This document shows, piece by piece, positions 1 to 55,800 of a stretch of DNA of 55,800 nt. The notes beneath the pieces are model-generated. The model saw only the letters and a list, made by a program, of their open reading frames with translations. It searched no databases and had not been told where the DNA came from. The stretch lies in contig RFOD01000010.1 of NCBI GenBank assembly GCA_009926865.1, positions 1 through 55,800 of the forward strand. Direction: 5' to 3'. The translations under genes were made by a program, and so were the position numbers. The number at the start of each line of letters is the position of its first letter. Within the stretch, counting starts at the first letter, position 1. The stretch comes from Gammaproteobacteria bacterium (GTDB taxonomy: Bacteria > Pseudomonadota > Gammaproteobacteria > Steroidobacterales > Steroidobacteraceae).

Positions 1-1
1 T

Positions 2-1672
2 GCACTCGGTGCACCGATCACGATCGCACTTTTAAAAGGGCGAGGGAATTATCTTTGTATCGAGCGCTTGCAGCGCGAAGGGGCGCAGCATTCTTTTGAA
101 GGCGGTGATCCGCTGTTGCGCCAGCTTGAGGGCTGGTCAAAGATCACGGCGACGGGGGATCTGGCCGAAGTGCCAGGTTTCACCGAATCGCACCCGCTTT
201 GGCCGCGGGTGACCTCCACGCGTGATAACTGTTTGGGGACCCGTTGCAGTCACTATGCCGATTGTCATGTGGTCGCCGCACGGCGCGAAGCGCAAGCGGC
301 AGATCTCGTCATCGTTAATCATCATTTATTGCTGGCGGATCTGGCGCTCAAAGAAGATGGCTTTGGCGATCTTTTGGGGTCCGCCGATGCCATCATCCTC
401 GATGAGGCGCATCAATTGCCGGATCTGGCGACCCAATTCTTTGGGGTGCAGCTCTCAAGTCGACAGGTGGAAACGATCCTCGCGGAGGGCCGTGCGGCGG
501 TACTGCGAGCAGGCGGGGCGCTCTCGGATTTGGGCGAGGCCTCGCGTGCAGTCGAAGCGGCCGTCAATGCACTCCAGCACGCGATTCGTGTGCCAAGTTC
601 ACCATCGACTTCGCTCGGGAACTACGCGCGAAGCGGCGGTGTGTTGCGTTGGGAGCAGATTCTTGATCTCGATTCGGCCGCTGCCGTACTCGCCGATAGC
701 CTGCGTGATTTTGCCGAGGCCTTAACCTCCGCGTCGATTGAGAGCGCTGTCGGGCAGGTGGCAGCGCGCGCACTGAGTTTCGCAACGGCGCTCGAGACAC
801 TTCGACTCGCCGCCGAAGAAGGCGCGCGCACGGTCGAGCTCACCGCGCGGGGGTTTTTGTTAGCGTTATTACCGTTTGATGTCTCGACGCGTTTTCGTGC
901 CTTGATTGAGGCGCGTCCGGCTTCGTGGATTTTTACCTCGGCGACGCTCAGTGTGGGGGGGGATTTCTCACACTTTGCGAAGCGACTCGGCATCGAGGAT
1001 GCGCGCACGCTCTCGATCGCGAGTCCCTTTGACTACGAAAGTCAGGCGATGCTGTATCTGCCGACGAAGATGCCTGAGCCTTCGAGTCCCGACTATGTAC
1101 AGGCCGTGATCGATGTGAGTATCCCCTTGCTCGAGAGCGCGGGCGGCGGAGCGTTTATTTTGTTCACCAGCCATCGAGCCCTCGCACAGGGCGCTCAAAG
1201 ATTACGTGCAGGCTGGGATGGGGCGGCGCTGCAGCCGCTACTCGTCCAAGGCGAAGAGCCGCGAGAGAAATTATTGCGAGCGTTTCGTGAGCACGGTAAT
1301 GCGGTGCTCTTGGGTACTACGAGTTTTTGGGAAGGCGTGGATGTCAAAGGGCAGGCCCTGCGTCTCGTCATCATCGAAAAACTCCCCTTTGCTTCGCCCG
1401 ATGATCCCCTAACACAAGCCCGCATTGAGTACTTGCAACACCAAGGGGCTAACGCGTTTCGTGAGCACCAGTTGCCCGAGGCGGTGCTCGCGCTCAAGCA
1501 AGGTGTCGGCCGGCTCATCCGTAGTGAGGAGGATCGTGGCATGATCGTCATCTGTGATCCGAGGTTATTAACGAAAGGCTATGGCCGAGTGTTTCGGGCG
1601 AGTCTGCCTGAGATGCCCGTCACGCAGGATGCGGATGAGGCACAGCGATTTTTGCGGAGAATCTCTCTTTGA
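2..1672 (+). CDS. yoaA: DinG/YoaA-type Fe-S ATP-dependent DNA helicase, C-terminal part (5' end outside window)
   Basis: The open frame enters from the left edge, so the start codon and Walker A lie outside. The first residues read ALLKGRGNYLC, typical of XPD/DinG superfamily 2 helicases. Four iron-sulfur cysteines are visible: one at nt 56-58 and three in CLGTRC plus a later C (codons near 230, 245 and 263). The DEAH box (ILDEAHQL) is at about nt 398-421. C-terminal motifs TSATL, GTTSFWEGVDVKG and QGVGRLIRSEEDRG (motif VI) complete the second RecA fold. The family unwinds 5'-3' DNA, often at damaged or stalled forks. YoaA fits better than DinG because tsaB (yeaZ) follows, as it does next to yoaA in Escherichia coli. 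The stop overlaps the tsaB start by 3 bases. Which of the two paralogues this is remains inference. Confidence 0.9.
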   Translation, partial: ALGAPITIALLKGRGNYLCIERLQREGAQHSFEGGDPLLRQLEGWSKITATGDLAEVPGFTESHPLWPRVTSTRDNCLGTRCSHYADCHVVAARREAQAADLVIVNHHLLLADLALKEDGFGDLLGSADAIILDEAHQLPDLATQFFGVQLSSRQVETILAEGRAAVLRAGGALSDLGEASRAVEAAVNALQHAIRVPSSPSTSLGNYARSGGVLRWEQILDLDSAAAVLADSLRDFAEALTSASIESAVGQVAARALSFATALETLRLAAEEGARTVELTARGFLLALLPFDVSTRFRALIEARPASWIFTSATLSVGGDFSHFAKRLGIEDARTLSIASPFDYESQAMLYLPTKMPEPSSPDYVQAVIDVSIPLLESAGGGAFILFTSHRALAQGAQRLRAGWDGAALQPLLVQGEEPREKLLRAFREHGNAVLLGTTSFWEGVDVKGQALRLVIIEKLPFASPDDPLTQARIEYLQHQGANAFREHQLPEAVLALKQGVGRLIRSEEDRGMIVICDPRLLTKGYGRVFRASLPEMPVTQDADEAQRFLRRISL

Positions 1673-2448
1673 CAACAGCGATTCAGCCTGGGGCAAGTGT
1701 GGCTGGGGCAAGCGTGGCTGGGGCGATTTTGGCCATCGATACCTCGACCGAGGCGTGCTCGGCGGCGCTTTGGCTGCCGAGCGAATCTTTGCCGCGCCTG
1801 CGTGAAGCAGAGGTTCCGCGTGCACAGGCGGAGCGGATTCTGCCCATGGTTGAGGATTTATTGACCGACGCTGGGCTCGAGCTCACTCAGGTCGCCGCGA
1901 TCGCCTTTGCTCGCGGACCTGGGAGCTTTACGGGGGTGCGCCTCGCGGCGAGTGTCACGCAAGGGCTCGCCTACGGCGCGTCGCTCCCGGTCATCCCCGT
2001 CTCAACGCTCGCAGCGGTGGCAGCGGCGGTTTTTGCGCGCGATGCTGACGCGACGCACGCCTTAATTTGTAACGACGCGCGGATGGGTGAAGTGTACTGG
2101 GCAATCTTTGATCGTGAGCTCGAGTTAGGTGCGAGTGGGGAGCAGGTGTCACCCCCGACGGGGGTTTCCCTCGTTGAGCCCCTCTCACTGCCGAGTGCTA
2201 AGTCGGGTCCGATCTGTCGCGTCGCGTTGGCGGGTAGGGGCCTTGCCGCCTATCCCGAGATCGTGGACCGCTGGCAGACGAACGAGCATGTGACGAGCGT
2301 GGACGATCGCTGCTTGCCGTCGGCGCGGGAGGTCGCGTTGCTGGCGCGTCGCGCTCTGGCTGCGGGGCAGACGGTACGTGCTCAGGAGGCGATTCCGGTG
2401 TACGTACGGGATCGTGTCACCCACGGTGAGCCGCGCCGTCTCGGGTAA
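1669..2448 (+). CDS. tsaB: tRNA threonylcarbamoyladenosine biosynthesis protein TsaB
   Basis: TsaB is the ASKHA-fold partner that dimerises with TsaD and, with TsaE, places t6A at position 37 of ANN-decoding tRNAs in the cytosol. The diagnostic start [15 protein letters not shown] lies at residues 20-34, followed by [14 protein letters not shown] near residue 85. The TTG start at 1669 overlaps the helicase stop and has GGAGA at 1656-1660, 8 bases upstream, which favours it over in-frame GTG codons at 1699 and 1714. Using TTG gives 259 residues, against about 230 usually. Part of the excess is an odd N-terminal lead of GASVA repeats encoded by a 15-bp tandem repeat. The family assignment is firm; the exact start is less certain. 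Confidence 0.93.
1688..1732 (+). repeat. 15-bp tandem repeat (3 copies) in the tsaB 5' end
   Basis: Three consecutive 15-mers start at 1688, 1703 and 1718. The first two differ at one base (ctggggcaagtgtgg and ctggggcaagcgtgg); the third is diverged. They are in frame and encode [15 protein letters not shown], so the third copy is the normal first beta strand of TsaB and the others look like duplications of it. Confidence 0.85.
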
Positions 2449-2457
2449 AATCTCCCA

Positions 2458-2475
2458 CTGTCATGCGTTTGCAAC
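2458..2475 (+). promoter_or_regulatory. weak candidate Pho box upstream of phoB
   Basis: CTGTCAT at 2458-2464 is a perfect Pho half-site. The unit 11 bp later (2469-2475, TTGCAAC) matches the consensus at only three of seven positions. The position, 50 bp before the chosen phoB start, fits the autoregulation known for phoB in other bacteria. On the sequence alone the site is weak. Confidence 0.35.
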
Positions 2476-2524
2476 ATCGGTCGGATGGAATATGACGGTC
2501 ACTAGGTCAACGCGACTTCCATTG

Positions 2525-3220
2525 ATGGCCGCAAAACAAATACTTGTCCTCGAGGATGAAAAGCCCATACGCGACATGATCGCCTTTGGGTTGCGTCGGG
2601 CAGGCTTCGACGTGCGAGAAGCTGAGGATGCACGCACCGCGCGGGCGGCGCTCGCGGATAAGCGGCCCGATCTCATGCTGGTGGATTGGATGTTGCCCGA
2701 TATGAGTGGGCTCGAATTCACGCGGCAGATCAAACGCGACCCGAACCTGCGTGATCTCCCGCTCATCATGTTGACAGCCCGCGCCGAAGAGACCGACAAG
2801 GTGGCAGGCCTTGAGGGGGGCGCCGATGATTACATTACGAAGCCCTTCAGTCCGCGCGAATTGGTTGCGCGGATTAATGCGGTGTTGCGTCGCTCGGACC
2901 CGCAGGTCGAAGGCGAGGTCCTGAATTTTGAAGGCCTGCAATTAGATCCGGTCGCCCATCGCGTCTTGGCTCACGAGAAACCGGTGACGCTCGGGCCGAC
3001 CGAGTATCGGATGCTCGAGTTTTTCATGACTCATCCCGATCGCGTGTACTCACGCGAGCAGCTCCTCGATCGTATTTGGGGCGGTAATGTGTATGTCGAA
3101 GAGCGAACCATCGATGTGCACATCCGACGCCTACGCAAAGCCCTAGAAGAATTCGGGTACGATCGTATGGTGCAAACGGTGCGGGGCGCGGGGTATCGAT
3201 TCTCCACCCGCGTGGAGTGA
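2525..3220 (+). CDS. phoB: phosphate regulon response regulator PhoB
   Basis: This is an OmpR/PhoB-family transcription factor of 231 residues. The receiver domain (1-120) carries the acidic pair E10-D11, phospho-acceptor D54 (LVDWMLPD), T84 and K106 ([14 protein letters not shown]). The winged-helix DNA-binding domain (about 130-228) ends in [12 protein letters not shown], typical of PhoB. When phosphorylated by PhoR it binds Pho boxes, several of which are seen in this window. The frame is open further upstream to 2378, but ATG 2525 ([12 protein letters not shown]) gives the standard PhoB N-terminus; ATG 2492 with GGATGGA before it is the alternative. phoR and phoU follow on the same strand, which settles PhoB over other OmpR-type regulators. 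Confidence 0.93.
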
Positions 3221-3268
3221 GGTCATCTGAACGGATTTGAGGGTTGGGCATTCGCCTTTTGGCGGCTC

Positions 3269-4537
3269 TTGGTGGTGGGCGCCATCGGGGCGTTCGTGGG
3301 CTGGGCGTTAGGGGCCTTCTGGCTCGGCATGGCGCTGGTCTTTGCGCTCGAGCTCGCACGGCAACTGTTGAATCTCTTTCAGTTCGAAGATTGGCTACGC
3401 AATCGTAATCGACGTAATCCGCCCGATGGTAGCGGCTTGTGGGGCGAGCTCGTCTCGCAAGTCTCGCGTTTGCATCGACGTAAGCAATTTCACAAGCAAA
3501 GAATTCTGGCGCTCTTTCGTGAGCTACGCCGATCGACGGCTTCGATGCCCGATGGCGTTGTTGCGCTTAATCAGGCGCGGGAGATTGTGTGGTTCAATCG
3601 TAAGGCAGCGGAATTACTGGGCCTTAAGCGCAAAACTGACTTTGGACTAAGTTTGGCGGGATTGCTGCGCGTGCCGGAATTCACCCGCTACTTACAAAAA
3701 GGGGATTTCACGCGTGGGGTCGTGGTACCGCCTCGCGTGGGTGAGAGCATAGCGCTCGAGTTTCAGGGTGTCCCCTATGGCGAGGGTCAGGTTTTTTTGT
3801 TGGTGCGCGATGTCACGCGCCAGATACAGCTTGAGCGGATGCGCAAAGATTTCGTGGCCAACGCCTCACATGAGTTGCGCTCGCCGCTCACGGTGATTGC
3901 AGGCTACTTAGAGACGCTCGCGTTAGATTCTGAATTACCGAGCGAGCTACGTCCGCCACTCGAAGAAATGCGTCGCCAATCGGAGCGCATGACCGCCATC
4001 ATCAGTGATTTATTAGAGCTCTCGCGTCTCGAGGCGAGTGATGAGCAGGTGGAAGGGGCCACCATCGATATCACGGCGCTCATGGCGGTGTTGCGCAAAG
4101 ATATTTTGGCGCGTGAGGGTATGATCCACAGTATCGATGTGCGCATTGAATCCCCTGAGAACTTACGGGGTGATCTCGGTCTCATTCAATCGGCGTTTTG
4201 GAATTTGCTTGATAACGCGGTGAAGTACAGTCCGGGCGGCGGCACGATCGTGTTGCGATGGTGGGTGGATAAGCAAGGCGGCCACTTTACGGTGACCGAT
4301 CAGGGCCCCGGTATCCCAGCCGAGCATCTCCCAAGACTCACTGAGCGCTTTTATCGAGTCGATAAGGGCCGCGCGCGTCATATGGGCGGATCAGGCCTCG
4401 GGCTTGCGATTGTGCGCCATGTCCTACAACGCCATGGTGCGGAGCTTATGATCTCAAGTGAAGAGGGCCGAGGCAGCACGTTCGCGTGTCATTTCCCTGT
4501 CACGCGATTGATATCCAGTACGGTCGCCAATCCTTGA
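3269..4537 (+). CDS. phoR: phosphate regulon sensor histidine kinase PhoR
   Basis: This membrane-bound kinase phosphorylates PhoB when phosphate is scarce. A hydrophobic N-terminus (residues 1-35, two membrane segments without a periplasmic domain, as in PhoR) leads to a charged linker, a PAS domain (about 90-185), HisKA with phospho-acceptor H201 (NASHELRSPL), and HATPase_c with N box (NLLDNAVKYS, 312-321), G1 (DQGPGIP, 344-350) and G2 (GGSGLGLA, 373-380). 3269 is a TTG codon. The hydrophobic segment is open upstream to CTG 3227, which has GAGG 4-5 bases before it and would add 14 residues, so the true start is uncertain. The length of 422 compares with 431 in Escherichia coli. Confidence 0.93.
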   Translation: MVVGAIGAFVGWALGAFWLGMALVFALELARQLLNLFQFEDWLRNRNRRNPPDGSGLWGELVSQVSRLHRRKQFHKQRILALFRELRRSTASMPDGVVALNQAREIVWFNRKAAELLGLKRKTDFGLSLAGLLRVPEFTRYLQKGDFTRGVVVPPRVGESIALEFQGVPYGEGQVFLLVRDVTRQIQLERMRKDFVANASHELRSPLTVIAGYLETLALDSELPSELRPPLEEMRRQSERMTAIISDLLELSRLEASDEQVEGATIDITALMAVLRKDILAREGMIHSIDVRIESPENLRGDLGLIQSAFWNLLDNAVKYSPGGGTIVLRWWVDKQGGHFTVTDQGPGIPAEHLPRLTERFYRVDKGRARHMGGSGLGLAIVRHVLQRHGAELMISSEEGRGSTFACHFPVTRLISSTVANP

Positions 4538-4598
4538 TCGCTTTGGGTATGCTGCAAGCCTAAGTTGGCGCTACAGACGGCGCCGGGGGTGTAGGACG

Positions 4599-5327
4599 AT
4601 GGAAAAATCCGATCTGTCACAACATATCTCACGACGGTTCAACGAAGATCTCGAGAAGATTCGCGGTCGTGTGCTCGCGATGGGCGGCTTTGTGGAAGAT
4701 CAGCTCGCCAAAGCGGTGACCGCCCTCGTTGAGGGCGATAGCCGGCTCGGCGAGTCCGTCGTGCAGGATGACTTTCAAGTGAATGCGATGGAAGTCACGA
4801 TCGACGAAGAGTGTTCGCGTATTTTGGCGACCCGTGCCCCCGCCGCGAGCGATCTGCGTTTGATCGTCGCCATCATCAAGGCCATCACGGATCTGGAGCG
4901 AATGGGGGATGAGTGCGAGAAGATTGGTCTCATTGCGGCGCGCTTAGCCGTCGAAGAGCGACCGGCGAACAAATACCGCGAGGTCAAGCATCTCGGGCGT
5001 CTCGTGCAAAGTATTGTGCATGACGCCTTAGATGCGTTCGCGCGTCTTGATCCCGATGCGGCGCTCCGCGTCGCGCGGATGGATAAGGCGGTTGATGAAG
5101 AGTACGAAGCGATCCAGCGTCAATCCATTACCTTCATGATGGAAGATCCGCGCAATATCAGTCGAGCACTCGATGTGATGTGGATCGTACGGGCGCTCGA
5201 GCGCATTGGCGATCACGCTAAAAATATCTGCGAATACGTGATCTTCATGGTGCATGGCAAAGATATTCGTCATATCCGTCTCGAAGATGTCGAGACCGTG
5301 CTCGAGCGTCGTACCGAGGGCGGTTAG
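4599..5327 (+). CDS. phoU: phosphate transport system regulator PhoU
   Basis: PhoU is a helical, metal-binding cytosolic protein that links the Pst transporter to PhoR and holds the Pho response off when phosphate is plentiful. The 242-residue length matches the family. Two PhoU repeats are visible, each with the ERIGDxxxxI-type metal motif: LERMGDECEKIG (about residues 99-110) and LERIGDHAKNIC (about 200-211). The ATG is preceded by AGGA. It follows phoR by 61 bp, most likely in the same operon, while pstSCAB lies 6-12 kb downstream; many gammaproteobacteria instead keep phoU behind pstB. Confidence 0.95.
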   Translation: MEKSDLSQHISRRFNEDLEKIRGRVLAMGGFVEDQLAKAVTALVEGDSRLGESVVQDDFQVNAMEVTIDEECSRILATRAPAASDLRLIVAIIKAITDLERMGDECEKIGLIAARLAVEERPANKYREVKHLGRLVQSIVHDALDAFARLDPDAALRVARMDKAVDEEYEAIQRQSITFMMEDPRNISRALDVMWIVRALERIGDHAKNICEYVIFMVHGKDIRHIRLEDVETVLERRTEGG

Positions 5328-5351
5328 GACACGGCCGGGCGTGATCGAACG

Positions 5352-5891
5352 ATGAGTGGAATCATGCGTTGGGCGACGGATCGTCGCGCCGTGAACCTCG
5401 CGGGTTTTATCGCCTGCGTGTTAATGATGGCGTATGCCCTCTATGCCGAGCGCGTCTTAGGCTTTGAGCCCTGTCCGCTTTGTATGTTTCAACGTGCGGG
5501 CGTGGTCGGGCTCGGGATGATTTTTTTGATCGCTGCGCTCCATTGCCCGCAAGGCGTACGCGGTGCGCGGGTGTACGCAGGACTGATCGCATTGAGTGCC
5601 GCTTTTCCGCTCTATGTCTCCGGTCGGCATGTGTATATCCAAAACCTCCCTGAGGGGAGTGTCGCGGCGTGTGGAGCCAGCTTTGACTACATGATGGATG
5701 TCTTTCCCCTCATGACGGTGGTCCAAAAAGTACTGACCGGTGCGGGCGAGTGTCAAAAAATCGATTGGGCCTTCTTGGGTCTCTCGATGCCGGGCTGGGT
5801 GTTTCTCTGTGTGTTGGCGCTCGCGGGCTGGGGCGTCTGGGTGAATGCCAGAGGGGGGCACGCCGCTCAACGCGCGAGCAAAGCGTCCTAA
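5352..5891 (+). CDS. dsbB: disulfide bond formation protein B (DsbB)
   Basis: DsbB is the inner-membrane quinone-dependent oxidase that recycles DsbA. Four hydrophobic helices are seen (about 14-32, 50-64, 73-90 and 145-165). The first redox pair is C41-C44 (EPCPLCMFQR), the second C107 and C134, almost the numbering of the Escherichia coli enzyme (41, 44, 104, 130). R48 after the first pair is also conserved. ATG 5352 begins 24 bases after phoU; ATG 5364 is an alternative. No dsbA is nearby. Its place between phoU and the Pho-controlled plcP operon may be chance, but the exported Pho proteins in this island are rich in paired cysteines. Confidence 0.92.
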   Translation: MSGIMRWATDRRAVNLAGFIACVLMMAYALYAERVLGFEPCPLCMFQRAGVVGLGMIFLIAALHCPQGVRGARVYAGLIALSAAFPLYVSGRHVYIQNLPEGSVAACGASFDYMMDVFPLMTVVQKVLTGAGECQKIDWAFLGLSMPGWVFLCVLALAGWGVWVNARGGHAAQRASKAS

Positions 5892-5914
5892 GCGACCACG
5901 CAAGATTCATTGAT

Positions 5915-5959
5915 CTGACACGTCGCCGTCATCGCGCCGTCACGTACCGAGCCCAGACT
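5915..5959 (+). promoter_or_regulatory. Pho-box promoter (three phased units) of the plcP operon
   Basis: Three 7-mers lie at exactly 11-bp spacing: CTGACAC (5915-5921), CCGTCAT (5926-5932) and CCGTCAC (5937-5943). All resemble the PhoB half-site CTGTCAT. A poor -10 element (CAGACT, 5954-5959) follows 10 bp after the last unit, the spacing known for PhoB-activated promoters, where the Pho box replaces the -35 element. Predicted transcription starts near 5966, about 25 bases before the chosen plcP start codon. Confidence 0.8.
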
Positions 5960-5990
5960 CCCCGAGCAACATGAATTGCAGGGGAAACCC

Positions 5991-6794
5991 TTGAGTCCGT
6001 CGTACTCGCCCCGTCATTCGGTTCGCAGTGTTTTTATCTCCGACATTCACCTCGGTTCACGCGGTTGCAACGCGACCGCGTTACTCGACTTTTTGCGCGA
6101 AGTGCAAACGGATACCTTGTACCTCGTCGGAGATATCGTCGATTTTTGGAGTCTACGCAAGTCTTTTTATTGGCCGCAGGAACACAACAACGTGCTACGC
6201 ACGCTGCTCGGTAAGGCCAAGCATGGGACTCGGGTGGTGTATGTACCGGGTAATCATGATGAGGACGTGCGCGAGTTTGTGGGAGCGCTCTTTGGCAACC
6301 TTGAGATCCAGCGCGACTGCATTCACACCACGGCACAAGGCGAGCGGCTCTTGGTGCTGCACGGTGACGAGTTTGATAGTGTCGTCAAATGTAGCCCTTG
6401 GCTCGCTGCGCTAGGCTCGCATGCCTATGATTTTTCGATAGAGATGAATCGACACTTCAATCAAGTTCGTCGATTCTTTGGCTACGAGTATTGGTCGCTC
6501 GCCAATTACCTCAAGCATAAAGTCAAAAACGCGGTCAATTACATCTCAAGCTTCGAGCAAGCCGTAGCCCAAGAGGCACGGCGTCGCGGCGTAGATGGGG
6601 TGGTGTGTGGGCATATCCACCGCGCGGAGATCACGCATTTTGAAGATATTTTGTATTGCAACGATGGCGATTGGGTCGAGAGCTGCTCGGCGCTGATCGA
6701 GGATCGTAATGGCCGATTAAGTATCTGGAACTGGTTAGAGATGCAGCAGCAGGTGGCCTGGTCGGCTGAACCCTCCTCAGCGAAGGCGGCGTAA
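5991..6794 (+). CDS. plcP: PlcP-type phospholipase C (calcineurin-like metallophosphoesterase, COG2908) for phosphate-starvation lipid remodelling
   Basis: This metallophosphoesterase is of the LpxH-like group. Metal ligands in order: D18 and H20 (FISDIHLG), D48 (VGDIVDFW), N88-H89-D90 (GNHDE), H124 (LHGDEFD), H208 and H210 (CGHIHRAE). The features SRGCNA after the first motif, WPQEHN near residue 61 and NDGDWVESC near the end match, from memory, alphaproteobacterial PlcP, which removes the phosphorylated head group of phospholipids to give diacylglycerol, rather than LpxH. TTG 5991 is preferred over TTG 5976 because AGGGGA at 5980-5985 sits 5 bases before it. Function is supported by the Pho box directly upstream and the glycosyltransferase two genes downstream. 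LpxH (UDP-diacylglucosamine hydrolase) is the alternative; an automatic annotation would probably choose it. Confidence 0.75.
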   Translation: MSPSYSPRHSVRSVFISDIHLGSRGCNATALLDFLREVQTDTLYLVGDIVDFWSLRKSFYWPQEHNNVLRTLLGKAKHGTRVVYVPGNHDEDVREFVGALFGNLEIQRDCIHTTAQGERLLVLHGDEFDSVVKCSPWLAALGSHAYDFSIEMNRHFNQVRRFFGYEYWSLANYLKHKVKNAVNYISSFEQAVAQEARRRGVDGVVCGHIHRAEITHFEDILYCNDGDWVESCSALIEDRNGRLSIWNWLEMQQQVAWSAEPSSAKAA

Positions 6795-6798
6795 GTCT

Positions 6799-7584
6799 AT
6801 GCCGCGGCCTGTCCGTCGAGCGGCCCGACTGACGGCCCTATTTTTGGGCTGGGTGGCTCAGTCGCTTGGCGCATCGCCGACGACAGCGTCCACACACATC
6901 GTGGGCGAGGCAATCGCCGATTCAGGAAAACGATTCTCCTTTTCAGCCGGGCAGTGTGGTCAGCGACTTTTTGTGGAGTGGCGGGGTGCGCAGGGGCAGC
7001 TCGCGGCTCGGGAAGAAGTGGCACTCACGGCAGAAGGCTGGTCGCGCTATCGCCTTGAGCGTCCGACCATCCATCAAAAAATAATCGGGTCCGTGGTGGG
7101 TCGTGAGTTAACCCTCGATATCGAACGTGACGGAGTTTTTGAGCGTAAGCAAGTCACTCTGAAAGCGCCTTTGGTCGCGGGGCCTTTACTCATTCGGCGT
7201 CTACAAGCGGCCTTACCGACGCTGCGCGCCGGTGAGACGCTGGAGCTCGATTATTTGATCGCTGACCAAGCAGCCGTCTTACGCTTGAGGATCCAACGTG
7301 AGCGGGACACGGGAGGGCCTTTGGTCGGTAGCATGACCGAGGGGGCGGGTATGTTGCGGCTGCGTATATACGCCGCCTCACCTTGGATGCGTCCCTTTGT
7401 TCCCGAGACCTGGTTAACTTTTGATGCAGAGGATGAGCTCATTGCCATGCGTGGGCGGCTATTACCGCTCGAAGGGCCTGCATCTCGGCCTCAGCCTGTG
7501 GCCGGTGTGTTGAACCTGCATCAGCTTGCGTCGTCATCTTTGACGGCGATGCAATCAAGTTGTAACAGACCGGCCCTATCGTAA
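6799..7584 (+). CDS. exported protein of unknown function in the lipid-remodelling operon
   Basis: The family is not recognised. The protein has 261 residues. An arginine-rich N-terminus is followed by a hydrophobic stretch ending near ASPTTAS (about residues 10-30), a plausible Sec signal peptide. The rest is predicted beta-rich, with alternating hydrophobic and charged residues and only two cysteines (GQCGQ and SSCNR). The segment around LTFDAEDELIAMRGRLLP recalls periplasmic beta-barrel-like domains such as DUF3108, but that is a weak impression. It begins 4 bases after plcP and ends 4 bases before the glycosyltransferase, so it is almost certainly co-transcribed and Pho-controlled. Handling or trafficking of glycolipid or diacylglycerol is speculation. 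Confidence 0.8.
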   Translation: MPRPVRRAARLTALFLGWVAQSLGASPTTASTHIVGEAIADSGKRFSFSAGQCGQRLFVEWRGAQGQLAAREEVALTAEGWSRYRLERPTIHQKIIGSVVGRELTLDIERDGVFERKQVTLKAPLVAGPLLIRRLQAALPTLRAGETLELDYLIADQAAVLRLRIQRERDTGGPLVGSMTEGAGMLRLRIYAASPWMRPFVPETWLTFDAEDELIAMRGRLLPLEGPASRPQPVAGVLNLHQLASSSLTAMQSSCNRPALS

Positions 7585-7588
7585 GTTC

Positions 7589-8776
7589 ATGCGAATACTG
7601 ATGCTGTCGGACGTCTTCTTCCCCCGGGTGAACGGCGTGTCGACGTCGATTCAGACCTACCGCACGGATTTATTGGCGCTCGGTCATGAGTGCCTGCTCG
7701 TCGCCCCCGAGTACCCAGGCGCGGATCACTCAAGTGATGTTGAGCCTATGCAACGCATTCCCTCACGGCAAGTACCACGAGATCCCGAGGATCGCCTGTT
7801 TAAATGGCGCGCGCTCATGGATTGGGCGGATCGTTTGCAGCCTGAAGACGTTGATGTCGTCCACATTCAGACGCCCTTTGTGGCGCATTACGCGGGGGTC
7901 AAAATCGCTAGACGCTTAGGCGCGCCGGTGGTCGAGACTTACCACACTTATTTTGAGCACTACCTGCATCATTACGTCCCGGCGCTACCCACGTCTTTGA
8001 TGCAATACATGGCGCGGCGTTTTACGGTGTCGCAATGCCATGACGTGCAGGCGGTGATTTCGCCCTCTCGGCAAATGGCCGATGCCTTGCGTGCGTATGG
8101 CGTACGCACGCCCATCGAGGTGCTGCCGACCGGTCTACCGCCTGGCTGTTTCGCCCATGGTAATGGCTCGCGATTTCGCGCGGATCACGGGATCGCAGCA
8201 CAGCGCCCCATGGCGCTCTTTGTGGGCCGAGTCGCTCACGAAAAAAATATCGATTTTTTGATCCGTATGTTGGAAGCGCTCCGGGTGCGGGTGCCCGACG
8301 TGCTGCTGGTCATCGCAGGTGAAGGGCCTGCGCAGAGCCATATCCGTCAGTTAGTCGCTGAGGCGGGACTCAGCGAGCACGTGAAATTCATGGGGTACAT
8401 GGATCGCGCGACGACCTTGCTCGATTGTTATCGAGCCGCGGACGTCTTTGTATTTGCCTCGCGCACGGAGACGCAAGGCCTGGTGCTACTGGAAGCACTC
8501 GCGCAAGGCACGCCGGTGGTGTCGACCGCCGTGATGGGTACCATGGATGTGTTGCAGGGTGTGCAAGGTGGCATCGTCGTGCCTGAGGATGTCGATTTGT
8601 TCGCGGATGCCACGGCCCGCGTCCTACGCGATCCCGCTCTACGCGAAACGCTCTCGGCACACGCCCGTGAGGATGCGGCGCGTTGGTCCTCAAAAGTCAT
8701 GGCGGAACGTTTGCTACGGCTCTACGAAGGGGTGATCGAAGCCGATCTCAGCCGAGATCGGGTGTTGTCATCGTGA
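7589..8776 (+). CDS. GT4-family glycosyltransferase, probable diacylglycerol glycosyltransferase of phosphate starvation
   Basis: This is a 395-residue GT-B enzyme. The N-terminal acceptor half opens with ILMLSDVFFPRVNGVSTSI, resembling the SqdX/SQD2 and lipid-glucosyl group of GT4. The donor half contains LFVGRVAHEKNIDFLI (about residues 210-225), VIAGEGP, and the E-x7-E sugar-nucleotide motif in RTETQGLVLLEALAQGTPVV. Together with PlcP two genes upstream it forms the known pair in which diacylglycerol from phospholipids is glycosylated to a phosphate-free membrane lipid. The actual sugar and acceptor cannot be read from sequence; cell-surface glycan synthesis is the alternative. Confidence 0.85.
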   Translation: MRILMLSDVFFPRVNGVSTSIQTYRTDLLALGHECLLVAPEYPGADHSSDVEPMQRIPSRQVPRDPEDRLFKWRALMDWADRLQPEDVDVVHIQTPFVAHYAGVKIARRLGAPVVETYHTYFEHYLHHYVPALPTSLMQYMARRFTVSQCHDVQAVISPSRQMADALRAYGVRTPIEVLPTGLPPGCFAHGNGSRFRADHGIAAQRPMALFVGRVAHEKNIDFLIRMLEALRVRVPDVLLVIAGEGPAQSHIRQLVAEAGLSEHVKFMGYMDRATTLLDCYRAADVFVFASRTETQGLVLLEALAQGTPVVSTAVMGTMDVLQGVQGGIVVPEDVDLFADATARVLRDPALRETLSAHAREDAARWSSKVMAERLLRLYEGVIEADLSRDRVLSS

Positions 8777-8786
8777 GGTGCTCATC

Positions 8787-9383
8787 ATGATTCGAACGCC
8801 GAATTTATTTTTACGAGCGGATCAATTTGAACGGCGAGTATGTTTGTTCGCGAACGCCGCGTGTCAGCGCCAGACTATCCGACAGTTCTTTCGCGTGGTC
8901 TCGCGACTCGGTGATGGAATATTTTGGTACGCCTTGATGCTCACCCTGCCATATTGGCAGTGGCTCGAGTGGAAGCGGAGTATCGGTCCGGTAGTCGGAC
9001 CCGCATCCGAGCTGTCTTTCTTTGAACTCAGCGCCTGGCAAGTGAGCCTGAAAATGTTGCTCGCCGGTGCGGTGGGGCTTGCGCTTTACAAGCTGCTCAA
9101 AGTGCGACTGGTCCGCGAGCGGCCCTTCATCGGGCTCATGGGTATTGAATGCGCGATGCCGCCCTTGGATCGCTACAGCTTCCCCTCGGGGCACACGCTG
9201 CACGCGGTGACCTTTACCGCGATTGCGATTCATTACGTGCCGATGCTCGCTTGGGTGTTGGTGCCGTTTGCGCTGTTAGTCGCAGCTTCGCGTGTCGTGC
9301 TGGGCCTGCATTACCCGAGTGACGTCTTAGCCGGCGCACTCATTGGCGCGGCGATCGCGGCGGTGACCATCGGCGTGGGCTAA
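8787..9383 (+). CDS. PAP2-family membrane phosphatase
   Basis: This 198-residue integral membrane protein has the three type-2 phosphatidic acid phosphatase motifs in order: K-x6-RP (KVRLVRERP), PSGH (FPSGHTLHA) and SR-x5-H-x3-D (SRVVLGLHYPSD). The family hydrolyses lipid phosphates such as phosphatidate or undecaprenyl pyrophosphate on the outer face of the inner membrane. ATG 8787 has GAGG 7 bases upstream; GTG 8778 is also in frame. It closes the Pho-controlled operon 10 bases after the glycosyltransferase, which suggests conversion of phosphatidate to diacylglycerol for glycolipid synthesis or release of phosphate. Substrate is inference. Confidence 0.88.
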   Translation: MIRTPNLFLRADQFERRVCLFANAACQRQTIRQFFRVVSRLGDGIFWYALMLTLPYWQWLEWKRSIGPVVGPASELSFFELSAWQVSLKMLLAGAVGLALYKLLKVRLVRERPFIGLMGIECAMPPLDRYSFPSGHTLHAVTFTAIAIHYVPMLAWVLVPFALLVAASRVVLGLHYPSDVLAGALIGAAIAAVTIGVG

Positions 9384-9414
9384 TCGCGAGTGCTAATCGC
9401 GCGGACTAACCGCG
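9380..9414. repeat. 13-bp tandem repeat between two convergent stop codons
   Basis: CTAATCGCG occurs at 9380-9388 and 9393-9401, and CTAACCGCG at 9406-9414, giving a 13-bp period. The first copy contains the PAP2 gene stop (TAA, 9381-9383). The third contains the dapE stop on the minus strand (CTA at 9406-9408). Confidence 0.8.
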
Positions 9415-10548
9415 TGGGCTCAGTAAACGCTCTAGGATGCCGCGATACATCTTCTCGAGCTGTTCGATTTCAGCGATCGCGACGCATTCATTGACTTTGT
9501 GAATGGTGGCATTCGTCACACCGAGTTCCACAACCTGAGCGCCCATCGGCGCAATAAAGCGACCATCGGAAGTGCCGCCGCCCGTTGACAGGACGGGAGC
9601 GTCACCGCGTACGGCTTTAACCGCTTCGACTGTCGCGTCAGAGAGTGCACCGGGGGGCGTGTAAAACGGCATCCCAGAAACATACCAATCGATACTGAAG
9701 CGTACGCCATGTTTGCGTAGCACCGACTCTACAATTTCTTTGAGAGTCTCGATACTCTGCACCGGAGAGAAGCGCAAGTTAAAGCGCGCTTTGAGCTCGC
9801 CGGGGATGACATTGGGTGCCCCCGTGCCGGCATTGAGATTCGAGATCTGAAAGCTCGTTGGCTGAAAGAACTCATCCCCTTCGTCCCAGCGCAAGAGTGT
9901 GAGCTCGGCGAGCGCTGGGGCGAGTGTGTGTACGGGGTTCTCAGCCAATTGCGGATAGGCCACATGGCCTTGCACGCCATGCACGGTGAGCCGCCCAGAG
10001 AGCGAGCCGCGACGACCGATTTTGATGGTGTCGCCGACGTCGGTTTGGCTCGAGGGTTCGCCGACCACGCAGTAATCGATCTGCTCCCCGCGTTCGCGCA
10101 GTACCTCGACCACGCGTTTGGTGCCATCGACCGAGGGGCCTTCCTCGTCGCTCGTGATCAGAAAGGCAATCGACCCCGTGTGATCGGGGTGGGCGCTCAC
10201 GAAGGCCTCGGTCGCCGTGATCATGGCTGCCAAACCGCTTTTCATGTCGGCCGCCCCGCGGCCATACAACACGCCATCGCGGATACTCGGGACAAAGGGG
10301 TTACTACGCCACTCTTCCAAGGGGCCTGTAGGTACGACATCCGTGTGACCGGCAAAACAGAGGACCGGGCTCGCCTGTCCGCGTCGCGCCCAGAGGTTTT
10401 CCACGTTGCCGAATCGTAGGGTCTCAATCGTGAAACCCAAGGCGGCCAGGCGTTCGGCCATCACGCGCTGACAGCCGGCATCGGCCGGGGTGACGGAGTT
10501 GCGGGCGATCAGGTCGCAAGTGAGATCGAGTACAGCTGAGGCAGTCAT
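9406..10548 (-). CDS. dapE: succinyl-diaminopimelate desuccinylase
   Basis: DapE is the M20-family dizinc enzyme that cleaves N-succinyl-LL-diaminopimelate in the lysine and peptidoglycan pathway. At 380 residues it has the usual length. Seen in order: [12 protein letters not shown] (first zinc ligand H), [11 protein letters not shown] (bridging D), [12 protein letters not shown] (catalytic E and zinc E), VVGEPSS, and the C-terminal NATIHKVNE with the last H ligand. The central dimerisation domain starts near [10 protein letters not shown]. Its pathway partners dapC and dapD lie 13 kb away on the same strand. It is convergent with the PAP2 gene and divergent from pstS. Confidence 0.96.
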
Positions 10549-10631
10549 CGGCGGCAGGGTATCTCGAGGTTGGGTGAATCGAGCGCGTTATAGGGCTGGG
10601 GGTGTTTCCGCGCAAGCATTTTATCGGGCTG

Positions 10632-10665
10632 GTGTAACATTACTGTCATATTCGGGACCTAGGGT
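10632..10665 (+). promoter_or_regulatory. Pho-box promoter of pstS
   Basis: GTGTAAC (10632-10638) and CTGTCAT (10643-10649) lie 11 bp apart and form a two-unit Pho box. A weak -10 candidate TAGGGT (10660-10665) follows 10 bp later. The site is in the dapE/pstS divergent region, about 53 bp before the pstS start, and expected to act on pstS. Confidence 0.75.
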
Positions 10666-10702
10666 ACGCGCAGCGCTACACCACTGACAGGATGTGACAC
10701 TC

Positions 10703-11767
10703 ATGAATGACGCTGCACGCTCCCCCAAACTCTGGTTGCCCCTCGCGGCTTTGCTCGCGGTGGCAGGTGCCTCGGCCGTCCAGGCTCAGGCGGCTCGCGA
10801 TTTCATCAACATCGTCGGCTCCTCGACGGTCTATCCCTTCACGACGACGGTCGCCGAGCAATTTGGACGCCGCGGTCGGTTCAAAACGCCGAAGGTCGAG
10901 AGTACGGGCACCGGCGGCGGTATCAAGCTCTTTTGTAACGGCATCGGTGCGCAACACCCTGATGTGGTCAATGCCTCACGTCGCATGAAGGCGGCCGAAC
11001 TCAAAGATTGCGCCAGTAAGGGTGTGACCGAGGTCGTCGAGGTCAAGGTCGGCTTTGATGGCTTGACGATGGGCCAGAGCAAAAAAGGGAAGGCCTTTGA
11101 TTTGACGCGTCAGCAGGTCTATCTCGCGGTGGCGAAGCAGGTTCCGAATCCCAAGAATCCGTCAGAGTTGATTGCCAACCCCTATCAGCGTTGGAATCAA
11201 ATTGATCCGAAGCTGCCGAATCTGAAGATCGAAGTCATGGGTCCGCCGCCAACCTCGGGCACGCGTGATTCTTTCCATGAGCTTTATTTAGAAGAGGGCT
11301 GCAAGGCCTTTGATTGGATTAAAGCGCTTGAGAAGGCCGATAGTCGTCGCTTCAAAAATATCTGCCACACGATTCGTGAAGATGGGGCATATATCGAAGC
11401 CGGTGAGAACGATAATCTCATCGTTCAGAAACTCGAAGCGAACCCAGACACGGTGGGTATTTTCGGCTTCAGTTTTCTGGAGGAAAATCTCGACAAATTG
11501 CGGGGTATGAAGATCGAAGGGGTTGAGCCCACCTTTGAGTCGATCGCCGAGGGTGAATTCCCGGCCTCGCGTCCGCTCTTTATCTACGCCAAAAAGGCGC
11601 ATGTGGGCGTCATCCCGGGCTTGCAAGAATTTCTCAATGAATACGTGAGCGAGCGTGCAGCAGGCGAAGAGGGCTACTTGACCGATCGGGGTCTCGTGCC
11701 GTTACCGGAAGCTGAGCTTGCCCGCATGCGTGCTGACGTCCGTAATCTCAAACCTTTCAAACTATAA
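10703..11767 (+). CDS. pstS: periplasmic phosphate-binding protein PstS
   Basis: This is the high-affinity phosphate receptor of the Pst ABC transporter. A signal peptide (about residues 1-30, ending SAVQAQA) precedes the mature start ARDFINIVGSSTVYPF, the classic phosphate-loop opening. TGTGGGIKLFCNG and PPTSGTRDSF are the other phosphate-contact loops. Four cysteines occur as two local pairs (FC with DC, GC with IC), unusual for enterobacterial PstS. ATG 10703 with AGGA about 10 bases upstream is preferred; the GTG at 10694 is too close to that AGGA. A Pho box lies upstream. The porin gene follows after 18 bases, the transporter subunits after it. Confidence 0.95.
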   Translation: MNDAARSPKLWLPLAALLAVAGASAVQAQAARDFINIVGSSTVYPFTTTVAEQFGRRGRFKTPKVESTGTGGGIKLFCNGIGAQHPDVVNASRRMKAAELKDCASKGVTEVVEVKVGFDGLTMGQSKKGKAFDLTRQQVYLAVAKQVPNPKNPSELIANPYQRWNQIDPKLPNLKIEVMGPPPTSGTRDSFHELYLEEGCKAFDWIKALEKADSRRFKNICHTIREDGAYIEAGENDNLIVQKLEANPDTVGIFGFSFLEENLDKLRGMKIEGVEPTFESIAEGEFPASRPLFIYAKKAHVGVIPGLQEFLNEYVSERAAGEEGYLTDRGLVPLPEAELARMRADVRNLKPFKL

Positions 11768-11785
11768 GCTGATGCAAGGAGTCCC

Positions 11786-13111
11786 GTGATCAAAGAATTA
11801 TTAAGCTTTCCATCACGGGTCTCCTTGTCGCTTCTGGTCACGATGGTGATCGGAGCAGCCCCGGCATGGGCGCAGACGGATCCTTCGGAAATCGCCCAGT
11901 TGCGTGCGGAGATTGCGCAACTTCTGGCGAGGGTGGCCGAGCTCGAGGCGCGCCAGCAAGCCGCGTCCTCGCAAGCCGCACTGGCCACTGCACCGACGAC
12001 TACAGCATCGCCGACGCCGGCGCCGGTGCCTGCCGCGGTGAGCTGGGCGTGGAGCGGCGATTTTCGCTATCGCAGCGAGTCGCTGGATATCGATTCGGCA
12101 CCGAATCGTCAGCGCGATCGTATCCGCGCACGGGTGGGTTTGACGGCGACCGTGAGTGACGATGTCTCGGCGGTGGTTCGTATTTCAACCGGCGACGGAC
12201 TCGATCCACGCTCGGCGAATGCGACTTTGTCGCAACTTGCGGAGCGTAAGAGCTTGGGGGTCGAGCTGGCCTACCTGCGCTGGCAGCCGGGTGGCGAGTC
12301 GGCCGATTGGACCGTGCTCGCGGGTAAAATGCCGCCTCCTTGGCAGCGCAGCCCCTCGTATTTTCTGGATACCGATATTAATCCTGAGGGACTCGCGGCT
12401 CTTTGGCAGCCGGCGAAAACAGGACCCTTCGCCTCGGTGTATTACTTTTCTCTCCTTGAGCGCAAAGCGGCGCGTGATTCGACCCTCTGGGGAGGGCAAC
12501 TCGGTTGGCGCTGGAACGGCGGGACACAGCTTGCGCTCGGGCTTTTTGATTATCAACACGTGGAAGGCTCGGACCCCTTCTTGGATCAGGATCCTGCCGC
12601 AGCCTTTGGTAATTCTTTGACGACAGGTGTGCTATGTCGTGTGGGTGTCGCGCGTTGTTTGGCGCAAGACTTTCAAATTCTGCAGGGCCTTGTGGATTAT
12701 CGCAGCAAAGAATGGGGCTGGCCGGTGAGGCTGTATGCCGAATACGCGCGTAATCTCGCTTATGATCGCGGTCGTGCTCTCGCCACGGGTGGGTCGCTCG
12801 GCGATCGAGCAGGGGATCAGGCCTACGCCTTGGGCTTCACGCTGGGCGAAGCCCGCAAGCCAGGGGGCGTGGAGTGGGGGCTCTTGTATCAAGACGTGGA
12901 GCGAGATGCGCTCTTTGCCCCGTGGTTGGATGCGGACTTTGGCTCAGGCTACAGCGCCGCTTCGGGTTGGGTGATGCGTCTCGGCTACGCGCTCAGTCCG
13001 CGGTGGGTGCTCAATGCCACTTTATTTGAGACGGATCGGGATCTGGACCCCACAGCGGGTCGGGAGCGGGGCGAAGAGCGCCTGCACCTCGACATGAACG
13101 CGCGCTTTTGA
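11786..13111 (+). CDS. outer-membrane porin, probable phosphate/anion-selective type
   Basis: The 441-residue protein has a signal peptide ending GAAPAWAQ (about residue 29), a short coiled coil (EIAQLRAEIAQLLARVAELEAR, roughly 34-56) as in trimeric porins, a Pro/Ala/Thr linker, and then a long beta-barrel ending in ARF with terminal phenylalanine. This is the layout of the putative porin family found in pst clusters. GTG start 11786 has AAGGA 5 bases upstream. It lies 18 bases after pstS in the same transcript, suggesting that outer-membrane entry of phosphate is made together with the binding protein. Two cysteines (VLCRVGVARC) probably form a loop disulfide. Ion selectivity is inferred from context. 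Confidence 0.85.
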   Translation: MIKELLSFPSRVSLSLLVTMVIGAAPAWAQTDPSEIAQLRAEIAQLLARVAELEARQQAASSQAALATAPTTTASPTPAPVPAAVSWAWSGDFRYRSESLDIDSAPNRQRDRIRARVGLTATVSDDVSAVVRISTGDGLDPRSANATLSQLAERKSLGVELAYLRWQPGGESADWTVLAGKMPPPWQRSPSYFLDTDINPEGLAALWQPAKTGPFASVYYFSLLERKAARDSTLWGGQLGWRWNGGTQLALGLFDYQHVEGSDPFLDQDPAAAFGNSLTTGVLCRVGVARCLAQDFQILQGLVDYRSKEWGWPVRLYAEYARNLAYDRGRALATGGSLGDRAGDQAYALGFTLGEARKPGGVEWGLLYQDVERDALFAPWLDADFGSGYSAASGWVMRLGYALSPRWVLNATLFETDRDLDPTAGRERGEERLHLDMNARF

Positions 13112-13120
13112 ATCGAGACG

Positions 13121-13155
13121 CCGTCATCATGCTGTCATCAAACCCTTGGCATAGT
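13121..13155 (+). promoter_or_regulatory. Pho-box promoter of pstCAB
   Basis: CCGTCAT (13121-13127) and CTGTCAT (13132-13138) are spaced exactly 11 bp. CATAGT (13150-13155) follows 11 bp after the second unit as a -10 candidate. The site starts 10 bp after the porin stop and precedes pstC by 57 bp, so the membrane part of Pst has its own PhoB-dependent start. Confidence 0.8.
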
Positions 13156-13211
13156 CCCCCTGTTAAACTTAACCCTTAACCCTGTGGGCGCCAGCCTGAC
13201 CGATTTGTTGC

Positions 13212-14600
13212 ATGACACCCTCTGTACTTCTGCTCGCCATTGTTGCGCTGTCGCTGATCGCCTTTCAGGTGGGTCGGGCCCGTGCGCTCGCGAGCGTGGG
13301 AGGCCTGCGTGGTGTGCGCAATCTGCATTCGTTACCGGGTCATTACGGCTTATTGACAGCGTTGTGGTGCGGCATCCCGGCGCTCCTACTCGCGCTCATA
13401 TGGTGGTCGGCACAGGATCAGGTACTCATTAATTTGGTCGCCGCCGAGCTCCCGGCGGATTTGCGAAATCTCGACCCGGCTAGTTTTAGTCTTTTCCTCA
13501 ACGACGTTCGCAATGTCGTGGCCGGTAACATTCCGGCCGACCAAGTCTCGACGGAAACCGCCGGCGCCGCCTCTCACTACCTGCGCTTACGGACCATCTC
13601 CCAATGGTCGATCGCCGTGATGGCCTTGAGCGCCGGTGTCATTGCGCTCTTGATTGTCCGATCGCGGATTCGTCCAGAGTTTCGCGCCCGTAATCGCGTC
13701 GAACGGCTCATCGAGGGGCTGCTTTTTCTTTGTTCTACGCTTGCGGTACTGACCACGATCGGCATCGTACTGTCGGTGGTCTTTGAGTCGATCCGATTTT
13801 TCAATATCGTTCCGCTGACCGACTTTTTGTTTGGGACCCAGTGGTCGCCGCAGATGGCGATTCGGGCCGATCAAGTGGGCTCCTCAGGGGCGTTTGGGGC
13901 GGTACCGCTCTTCGCGGGTACCTTGCTGATCTCAGCGATCGCCATGTGCGTGGCGGTGCCGATCGGACTCTTTTCGGCGATTTATTTGGCGGAATACGCG
14001 CCCTATAAATTACGCGGCATCGTCAAGCCTTTGCTTGAGGTGCTGGCCGGTGTGCCCACGGTGGTGTATGGATTCTTCGCGGTCACGACCATTGGTCCTT
14101 TACTGCGCGGCTGGGGTGTAGAGCTTGGGCTCGATGTCTCGGGTGAGAGTGCGCTCGCCGCGGGCCTCGTGATGGGGATCATGATCATCCCCTTTGTCTC
14201 TTCTTTGGCGGATGACATGATTACCGCCGTGCCGCAAAGTTTGCGTGATGGCGCTTATGCGCTTGGAGCGACGCGCTCGGAGACGATTCGCCAAGTCGTC
14301 TTGCGCGCGGCGCTACCTGGCATCGTGGGTGGGGTATTGCTCGCGATTTCCCGCGCGATTGGCGAAACGATGATTGTGGTGATGGCCGCGGGGCTCGCAG
14401 CGAATCTCACCGCCAATCCACTCGAGGCCGTGACGACGGTGACCGTACAAATCGTGACTTTGCTGGTCGGCGATCAGGAATTTGATAGCCCCAAGACCTT
14501 GGCAGCCTTTGCGTTGGGGCTGATGTTATTTTTGGTGACCTTGCTACTCAACGTCATCGCACTCTATGTGGTCAGGAAATACCGTGAACAATACGAGTGA
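13212..14600 (+). CDS. pstC: phosphate ABC transporter permease PstC (enlarged form)
   Basis: PstC is one of the two inner-membrane permeases of the Pst transporter. At 462 residues it is much longer than the 319 of Escherichia coli PstC. The first 180 or so residues hold three extra hydrophobic segments and a periplasmic stretch (about 70-130) not found in the short form. The classical permease follows from about residue 190: the EAA loop region DGAYALGATRSETIRQVVLRAALPGI and ISRAIGETMIVVMAAG are clear. The stop overlaps the pstA start by 17 bases, showing translational coupling. Confidence 0.94.
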   Translation: MTPSVLLLAIVALSLIAFQVGRARALASVGGLRGVRNLHSLPGHYGLLTALWCGIPALLLALIWWSAQDQVLINLVAAELPADLRNLDPASFSLFLNDVRNVVAGNIPADQVSTETAGAASHYLRLRTISQWSIAVMALSAGVIALLIVRSRIRPEFRARNRVERLIEGLLFLCSTLAVLTTIGIVLSVVFESIRFFNIVPLTDFLFGTQWSPQMAIRADQVGSSGAFGAVPLFAGTLLISAIAMCVAVPIGLFSAIYLAEYAPYKLRGIVKPLLEVLAGVPTVVYGFFAVTTIGPLLRGWGVELGLDVSGESALAAGLVMGIMIIPFVSSLADDMITAVPQSLRDGAYALGATRSETIRQVVLRAALPGIVGGVLLAISRAIGETMIVVMAAGLAANLTANPLEAVTTVTVQIVTLLVGDQEFDSPKTLAAFALGLMLFLVTLLLNVIALYVVRKYREQYE

Positions 14601-15924
14601 TACAGCTCACAACGAGGCGCGCGAGCCTGCGGTGCTCAGTCGATCGGCGGCAGAGACGCAAGCGCTGGTCGAGAGGAGCCTGCGCCGTCGATATCGCGCG
14701 GAGCAGCGTTTTCAAGCGTATGGCATGGCGGCCGTCCTCTCAGGCGTCGTGTTCGTGATCTTTTTGTTTGGCACCATCTTGCTGCAGGGCATCTCGGTCT
14801 TTCAGCAGTCCTACGTCAAGCTTGAGATTTTTTATGATCCCGAGGTGATCGATCCGACGGGTGAGCGCGACCCAGATGTGCTCGTCACCGCGAACTATCA
14901 ACCTTTGGTACGCGATGCGCTGCGCGAGCGTTTTCCTGAGGTGTCAGGCCGACGCGCGACGCGCGAGCTTTATCGTATTCTGAGTAGCGCTGCCTCGCTT
15001 GATTTGCAGCAGCGCGTGGTTGCGAATCCGCTCCTGATTGGGCAACGAGAGACCCGCTGGGTGTTGGTCGATGATAACGTCGACATGTTGCTCAAGGGCA
15101 AGGTGGATCGCGATGCGCCGGAGGATGCGCGACGCTTAAGCGATGAGCAGGTCGCCTGGATCGATGAACTCGAAGCGGCGGGGGTCTTAAAGCTGCGATT
15201 TAATCGCTCGTTCTTCAGTAACGGTGATTCCCGCGATCCGGAGCAAGCCGGTGTACGCGGGGCGTTAACCGGGTCCTTGTTGACGCTATTGATTACTTTG
15301 TTGTTGTCTTTCCCGATCGGTGTCGGGGCGGCGGTGTACTTGGAAGAGTTCGCACCGCGTAATCGTCTCACCGACATCATTGAGGTGAACATCAATAATT
15401 TAGCGGCTGTCCCATCGATCGTGTTTGGCTTGCTGGGGCTCGCCGTCTTCATTGGCTTTTTTGGTATGCCGCGATCCGCGCCGTTAGTCGGCGGGTTGGT
15501 GCTGACCTTGCTCACGCTCCCCACCATCATCATCGCCTCGCGCGCGGCGCTCAAAGCCGTCCCGCCCTCCATTCGTGAGGCGGCACTTGGGATGGGCGCC
15601 TCGCGTTTGCAGATGGTGGGTCACCATGTATTGCCGCTCGCGCTGCCTGGCATGTTGACGGGTGCCATTATTGGGATGGCGCGCGCCTTGGGCGAGAGTG
15701 CGCCGCTGCTCATGATCGGCATGGTCGCCTTCATTGTCGATGTCCCTCAAGGGGTGATGGATCCTTCGACCGCGCTACCCGTACAGGTCTTTTTGTGGTC
15801 CGATCTGCCAGAGCGTGGGTTTGTCGAACGTACCTCAGGTGCGATCATCGTCTTGCTGCTCTTTTTGCTCGTCATGAACGCGACAGCCGTCGTGCTGCGT
15901 AACAAGTTCGAAAAACGTTGGTAG
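14584..15924 (+). CDS. pstA: phosphate ABC transporter permease PstA (enlarged form)
   Basis: PstA is the partner permease of PstC, here 446 residues against about 296 in Escherichia coli. A cytosolic N-terminus rich in Arg and Ala leads to the first membrane segment (about 45-70). A large periplasmic insert of about 160 residues precedes the transport domain, the arrangement described for PstA proteins with a DUF3333-like region. The transport core begins near GVRGALTGSLLTLL and contains EAALGMGASRLQMVGHHVLPLALPGM and ARALGESAPLLMIG. GTG 14584 with AGGA 7 bases upstream is preferred over ATG 14566. It overlaps pstC. Confidence 0.94.
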   Translation: MNNTSDTAHNEAREPAVLSRSAAETQALVERSLRRRYRAEQRFQAYGMAAVLSGVVFVIFLFGTILLQGISVFQQSYVKLEIFYDPEVIDPTGERDPDVLVTANYQPLVRDALRERFPEVSGRRATRELYRILSSAASLDLQQRVVANPLLIGQRETRWVLVDDNVDMLLKGKVDRDAPEDARRLSDEQVAWIDELEAAGVLKLRFNRSFFSNGDSRDPEQAGVRGALTGSLLTLLITLLLSFPIGVGAAVYLEEFAPRNRLTDIIEVNINNLAAVPSIVFGLLGLAVFIGFFGMPRSAPLVGGLVLTLLTLPTIIIASRAALKAVPPSIREAALGMGASRLQMVGHHVLPLALPGMLTGAIIGMARALGESAPLLMIGMVAFIVDVPQGVMDPSTALPVQVFLWSDLPERGFVERTSGAIIVLLLFLLVMNATAVVLRNKFEKRW

Positions 15925-15930
15925 GTGCTC

Positions 15931-16749
15931 ATGAGTTCTGCTGCATTACCCGTTCCGCAAGGGATTAAAACGGTCGGTACCGTCACGGTGGCGGAGCCCG
16001 TCTTTTCGTGTCGTGATGTCAACGTGTACTACGGCGATAAGCACGCGATTAAAGGCGTGAATATCGATATCGCACGTAAGCAAGTGCTCGCGATGATCGG
16101 GCCTTCAGGGTGTGGTAAGTCCACATTTTTACGCTGTCTCAATCGGATGAACGACACGATTTTAGGGGCGCGAGTCGAGGGTCAGATCGCACTCGAAGGT
16201 CAGGATATTCACGAGAAGCGACAAGATGTCGTGCAGTTGCGGGCTCGGGTTGGCATGGTGTTCCAAAAGCCGAATCCATTCCCCAAGTCTATCTATGAAA
16301 ATGTCGCCTACGGGCCGCGCATTCATGGTTTGGCCGCCGATCGCGGTGAACTCGACGATATCGTCAATTCGAGTTTGCGTCGTGCAGGTCTTTGGGAAGA
16401 GGTCAAAGATCGTCTCAATCAGCCTGGGACCAGTCTCTCGGGGGGTCAGCAGCAAAGACTGTGTATTGCCCGCACGATTGCGGTCAACCCTGAGGTGATC
16501 TTGATGGACGAGCCCTGTTCGGCGCTCGATCCCATTGCGACCGCACGTATCGAAGATTTAATCGATGAGCTGCGCGAGAGCTATGCGATTTGTATCGTCA
16601 CGCACTCGATGCAGCAGGCGGCACGTGTCTCGCAGCGCACCGCGTATTTCCATTTGGGCGATTTGGTGGAAGTCGGTGAGACCGATAAGATCTTCACGAA
16701 CCCCCGCGCCAAGCTCACCGAAGATTACATCACTGGGCGATTTGGTTAA
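15931..16749 (+). CDS. pstB: phosphate ABC transporter ATP-binding protein PstB
   Basis: PstB is the ATPase that drives phosphate import through PstCA. Walker A is GPSGCGKST (57-65), the Q loop is in [16 protein letters not shown], the ABC signature is LSGGQQQR, Walker B is [13 protein letters not shown], and the switch histidine is in [17 protein letters not shown] and [10 protein letters not shown] are PstB hallmarks. The 272-residue length is a little above the 257 of Escherichia coli because of an N-terminal extension. ATG 15931 is preferred over GTG 15925, which directly follows the pstA stop. It is the last gene of the operon; no phoU follows because phoU is with phoBR. Confidence 0.97.
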
Positions 16750-16758
16750 GTCGGTCGC

Positions 16759-17646
16759 TTAGCGATGCGCAGATTCGCGTAACCATTGGGTCGCGACCCA
16801 CTTTTCTCCCTGACGCACCGGCATGCCGCCGTGTCGCGTCAAAGTAGTCGGGTCAGGGCGATCGTAGCTGAAAAAGAGGGCTGAGCCTTTGTGAGCGGCG
16901 ATCTCAATGCCCGCATCCGGAAAGTTCGTGCCGCCGCCATCTGCGGGCGTATTGAGGTACATCAAAAAAGTCGCGACCCGTTGTCCGCCGCGCGCGAGAA
17001 AGGGGGTAGCACCCGGCTGAGTGGGGTCAACGTAATCAAAATGCGGTTGGTATTCCTCGGCCACTCGATATCGCAGCACTTGTAGCGCTTCGCCGTTCTC
17101 ATAGGGCCAACGCAGGAGCGCGGCGATCCGTCGCTCAATCCGCTCGATGAGCGGTGTTTCGGCGCGCTGAAAATTCATCCCACTACTGGTGCGACCCTCG
17201 TCCCGACGAGTGCTGCCGCTTTGCATATCGATGACTTCAGAGGCCTCAATCCGTTGGCGTGCGAGCTCAATGAGTTGATCACATTCGTGAGGGCTTAAAA
17301 AATGTCTAAATACGACGATCCGCGGCCGGGTGAGAGCGAGCTGTACTTCGATGCGTTGGTCTTTGAGGTCGAGTTCTGGGCGCTCCAAGATCGCAGGCCA
17401 TTCGCGATCGAGCGGATCAGGGACCTTCGTGAGCGTAGGCGTGATCTTTGAAGACTTGAGTTCTGTGAGTCGTGCCTGCAGCAGGGTGGTCAAAGCCGAT
17501 ACCGCGGTGTCTTCATCAAAGCCGTGAGCGATCAACTCATCCAGCAGCGTATCCGGCGATTCGCCTGCGCTAATACGCGCAATCAGTTGCTCGCGTAGCG
17601 GCTCGTCAAAGATAAGGGATTGCGAGGATGGGGTCGCAGCAGTCAT
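16759..17646 (-). CDS. 2-oxoglutarate/Fe(II)-dependent oxygenase, prolyl 4-hydroxylase type
   Basis: This cytosolic P4Hc-fold oxygenase has 295 residues. The iron site is the HxD pair in YQPHFDYVD and a distal histidine in TRHGGMPVRQGEKWVATQW, where K is the expected 2-oxoglutarate-binding residue. GTNFPDAG and GSALFFSYD are further family landmarks. The first 95 residues are a helical extension of unknown role. Bacterial relatives hydroxylate proline in proteins such as EF-Tu or in small peptides, but no substrate can be read here. It is convergent with pstB (9 bases apart) and divergent from the Pho-controlled lipoprotein gene. Confidence 0.9.
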   Translation of the reverse strand: MTAATPSSQSLIFDEPLREQLIARISAGESPDTLLDELIAHGFDEDTAVSALTTLLQARLTELKSSKITPTLTKVPDPLDREWPAILERPELDLKDQRIEVQLALTRPRIVVFRHFLSPHECDQLIELARQRIEASEVIDMQSGSTRRDEGRTSSGMNFQRAETPLIERIERRIAALLRWPYENGEALQVLRYRVAEEYQPHFDYVDPTQPGATPFLARGGQRVATFLMYLNTPADGGGTNFPDAGIEIAAHKGSALFFSYDRPDPTTLTRHGGMPVRQGEKWVATQWLRESAHR

Positions 17647-17673
17647 GATCGTTCAAGCATAGAGCCCGTACGC

Positions 17674-17721
17674 GACACTGTCCAAGACACTGTCCCGTTG
17701 TCCAAGGCGTCGTCCAAGGCG
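17674..17721. repeat. four consecutive degenerate 12-bp repeats
   Basis: The stretch reads as four adjoining 12-mers: GACACTGTCCAA, GACACTGTCCCG, TTGTCCAAGGCG and TCGTCCAAGGCG. Units 1-2 and 3-4 are near-identical pairs, and all share GTCC. It lies in the divergent region between the oxygenase gene and the lipoprotein promoter, 37 bp before the first Pho unit. The remaining intergenic DNA shows nothing else I recognise. Confidence 0.8.
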
Positions 17722-17757
17722 CCACCGGTGAATGGCCTCGCAGTCGCCTTCGCCACA

Positions 17758-17802
17758 TTGTCATCTTCCGGTCATCGCGCTGTCACATGTGCGCTCTATA
17801 AC
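17758..17802 (+). promoter_or_regulatory. strong Pho-box promoter (three phased units plus -10) of the lipoprotein/TonB receptor pair
   Basis: TTGTCAT (17758-17764), CGGTCAT (17769-17775) and CTGTCAC (17780-17786) are phased at exactly 11 bp. TATAAC (17797-17802), five of six matches to the -10 consensus, follows 10 bp after the last unit. This is the best Pho promoter of the window. Transcription should start near 17809, leaving a leader of about 100 bases. Confidence 0.85.
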
Positions 17803-17909
17803 AGTGACCGTTGGTACGGCTCATCGACGGAAGGACCGCGGGTCTTCTGTCGAGCCTTCACATGACACCCACGCTCGGCGGCGCAAAGGCCCCAACGGAG
17901 TTCTTGACC

Positions 17910-19472
17910 ATGAACAGTGTTTCTAAGCATCGTAATCTTTTGTTTCTCGCCGCCTCTGTGGCGGTGCTCAGCGCGTGTGGCGCTGAAGAGATCGTTTCCC
18001 CGGGTACCGGCGGAGACATCAACATCACCAACAACACCCCGGCTCCGCCGCCACCTCCGCCGCCGCCGGCCGGCCCGACGTTGGTGACGCCTGCGGGTGG
18101 ATGTCCGACCATCGATAACCTGGTGGGCTTGCGTGACGCGGGTACCGTGACCGGTCCAACAGGTGAATACCGCAACTGTGAGTTGCCCTCACGCTTCACC
18201 AAGAGCAGTCGCCTGCCGAAAATCGATGGCCTCGTCTACTCGCTCGGCGGTCGCGTCGATGTGGGTGAGGACTTGGGTCCCTCGGGTGGTTCCGGCGTGA
18301 CCCTCACGATTGATCCGGGTGTGGTGGTCTTTGGGGCGACCGGTGTGTCGTGGCTGGCCGTCAATCGTGGCAACAAGATCAATGCGACTGGGACGGCGAC
18401 GGCCCCCATTATCTTCACGAGCCGTGACAACGTACTGGGCCTCGCGAGCGATGAGTCGCAGGGTCAGTGGGGCGGCATCGTACTACTTGGTCGCGCACCC
18501 TTGACCGATTGCGTGGTACCCAATGCGGCGCCGGGTAGCGCCGATTGCTTCCGTGATACCGAAGGTGCGGCTGAGCCTGCGTACGGCGGTGGCGCCACGG
18601 CCAATGACAACAGCGGCACGATGAAGTACGTGCAGATCCGATACTCAGGCTACGTGCTCTCGGGTAACAACGAGCTGCAGGCTTTGACCACGGTCGGCGT
18701 CGGTAGCGGCACGACACTTGAATATATCCAGTCGCATAACAGCTCGGATGACGGTGTCGAATTCTTTGGTGGTACGCAAAATGTCAAGTACATGGTAGTC
18801 ACCGGGGCTGACGATGATACGGTCGATTTGGATACGGGCTATCGCGGATTGATTCAATATTTGATCGGTGTTCAGAAGACGGCGGGTAACCCAGACTCCA
18901 TGATCGAGCTCGACTCCACCAATAGCAACGAAAACCAGACACCGCGTACTTATATGCGGATCGCGAACTTCACCATGGTGCACAAAAACGCCGCAGCGGG
19001 TAACAGCTCTGCCTGGCGTTATCGCGGTGGTGCGGACGTGTCGCTCGTCAACGGTGTGCTGACGACACCGATCTCCTGCCTGCGTCTAGATGGCGCGAAC
19101 ATGATCACGACGGATGAGGCCATCCAAAAAGTGGGCGCTCCGGAATTCCGCTCGGTCGCCATGCAATGCGGCACGCGGCCGTTCCGCGGCTCGAACGGGC
19201 TGACGGATGACCAGGTCGCTGCGACCTTCAATGTGGAGGGTCGTAACAACACGGCCACACTCACAGCGACCTTGAGCAACGTGTTCGTGAATGGTGCGAA
19301 TGAGGCGGCTGTCACGGCAACCGACCCGGCGACCGTCAACGAAGGCTTCGAGACCACTGATTATGTCGGTGCGGTCAAAGATGCCAACGACACCTGGTAC
19401 GCCGGCTGGACCTGTAACTCGGTCACGGCGAACTTTGGTTCGACGAGTAAGGCCTGCACGACCATCCCTTAA
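17910..19472 (+). CDS. Pho-regulated lipoprotein, large beta-rich surface protein of unknown function
   Basis: The protein has 520 residues. A lipoprotein signal ends in L20-S21-A22-C23, so C23 is the predicted lipid anchor; GA follows instead of D at +2, which favours outer-membrane sorting. A tether with eight consecutive prolines (46-53) leads to a beta-rich, Asn/Asp/Gly-rich domain with irregular repeats (TLEYIQSHNSSDDGVEFFGG, VKYMVVTGADDDTVDLD) suggestive of a right-handed beta-helix. Eight further cysteines form four local pairs. ATG 17910 has CGGAG 9 bases upstream; the frame is open back to 17811 but that part is leader. Similar proteins are found next to TonB receptors, as here. A surface phosphate-ester-binding or hydrolytic role is a guess. 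Confidence 0.85.
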   Translation: MNSVSKHRNLLFLAASVAVLSACGAEEIVSPGTGGDINITNNTPAPPPPPPPPAGPTLVTPAGGCPTIDNLVGLRDAGTVTGPTGEYRNCELPSRFTKSSRLPKIDGLVYSLGGRVDVGEDLGPSGGSGVTLTIDPGVVVFGATGVSWLAVNRGNKINATGTATAPIIFTSRDNVLGLASDESQGQWGGIVLLGRAPLTDCVVPNAAPGSADCFRDTEGAAEPAYGGGATANDNSGTMKYVQIRYSGYVLSGNNELQALTTVGVGSGTTLEYIQSHNSSDDGVEFFGGTQNVKYMVVTGADDDTVDLDTGYRGLIQYLIGVQKTAGNPDSMIELDSTNSNENQTPRTYMRIANFTMVHKNAAAGNSSAWRYRGGADVSLVNGVLTTPISCLRLDGANMITTDEAIQKVGAPEFRSVAMQCGTRPFRGSNGLTDDQVAATFNVEGRNNTATLTATLSNVFVNGANEAAVTATDPATVNEGFETTDYVGAVKDANDTWYAGWTCNSVTANFGSTSKACTTIP

Positions 19473-19497
19473 ACGGATGGGGTTGAGCTGAAAAGGG

Positions 19498-19529
19498 TGG
19501 GTCGCGGCGGCATCTAACGCCGCGACCCA
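19498..19529 (+). terminator. intercistronic hairpin between lipoprotein and TonB receptor genes
   Basis: A perfect 12-bp stem (TGGGTCGCGGCG at 19498-19509 with its complement at 19518-19529) encloses an 8-base loop. No T-run follows, so a simple Rho-independent terminator is unlikely. It may set the expression ratio of the two genes by protecting the upstream message from 3' decay. Confidence 0.6.
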
Positions 19530-19562
19530 TCGTGCAGAAGACTGCTGAGAACGAGGACGACC

Positions 19563-22253
19563 ATGGATCACCTGCTTGCCGGCTCCAAGACTTTTTGGTT
19601 GAGCGTTGCATTGACGCTCCCAGCTGTTGCGGTGGCCCAAAATGCGGCCCCCGAAAACCCACCCACTGCGACGCCCGAAGCGGCAACGCCTGAAACGGCA
19701 GGTGACACCCCGGACGAATCGGTCGTTGATGTCGTCGACATCGATATCGCCGGCGAAATCGTCGTGGTGGGTCGTCGTGATCGAAATATTCAGCAGGCGA
19801 CGACCCAAGTCATCTCGGTGCTCTCGGCCGCTGACATCGCGCGAACGGGCGATGGCGATGTCGCTGGAGCCTTAAGCCGCGTCACGGGCTTGAGCTTGGG
19901 TAACAACGGCTTTGTGTACGTTCGGGGTCTCGGCGATCGATACTCGCAAGCGTTTCTCAATGGGTCGCCCTTACCGAGTCCGGAGCCGCTGCGCCGCGCA
20001 GTGCCGCTTGATATTTTTCCGACCGATATCATCGCGTCTTCATTGGTTCAAAAAAGCTACTCGGCCAACTTGCCGGGTGAATTTGGCGGCGGCCTGATTA
20101 ATCTGACGACGCTCGCCGTTCCAGAGGAACCCTTTCTCAATCTGAGTTTTAGCGTGAGCGGTGATAGCGAGACCACGCAACAGCTCGGTTACGATCATTT
20201 TGGTAGCAAGTACGATGCGACCGGCGTGGAAAGCGGGGTGCGCGACATGCCACCCGCGCTACGCACGTTCATCGCAACAGGCGAGCGCTTGAGCGCCGGT
20301 GGCGTCAATAGCGGCAATATCGTGCGTCAGTTGATGAACACCCGCGTCGGTCTCGTCCAGCGCATCGATGAAATGCCCGCCAACATGTCAGCGAGTGTCA
20401 CCGGCGGTACATCGCGTCTATTAGGTGACGGCGAGGTCGGTTTTGTCGCGACTGCAGGGTACAGCTATGGCTGGCGCACGCGCGATATCTTAGAGCAGAC
20501 CCCCGCGTCCCTCGATTTATCGACCGTCGACAAAGATTACCGCAAAGTCGCGAGTGAAAATCGCATCGTCGTGAACGGTCTTTTTGGGCTCGGCTACCAA
20601 GACGACGAGGGTAATAAGTTTCGTTGGACGAACCTTATCGTGCGCGATACGGTCAAGCGAACGAGTCTCGCTGAAGGTAAGCAGAACAACCAACGCCCCA
20701 CCTTTGACTTTTTGGAGCAGGAAACGGGCTGGTATGAGCGTCAGGTCGTCTCCACGCAGCTCAGTATGGGCCTGAACTTTGAGCCTCTCAAAGTCGATGC
20801 CCGCTTAGCGTTCGCAAATTCAACCCGTAACGCGCCCTTTGAGCTCGGTATCGGTTACTCGCGGTCCAATATCGATGAGAGTCCGTATGGGGCCTACTAT
20901 CTCAACCGTTTGGATAATGGTCAGACGGGCTATGCCAAGGTCGCCTTCGCGGACTTGAGCGAGGATCTGCTGTCATTTGGTCTCGACTTTACTTACGAAT
21001 TTGCTCCAGGTGTCGTGGGCTCCGCCGGCTTTGAGTACGGTAAGACGGATCGTGACTCGACTCGTCGCGAGTTTTTGATTCTCGCGCCCTCAACCTTACC
21101 GACAGGCGTGGGCTTGTTGCGCCCCGACTTATTACTCGGTGGCGCAGCAGTCGAATATTTTGATATCGGTATGGTGGAATCTACCGAGACCGATCCCGCG
21201 TTCACAGCCTCGCTTGAGACGACCGCTGCCTATGCGCAGATTCAAGCAGAGCTCGCCGAAGGCTTGGAGCTGAGTGTTGGAGCGCGCTTTGAAGACGGTA
21301 CGCAAGAGGTCGCGCCTTTGCAGGTTTTTAAGACCCCAAGCGCATCGACTGCTGGGACCGCGCTCAATAACGACTACGTGTTGCCTGCGCTGACGTTGAC
21401 CTACAAGTTTGCCGATAACATGCAGATTCGATTGAACGGATCGCAAACCATTGCCCGTCCGCAGTTTCGTGAACTGATGTTCCAGTCGTACTACGACCCC
21501 GAGACAAATCGCGCGTATCGCGGCAATCCTTTATTGGTGGATAGCGAGTTTACGAATGCCGAGCTGCGCTATGAGTGGTACTTTGCGCCGGAGCAGCGTT
21601 TATCTCTCGCCGCGTTCTACAAGGATATCGATAAGCCGATCGAATCCTTTACGAGCTTTAGCGATAACACGCCCATCACGAGTTACGCGAATGCGCCAAA
21701 GGCGAACCTCACTGGTTTTGAGTTAGAACTGCAGAAATATTTTGACTTAGACCTTGCCTTCGAGAGTCCCTTCTTTGCCTCCCGCCGTGGAGTCGTCATC
21801 GCCAACTACACCTGGTCGGATTCAAAGATCGAGGTGGGCGATGGCGATACCACGGAATTTTTTGGGATTACGGCGCAGCCTGCGAGCAATTTCTTTAACG
21901 ATGGCTCGCCCTTGACGGGTCAATCGAACCACCTAGTGAATGTGCAGTTTGGTCTTGAGGATCGGGATTCGCTCTCGCAGCAAACGTTACTGATCTCGTA
22001 CGCGAGCGATCGAGCCTTTAGTCGCGGTGCGGCAGGACTACCCGATGTGGTGGAGTCACCCGGGATCATGGTGGACTTTGTGGTGCGCCAAGGCGTGCGC
22101 TGGTTCGGCCAGGATCTGGAGCTGAAGTTCGAAGCGCGTAATCTGCTCGAGACGAAGTACGAGGAGTTCCAGGAGCGGGCCGGTAACAAAGTGTTCTTCA
22201 ACCGCTACGACAGCGGGGTGAGGCTCTCTGCATCGGTGTCTGCGAAGTTCTAA
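19563..22253 (+). CDS. TonB-dependent outer-membrane receptor, Pho-regulated by context
   Basis: The 896-residue protein has a signal peptide ending AVAVAQ (about residue 26), an Ala/Pro/Thr-rich spacer, a probable TonB box at GEIVVVG (64-70), a plug domain (about 75-190: VISVLSAADIARTGDGDV, VYVRGLGDRYSQAFLNG, LPGEFGGGLINL), and a 22-strand-type barrel ending RLSASVSAKF with terminal Phe. No cysteines are seen. The plug wording GLGDRYSQAFLNGSPLPSPEP marks a subgroup often paired with a beta-helix-like protein gene. It follows the lipoprotein by 90 bp and should share its Pho promoter. Cargo is unknown; a phosphorus-containing molecule is the simplest inference. Confidence 0.9.
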   Translation: MDHLLAGSKTFWLSVALTLPAVAVAQNAAPENPPTATPEAATPETAGDTPDESVVDVVDIDIAGEIVVVGRRDRNIQQATTQVISVLSAADIARTGDGDVAGALSRVTGLSLGNNGFVYVRGLGDRYSQAFLNGSPLPSPEPLRRAVPLDIFPTDIIASSLVQKSYSANLPGEFGGGLINLTTLAVPEEPFLNLSFSVSGDSETTQQLGYDHFGSKYDATGVESGVRDMPPALRTFIATGERLSAGGVNSGNIVRQLMNTRVGLVQRIDEMPANMSASVTGGTSRLLGDGEVGFVATAGYSYGWRTRDILEQTPASLDLSTVDKDYRKVASENRIVVNGLFGLGYQDDEGNKFRWTNLIVRDTVKRTSLAEGKQNNQRPTFDFLEQETGWYERQVVSTQLSMGLNFEPLKVDARLAFANSTRNAPFELGIGYSRSNIDESPYGAYYLNRLDNGQTGYAKVAFADLSEDLLSFGLDFTYEFAPGVVGSAGFEYGKTDRDSTRREFLILAPSTLPTGVGLLRPDLLLGGAAVEYFDIGMVESTETDPAFTASLETTAAYAQIQAELAEGLELSVGARFEDGTQEVAPLQVFKTPSASTAGTALNNDYVLPALTLTYKFADNMQIRLNGSQTIARPQFRELMFQSYYDPETNRAYRGNPLLVDSEFTNAELRYEWYFAPEQRLSLAAFYKDIDKPIESFTSFSDNTPITSYANAPKANLTGFELELQKYFDLDLAFESPFFASRRGVVIANYTWSDSKIEVGDGDTTEFFGITAQPASNFFNDGSPLTGQSNHLVNVQFGLEDRDSLSQQTLLISYASDRAFSRGAAGLPDVVESPGIMVDFVVRQGVRWFGQDLELKFEARNLLETKYEEFQERAGNKVFFNRYDSGVRLSASVSAKF

Positions 22254-22313
22254 CCCGCGAGTTCGGTCCGGCGTCAAACAAACTACGCGAGCGGCCCGCC
22301 GCATATCACTCAT

Positions 22314-22343
22314 GGCCACGCCTAGATCATGCTAGGCGTGGCC
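22314..22343. terminator. 12-bp inverted repeat after the TonB receptor gene
   Basis: GGCCACGCCTAG (22314-22325) and its exact complement (22332-22343) flank the 6-base spacer ATCATG. It lies 60 bp past the receptor stop and 37 bp before arsC. Only GTATCATATT follows, without a T-run, so it is either an imperfect terminator or a protein-binding palindrome for arsC. Confidence 0.5.
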
Positions 22344-22379
22344 GTATCATATTGGGGACTCAAAGCTCGGTGACCTCTG

Positions 22380-22883
22380 ATGATCCACATCCTCGTTTTG
22401 TGTACCCACAATTCCGCCCGTAGCATCCTCGCCGAGGGCATGCTCAATCATTGGGCGAAGCAACTGGGCAAAGATGTTCGGGCGTATAGCGCCGGCAATA
22501 TGCCAAGCGGACGAGTCAATCCTCTCGCCCTTGCTGTTCTACAGGACGCCGGTGTCGATACCTCAGGGCTCAGAAGTAAGAGCTGGGATGAGTTCGCGGC
22601 AAGCGACTCACCGGCGCTTTCGATTGTCATGACGGTCTGTGATAACGCAGCCGCGGAAGCGTGCCCCCTATTCACGGGACAAGCGGGCGATCCCCCGGTC
22701 AAAGTTCACTGGGGATATCCGGATCCGTCGAGCGCAGACGGCGATGATGACGCGAAGCGTCGCGCATTCGAATTGACTCGACAGGCGATCGGTTATCGGA
22801 TGCTACAGCTTCTGCAGTTACCACTCGCCTCCATGGGGCGTTCGGAGCTCGCCACCGCGTTACAAAACATCGGTCGATCGTGA
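22380..22883 (+). CDS. arsC: arsenate reductase, low-molecular-weight phosphatase fold (ArsC, thioredoxin/glutaredoxin type)
   Basis: The 167-residue cytosolic protein opens with the phosphatase loop C-x5-R (LCTHNSARS), used here as the arsenate-binding and nucleophile site. Further cysteines in MTVCDNAAAEACPLF are candidates for the redox relay, and WGYPDPS carries the acid region. These are features of ArsC rather than of protein tyrosine phosphatases, which have DPY later and lack the relay. Arsenate enters through phosphate transporters, so placement beside the Pst/Pho island makes sense as protection when uptake is induced. No ArsR, ArsB or Acr3 gene is adjacent. No convincing Pho box precedes it. 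Confidence 0.88.
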   Translation: MIHILVLCTHNSARSILAEGMLNHWAKQLGKDVRAYSAGNMPSGRVNPLALAVLQDAGVDTSGLRSKSWDEFAASDSPALSIVMTVCDNAAAEACPLFTGQAGDPPVKVHWGYPDPSSADGDDDAKRRAFELTRQAIGYRMLQLLQLPLASMGRSELATALQNIGRS

Positions 22884-22898
22884 ATATCGCCCGCTAGA

Positions 22899-23735
22899 CT
22901 AATCCGTTGAACGCAAGAGCTCATTAATTGAGGTCTTGGCGCGGGTTTGTGCATCGACCTTTTTCACGATGATGGCAGCGTAAAGCGCATGCGAGCCATC
23001 TTTGGAAGGAAGTGTTCCTGGGACGACCACCGAGCCGGCAGGGACGCGGCCGCGTAGGATTTCGCCGGTTTCACGATCAAAGATTCGGGTGCTTTGACCG
23101 ATAAAGACACCCATCGAAATGACAGAGCCTTCTTCGACGATCACGCCTTCGACGATTTCGGAGCGGGCGCCGATGAAGCAGTTATCCTCGATGATGGTGG
23201 GCGAGGCTTGTAGCGGTTCCAATACGCCGCCGATGCCGACGCCACCGGAAAGATGGACATTCTTACCAATTTGAGCGCAGGAGCCGACGGTCGCCCAGGT
23301 GTCGACCATGGTGCCCGCATCGACGTAGGCGCCGATATTGACGTAAGACGGCATCAGCACCACGTCGGGACCGATGAAGCTACCTTTGCGCACCAGAGCG
23401 TGCGGCACCACGCGGCTGCCACTCTCGCGTAGCGCCGTATCATCCCACGCAGAGTACTTTAGCGGGACTTTGTCAAAGAAACGGGTGTAGCTGCCCTCGA
23501 TAACGCGATTATCGTACGCACGAAAATAGAGTAGGACCGCTTTTTTGAGCCACTCGTTGACCTGCCAGCCCGATGCCGTCTTCGAGGCCACACGAGCTGC
23601 GCCCGAATCAAGAAGATCCATGACCTCATCGAGGGCGACTTTAAGCTCGCGCGAGATACTTTGCGGCGTGATCTCGGCACGATGCTCGAAAGCATTTTCG
23701 ACCAGTGTCTGCAAATCTGCGTAGGGGTGGGTCAT
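22899..23735 (-). CDS. dapD: 2,3,4,5-tetrahydropyridine-2,6-dicarboxylate N-succinyltransferase
   Basis: DapD uses succinyl-CoA to acylate tetrahydrodipicolinate in diaminopimelate and lysine synthesis. The 278-residue protein has the helical N-terminus and then a left-handed beta-helix of hexapeptide repeats ([46 protein letters not shown] in part), with the hallmark [16 protein letters not shown] 23735 has AAGGA 8 bases upstream; the ATG at 23744, overlapping the dapC stop, has that element touching it and is less likely. It is the last gene of the map-glnD-dapC-dapD operon. Confidence 0.96.
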
Positions 23736-23740
23736 GACTC

Positions 23741-24982
23741 TCATCCTTGAAGTTGTCGACGAATACGGTGGGCCGCTTCGATACAGTCCTCGAGACTAGC
23801 GACCAAAGAAATACGAACCCGACCTTGTCCGGGGTTAGTGTGAGTGGTGCTCGGGCCTGAGCCTTGACTCGGGCGGGCGAGATAGCTTCCGGGTACCACC
23901 GTGATGTGCTGATCGACGAAGAGATCGCGCACGAAGCGCTCATCATCACCGCTCCAGCGACCCCCCACGTTCATCCAAAGATAAAAACCACCCGCTGGAA
24001 TCTCTATGTCGGCCACGTCCTGCAAGATCTCCTGAACCGCGCGGAACTTCGCGCGATAGGCATCGCGGTTAGCGAGTACATGCGCATCATCCGCCCAGGC
24101 GAGGGTGCTCGCCACTTGCGTGGGTGGGGGCATCGAGCAGCCGTGGTAGGTGCGGTACAGTAAAAAGTCGTTAATCAGGCGCGCGTCGCCCGCAACGAAA
24201 CCTGAGCGTAATCCCGGGAGATTCGAGCGCTTCGAGAGGCTATGAAAGACCAAGCAGCGTGAAAAGTCTTGGCGACCCGAGCGCCAAGCGGCGCCCAATA
24301 AAGAGGGTGGTGGTGATGTTTCATCAAAGAAAATCTCGGCGTAACACTCATCGGTCACGACGATGAAATCGTGCTTGTCGGCAAGGTCGAGCGCACGCGC
24401 AAGCTGAGCTTCACTCATGACGGCGCCTGCCGGGTTACCGGGGCTGCACAGATAAAGGAGTTGCACCCGATCCCAGGTGTCAGATGCGATCTGATCGAGA
24501 TCGGGCAGAAAGCCTTGCTCGGCAGGCGTATCGAGAAATAGGGGCTCGGCCCCTGCCAGTAAAGCGGCGCCCTCATAGATTTGATAGAACGGATTTGGCA
24601 TGGCCACAAGCGGCGGACGTCCCTTGTGATCCGGCGTCGCGTCGATGACCGCTTGAGCAATGGCAAAGAGTGCTTCGCGCGTGCCATTGACGGGTAGTAC
24701 GTGGGTCTGTGGATCGATGCTGCCCGCTGGTAGATCGAAGCGACGCAAAAGCCAATCGCGACAGGCGCTACGCAGCTCAAGACTTCCGACCGTAGTGGGG
24801 TACTGCGCGATGCTGGGTAGCTCGCGGGCGAGCGCTTCAAGCACAAAAGGGGGAGGCGTATGTCGCGGTTCACCGATCGACAACGGAATCGGTGACAAGT
24901 GCGCGGGCGGTACACCGTCTTTGAGTAACTCACGCAAGCGCTCAAAAGGGTAGGGTTGTAGGCGAGCGAGTCGTGGGTTCAT
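23741..24982 (-). CDS. dapC: N-succinyldiaminopimelate aminotransferase
   Basis: DapC is a fold-type I PLP aminotransferase that converts succinyl-amino-ketopimelate to succinyl-LL-diaminopimelate, the step between dapD and dapE. The protein has 413 residues. [12 protein letters not shown] (cofactor phosphate pocket), [26 protein letters not shown] (D and Y contacts) and the Schiff-base lysine in [17 protein letters not shown] are visible, and a C-terminal R in [12 protein letters not shown] binds the substrate carboxylate. Its start overlaps the glnD stop by 4 bases. Position between glnD and dapD is typical of Pseudomonas-like gammaproteobacteria. Confidence 0.95.
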
Positions 24983-27663
24983 GGTCGTCGATCCAGCGTT
25001 TCAGTCAGTCGTTCGATGAGTTGTTCGCTCGCTGCGCGGGAGAGCGGGCCGTGCTCAAGATCCGCGACATAAAACACGTCCTCGGCGCGTTCGCCTACGG
25101 TCATGATCTTGGCGCCGAGCAAATCAATGCGCTCATCCATCATGATCTTGCCAATATCGGACAGCAGACCGGGGCGATCGCCAGCGATAATTTCGAGCAC
25201 TGACCGATGATTGCGCTCATCCATACTGACATCAATGCGGGTACGGGTATTAAACATCCGTACCTGTCGCGGCGCACGACGTGAGACGGTCGGGGCTACA
25301 TGGCGAGGTGCCGCCCAGGAGCGGCGCAAGGCCCATTCGATTTCTTCGCAGCGTTCTTGATCGAGGATCGCCGAGCCGTCTTCTTCGAGCACATGATAGA
25401 AATCGATGCTATTGCCATCGCGGGTCGGCGTAATCCGCGCATCGACAATATTGAGCCCGAGTTGATCGAGTACGGCTGTGGTGCGGGCAAAACCATAGGG
25501 GCGATGCGGCGCGTAGATCATGATCGCGGTGGTGCCGCGCTCGCTTTGGGCTTGCAAAGCCACGACCGCTTGCTCCTCATCAGTGCTATCGGCGCGCTGA
25601 GATTGCTCAATGGCGTGGGCGCAGAGGACGGCGGTATGCCAAGCGATTTCTTGGGCGGTATGACGTAGGAAGTAGGCTTCCGAGAGATGTTGCCAAACCG
25701 AATCGATGGCCGCATCCGCAAAGCCACGGGTATGCAAAAGCGTGCGCGCCGAGGACTGCGTCTCGAGCGTGAGCTCTTCTTGGTCAATCGGGCTTTCGAG
25801 ACCTCGCCTGAGCGCCCGTGCGACGCGACCATGAAAATCGTTAAGGAGCGAGGCTTTCCAGCTATTCCAAAGCCGGGGATTAGTCGCGCGAATGTCGGCT
25901 GCCGTCAACACATAAAGATAGTCGAGGTGGGTCTCGTCCCCGACAAACCGCGCAAAATCATTGATGACTTGGGGGTCGGTGATGTCTTGCTTTTGCGCTG
26001 TCAGAGAGAGCTGCAAATGATTGCGGACCAGCCACGCAACCAATCGTGCGTCGTAGCGCGAGAGGCCTTGTTCGAGACAAAAGCTCTCGGCATCCACGGC
26101 GCCCAGTTCAGAGTGATCGCCGCCGCGACCCTTGGCGATATCGTGAAAGAGCGCAGCCAAATACGCGATCTCAGGCTTCGGCAGGTTTTGCATGATGCGC
26201 GAGAGACTCGGTAGTTCATGATCAAACCGCGGCAGCGCGAGCCTGCGGAGATTGCTAACCACGAAGAGTGTGTGCGCATCGACCGTATACGCATGAAAGA
26301 GATCGTATTGCATCCGGCCCACGACCCGCCCGAACGAGGGGATATAGCGACCGAGTACGCCATAGGTGTTCATACGCCGCAATTCGTTCGTGACGCCTGC
26401 TGGCGCACGTAAGATTTCAAGAAAAAGCCGATGATTGCGCGGGTTCTGTCTAAACTCTTCATCAATCAACCAAAGATTTCGCACGATAGCTCGAATCGTA
26501 TGCGCTCGTACGCCCTTAATCGTGGGGTTTTGTTGTAAGAGCGCAAAGACTTCAAGTAAGGTCCAAGGCTGACGAACAAAGATTTCGTCGTCGATGGCTT
26601 CAAGATAGCCATTGGTGATTTGAAAGCGCGCGTTCAGTGCCTCGGGTTCAACGCTGCCATCGAGAATAGCCTCACGAAAGAGCTGTAACAAAAGCTCGTT
26701 CAGCAGCGAGACGTCCATCACCGTGCGGTAATAGCGCTGCATCAATTGCTCGACAGCGAGGGTGAAGGAGGCGTCCTCGTACCCAAAGAGTCGCGCGAGC
26801 TTCATTTGATGGTCAAACAGGAGTCGGTCTTCACGCCGCCCGGTGACGGTGTGTAAGGCAAAGCGTACCCGCCACAGAAAAGATTGCGCGCTCTGCAAGC
26901 GTCGCAGTTCAGCAGGGGTCAAAAATCCTTGTGATTCGAGTTCATCGAGCGTGTCGGCCCCAAAGTGCCGCTTTGCGACCCAGGCGATCGTCTGAATATC
27001 GCGCAGACCTGTTTTGACATTCGGTTCGAGGTTATAAGCGGTATCGTTCGCTTTGAGATGGCGTTCTTGCTGCTCTCGTACTTTAGCGTCAAAGAACTCT
27101 TTGACAGGCCAGACTTGTGCGGGTGAGAGGGCAACTCGCATGGCCTCAAAGAGGGTGCGCGAACCACACAGATGCCTTGCCTCGACGAGCGTTGTCATCA
27201 CCGAAACATCTTGGGCAGCTTGGTCGCGGCAATCCGCGATTGTTCGGACGCTGTGGCCGATCTCAAGACCAATATCCCAAAGAAAGGTGACGAAGCGCTC
27301 AAGCGCGCTGCGGCCATTCGTATCCAGCGTTTGAGGGATCAGGATCAGAATGTCGACGTCGGAGGCGGGGTGAAGCTCGCCGCGACCGTAGCCGCCGACC
27401 GCGATTAACGACCAGTCGGCGTCATGTTCGCTGAGTCGGTTGCGCCAGGCTTCCGCTAAAACCGTATCGAGTAACTGCGCACGCGCGCGTACCAAAGATT
27501 CAATCGGCTCTTCGGCATGAAAGCGCTGCTCGAGCGCCACCTGCGCTTCAGCCAGGCTCGCGCGGTAGCAGGCAGCGCTTGGATCCTCCGCGAGGCGTTT
27601 GCAGAGTTGCTCAGACGTCGGCCAACGGGCCGGCACGATCTCGCCCGCAGGCGACGCACTCAT
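24979..27663 (-). CDS. glnD: bifunctional uridylyltransferase/uridylyl-removing enzyme GlnD
   Basis: GlnD senses glutamine and modifies PII proteins in nitrogen control. The 894-residue length is standard. The nucleotidyltransferase domain has GGYGRGELHPASDVDIL (about residues 90-107). A helical linker follows, then an HD hydrolase domain with FHDIAKGRGGDHSELG near 505-520. Two C-terminal ACT domains are marked by AIMIYAPHRPYGFARTTAVL and VLEIIAGDRPGLLSDIGKIM. The start overlaps the map stop by one base (TGATG) and the end overlaps dapC. All catalytic motifs are present. Confidence 0.97.
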   Translation of the reverse strand: MSASPAGEIVPARWPTSEQLCKRLAEDPSAACYRASLAEAQVALEQRFHAEEPIESLVRARAQLLDTVLAEAWRNRLSEHDADWSLIAVGGYGRGELHPASDVDILILIPQTLDTNGRSALERFVTFLWDIGLEIGHSVRTIADCRDQAAQDVSVMTTLVEARHLCGSRTLFEAMRVALSPAQVWPVKEFFDAKVREQQERHLKANDTAYNLEPNVKTGLRDIQTIAWVAKRHFGADTLDELESQGFLTPAELRRLQSAQSFLWRVRFALHTVTGRREDRLLFDHQMKLARLFGYEDASFTLAVEQLMQRYYRTVMDVSLLNELLLQLFREAILDGSVEPEALNARFQITNGYLEAIDDEIFVRQPWTLLEVFALLQQNPTIKGVRAHTIRAIVRNLWLIDEEFRQNPRNHRLFLEILRAPAGVTNELRRMNTYGVLGRYIPSFGRVVGRMQYDLFHAYTVDAHTLFVVSNLRRLALPRFDHELPSLSRIMQNLPKPEIAYLAALFHDIAKGRGGDHSELGAVDAESFCLEQGLSRYDARLVAWLVRNHLQLSLTAQKQDITDPQVINDFARFVGDETHLDYLYVLTAADIRATNPRLWNSWKASLLNDFHGRVARALRRGLESPIDQEELTLETQSSARTLLHTRGFADAAIDSVWQHLSEAYFLRHTAQEIAWHTAVLCAHAIEQSQRADSTDEEQAVVALQAQSERGTTAIMIYAPHRPYGFARTTAVLDQLGLNIVDARITPTRDGNSIDFYHVLEEDGSAILDQERCEEIEWALRRSWAAPRHVAPTVSRRAPRQVRMFNTRTRIDVSMDERNHRSVLEIIAGDRPGLLSDIGKIMMDERIDLLGAKIMTVGERAEDVFYVADLEHGPLSRAASEQLIERLTETLDRRP

Positions 27664-28443
27664 CAGGTAGCACCTTGTACAGCACCGATGGGCGTCGCTC
27701 CTAGGGTCAAAACTTCAAAGCTGTCGTCGGTGACGAGGACGGTGTGTTCCCATTGAGCTGAGAGTGAATGATCTTTAGTTACGACGGTCCAGCCGTCAGG
27801 TAAGAGTTTCACGAAGCGCTTACCGGCGTTGATCATGGGTTCGACCGTAAAGGTCATGCCCGGCTTCAATTCAAGACCCGGGCTGACCGTAGTGTAAAAC
27901 TTGTGGGTCTTCATGATAAATGCGACCGATCCCATGACCGCAGTATTCGCGCACCACTGAGAAACCTTGTTCCTCGACATAAGTTTGAATCGCGTGGCCA
28001 ATGTCGCCGAGTCTTTGACCTGGGGCGACGACGCGGATCCCGCGCCACATCCCCTCAAAGCAGACGTCAATCAGACGCTGGGCTTGTACGCTCGGTTTAC
28101 CGACGGTGTACATCCGACTGGTATCACCGTGGAAACCGTTACGGATCACGGTGACATCGATATTAATAATGTCGCCATCTTTGAGCCGCTTATCGCCCGG
28201 GATGCCGTGGCAGACCACATGATTGACGGAGGCGCAGATCGTCTTGGGGAAGCCTCGATAGTTCAGGTTCGCAGGGACCGCTTGCTGCACATTCACGATG
28301 TGCTCATGGCACAGGCGATCGAGCTCCTCAGTGGTGACGCCCGGCTGGACGTGGGCACCGATCATGTCGAGGACTTCAGCGGCGAGGCGTCCCGCTTCGC
28401 GCATCTGGGCTTGCTCGGCTGGGTTTTTCAGGGTGACAGGCAT
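27663..28443 (-). pseudogene. map: type I methionine aminopeptidase, coding frame broken near 27870-27890
   Basis: The 5' frame (28443 to 27871) gives 190 residues of normal MAP with metal ligands in INIDVTVIRNGFHGDTSR (two D) and [19 protein letters not shown] (H), then stops after GQPGS. The 3' part in another frame, from about 27886 to 27663, continues [19 protein letters not shown] (E ligand) through [10 protein letters not shown] (second E). The enzyme removes N-terminal Met and is normally essential. The local sequence fits a 5-base deletion between GGG repeats, a sequencing error, or +1 recoding at TCT TGA. All other positions look intact, and glnD follows directly. Whether a functional product is made cannot be decided here. 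Confidence 0.85.
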
Positions 28444-28476
28444 AGGGGCAGGTGTCTTCGGTGAATCCGTAAAGCG

Positions 28477-28505
28477 TTGTTTTTACGGGGACTGCATGGT
28501 ATAAA
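28477..28505 (+). promoter_or_regulatory. sigma-70 promoter of rpsB-tsf
   Basis: TTGTTT (28477-28482) and TATAAA (28500-28505) are separated by 17 bp, with TGG directly before the -10 element (extended -10). The site is in the map/rpsB divergent region and predicts transcription from about 28512, giving an rpsB leader of about 115 bases. Confidence 0.7.
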
Positions 28506-28539
28506 GCGCGGCCTTTTTTGGCAACGTAAACCAATCCAC

Positions 28540-28620
28540 ACGCACATCGAGTGAGCGTCTGCTGGGTGTCCTTCGGGATGGCAGGCGCGGGTGTGCGGAG
28601 GCTTAACCCGACAAGGAGAA
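28540..28620 (+). promoter_or_regulatory. candidate rpsB leader structure (S2 autoregulation)
   Basis: The leader contains a short hairpin closed by a TTCG loop (GTCC TTCG GGAT near 28568-28579) and a second 5-bp stem, CGGGT (28588-28592) with ACCCG (28606-28610), just before the AGGAG of rpsB. Gammaproteobacterial rpsB leaders are known to bind S2 for feedback control. That this leader belongs to that class is inference. Confidence 0.4.
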
Positions 28621-28626
28621 ACGACT

Positions 28627-29649
28627 ATGGCCAGCGTGTCTATGCGGCAGATGCTGGAAGCGGGCGTCCACTTCGGACATCAGACCCGTTTCTGGAACCC
28701 GAAAATGGCGGAATACATTTTCGGCGAGCGCAACAAAATTCACATCATCAACCTTGAGAAGACGCAGCCGCTCTTCGCGGACGCGATGCGTTTCATCAAG
28801 GGTGTCGCCTCCGATGGCGGTACGGTGCTCTTTGTCGGCACCAAGCGTTCAGCGCGTGATCCGATCCAGAAAGAGGCGGTTCGCGCCGGGATGCCGTTCG
28901 TCAACCAGCGATGGCTCGGCGGCATGCTCACGAACTTCAAGACGGTGCGTCAATCGATCAAGCGATTGGCAGATCTCACGGAAATGAAAGCCAATGGCAC
29001 GCTCGAGAAGCGTGGCAAAAAAGAAGGCACGATGCTGCGTCGCGAGATGGAAAAGCTCGAGCGTAGCTTGGGCGGCATCAAAGATATGGAGTCGCTGCCG
29101 GACGTGCTCTTCGTGGTCGATGTGGGCCATGAGAAAATTGCGATTCACGAAGCTAATAAGCTCGGTATTCCAGTTGTCGCCGTGGTGGATACTAACTGCT
29201 CGCCGGACGGGGTCGATTACCTCGTCCCGGGCAACGATGATGCGATGCGCGCCATTTTGCTTTATGCCGGCGCGGTCGCCGATTCGGTTATCGAGGGTCG
29301 GGCGACGGCGCCCGCCTTGTCGGTGGGCGAAGACGAATTTGTGGAACTCGACGAAGACGGCAATCCCAAGCCGAAGTCAGCGGCTCGTCGTCCGAGTCGG
29401 GCAGCGCCGGCTGCACGTCCTGCACGTCGCGGCGCCGCGGCGCCGGCGGCGCGTCGTAAGCCAACGGCTTCGGTCGCCCCTGAAGCGGCGGGTGACACGG
29501 CAGTCGCTGAGGCGGCAGCGCCGGCGGCGGCTGATGCCGAGTTGCCAGATGAGCTTCTCGATGTGGCAGATGGCGAAATCGCTCCAACTGCGAGCGCATC
29601 GGCGCCGCGTCGTAAGACGGCTGGAGCAGCTGCGCCGCGTCGTCGTTAA
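28627..29649 (+). CDS. rpsB: 30S ribosomal protein S2 with long Ala/Pro/Arg-rich C-terminal tail
   Basis: S2 binds the 30S head-body hinge with S1. The core (residues 1 to about 243) is typical: [62 protein letters not shown]. From about residue 244 a tail of some 97 residues follows, made mainly of Ala, Pro and Arg, with an acidic middle ([13 protein letters not shown]) and ending in basic APRRR, so the protein has 340 residues against 241 in Escherichia coli. ATG 28627 has AAGGAG upstream; the open frame back to 28591 is leader. It is followed by tsf after 100 bases. Confidence 0.97.
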
Positions 29650-29672
29650 GTACGATCCGGGCACGATCGGGA

Positions 29673-29702
29673 TCGCGCGCTAGGGTAGGGCTCTGCGCGC
29701 GA
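29673..29702 (+). terminator. hairpin between rpsB and tsf (possible attenuator)
   Basis: TCGCGCGC (29673-29680) pairs perfectly with GCGCGCGA (29695-29702) around a 14-base loop. No T-run follows. It could reduce readthrough or protect the rpsB message, but it may be a by-product of alternating GC sequence. Confidence 0.35.
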
Positions 29703-29749
29703 GTCAAAACGGTTGAGAGATAACGCTCGAAGGAGCGTGGGAGTGAGTC

Positions 29750-30649
29750 ATGAGTGTGACTGCTGAGGCTGTCAAACAACTGCGCGAGCGTACGGGCGCC
29801 GGCATGATGGAATGCAAAAAGGCGCTGGTCGAATGTAATGGGGATCTCGACGCAGCAGCCGAGTTGATGCGTAAGCAAGGTCTTGCGAAAGCCGATAAAA
29901 AGGCTTCGCGTGTCGCGGCCGAAGGCGTGGTCGCCTTGGCGGTGGCGGCGGACGGTAAGTCAGCCGCGATGGTGGAGGTTAACTGCGAGACGGATTTTGT
30001 CGCGCGTGAGTCGGACTTTCAGTCGTTCAGCGATGATCTCGGTCAGCTCGTGCTGGCGCAGGCGCCTGCCTCGATCGAAGCACTGGCGTCACTCGCGTTT
30101 CCGAGTGGCGAAAATGTGGATGAGCGGCGTCGGGCACTCATCGCGAAAATCGGCGAGAACATCAGCATCCGTCGGTTTGCGACGCTACAGAGCACAGGCG
30201 TGCTCGGCGCTTACCGGCACGGTACGCGTATCGGTGCGCTGGTGGCGCTCGAAGGGGGTGATGAGTCCTTGGCGCGGGATCTGGCCATGCATGTGGCGGC
30301 CAGCAATCCCGAATACTTGTCGATGAACGATGTGCCCGCTGAGGTGATCGCCAAAGAGCGCGAGATCGAGACCGAGAAGGCACTCGGTGAAGGCAAGCCT
30401 GCCGATATCGTTGCCAAGATGGTCGAAGGCCGTATTCGTAAGACGCTCAATGAAAAAGCGTTCTTGGGGCAGCCTTTTGTCAAAGATCCGGACCAGACCG
30501 TCGAGAAATTACTTAAGAGCGCCAAAGCCGAGGTCAAAGGTTTTGAACGACTTGAGGTCGGTGCCGGTATCGAGAAAAAACAAGACGACTTTGTCGGCGA
30601 GGTGATGGCCCAGGTCAAGGCCAGCACCGGCCCGGCAGCCGGAAAATAA
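29750..30649 (+). CDS. tsf: translation elongation factor Ts
   Basis: EF-Ts is the nucleotide exchange factor of EF-Tu. The 299 residues match the gammaproteobacterial long form. The N-terminal UBA-like domain is LRERTGAGMMECKKALVECNGDLDAA. The core begins with KADKKASRVAAEG and includes the TDFV motif (NCETDFVARES) that contacts EF-Tu, followed by the C-terminal coiled-coil region and GQPFVKDPDQTVEKLL. GGAG precedes the ATG at some distance. It lies in the rpsB-tsf transcript and ends before a strong terminator. Confidence 0.98.
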   Translation: MSVTAEAVKQLRERTGAGMMECKKALVECNGDLDAAAELMRKQGLAKADKKASRVAAEGVVALAVAADGKSAAMVEVNCETDFVARESDFQSFSDDLGQLVLAQAPASIEALASLAFPSGENVDERRRALIAKIGENISIRRFATLQSTGVLGAYRHGTRIGALVALEGGDESLARDLAMHVAASNPEYLSMNDVPAEVIAKEREIETEKALGEGKPADIVAKMVEGRIRKTLNEKAFLGQPFVKDPDQTVEKLLKSAKAEVKGFERLEVGAGIEKKQDDFVGEVMAQVKASTGPAAGK

Positions 30650-30667
30650 TCCTTCGGTGAACACGAC

Positions 30668-30693
30668 AAACCCCGCTTCGGCGGGGTTTTTTT
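30668..30693 (+). terminator. Rho-independent terminator after tsf
   Basis: A 9-bp stem (AAACCCCGC, 30668-30676, with GCGGGGTTT, 30681-30689) closed by a TTCG loop runs into a tract of seven T. The pyrH ribosome-binding site GGAGG begins only a few bases later, so transcription reaching pyrH must read through this terminator or start inside tsf. Confidence 0.9.
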
Positions 30694-30709
30694 CGACAGG
30701 AGGCGGAAG

Positions 30710-31432
30710 ATGTCAGCAGGGGTCAAATATCAACGCATTCTGGTAAAGCTCTCGGGCGAGGCGCTCATGGGTGGTGGGGACTACGGGATTGATCCGGTCA
30801 TCCTCAAGCGCATCGCACTTGAGATCCAAGAATTATTGTCACTTGGGGTGCAGGTGGCCGTCGTCATCGGCGGCGGTAATATTTTCCGTGGTGCGGGCCT
30901 CGCGCGTGCTGGGATGGATCGGGTGACAGGCGATCATATGGGCATGCTCGCGACGGTCATGAACTGTCTGGCGATGCAGGATGCGCTGGAGTCCGTGGGG
31001 AGCCACGCGCGGGTGATGTCTGCGATTCGCATCAACCAAGTCTGTGAGGATTACATCCGTCGCCGTGCGATTCGTCATTTGGAAAAAGGGCGGGTGGTGC
31101 TCTTTGGCGCCGGTACCGGTAATCCCTTTTTTACGACCGATACGGCTGCGGCCTTACGCGCGATCGAAATCGGCGCGGAGCTCCTCCTCAAGGCGACCAA
31201 GGTCGATGGCATTTACTCAGCCGATCCCGTCAAGGACCCAACGGCGGTGCGCTACCCCACACTGACTTTTGATCGGGTGCTGGATGAGCGTCTAGCCGTG
31301 ATGGATGCGACCGCGATCGTGATGTGTCGCGATAACCAATTACCGCTACAGGTCTTTAATCTCAATAACGGTGGAGATTTGCTACGAATTGTGCGCGGTG
31401 AGGACGTCGGGACCGTCGTGACCTGCGCCTGA
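30710..31432 (+). CDS. pyrH: UMP kinase
   Basis: PyrH is the amino-acid-kinase-fold enzyme that makes UDP from UMP and is allosterically controlled by GTP and UTP. The 240 residues match the family. [13 protein letters not shown] (phosphate loop with K), [29 protein letters not shown] and the [11 protein letters not shown] segment are diagnostic. GGAGG stands 7 bases before the ATG. Order tsf-pyrH-frr is conserved across bacteria. Confidence 0.98.
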
Positions 31433-31512
31433 CCTGACCGCACGCGTTTGCGGTTACACTCTGTCTCATTGGCCGACCTTCGGGTGGGCCGCTTGCATTC
31501 AGGATAAGAGCC

Positions 31513-32070
31513 ATGATCGAAGATCTGAAAAAAGACGCGACGGCGCGCATGGGTAAGTGCGTGCTGCAGTTTCAGGCAGACCTGAAAAAGATGCGTACGG
31601 GTCGTGCGCATCCGAGTTTGGTCGAAAATTTGAAGGTCGATTATTACGGCAGCGAAATGCCGCTTAATCAGGTGGCGAATATCACGGTCGAGGATGCACG
31701 TACCTTGGTCGTGACGCCCTGGGATAAGGGCGCGGTGCAGGCCATCGAAAAGGCCATCTACAAATCAGATTTGGGCCTGACTCCAAACACGGCTGGTACC
31801 GTCATTCGCGTGCCGCTGCCGCCGCTCACTGAAGAGCGTCGTCGCGATATCACAAAGGTCGTGCGCGGTGATGCGGAGAATGCTCGCGTTGCGGTTCGTA
31901 ATGTTCGGCGCGACGTACTGCAGGACTCCAAAGAAGCGCTCAAAGAAAAGCTGATCAGTCAGGACGAAGAGAAGAAGGTCCAAGAAGAGATTCAGAAGCT
32001 GACCGATAAGCACGTCGCCGAAATCGATCAAGCGCTAGCCGAGAAAGAAAAGGAAATCATGCAGGTCTAA
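31513..32070 (+). CDS. frr: ribosome recycling factor
   Basis: RRF splits post-termination ribosomes together with EF-G. The 185-residue length is exact for the family. The three-helix bundle is broken by the beta domain beginning at [21 protein letters not shown]. The signatures [13 protein letters not shown] and [15 protein letters not shown] are present, and the last helix is [29 protein letters not shown]. The 80-base gap from pyrH contains a small imperfect GGCC/GGCC hairpin with a TTCG loop but no T-run. Confidence 0.98.
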
Positions 32071-32086
32071 TGGGCCTGTTTGTTTT

Positions 32087-32827
32087 ATGGCCCTGCCGCG
32101 ACACATTGCGATCGTGATGGACGGCAACGGCCGCTGGGCCGAAGCCCGTGGTGAGCCGCGTACGGCCGGACATCGGGCGGGGCTTGAGCCGGTACGCGCT
32201 ACGATCAAAGAATGCAGTCGTCTCGGAATCGAGGCGCTGACGATCTTCGCCTTCTCGAGTGAAAACTGGCGACGACCGCAAGCGGAAGTGACGACGCTTA
32301 TGAGTCTTTTCATGGAAGCACTCGAGCGTGAGGTCGCTGAACTTCACGTCAATGCGGTACGCGTCAAAGTCATCGGTGATCGGCGGCAACTTGGTGTGCG
32401 TTTGCAACAAAGAATTGCCGAAGCTGAGGCGCTGACAGCGGCCAATACGGGCCTCAAACTACAGGTTGCCGTGAGCTACGGCGGGCGGTGGGATATTCTC
32501 GAGGCGACGCGAGAAGTCGCCAAAGAGGTGGCGAGTGGTCAGTTACGCGCAGAGGATATCGATGAAGCGCGCTTGTCGGCTGCTTTACAACTTGCAAATT
32601 TGCCCGATCCAGATTTATTCATCCGAACAGGCGGCAACCATCGCGTCTCCAATTTTCTGTTATGGAATATTGCGTACGCCGAGCTCTATTTCAGCGATAT
32701 TCTTTGGCCCGACTTTGACGCGCAAGCGCTAGCGAACGCGCTAGCCGATTTTGAGCAGCGTGAGCGTCGCTTTGGTATGACGGGCCATCAGGTCAGTGGC
32801 GCGGTGTCTGGCGGGCCGAGCGCATGA
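32087..32827 (+). CDS. uppS: undecaprenyl diphosphate synthase (cis-prenyltransferase)
   Basis: UppS builds the C55 lipid carrier for peptidoglycan and O-antigen from FPP and IPP. The 246 residues include HIAIVMDGNGRWAEARG (catalytic Asp in MDGNG), FAFSSENWRRP, and IRTGG with SNFLLWNIAYAELYFSDILWPDF. One residue is unusual: the Glu normally found in the GGExR segment is Asn (GGNHR, codon 184 at 32636-32638). The other acidic and arginine residues remain. It begins 17 bases after frr and its stop overlaps the cdsA start by 4 bases. Confidence 0.96.
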   Translation: MALPRHIAIVMDGNGRWAEARGEPRTAGHRAGLEPVRATIKECSRLGIEALTIFAFSSENWRRPQAEVTTLMSLFMEALEREVAELHVNAVRVKVIGDRRQLGVRLQQRIAEAEALTAANTGLKLQVAVSYGGRWDILEATREVAKEVASGQLRAEDIDEARLSAALQLANLPDPDLFIRTGGNHRVSNFLLWNIAYAELYFSDILWPDFDAQALANALADFEQRERRFGMTGHQVSGAVSGGPSA

Positions 32828-33660
32828 GTGGCGCCGTTCGTAGTGAACTGCAGCAACGCGTGCTGACCGCGATTGCGCTGATGGCGGTGTTGCTCGGGGT
32901 GTTATTTGTACTGCCGCCGCTTGCCACCATGGTGCTCATTGCATTGGCGATCTTAGGAGGCGCGTGGGAGTGGTCGGCATTCTTGCACCCGCATCGACGG
33001 ACCGTGCGGATCGCCTACGTATGCTTAATCGGGCTCGGCTTGTTTGTGGGCTGGCAGATGACTCGAGAGCCCGAGCAACTGATGACGCTGATGACCGTGG
33101 CGTTTCTTTGGTGGTGTACGGCGCTCGCGTGGGTGATCGGTGCGCCGACGCGAGGCGGTGCGGCCACCGCAGCCATGGCCGGGGTATTTTCGCTGATTCC
33201 CTGCGGGCTTGCGCTGATGGCGCTACGACAGGATACGATGATGGGCGCCGTCATCTTGCTCTTTTCTTTGCTCGTGGTTCTCGCAGCCGATGTAGCGGCG
33301 TATTTTGCCGGTCATCGTTGGGGTCGACGCAAACTTGCCCCGCAGGTCTCTCCGGGGAAAACCTGGGAAGGGGTGATGGGCGGCGTGGGTGGTGCTCTGC
33401 TCGTCGCGTCCCTCGGCGCCTACGGGCTCGGTTGGCCCGTGTGGGCGGTCGCGCCTCTCGCGGTCCTGACCGCGGGCTTTTCGATCATCGGGGATTTGAC
33501 CGAGAGTCTGATGAAGCGCCACACGGGCCTCAAAGATAGTGGGCGCTTGTTTCCAGGGCACGGCGGCTTGCTCGATCGGCTCGACAGTTTGTCGGCGGGG
33601 CTCCCGATCTGGGTGCTCGGGCTGAGTTATCTTGGGTTATGGGCGGGAGTCACAGAGTGA
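32824..33660 (+). CDS. cdsA: phosphatidate cytidylyltransferase (CDP-diacylglycerol synthase)
   Basis: CdsA is the polytopic inner-membrane enzyme that activates phosphatidate with CTP for phospholipid synthesis. The 278 residues contain about eight hydrophobic segments. The family signature is seen in [12 protein letters not shown] and, near the C-terminus, [14 protein letters not shown] followed by [20 protein letters not shown]. Start overlaps uppS (ATGA), stop overlaps the dxr GTG. The gene sits in the standard uppS-cdsA-dxr-rseP series. Confidence 0.97.
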
Positions 33661-34838
33661 GTGCAGTTGGGGTGGCCGTGCTCGGTTCGACGGGTACGAT
33701 CGGTGACAACACGCTCGATGTCATTAGCCAACATCCGGATCGGTTTCGCGTGGTGGCGCTCGGTGCCCAAAGAAATCACGTCAAGCTATTACAGCAGTGC
33801 GAACAATACCGGCCCACCTATGCAGCACTGGCCGAAGGGCAGGCTGCGCGTGAATTGGAGCAGGGCTTACGCGCCGCGGGGCTAAACACCGAAGTACTCG
33901 TTGGTGAGGCGGGGCTTGCGCAGATCGCGACGCTCAAAGAAGCCCCCTATGTGATGGCGGGTATTGTCGGCGCGGCGGGACTCGCATCGACCTTGGCGGC
34001 TGCGCGCGCCGGGCAGCGTCTGATGATCGCCAACAAGGAATCGCTTGTCATGGCAGGGCCTCTGCTGATGGAAGAGGCGCGTCGCTCGGGGGCAACGCTC
34101 CTGCCCATCGATAGCGAGCACAACGCCATTTTCCAATGCTGGCCAGCCGGCGCCGTGATCGGCGAGGCGCCGCGCGGGGTGCGTCGAATTTTGCTCACCG
34201 CCTCAGGCGGGCCTTTCCTCGACTGGAGCGCTGAGGACTTGGCCAAGGCCACGCCTGAGCAGGCCTGCAAACACCCCAAATGGGTGATGGGTCGCAAGAT
34301 TTCCGTCGATTCGGCGACCCTGATGAATAAGGGGCTCGAGGTGATTGAGGCTCGAATTCTCTTCGGTTTACCGATCGAACAGGTGGAGGTCGTCGTCCAT
34401 CGCCAAAGTCTGGTGCACTCCCTCGTCGAGTACGTGGATGGCTCCATGCTGGCGCAGCTTGGCTCCCCGGACATGCGGACGCCGATCGCCCACGCATTGG
34501 CGTGGCCGGAGCGCATCGACTCGGGTGTACAATCACTCGATTTGGCGCAAGCGGGTGGCCTCGAGTTTGAGCCACCGGATGTGCTGCGGTTTCCTTGCCT
34601 GGCGCTCGCGCGCGCGGCGGCGGCCGCAGGGGGGCTGGCGCCAGCGGTGCTGAACGCTGCCAATGAGATGGCGGTGGCTGCCTTTCTGGAGGGGCGTTTG
34701 AACTTTACGGGTATCGCAGCGGTCATTGCCGCAGTGATGGATCAATTGCCAGCGGGTGCTGCGACCGATCTGCCGAGCGTATTGGCGGTCGATCAAGAGG
34801 CGCGTGCGCTCGCTTTGCGGGAGATCGCCGGGGCCTGA
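33657..34838 (+). CDS. dxr: 1-deoxy-D-xylulose 5-phosphate reductoisomerase
   Basis: Dxr makes 2-C-methyl-D-erythritol 4-phosphate with NADPH in the MEP isoprenoid pathway; ispD and ispF of the same pathway lie 20 kb downstream. The NADPH motif is [39 protein letters not shown] (metal-binding D and E) and [21 protein letters not shown] are all intact. GTG 33657 (GTGA overlap with the cdsA stop, GGGAG about 9 bases upstream) is preferred over ATG 33639, giving 393 residues close to the 398 of Escherichia coli. Confidence 0.96.
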
Positions 34839-34858
34839 GCGCACCGGTGATGTGACCT

Positions 34859-36232
34859 GTGACCTTTTTGACGACACTGCTCGGTTTCTTATTAGCCGTT
34901 TCCCTATTGGTGACGGTGCATGAGCTTGGCCATTATTGGGTCGCGCGCAAGCTCGGCTTCAAAGTGCTGCGATTCTCCGTGGGTTTCGGCCGACCGCTGT
35001 GGAAAAAGGTCGCCGGCGCCGATCAGACCGAATATGTCTTTGCGGCGATTCCCCTTGGCGGTTACGTCAAGCTCCTTGATGAGCGTGAGGGTCCGGTGGC
35101 TCCAGAGGATCTCTCGCGTTCTTTCACGCGTAAAAAGCCCTGGCAACGGATTTTGGTCCTACTTGCCGGTCCGGGGTTCAATTTTATCTTTGCCATCCTG
35201 ATTCTGTGGGGCATGTTGTGGGTCTCGGGCTCACCGGAGTTACGCCCCGTTGTCGGTAGCGTTGCGGTGAATTCTTTGGCAGCGCAAGCAGGCTTGCGAG
35301 CGGAAGATGAAATCTTAGAAGCCGAGGGTCGCGCGATGCGTAGTCACTCGGATGTGATGTTTGCCTTCATTGAAGCGATGAGTGAGGACGGTCAGATCGA
35401 TCTCACCGTGCAGGGGCCGGGTGGGCTGCCGCGTCAACTGACGATCGAGGTCGCCGATCCTGCGGCGCGTCGTGACATGACCGAGCCGCCTGCCTTGATG
35501 CCTGGGCTTGGGATGCGTTTTTGGGCACCGCCGACCCCCGCCGTGATCGGTGTCGTGCAACCGGGTGGCCCCGCCGACGCCGCGGGACTCTTAGCGGGTG
35601 ATCGCATTGTCGCCGTCGATGGCCAGGCCATTGCTGATTTTCCGGCCTTGGTCGATGCGGTGGCAGCGCGACCGAATCGCTCGGTCCTCTTTGATATCGA
35701 GCGCAATGGCGCACGTGAGCGGCTGCGTGTTATGACCACGGCCGATGAGGTGGATGGGCAAGAGGTCGGGCGTATTCGCGTGCAGACTGCTGCCGCGGCG
35801 GCGTGGCCACCGGAGATGATTCGTTATCGTACATTTGGTCCGGTTAGCGCCATGGTGGAAGCCAGCGTGCGCGCCTGGGATCTCACGGTGCTGCAAGCCA
35901 AGATGTTCGCCCGTATGCTCTTTGGGCAAGTGTCATTAAAAAATCTATCGGGCCCGCTATCCATTGCCGAATACGCGGGTGAGTCCGCACGCAGTGGGCT
36001 CTCCGAGTTTCTTGGGTTTTTGATAGTGATTTCTTTGAGTTTAGGATTTTTAAATCTGTTGCCTATCCCCATTTTGGATGGTGGCCAGATTGTGTACCAG
36101 CTGGCCGAATGGGTGCGCGGTTCGCCGCTGCCGGATCGGGTGCAGGCCTTCGGTCAACAGCTCGGAATCGCCATGCTGCTGATGTTGATGAGCGTGGCGA
36201 TCTTCAATGATTTTGCGAGACAACTGGGATGA
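34859..36232 (+). CDS. rseP: site-2 protease RseP (sigma-E pathway)
   Basis: RseP is the intramembrane zinc metalloprotease that cuts anti-sigma factor RseA and signal-peptide remnants. The 457-residue protein has the HExxH site at residues 21-25 (TVHELGHYWVARKLG) in the first membrane helix, two PDZ domains (about 110-200 and 205-290) and the second active-site motif LLPIPILDGGQ near 410. The start is GTG. The stop overlaps the bamA start in ATGA, which lies in a 15-bp duplication. Order dxr-rseP-bamA is conserved. Confidence 0.97.
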   Translation: MTFLTTLLGFLLAVSLLVTVHELGHYWVARKLGFKVLRFSVGFGRPLWKKVAGADQTEYVFAAIPLGGYVKLLDEREGPVAPEDLSRSFTRKKPWQRILVLLAGPGFNFIFAILILWGMLWVSGSPELRPVVGSVAVNSLAAQAGLRAEDEILEAEGRAMRSHSDVMFAFIEAMSEDGQIDLTVQGPGGLPRQLTIEVADPAARRDMTEPPALMPGLGMRFWAPPTPAVIGVVQPGGPADAAGLLAGDRIVAVDGQAIADFPALVDAVAARPNRSVLFDIERNGARERLRVMTTADEVDGQEVGRIRVQTAAAAAWPPEMIRYRTFGPVSAMVEASVRAWDLTVLQAKMFARMLFGQVSLKNLSGPLSIAEYAGESARSGLSEFLGFLIVISLSLGFLNLLPIPILDGGQIVYQLAEWVRGSPLPDRVQAFGQQLGIAMLLMLMSVAIFNDFARQLG

Positions 36233-36247
36233 CGGCAACTGGGATGA
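36221..36247 (+). repeat. 15-bp tandem duplication across the rseP stop and bamA start
   Basis: CAACTGGGATGA occurs at 36221-36232 and again at 36236-36247. The first copy carries the rseP stop overlapping ATG 36229; the second supplies ATG 36244. Both starts are in the bamA frame. Confidence 0.85.
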
Positions 36248-38730
36248 AGATAAGCAGCAAGACGGTCACTAATCACAGGCTGCTCGCAAGAGTGCTCCCT
36301 GCGTTTTGGCTAGCACTCGCGTGTGTATCGAGTGGCTGGGTGAGTCAGGCGCACGCTCAAGAAGGGCAAGCGGCTCAGCAACCGCCGATTTTGCGCGTCG
36401 ACAACATTCGCGTCGTAGGTTTGCAGCGCGTCTCGGAGGGCACGGTCTATAACTATTTGCCGGTGAATATCGGCGATATTTTGACGCTGCGCCGTGTGCA
36501 GGAGGCGATTCGCGCGCTCTATGACACCGGGTTCTTCGCCGATGTCGAGTTACGCTGGGAAGAGGGCACACTCATTGTCGCCGTTTTAGAGCGTCCCTCG
36601 ATTGCGAGCTTCCAAATCGAGGGCAATAAGGACATCAAGACCGAGGATCTGAATAAAAGCCTGCGCAATGTGGGGCTGGCGACCGGTAAGACCTTTGATC
36701 GCTCGGTACTTGATGAGGTCACGCAATTTTTGACGGATCAGTACTACAGCCGCGGTAAGTATGCGGTGCAGATCAAGACCAGTGTTGAGGAGCAGCCCGA
36801 TAACCGTGTCGTCGTGAAAATCGATGTCAAAGAAGGCAAGCGCGCGAAAATTCGGCAGATCAATGTAGTGGGCAATACCACCTATGAAGATGAAGATATT
36901 TTAGAAGATCTTGAGCTCAAGACGCCCAACTGGTTGAGCTGGTATCGTCAGGATGACCGTTACTCACGCGAATCGCTGCAGGGTGATTTAGAAAAACTGC
37001 GTTCGTACTACATGGACCGCGGTTATGCGAACTTTGAGATCGAATCCACGCAGGTCGCGATCGCGCCAGAGAAAGATGACATTTTCATCACGATTAACGT
37101 CAATGAAGGCGAAGTGTTTCGGATTGGTGAGATTAAGCTCGCGGGCACCTTCGTCGTACCCGAGGAGGAATTGCGTAACCTCGTTTTGGTTAAGCAAGAT
37201 GAAATCTTCTCCAAGAAAAATATCACCAATACCCAAGAGCTCATTCAGAATCGTTTAGGCCTTGAGGGCTACGCTTTCTCCAAGGTGGATCCGGTGCCAA
37301 GCCCTGTGGAAGGGACGGATAAGGTGGATCTGACCTTTTTCGTTGAACCCGGTAATCGGGTTTATGTGCGTCACATCGTTTTCAACGGCGTGACCAAGAT
37401 TAACGATGAAGTGCTGCGCCGGGAGATGCGTCAGCTGGAAGGTGGCTGGCTCTCTAATCTCTTGGTTGAGCGCTCCAAGCAGCGTATCCAACGCCTGCCC
37501 TACATCGAGAATGTGGAGTCGGAAACCATTCCGGTGCCAGGCTCGCCCGATCTGGTCGATGTCCAGTTTGAGATTAAGGAAGGTCCCTCTGCGCAGTTGG
37601 GCGGTGGTATCGGATATTCAGAATCGCAGTCGTTTATTTTGAACGGTAACTACGCCGATGCGAATTTCCTCGGCACGGGTGAGCGTATTTCTGTGGACCT
37701 TAACTCCGGTCGCTTCTCCAAAGTGTACGGGCTCTCGCACACGAACCCCTACACCAATATTGATGGCGTTGGGCGGACGATTTCTTTTACTTATCGCGAT
37801 ATCACCGTTTCGGCCTCGTCGGACTTCTCCTCAGAGTCATTGTCGCTCGGCATTGACTACGGTTACCCCATCACGGAATTTCAGGGCTTGCGGCTGGGTC
37901 TCTCTATTCAGCGCTCTTCTTTGATCACGGGTGAGGGTAGTGCGGCGCAGGCGCGGGAGTGGGTGCGCAACAACGGGACGGTGCGCCAGCAATTTATCCC
38001 CGAGCAGGACTTTGGTAACGGGTTTACTTTCCCCGCGACTTCGCTCGAGAAGACAACTTTCAATACCTATGAGCTCACGGCAGGTTGGAGCTACGACAGT
38101 CGTAACCGCGCGATCTTCGCCGATCGGGGGATGCGGCATATCGTGGCGCTTAACTACACGCTACCAGGCAGCGATGTCGAGTACGCCACGCTGAGCTACG
38201 ATGGCTTACAGTTCGTGCCGCTATTTGGTCGCTGGGCGTTCGCGCTCGGTCTGGAGCTTGGCTACACCAAAGAGCTTGGGGATACCACTGCGCCGCCGCC
38301 ATACCGCAATTTCTTTGCAGGCGGGCCTGACACGGTACGCGGTTATCGTGAGAGTCGTCTCGGCCCGAAGGATAGTTTCGGCAACCCTTACGGCGGGAAC
38401 TTGAAGGTGTCGGGCCGTGTGGAGCTATTGATCCCAACACCGGAAAAATTCCGTGCATCGGCGCAAGGTTCGGTATTTTTCGATATCGGTAACGTGTTCA
38501 TGACCGGAGATGCGTATACTTTCACCGGTCTGGACGGCGTCACCCCAGTCGATTACGACTTCGAGTATGGTAACTTGCGTCAGTCGGTGGGGGTCGCGGT
38601 ACAGTGGTTGGCGCCGCTGGGCGTGTTCCGCTTCAGCTATGCGCTGCCTCTGAACACCTTCAAGGGCGACGGGATCCGTTTCCCGGATGAAGAAGAAAGG
38701 TTCCAGTTCACCATTGGTCAAGCATTTTAG
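36229..38730 (+). CDS. bamA: outer-membrane protein assembly factor BamA
   Basis: BamA is the Omp85 insertase of beta-barrel proteins. The signal peptide ends VSQAHAQ (about residue 43). Five POTRA domains occupy about residues 50-445, each with the ILRVDNIRVVGLQRVSEGTV-like opening, and the 16-strand barrel follows. RGYRESRLGPKD is the conserved VRGF-type loop-6 motif and the protein ends FTIGQAF with terminal Phe. The 833-residue length is a little above the 810 of Escherichia coli. Start is either ATG 36229 (overlap with rseP, GAGA upstream) or ATG 36244, made ambiguous by a duplication. Confidence 0.97.
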   Translation: MTATGMKISSKTVTNHRLLARVLPAFWLALACVSSGWVSQAHAQEGQAAQQPPILRVDNIRVVGLQRVSEGTVYNYLPVNIGDILTLRRVQEAIRALYDTGFFADVELRWEEGTLIVAVLERPSIASFQIEGNKDIKTEDLNKSLRNVGLATGKTFDRSVLDEVTQFLTDQYYSRGKYAVQIKTSVEEQPDNRVVVKIDVKEGKRAKIRQINVVGNTTYEDEDILEDLELKTPNWLSWYRQDDRYSRESLQGDLEKLRSYYMDRGYANFEIESTQVAIAPEKDDIFITINVNEGEVFRIGEIKLAGTFVVPEEELRNLVLVKQDEIFSKKNITNTQELIQNRLGLEGYAFSKVDPVPSPVEGTDKVDLTFFVEPGNRVYVRHIVFNGVTKINDEVLRREMRQLEGGWLSNLLVERSKQRIQRLPYIENVESETIPVPGSPDLVDVQFEIKEGPSAQLGGGIGYSESQSFILNGNYADANFLGTGERISVDLNSGRFSKVYGLSHTNPYTNIDGVGRTISFTYRDITVSASSDFSSESLSLGIDYGYPITEFQGLRLGLSIQRSSLITGEGSAAQAREWVRNNGTVRQQFIPEQDFGNGFTFPATSLEKTTFNTYELTAGWSYDSRNRAIFADRGMRHIVALNYTLPGSDVEYATLSYDGLQFVPLFGRWAFALGLELGYTKELGDTTAPPPYRNFFAGGPDTVRGYRESRLGPKDSFGNPYGGNLKVSGRVELLIPTPEKFRASAQGSVFFDIGNVFMTGDAYTFTGLDGVTPVDYDFEYGNLRQSVGVAVQWLAPLGVFRFSYALPLNTFKGDGIRFPDEEERFQFTIGQAF

Positions 38731-38745
38731 AGGTTGGTGGTTGTG

Positions 38746-39276
38746 ATGCAGTTCAACGTCAAGGCAATGATTCCCGCGGTCGCCGTATTGGCAAGTCTGA
38801 TTAGCGCGCCCGCTTTTTCCGAGATTAAGGTCGGTGTGCTCGATTTCGGGCGTTTGATCGAGCAGAGCCCACAGGGTAAAGCCATGATCGAAGCACTGCG
38901 TAACGAGGCGGCCGCCAAGCAGCGTGAGCTGCAGACTCAAGCCACCACGCTGCAAGGCAAGCGTGACAAGCTCGTGCGTGATCGGGCGACGATGACCGCG
39001 GATCAAATCTCTCGTGCAGAAAAAGAACTGCGCGATGGTGAGCGCGATCTCGCGCGTCGTCAGGCCGAAGTGAATGATGATTTCAATGCGCGCCGCAATG
39101 AAGAAATGAACAAGTTGCAGCGGACCCTGATCGAAGAAGTGCAAACGTACTCACGCGCGCAGAGCTTCGATCTCGTGGTCACTGACGGAGTGATCTACGC
39201 GACTACTTCGCTGGATATCACCCCAGCGGTGTTGCAAAACCTCGAATCCAAAGCGGCTAAGCCCGCGGCGCGCTGA
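38746..39276 (+). CDS. skp: periplasmic chaperone Skp/OmpH
   Basis: Skp is the trimeric jellyfish-shaped chaperone that carries unfolded outer-membrane proteins to the Bam complex. The protein has 176 residues, with a signal peptide ending SAPAFS (about residue 26), a beta strand IKVGVLDFGRLIEQSPQGKA, and then a long charged helical hairpin (about 45-135) with a heptad-like pattern. ATG 38746 is used; the codons TTG 38734 and GTG 38743 are also in frame. Position between bamA and lpxD is the standard one. Confidence 0.93.
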   Translation: MQFNVKAMIPAVAVLASLISAPAFSEIKVGVLDFGRLIEQSPQGKAMIEALRNEAAAKQRELQTQATTLQGKRDKLVRDRATMTADQISRAEKELRDGERDLARRQAEVNDDFNARRNEEMNKLQRTLIEEVQTYSRAQSFDLVVTDGVIYATTSLDITPAVLQNLESKAAKPAAR

Positions 39277-39305
39277 GTCCGCGTCGCCTCGCGGGGCGGT
39301 CAGGT

Positions 39306-40316
39306 ATGGCCTACAGCCTTGGTGAACTGGCGGTTCGCTTTGGGCTGACCTTGCACGGCGATCCCGAGACGCGGGTGACCCATGTCGGCAGTCTATCGAC
39401 TGCGGCTGACGGTGCGTTGACCTTTATCGCGCACACCAAGCTCGCCGATCAACTCGATTCTCTGCGTTCGAGCGCGGTGATCCTCCCTGCGGCACTCGCA
39501 GAGCGTTCGCCTGTCGACGCACTCGTGAGTCCAAACCCGCATGCGGATTTCGCCCGAATTGCGACCTTACTGCATCCGCCTCCGAGCGGCCCGGCCGGGG
39601 TCCATCCCTCAGCGGTGATCGACCCAAGCGCGCAGATCGACCCCTCGGCTCACGTCGGCGCACAGGTGGTCATTGGCGCAGGGGTCTCGATTGGGCCGCG
39701 CGTCTACGTGGGCCCAGGCAGTGTGATCGGCGAGGGCGTGCAGATTGCCGAGGATGTGTGCTTGGTGGCGCGCGTGACACTGCTTGCGCGGGTGACGCTC
39801 GGCGCGAGATGTTGGGTGCAGCCCGGGGCAGTGATTGGCGCCGAAGGCTTTGGGTACGCCCCCGAGGGCGAACGTTGGATTCATGTGCCACAAGTCGGCA
39901 CGGTACACATCGGTGCGGACGTTGAGATTGGCGCGAACACCACCATTGATCGCGGGGCGCTCGACGATACGATCATCGCCGAGGGCGTAAAGATCGATAA
40001 CCTCGTTCAGATCGGCCATAACTGTACGATCGGGGCGCACTCAGCGCTCGCAGGTTGTGTGGGTCTCGCGGGTAGCTCGCATATCGGCGAGCGCTGCCGA
40101 CTCGGCGGCGGTGTGGGAGTGGCGGGACATTTGCGAATTTGTGACGATGTGACCCTCACAGGGTTTACGCTCGTGACCAGTGACATTCGGGAGCCAGGGT
40201 TTTACTCGAGTGGTATCCCAGCGAGTCCCACCGCGGAGTGGCGACGTAGTGTGGCGCGGCTTAAGCGATTGGATCGTGCCGAGGGGCGCCAAAGAAAAAA
40301 AGAGGAGTCATCGTGA
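39306..40316 (+). CDS. lpxD: UDP-3-O-(3-hydroxyacyl)glucosamine N-acyltransferase
   Basis: LpxD adds the second hydroxyacyl chain to the lipid A precursor. The 336-residue protein has an N-terminal uridine-binding domain (1 to about 100), a left-handed beta-helix of hexapeptide repeats (about 100-290) and a C-terminal helix. The catalytic histidine region is [13 protein letters not shown], preceded by [15 protein letters not shown]. The last residues overlap the fabZ start by 4 bases (GTGA). Together with lpxA and lpxB downstream it covers most early Raetz-pathway steps. Confidence 0.97.
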
Positions 40317-40780
40317 CGGATCTCGTGAGTCTCGACATCAATGCCATCTTGCGGCAGCTGCCGCATCGTTACCCCTTTTTATTGGTCGATCGAGTGGTCG
40401 AGTGTGAAAAGGGTGTGCGTATTCGTGCGCTCAAAAACGTCACCTACAACGAACCGTTCTTTCCGGGGCACTTCCCCTATCGGCCAGTGATGCCGGGCGT
40501 CATCATCATTGAGGCCTTGGCGCAGACGGCAGGTATCCTCGCGTTTTTGACGGCAGGTGTGATACCGGATGAAGAAACACGGTTTTATTTTGTCGGCATC
40601 GACAAAGCGCGCTTTCGTAAGCCTGTGGAGCCTGGCGATCAGCTCATCCTCGAGGCGAGCTTGCAGCGTCAAATGCGCGGGATCTGGAAATTTGAGGCCA
40701 AGGCGTCCGTGAATGGCGAGGAAGTGGCGAGTGCCGAGCTTATGGTGGCGCCGGAGACCGCTAAAGGCGCAAGCGCATGA
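40313..40780 (+). CDS. fabZ: 3-hydroxyacyl-ACP dehydratase FabZ
   Basis: FabZ is the hotdog-fold dehydratase of type II fatty acid synthesis, which competes with lpxA for 3-hydroxyacyl-ACP. The 155 residues include [13 protein letters not shown], the active-site histidine in [15 protein letters not shown], the catalytic Glu in [10 protein letters not shown], and [20 protein letters not shown] start overlaps lpxD; stop overlaps lpxA by 4 bases, indicating tight translational coupling. Confidence 0.98.
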
Positions 40781-41550
40781 CCATTGATGCACGCGCTGCG
40801 GTCGATCCCGCAGCTAAGATTGCCGAGGACGTCACGATCGGCGCCTTTGCGATGATTGGTCCGAACGTGGAGATTGGTCCAGGGTGTGTCATCGGTCCGC
40901 ATGCGGTGATTACGGGTTGGACGCAACTCGGTGCGCGCAACACGGTGTATCAATTTGCCTCGATCGGTGATGCACCGCAGGACAAAAAATACGCGGGTGA
41001 ACCCACACGCGTCGTCATTGGCTCCGGTAACGTGTTTCGCGAATATGTGACGGTGAATCGCGGTACGACGCATGATAAAGGCGTGACGACCATTGGCGAT
41101 GACAATTTATTTATGGCCTCTTCGCATGTGGCACACGATTGCATCGTCGGCAGCCACACCGTGTTCGCTAATTTGGCTACGCTCGGTGGGCATGTCGAGA
41201 TCGATGATTATGTGATTCTCGCGGGTTTTACCGGTGTGCATCAGTTCTGCAAAATTGGCGCGCATGCTTTTATCGCCAATAACACGGCGGTCACGCGTGA
41301 TGTACCTCCCTACGTGTTGGCGGTCGGGCACCCCGCCACACCGCATTCGATCAACTCCACTGGGCTTGCTCGACGGGGCTTTAGCGAAACGCAAATACGC
41401 CACATTAAGCAGGCATATCGCACGCTTTATCGTGAGGGATTGAGCTTGGAGGAGGCGACCCAAAAGTTGCGTGAGGCGGCCGCGACGCAACCTGAAGTGA
41501 AGCCATTCGTCGATTTCTTTGCGCGTTCGACGCGCAGTTTGATCCGCTAG
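40777..41550 (+). CDS. lpxA: UDP-N-acetylglucosamine acyltransferase LpxA
   Basis: LpxA performs the first lipid A step, 3-O-acylation of UDP-GlcNAc. The 257-residue protein opens with hexapeptide repeats of a left-handed beta-helix ([20 protein letters not shown]). The catalytic histidine is in [11 protein letters not shown], and [17 protein letters not shown] is another hallmark. It ends in a helical C-terminal domain. Chain-length preference cannot be read with certainty. Confidence 0.98.
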
Positions 41551-41556
41551 GATTGG

Positions 41557-42744
41557 ATGATGCTTGCGGGGGGCGCACCCTGTTTTGCACTGATCGCGGG
41601 CGAAGCCTCGGGGGATAATCTTGGCGCCGCCCTGATCGAAGCCCTGCGATTGAGATACCCCGCGGCGCGCTTTGTCGGCGTGGCAGGGCCCCGTATGCAA
41701 GCGGCTGGATGTGAGCCCTTGGCGAAGAGCGATGAACTCGCGGTCATGGGGTTATTTGAAATTCTCAAAGAATTACCGCGTCTTTGGTGGCTTCGACGAA
41801 GACTGCTCAAAGAAGTTCTCTCGATCAAGCCCAGCGTATTCATTGGGATCGATGCGCCAGAATTTAATTTAGGCTTCGCGAAGCAGCTTAAAGCTGTGGG
41901 TATACCGACCGTCCAGTATGTGAGCCCGCAGGTCTGGGCTTGGCGCCAAGGGCGGGTACGACACATGGGTGAAGCGGTGGATCGTATTTTGTGTGTCCTG
42001 CCGTTTGAGACCGAGTTTTATGCGCAACATGGTGTTGAGGCGCGGTTTGTGGGTCACCCGCTCGCCGATCAGTTTGCGCTAGAGCCCGATCGGGCGGCCG
42101 CTCGCGCGGCGCTCGGTCTGGCTGCCGAGCAGGAGGCGCAGTGGGTTGCGCTGTTACCGGGGAGTCGGATGGGGGAGGTGAGCCGTTTGGCATCGATATT
42201 TGCGGCGACAGCAGCTCGTCTAAAACGCGATGTCCCGCAGGTGCGCTTTATGGCGCCGCTCGCGTCGGTTGCGACGCGCGAGCTATTCGAGTCGACCTGG
42301 GCGCAGGCGGCATCCGGTATCGAGATTGAGGTGTTTGCGGGCCGCTCGCGAGAGGTGTTGGCGGCGGCCGATGTCGTCCTCACCGCCTCGGGTACCGCCA
42401 CCCTTGAGACACTGCTCTGTAAGCGTCCGATGGTCGTCGCGTATCGGATGGGGGCGCTCACCGCTTGGGTCCTTCAGCGCCTCGGCGTGGTGAAGGTCAA
42501 ATATTTTTCCCAGCCAAATTTATTGGCCGGTAGAGCGATCGTCCCCGAATTTTTTCAAGCAGCAGCGACGCCAGAGGCCTTAGCGGATGCGCTCAGGGCA
42601 TGGCTAGTTCGGGCGCGCACTCAAGATCTCAAAGATTTAGAGAACGAGTTCCTACAAATTCACCAGCGCCTACGCGCTGGCGGTGCGACGGCTGCCGCCA
42701 AGGTCATCGCCGAATTGTTACCCGCCTCGGAGACGCGCGCTTGA
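41557..42744 (+). CDS. lpxB: lipid A disaccharide synthase LpxB
   Basis: LpxB is the GT19 enzyme that joins UDP-diacylglucosamine and lipid X at the inner-membrane face. The 395 residues show [18 protein letters not shown] at the N-terminus, [46 protein letters not shown], and [21 protein letters not shown] in the donor half. ATG 41557 and ATG 41560 are adjacent; GGATTGG lies just before. LpxH, which makes lipid X, is not encoded here unless the plcP-like gene at 6 kb serves as such. The stop overlaps the rnhB start. Confidence 0.97.
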
Positions 42745-43307
42745 TCGGCGTGGATGAAGCAGGGCGGGGGCCTTTAGCGGGTCCCGTCGTGGCGGCTGCG
42801 GTCATGCTGGATCCTGCTGCGCCGATTGTGGGTCTTGCTGATTCCAAGGCGCTGTCCGCTCGCGCTCGAGAGTCACTCGCGATCGAGATTCGCGCGCGGG
42901 CCTTGTCCTTCGGAGTCGGGGTCGCGAGCGCAGCAGAAATTGATCAACTCAACATCTTGCAGGCAAGTTTGCTTGCCATGCGTCGAGCGGTCGCGGCGCT
43001 CGCAGTCGCAGGACCCGTGGCGGTCGATGGTAACCGGCTGCCGAATTTCTCGGGGCTTTGGCAGGTTCAATCGGCGGAGGCCATCGTCAAGGGTGATCAG
43101 AAGGTCGTCGCGATCAGCGCGGCATCCATCTTGGCGAAAACCCTGCGGGATGCACTGATGCTACAGCTAGCCGAACGCTATCCGAAGTATGGGTTTGAGG
43201 TCCACAAGGGCTACCCGACGGCCGCGCACCGCCAAGCGCTCGAGCGACATGGGCCCTCTGCGGTGCACCGACGTAGTTTTGGACCGGTAAAATCGCTCCT
43301 GTCATGA
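42741..43307 (+). CDS. rnhB: ribonuclease HII
   Basis: RNase HII removes single ribonucleotides and RNA-DNA hybrids. The TTG start 42741 overlaps the lpxB stop (TTGA) and gives 188 residues beginning [17 protein letters not shown], where DEAGRG holds the first catalytic Asp and Glu. [24 protein letters not shown] and the [17 protein letters not shown] segment complete the family pattern. The frame is open upstream within lpxB to 42600, but that part has no RNase H similarity. The last bases overlap the dnaE ATG. Confidence 0.95.
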
Positions 43308-46300
43308 GTCAGTTCGTTCATCTCCGTCTGCACACCGAATACTCGCTACTCGATAGCGTGGTCAGGATTGATGGGCTCGTCGAACGGGCCGCTGCCGAGG
43401 GGATGCCCGCGGTCGCGGTGACGGATGAGCACAATCTGTTCGCGATGGTGAAGTTTTATCGCGCCGCGCTCAAAGCGGGGGTGAAGCCCTTGATTGGGGT
43501 GGATCTACACGTTGCAGAGGCTGACCGAGTGCCGCCCACGCGACTGACCCTACTTTGCATGCATGAGGCGGGTTATCGGAATCTCACGCGTTTACTCACG
43601 CGTGCCTATCTCGAGCGTAGTGTCCGCTCGCTACCGTTGATTGAACGCAGTTGGTTAACGGCTGAGAGCGCCGCGGGCTTGATTGCGCTCTCCGGCGGGC
43701 ACGAGGGCGATGTGGGTCGCGCTTTGCTCGCGAACAAAGTGAGCGAGGCGCAGACGTATCTGGCAGCCTGGCGGGAAATCTTTGGCGATCGCTATTACCT
43801 CGAAGTCAGTCGGGTCGGTCGCGATAACGAAGAAGCATTGATTGAAGCGACCGTCTCACTTGCGATTGACGAGCAGACGCCGCTGGTTGCCACCAACGAC
43901 GTGCGGTTTTTGCAAGCGAGTGACTTTGAATCGCACGAGGCTCGAGTCTGTATCCACGAGGGCAGTCAGCTCGCCGATGCCAGTCGGCCCCGGCACTACA
44001 CATCGCAGCAGTATTTGCGCAGTAGCGACGAAATGCAGGCGCTGTTCGCAGATTTGCCGGAGGCGATTGCGAACACGGTGCAGATTGCCCGGCGTTGTAG
44101 TCTTATGCTGCGACTCGGAGAAAGTCGTCTACCCGAATACCCCGTTCCGGAAGGTCTGACCACGGACGGATTTTTACGTAGCGAGTCGGCAAAAGGCTTA
44201 CAGGCCCGACTTCAGCGTCTTAAGGTGGATCAGCCAGCTACGTATCACGAGCGACTCGAGCGTGAGCTTGAGGTGATTTGCTCAATGGGCTTTGCCGGTT
44301 ACTTTTTGATCGTCGCAGATTTTATTCGCTGGGCGCGCGAAAACGGTGTGCCGGTGGGGCCGGGTCGTGGTTCGGGTGCCGGCTCTTTAGTCGCGTACGC
44401 GCTCGGAATCACCGATATCGATCCGCTCGCTTACGATCTTCTGTTCGAGCGATTTTTGAATCCCGAACGCGTTTCGATGCCCGACTTCGACGTCGACTTT
44501 TGTATGGATGGTCGCGATCGAGTGATCGAGTATGTCGGCCAAAAATATGGCCGGCACCGCGTATCCCAAATCATTACTTATGGCACGATGGCGGCAAAAG
44601 CGGTGGTGCGTGACGTCGGGCGGGTGCTCGGTTTCAGTTACGGTTATGTTGATCGTATTGCCAAGCTTGTTCCCTTTGAGCTTGATATCACGCTCGATGC
44701 GGCACTCGAAAAGGAGCCCGAGCTCAAAAAACTCTACAAAGACGATGAAGAAGTGCGCAATCTCATTGATTTGGCGCGTTCACTCGAGGGACTCACACGT
44801 AACGCCGGTAAGCATGCCGGCGGGGTCGTGATCGCGCCGTCGACACTTGAGGATTTTACGCCGCTTTATGCAGAAGACGCGGGTGGTAGTGTCGTCACAC
44901 AGTTTGATAAGGACGATGTCGAGGCGGCGGGTCTCGTTAAGTTCGATTTCTTAGGCTTAAGGACGCTCACCGTCATCGATCACGCAGTCCGTATCATCAA
45001 TGCCGCTCGTGCACCTGGGGAGGCGCCACTCGATATGGCGGAGCTCCCGATGGACGATGCGTCGACCTACACGCTTTTGAAAGCTTGCGAGACGACGGCC
45101 GTCTTTCAGCTTGAATCGCGCGGCATGAAGGATCTCGTGCGCCGCTTACAGCCAGATTCTTTTGAAGATGTGGTCGCGCTGGTCGCGCTCTACCGTCCCG
45201 GTCCGCTGCAGTCCGGCATGGTCGATGATTTCATCGCGCGTAAGCACGGCCGGATCGAAGGGCCAATCGATTATTTGCATCCCAAGCTCGAGTCCGTCCT
45301 GAAGCCCACCTATGGCGTGATCTTGTATCAGGAACAAGTGATGAAGATTGCGCAGGTCTTGGCGGGTTACAGCCTGGGCGGTGCAGACTTACTCCGTCGC
45401 GCCATGGGCAAGAAAAAGCCCGAAGAGATGGCTAAGCAGCGGAGCGTCTTCATCGAAGGGGCGACCGCCCGCGACATTCCTCAACAGCAGGCCGCCTATA
45501 TCTTTGACCTCATGGAGAAGTTCGCGGGTTACGGCTTCAATAAGTCGCACTCGGCCGCCTACGCCTTACTCTCCTATCAGACCGCTTGGCTCAAGGCGCA
45601 TTATCCGGAAGCGTTCATGGCCGCCGTGTTATCGGCCGATATGGATCACACCGATAAAGTGGTGACCCTTAAGGATGAGTGCGATCGCATGGGGCTGACG
45701 GTGTTGCCGCCCGATATCAACGCGTCCCAGTATCCGTTTGTGATAGCAGGTGAGCGTGCGGTCCGCTATGGACTCGGCGCCATCAAAGGGGTGGGTCAGG
45801 CGGCCGTGGAGGCGTTGATAGCCGAGCGCGACGCGGGGGGCGCGTACCGCAACCTGGAGGATCTTTGTCGGCGAATTGATTTGACGCGACTTAATCGACG
45901 CGTACTGGAGGCGCTGATTCGCTCGGGGAGTCTCGACTCTTTAGGCGCGAATCGCGCGACCTTGATGTCGCAGCTACCGACTGCGATGCAATTGGCGGAG
46001 CAGGCGACTCGCGCAAGTGAGGCGGGACAAGTTGATTTATTTGGACTCGCGGCAGAGTCTGTGCCCGCTTCGGTCGATGTCAATCAGGTGGCGCCCGCGC
46101 CCGGTTTGGATATGACGCTCCCTGAATGGAGTGAGACGCAGCGGCTCGCGGGTGAGCGCGAGACCTTGGGTTTATATTTGAGTGGTCATCCCCTCGATCG
46201 ATTTGAGAAAGATCTCGCTCGGTTTGTGAGCCACCGGATTGTCGATGTGCAGGATGACCTGCCCGCCGCAGGTGCGGCAGAGCGTGGATTCTTTGGCGGT

Positions 46301-46849
46301 CGTCAGGCGTCGCTCGCGGGCTATATTCACGAAGTACGCCGACGAGGTAACCGGACCTCGATTGTGCTCGATGATCGCAGTGGCCGTATCGAAGTGACAT
46401 TCTTTGATGAGGTCTTGCAGCGCTATCGCGAGCTCATCGTCAAAGATGCACTCGTGCTGATTGATGGGCAGTTGCGCTTTGATGAACAGGGTAATGCGTG
46501 GCGGCTCGCTGCCAAGCGGGTGACCGAGCTCAATCGCGCGCGTGAGCAGCAAGCCGAACGTATCGTGCTCTTATGGCCAAAGACCGCAGGAGCCGATTCC
46601 TCGCTTATGGTCCAGCGTCTGGTTGAGGTGCTCGGTCCTTATCGCGGTGGACCCTGTGCTGTGGGCGTGCGCTATCGAGGCGAACGCGGTAGCTGCGCAT
46701 TAGAGCTCGGGCGCGAGTGGTCGGTGCGCGCGGATCCTGCCTTGCTCGAGTCACTTGAACAGATCGTGGGCCCGGAAGGGGTGCGGGTGGTCTATGGGGC
46801 GCCGATTGGAATCGGCGAGCGGCTTGAATCCCGGCAGTCGGCCCCGTAA
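43304..46849 (+). CDS. dnaE: DNA polymerase III alpha subunit
   Basis: DnaE is the replicative polymerase. At 1181 residues it is close to the 1160 of Escherichia coli. The PHP domain opens [19 protein letters not shown]. The catalytic aspartates are in [20 protein letters not shown] (about residue 400), and [18 protein letters not shown] precedes it. Further on are [45 protein letters not shown], a helix-hairpin-helix region, and an OB fold ([21 protein letters not shown], about 1000-1075). The beta-clamp-binding peptide is probably QVDLFG near residue 908. Confidence 0.98.
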
Positions 46850-46858
46850 CCTGCCGTT

Positions 46859-47824
46859 ATGCCGACTAGTTTTCTGGATTTTGAACAGCCGATCGCCGAG
46901 CTTGAGGCGAAGATCGAGGAGCTGCGTCACTTAGCGAGCGATCGTGGCGTGAACGTGGGCGAAGAGCTCGAGAAGCTCGAATCGAAGAGTGATCAGCTGA
47001 CCCGTACGATCTTTTCGCGATTGTCACCTTGGCAAATCACGCAGCTGGCGCGTCATCCCTTGCGTCCTTATTCGCTCGACTATGTTGCGGGAATATTCAC
47101 CGACTTTGAAGAGTTACACGGCGATCGGATGTTCGGTGACGACAAGGCCTTGATTGGCGGGTTGGCGCGTCTCGAGGGTGAGCCGGTGATGGTCATCGGC
47201 CATCAAAAAGGCCGCGACACCAAAGAACGAGTCCGACGTAATTACGGGATGCCCCGACCCGAGGGCTACCGCAAGGCCTTGCGCTTGATGCAGATGGCTG
47301 AGCGCTTTTCTTTGCCCATAATCACCTTTATCGATACGCCAGGAGCCTATCCCGGACTCGATAGCGAGGAGCGGGGTCAGAGTGAGGCGATCGCGCGTAA
47401 TCTGTTTGAGATGTCGAGTCTGCGAGTGCCGATCTTAAGTGCGGTGATTGGTGAGGGCGGCTCAGGTGGTGCGCTTGCGATCGGGGTCTGTGATCGCTTG
47501 TTGATGTTGCAGTTCAGTGTTTACTCGGTGATTTCACCTGAGGGCTGTGCCTCTATTCTTTGGAAGAGCGCGGACAAAAAAGAGACCGCCGCAGAAGCCA
47601 TGGGGCTTACGGCGCAGCGACTGCGCTCACTCGGCTTAGTCGATGAAGTGATCGATGAACCTCTGGGTGGTGCGCACCGGGATCCCGAGGCAGCCACAGC
47701 GGCTCTGAAGGGTGTACTGATTCAGCACTTATCTGCGCTCCGTGCGAAGCCCATTGATGATTTGCTCAAAGAACGCGCCACTCGCTTAGCGGGTTTCGGT
47801 GTGTTCGATGAGGCACGTCGCTGA
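46859..47824 (+). CDS. accA: acetyl-CoA carboxylase carboxyltransferase alpha subunit
   Basis: AccA forms the carboxyltransferase with AccD in the first fatty-acid step. The 321 residues match the family. [19 protein letters not shown] is the classical N-terminus; [28 protein letters not shown] and [20 protein letters not shown] form the crotonase-fold CoA and biotin site. It follows dnaE by 10 bases. The order dnaE-accA-tilS is conserved in gammaproteobacteria. Confidence 0.98.
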
Positions 47825-47829
47825 GTGAG

Positions 47830-49260
47830 ATGAGCGCCTCGCGCCGGCGTCGCGGGGTCGACCCCGTCCAGTTACTGCAATCTAAGATTTCGGGTGCATC
47901 AGGGCCACTCGCCGTTGCGCTGAGTGGTGGTCGAGATTCTGTGGCGTTGCTACTGGCCTGTGTGGCGTTGCGGGAGTCGGGTCTGATCGGTGCAAAGGCC
48001 TTACGCGCCATTCACATCGATCACGGCCTACAGAGTCAGTCGCGTGCCTGGGCGCGTGAGTGTCGCGCGCTGACCCGTGAGCTTGAGGTGCCACTCACGG
48101 TACGACGGGTGCAGGTGACCCTCGCCCGAGGCGAGTCGCTGGAGGCGATCGCGCGCGAGCAGCGCTACCGTGCGTTGAGTACGCTCCTGCGTCGTGACGA
48201 GAGGCTACTCACCGCGCATCATCTCGATGATCAGGCAGAGACCCTACTACTGCAGCTCTTGCGAGGCGCGGGCGTACGCGGTCTGGCTGCGATGCCGGAA
48301 GTCATGACGCTCGGTCGGGGCAGTCTGGTGCGGCCTTGGCTGGCAGTACCGAGATCGCAAATTGAGGCCTGGCTCCGAGCGCGAGGTCGCCACTGGATCG
48401 AAGATCCCAGTAACCAAGACCTCCGATTTGACCGCAACTATCTGCGGCAAAGCGTGATGCCGACCTTGACGGCTCGATGGCCGAGTGCGCACGCGGTGAT
48501 CGCTCGCAGTGCAGCGCACCTCGGTGAAGCGCAGGCGTTGCTTAATGAATATGTGAATGAAGATCTCGCTCGCCTACGTGCGCCGACATCGCGCACGGCT
48601 CCTACCGCATCGGCGGGCGAGACCACCTTGGATTGGCGATCGCTCGCACGCTTCAGTGTGGCGCGGCAACGCCAGGTGTTACGGGCTTGGCTGAGTGCCG
48701 CGGGTCTTAGGCTCCCTGATGCCATCCATCTCGAGCGCATTCGCTGTGAGCTACCGGCCGCGCGATCGGATGCACAACCGGTGGTGCGTTGGGCGGGTGG
48801 CGAAGTGCGACGCTATCGGTCACGACTCTATGCCTTACCGATTCAGTCACCGCGGGTGAACGATGAGGGCGCCGCCGATCGGCTTTGGCATTGGCGAGTG
48901 GGCCAGCGTCTATCGCTGGGCGGCGCGCAAGGCAGTTTGCGTTTGGAAGCTGATCCTCATGGTCCCTTGAGTCGTCGTGCCTTGCCCCGACAACTCTGGG
49001 TACGTAGACGTGCCGGGGGCGAGTCGATCGCTTTGCAGGCGGCCGGCGGGCGCCGTCGCGTTAAAGCGCTCTTACGCGAGGCACAGATCCTGCCTTGGTG
49101 GCGCGAGCGCGTGCCACTCATTGGCGTGGATGAGGAGGTGATCGCCGTAGCCGATCTCTTTATCGCGGCTCGATATCGGGCGAGCGGCGATGAGCCGGCG
49201 CGTGATCGGCTTCGCTTGGTATGGGAGCGCCCATCTGATTGGCAGGTGCCGATCGACTGA
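47830..49260 (+). CDS. tilS: tRNA(Ile)-lysidine synthetase TilS
   Basis: TilS modifies C34 of the minor tRNA-Ile to lysidine so that it reads AUA. The PP-loop is SGGRDS (residues 32-37), HHLDDQAETLLLQLLRGAG is the second signature, and EDPSNQDLRFDRNYLR the third. The C-terminal half holds the substrate-binding domains, with RVKALLREAQILPWWRERVPLI typical of the TilS_C domain. The protein has 476 residues and is very Arg-rich. It begins 6 bases after accA. Confidence 0.95.
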   Translation: MSASRRRRGVDPVQLLQSKISGASGPLAVALSGGRDSVALLLACVALRESGLIGAKALRAIHIDHGLQSQSRAWARECRALTRELEVPLTVRRVQVTLARGESLEAIAREQRYRALSTLLRRDERLLTAHHLDDQAETLLLQLLRGAGVRGLAAMPEVMTLGRGSLVRPWLAVPRSQIEAWLRARGRHWIEDPSNQDLRFDRNYLRQSVMPTLTARWPSAHAVIARSAAHLGEAQALLNEYVNEDLARLRAPTSRTAPTASAGETTLDWRSLARFSVARQRQVLRAWLSAAGLRLPDAIHLERIRCELPAARSDAQPVVRWAGGEVRRYRSRLYALPIQSPRVNDEGAADRLWHWRVGQRLSLGGAQGSLRLEADPHGPLSRRALPRQLWVRRRAGGESIALQAAGGRRRVKALLREAQILPWWRERVPLIGVDEEVIAVADLFIAARYRASGDEPARDRLRLVWERPSDWQVPID

Positions 49261-49297
49261 AATGATCGACTGACGAGCAGCCTTCGACCGATTCACA

Positions 49298-53109
<3,812 letters not shown>

Positions 53110-53158
53110 GTGGTTACGCTTTCTTTTACTTGCGAGGCGGTTTAACCTTTCGCGCCAA

Positions 53159-53500
53159 ATGACGAAAGTCTACGCAGCCGTGTTGTGTGTGCTGGTACTC
53201 GTTCTGCAGTACCGCATCTGGTGGTCTGACGATGGCGTCAGCGAAGCCTTTCGGCTGCGAGAAGCCGTGGCCGAACAGCGTGCGACCAATGAGCAACTTC
53301 GGCGTCGTAATGAGCAGCTCGCGGCAGAAGTCGCTGATCTCAAAGGCGGGCTCGCCGCCATCGAAGAGCGGGCTCGTAGCGAGTTGGGGATGGTGGCGCC
53401 AACCGAGACGTTTTTTCAGGTGGTGCCGCGTTTGATCCGACCCGTTCCTCAGCCGGTCAGCGAGCGGGTGGGCGTCACGCCGCGCACGGCGCAACGCTGA
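53159..53500 (+). CDS. ftsB: cell division protein FtsB
   Basis: FtsB is a small bitopic divisome protein that links FtsL and FtsQ and helps activate septal peptidoglycan synthesis. The 113 residues comprise one membrane segment (about 4-18), the typical LQYRIWWSDDGV after it, a coiled coil (about 32-68) with NEQLRRRNEQLAAEVADLK, and EERARSELGMVAPTETFFQVV, the conserved FtsL/FtsQ-binding tail. Position between eno and ispD is the standard one. Confidence 0.95.
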   Translation: MTKVYAAVLCVLVLVLQYRIWWSDDGVSEAFRLREAVAEQRATNEQLRRRNEQLAAEVADLKGGLAAIEERARSELGMVAPTETFFQVVPRLIRPVPQPVSERVGVTPRTAQR

Positions 53501-53508
53501 CGCGACGG

Positions 53509-54279
53509 ATGGCATCGAATCGGTATTGGCTCGTCCTGCCGGCAGCCGGTGTAGGTAAGCGCCTCGGTTCATCGACGCCGAAACAATATTTGAGAGTGGC
53601 AGGTCATAGCCTCATTGAGTGGGCGCTACGTCCTTTTTTGGAAGATCGTGCCTGTGAAAATGCCGTCGTGGCCTTAGCGACAGCGGATGCAAATTGGGCA
53701 GGGGTGCGCTCGCAGTTATCCCGTGCCGTCTACGAAGTGCCAGGCGGTGCCGAGCGTCGCGATTCGGTGCTGGCAGCATTACGTCATCTCAAAGAAATTG
53801 GGGTCGCGGATGAAGAGTGGGTGCTGGTACACGATGCCGCTCGACCTTGCGTCTCTCGCGCAGAAATCACGGCGCTCTGTCAGGCGGTTTGGCAGGTGAG
53901 TCCCGAGTCACATGGATCCGACAGACAGGGACCCGAGAGTCAGAGAATTGAGGGTGGAATTTTGGCATTACCGTTGACCGATACGGTCAAGCGCGGCGCG
54001 CTCGAGCACGGTCAGGTCGCAAGCCGCGACACCCTCTCGCGTGAGGGTCTTTGGCGAGCGCTCACGCCACAGATGTTTCGGCTCGGCGCATTGCGAGAGG
54101 CCTTGGAGGCGACCGCGCGCGAGGGTCGAGTCCCGACCGATGAAGCGCAAGCGATGGAATGGCAGGGTGCTGGTGCACTCCTTGTCGCGGGTGAGGCCAC
54201 GAATATCAAAGTCACCACCCAATCGGATCTCACCCTGATTGAGGGTGTACTCTCTCACCGTGCGCGCGAGCCGCGTTGA
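53509..54279 (+). CDS. ispD: 2-C-methyl-D-erythritol 4-phosphate cytidylyltransferase
   Basis: IspD makes CDP-methylerythritol in the MEP pathway. The 256 residues show [20 protein letters not shown] (nucleotide-binding G and K), [32 protein letters not shown] and LPLTDTVKR, with [14 protein letters not shown] and TDEAQAMEW near the end. A short insert around [16 protein letters not shown] (about residues 132-147) is longer than in Escherichia coli. The stop overlaps a TTG of the ispF frame. Confidence 0.96.
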
Positions 54280-54314
54280 GTGAATCACTTAGCCAAGAGG
54301 GCGAGAGAGCCAGC

Positions 54315-54800
54315 ATGACCGCAGATCTGAGAGTGGGGTTCGGTGTGGATGTCCACGCCTTTGAAGTGGGTGATCACGTCATGCTCGGCGGTGTGCGTAT
54401 CGCGCATGATCGCGGTATCAAAGCGCACTCGGATGGCGATGTCCTGCTGCATGCACTCTGCGATGCTTTGCTGGGTGCGACGGGGCTTGGCGACATTGGC
54501 CAACATTTTCCAGATTCGGATCCTCGTTGGCGGGGTGCCGATAGCGCCGACTTACTCCGTTCGGTGTGTGAGCAGGTGGCGGCTCGCGGCTTTAAGGTCA
54601 TCAACGTGGACATGACGCTGTTAGCCGAAGCGCCAAAGCTCGCGCCCCATCGCGCGCGTATCGTGACACGCGTGGCGGAGTTACTCGGTATCGAAGCTGA
54701 TCGCGTGAATGTGAAAGCAACCACCACTGAAAAATTAGGCTTCTTGGGTCGCGCCGAAGGTTTAGCCGCGCAGGCGACCGTCCTCCTGCATCGCGCGTGA
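54315..54800 (+). CDS. ispF: 2-C-methyl-D-erythritol 2,4-cyclodiphosphate synthase
   Basis: IspF is the trimeric zinc enzyme that cyclises CDP-methylerythritol 2-phosphate. The 161 residues begin [27 protein letters not shown], with metal ligands D and H in GVDVH and a third His in [47 protein letters not shown] is the C-terminal signature. ATG 54315 gives the family length; the frame is open to TTG 54276, which overlaps the ispD stop. The end overlaps truD. Confidence 0.96.
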
Positions 54801-55800
54801 CGATCGTGACCTCCGACATCCTTCCCGCCCACTGGTTGGCGGTAGCCCTTGATGCACCGCGAGTTTTCGGCTCGCCCTGCGGTTCGGCTGAGCTACGTCA
54901 GCAGCCCGAAGACTTTCGAGTCGATGAGCGCTTGAGCTTTGAGCCTGCAGGCTCGGGTAGTCACGTGTTGTTACACATTGAAAAGCGTGATGCGAATACC
55001 GTGTGGGTAGCCAAAAAAATTGCCGAGGCCGCCCGAATTCGCGTACACGATGTGGGTTTCGCGGGGCTCAAAGATCGGCATGCGGTGACTCGACAATGGT
55101 TTAGTGTGCCAGCTCGAGGACGGAGTGCAGCCAGTTGGGAGGGCTTCTCCGGTGAGGGCTTTACCGTTCAAGCCGCTTCACTGCACAACCGTAAGCTTCC
55201 TCGTGGCGCACTCAAGGGCAATCGCTTTCGCATTGTGTTGCGAGACGTGCAGGGTCCAAAAGAAGTCTTCGAATCTCGATTGAAAGAGATGGCCACGCAC
55301 GGCATTGCCAACTATTTCGGCCCGCAGCGTTTTGGGCGGGATGCGGGTAATTTGCGAGCGCTGAGCGAGGCGCTCGCAAGCAGTCCTCGACCGGGCGATC
55401 GATCAATCGGTTGGTTGATTTCTACGGCGCGCAGTGTGCTTTTTAATGCAGTGCTCGCAGAGCGTATTCGCCTCAGGAATTGGCAGTCTTTGCTGCAAGG
55501 TGAGCGCGCGAATCTCGATGGCAGTAATTCAAGCTTCGTTGTCGAAACAGTGGATGAGACGATCAAAGAAAGACTCGCACGTCTTGATATTCACCCGACC
55601 GGCCCTCTGTTTGGCAATGGCTCAAAAGTCGTATTAGGTGGCGAGATCGCAGCCCTTGAATCTCGGCTCCTCGGTGAATATGTGGACGTACAGCACTGGT
55701 TGAGCGCGGTGGACGCGGAGGCTGCTCGCCGTCCCTTGCGCGCGCGGGTCGAGGATCTGCAGTATCAGTGGCTCGAAGAGGGCGCTGGTCTTGAGTTACA
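54797..55800 (+). CDS. truD: tRNA pseudouridine(13) synthase TruD, 3' end outside window
   Basis: The frame opens at GTG 54797, overlapping the ispF stop (GTGA), and runs off the right edge after about 334 codons; Escherichia coli TruD has 349, so little is missing. [20 protein letters not shown] is the N-terminal motif. The catalytic Asp is D93 in [18 protein letters not shown], and [15 protein letters not shown] is the TruD-specific motif. The enzyme isomerises U13 in tRNA-Glu. In gammaproteobacteria surE usually follows. Confidence 0.93.

Follow-up and report, generated by a model that had tools for sequence, protein, structure and literature searches.

A Pho-type promoter before an ElpS-type lipoprotein and TonB-dependent receptor pair in a Steroidobacteraceae genome, and Pho-like sites before related pairs

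An ElpS-type lipoprotein gene and a TonB-dependent receptor gene stand side by side behind a Pho-type promoter in a genome of the Steroidobacteraceae (GCA_009926865.1), downstream of phoB-phoR-phoU and the pst genes (Table 1). As far as sequence can indicate, regulation of the pair by the Pho system is well supported, both by the promoter itself and by Pho-like sites before homologous pairs in other genomes. Positions refer to the window, that is, the whole stretch of 55,800 nucleotides analysed (contig RFOD01000010.1).

Table 1. Coordinates of the promoter, the gene pair and the surrounding genes in the window
Feature	Position	Strand	Basis
phoB	frame from 2378	+	over NCBIfam equivalog cut-off
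phoR	3269-4537	+	over NCBIfam equivalog cut-off
pstS-like gene	10694	+	NCBIfam match under cut-off
Porin_5 porin, between pstS-like gene and pstC	11786-13111	+	family match
pstC	13212	+	family match
pstA	14566	+	family match
pstB, last of the pst genes (stretch 10694..16749)	15925	+	family match
2OG-Fe(II) oxygenase gene, between pstB and the pair	16759-17646	other strand	family match
Pho units TTGTCAT (17758-17764), CGGTCAT (17769-17775), CTGTCAC (17780-17786)	17758..17786	+	letters read directly
TATAAC, 10 nt past the third Pho unit	17797..17802	+	direct reading
ElpS-type lipoprotein, 520 aa	17910..19472	+	open frame, alignment, family searches
Hairpin, 14-bp arms 19496-19509 / 19518-19531	19496..19531	+	sequence, folding vs shuffles
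TonB-dependent receptor, 896 aa, Plug + barrel	19563..22253	+	Pfam Plug, TonB barrel

The promoter, the two genes and their surroundings

The first-pass annotation had described three phased Pho units followed 10 nt later by TATAAC and had rated them the best site of the window, and on both counts it was right. By direct reading the three PhoB-type units have a period of 11 nt, and in a weight-matrix scan of both strands, with author-set weights based on the consensus, the site scored 28.7 bits, the highest Pho score of the window, ahead of 21.9 bits at 4486 and 20.8 bits at 5915. TATAAC is probably the -10 element, a role that follows from the layout of Pho promoters. The site thus presents CTGTCAT-like direct repeats at 11-nt spacing upstream of a -10 element, in a genome that encodes both PhoB and PhoR; phoB/phoR (2378..4537) would be the regulator pair expected at a promoter of this type. 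A chance resemblance would be conceivable insofar as short motifs arise often and several weaker look-alikes occur in the window; however, when the window was simulated 400 times by a first-order Markov model no run reached the score (simulated maximum 22.2 bits), and distant pairs of both gene orders have similar sites upstream, on which grounds chance was rejected and is hardly credible. Across the 2.32-Mb genome, the three-unit pattern with zero mismatches is matched by the promoter site only, a uniqueness that is partly circular since the pattern was composed after the site was known. With one mismatch there are 3 matches, one of them within an open frame (contig C49), and with up to two mismatches 13, against 3 for the reversed control.

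Both genes are intact. The start of the lipoprotein is best placed at ATG 17910, yielding a signal peptide followed by an LSAC lipobox whose cysteine is Cys23, and the protein has a Pro-rich linker. Lipoproteins lacking an Asp after the lipobox cysteine are expected to be sorted to the outer membrane, and because no Asp follows the cysteine here the same is expected of this one. The window lipoprotein matched no Pfam or NCBIfam family and had no significant match in the PDB, profile search included, so that homology to a solved structure was rejected. An alignment of 44 of 51 rows (leaving out L166, L167, L170, L172, L174, L178 and L179) contains the invariant residues D280, D281, E284, D302, D306 and E333. 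PF13229 (Beta_helix) is weakly matched by 10 of these 44 relatives (best E 2e-4), not by the window protein, and these weak matches suggest a probable right-handed beta-helix, as had been guessed earlier, probably correctly. In many relatives (L041-L048 and many of L130-L165) the lipoprotein has roughly double the length, and one frame holds two tandem copies of the domain.

The receptor matched neither the STN signalling domain nor the CarbopepD-like N-terminal domain of Pfam, and its profile matched, in the PDB, only parts of four TonB-type receptor chains. The Plug cut-off was passed at 23 places in the genome, the window receptor among them; a sequence search of the same genome at E 1e-5 returned a sole similar receptor, on contig C7. 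This second receptor, which lies beside a probable metallophosphoesterase, was set aside, its one Pho-like match being at chance level.

The hairpin between the two genes has no T run downstream. Among 86 lipoprotein-first loci with a gap of 30-200 nt, near-duplicates included, the folding z value was below -3 in 50 and below -2 in 65, and an unbroken arm of at least 9 occurred in 73; the letters differ between loci although a long hairpin is usual. The corresponding counts for 82 other same-strand gaps were 8, 18 and 34, so it is strong hairpins that are rare, not hairpins in general (z from single-letter shuffles, 100 for pairs and 60 for the control). The hairpin probably sets the ratio of lipoprotein to receptor.

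The immediate neighbours of the pair are the 2OG oxygenase gene and a low-molecular-weight phosphatase gene. By tblastn, 6 of 120 loci have a relative of the oxygenase close to the pair, among them Stakelama L129 and the Alteromonadales loci L152 and L173, with L101 and L032 being one contig, and a relative of the Porin_5 porin lies just 3' of the pair in L034. Further plus-strand Pho-like sites occur at 4486 (the end of phoR, before phoU), 10632 (pstS-like gene) and 13121 (pstC), and Pho units at 5915 head an operon (5915-9383) of a calcineurin-like phosphoesterase, a GT4 glycosyltransferase resembling glycolipid synthases and a PAP2-like phosphatase, which probably serves phosphate-sparing membrane lipid remodelling. 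A minus-strand three-unit site within pstC (13359-13331, 18.6 bits) has no obvious gene to drive. Elsewhere in the genome, three Pho-like units overlapping the beginning of a fabD-like gene stand before an operon read from its frames as gspG-N (L197; contig C1, 26507-32179). Before gspG in four lipoprotein-bearing relatives, scores do not exceed 5.9 bits for three units or 10.0 for two, and co-regulation of the type II secretion system (T2SS) as a general rule was rejected. Three PhoD matches in the genome lie over the cut-off, two of them strong, and a scan of their loci for Pho sites gave at best 10.8 bits (L241).

Homologous pairs in other genomes

At E 1e-10 the lipoprotein was matched in 41 of the 147 genomes searched within the order, the window's own included, and by profile at E 1e-8 in 51 of 398 genomes of the phylum, while a scan of named genomes gave at least 569 relatives among at least 593 candidate stretches, of which 80 were kept. 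In the window's family, 5 of the 24 genomes searched have the lipoprotein; the other 19 show no match at E 1e-10, so it is dispensable. A receptor frame adjoins the lipoprotein in 40 of the 41 order loci (the window among them) and in 76 of the 80 named loci. The exception in the order (L054) and three of the named ones (L122, L150, L168) run into the edge of a contig; L178 has no receptor downstream and its upstream side is cut by a contig end. The pairing is therefore near-constant, in line with the first-pass annotation, which had placed the receptor in a subgroup often paired with such a lipoprotein.

That annotation had also named missing Pho boxes before homologous pairs as part of what would refute it, and its proposal survived a survey of 108 loci, window included. 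Thirteen of 121 loci were dropped, seven as near-duplicates (L036, L038, L041, L042, L046, L048, L101) and six as truncated or at contig ends (L054, L058, L122, L136, L150, L168); gene starts were set by script and may in some cases be misplaced, as is probable for L171. The median score of the upstream region was 12.1 bits for the first gene, -2.8 for the second (n=107) and -2.0 for 940 other upstream regions of the same loci, which served as background and which contain pho and pst promoters, making the comparison strict. Over the 95% level of this background were 91/108 regions before the first gene, whichever of the two it is, vs 6/107 before the second (p-value 6e-31, which ignores shared descent); over the 99% level the counts were 43/108 and 1/107, and for the two-unit score over the 95% level 78/108 and 1/107. 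Unfiltered, at the 99% level, sites precede the first gene in 25/41 order loci and 23/80 named loci, and the second in 0/40 and 1/76, respectively. In the receptor-first families f9, f11, f12 and f15 a Pho-like site of 8.3 to 18.5 bits stands before the receptor in 12 of 12 loci, and three of the four receptor-first named loci score 14.3 to 15.5 bits, the fourth (L166) having no site; control has thus followed the first gene of the operon, not one particular protein. Seventeen of the 108 loci fall under the 95% level, 11 of these below 4 bits (L102, L108, L116, L126, L155, L166, L167, L170, L171, L174 and L178), including Phenylobacterium locus L126 at 0.9 bits, which has the elpS-like gene order. 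Taken together with the pairing, these sites support the claims that a Pho site lies ahead of both genes and that the pair has a link to phosphorus.

Trees of the lipoprotein and of the receptor, both quick and without bootstrap, are alike: the five genomes of the window's family form one clade away from the rest of their order, nested in Sphingomonadales/Caulobacterales (starred branches), and the simplest reading is that the pair reached the family by horizontal transfer. The four nearest tree rows outside it are L104 (12.5 bits), L118 (21.2), L121 (19.4) and L108, which has no site (-2.5); as three of the four have Pho-like sites, Pho control may have arrived together with the transferred genes. 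In the other four genomes of the family, pst genes lie nearby in L031, L032 and L034, not in L033.

Neighbour counts were made by tblastn with author-chosen thresholds. Genes of phoB/phoR/phoU or pst lie near the pair in 11/40 order loci, including 7/7 loci of family f12, and in 17/80 named loci, including L101, whose contig is also that of L032; L069 and L119 were counted on PhoB matches of about 200 bits, possibly other regulators. Among six response regulators examined at E 1e-70, NCBIfam confirmed PhoB in three (L142, L172 and L176; not L102, L110 or L166). ExbB matches lie near the pair in 6/80 named and 2/40 order loci, and GspC or GspD matches in 16/80 and 2/40. In Kordiimonas L140 and L146 the pair lies between pst genes and gspD. 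In Alteromonas marina the gene order is phoB-phoR-pstS-like-lipoprotein-receptor-DUF3450-ExbB-ExbB-ExbD, which ties the receptor to a TonB energy unit. Among the annotated neighbour clusters, no enzyme for a particular phosphorus compound was seen to travel with the pair. Families f5 and f7 (L055-L070) have a PhoB-like response regulator gene directly upstream in 7 of 15 pairs; the one in L057 scores 205 of 296 bits against the PhoB model, under the cut-off.

Relation to known lipoprotein-receptor pairs

The pair very probably belongs to the ElpS/CC0171-type Pho pairs, and its earlier description as an undescribed system does not stand: two reports describe pairs of the same kind with phosphate-responsive lipoproteins in Caulobacter (PMC2996285) and Flavobacterium (PMC8115612). 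In Caulobacter crescentus a phosphate-starvation lipoprotein adjoins a TonB receptor, as the Pho-site lipoprotein does here. According to the first report, ElpS (CC0170) is a lipidated, surface-exposed protein whose production is specific to low phosphate and whose release depends on the T2SS; elpS adjoins both the receptor gene for CC0171 and gspC-N, the two genes co-occur, with relatives in Shewanella and Bacteroides, and the T2SS arrangement is found also in Xanthomonas, Sphingomonas and Hyphomonas (PMC2996285). The Caulobacter PhoB regulon, in another study, takes in T2SS genes and various TonB receptors (PMC11208175). The likeness to ElpS was drawn through Caulobacteraceae relatives of the window pair: its group takes in Caulobacteraceae (Phenylobacterium, Asticcacaulis), the window lipoprotein is 37-51% identical to Caulobacteraceae lipoproteins L128, L126 and L108, and Phenylobacterium L126 has the published elpS-locus order lipoprotein-receptor-gspC-gspD. 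Unlike the ElpS/CC0171 locus, the window pair lies beside pst genes and not T2SS genes. One Pho promoter appears to serve both window genes, whereas CC0171 is reported as constitutive, being said, with data not shown, to be expressed alike in rich and poor medium (PMC2996285).

In Flavobacterium johnsoniae, the second report describes three phosphate-induced lipoproteins with 31-36% identity to ElpS at 50-54% coverage, two of which cluster with receptors, one cluster containing phoBR, and of which FI was the top exoprotein under phosphate depletion at 18.7% (PMC8115612). FI (Fjoh_3856) and FII (Fjoh_0546), with the TonB-dependent receptors Fjoh_3857 and Fjoh_0545, resemble the window pair as lipoprotein plus receptor; they are phosphate-induced and related to ElpS by their authors' comparison, and are likened to the window pair by description. 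They differ in belonging to Bacteroidota, and the FII receptor has pf13715 and pf14905, unmatched in the window receptor. A search of the literature, covering few subscription journals, showed among the papers listed none naming the cargo or surveying Pho boxes before such pairs, and no cargo is named in the available portions of PMC2996285 and PMC8115612; the phosphate passages in the accessible part of a Xanthomonas TonB receptor paper (PMC1790865) were judged irrelevant.

In outline, a surface lipoprotein with a TonB receptor also recalls SusCD/PusCD. Unlike these, the window lipoprotein has no SusD domain and the window receptor no CarbopepD-like domain; membership was rejected, as SusD families (PF07980/PF14322) were matched at E 0.5 by none of 44 lipoprotein members and the receptor is Plug and barrel only. 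In BtuG/BtuB and TbpB/TbpA a surface lipoprotein passes a ligand to a TonB receptor. These are other proteins with other ligands, and their likeness to the window pair is by analogy only.

Possible functions of the pair

PhoB-switched surface capture and TonB-driven import of a presumed phosphorus-bearing ligand is favoured, by somewhat better than an even chance, as the main function of the pair, and import through TonB of a large phosphorus-containing molecule is plausible. In low phosphate, as sequence and conservation suggest, phosphorylated PhoB would bind the three units and recruit RNA polymerase to TATAAC, and the lipoprotein and receptor would be transcribed together. The hairpin would probably leave more lipoprotein than receptor mRNA. 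The lipoprotein would be lipidated and reach the outer membrane, where it is probably displayed on the cell surface like ElpS, and the acidic residues of its beta-helix may hold Ca2+ or another cation. The helix would catch the ligand and hand it over to the partner receptor, which would bring it in on TonB-ExbBD energy, and periplasmic phosphatases would free phosphate from it for PstSCAB.

Alternatively, the lipoprotein might be an accessory or activator of secreted phosphatases, the receptor then acting separately or in support, for instance by dealing with the product released. Such a role is unlikely while keeping some weight: in the Caulobacter report, ElpS overexpression raised alkaline phosphatase activity in the supernatant and purified ElpS was inactive, although phosphatase activity was unchanged on elpS deletion, where the authors suspected redundancy (PMC2996285). 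The GspC/GspD matches near named pairs, the site before the gspG-N-like operon and the PhoD matches agree with it; against it, that site is not kept in the four relatives, and the usual partner is a receptor, not a phosphatase or T2SS gene. A polysaccharide or cell-wall polymer as cargo, with a pectin lyase- or polygalacturonase-like beta-helix reaching phosphorus in algal or plant material, is improbable. FI-FIII were modelled on polygalacturonase by their authors (PMC8115612), and besides the weak Beta_helix matches of relatives, the invariant acidic residues stand about 22 positions apart (D280/D281, D302/D306), on successive coils if there is such a helix. However, the window protein matched no Pfam enzyme family and nothing significant in the PDB profile search, Beta_helix was the only family matched by more than one of the 44 relatives, and none of the annotated neighbours was recognised as sugar-degrading. 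That the receptor makes the pair a surface sensor of phosphorus status in place of a transporter, a reading weighed by Le Blastier et al. (PMC2996285), is very improbable given that the receptor has no STN match and the immediate neighbours of the pair are not sigma/anti-sigma genes; in Caulobacter, moreover, ElpS was still produced after deletion of cc0171 (PMC2996285).

Beyond the capture and import favoured above, the pair may, as a tentative reading given rather less than even odds, represent a widespread, horizontally moving PhoB-run TonB import module for macromolecular or metal-bound phosphorus (for example Ca-bound DNA, phytate, polyphosphate or calcium phosphate), composed of an acidic beta-helix lipoprotein, a receptor lineage of its own and sometimes its own ExbB-ExbD. 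If true, this module would be the phosphorus counterpart, in proteobacteria, of siderophore and SusCD uptake, and a phosphorus polymer as cargo would change the modelling of dissolved organic phosphorus use. TonB receptors under phosphate control are found repeatedly in proteobacteria and in Bacteroidota, and the kind of pair was already known, the additions here being the comparative Pho evidence and the hairpin. The Pho-like sites in many genera, together with the union of phoBR, pstS-like and exbBD genes in Alteromonas, turn the Caulobacter observation into a testable phosphorus-uptake system, and culturable marine hosts carry the pair.
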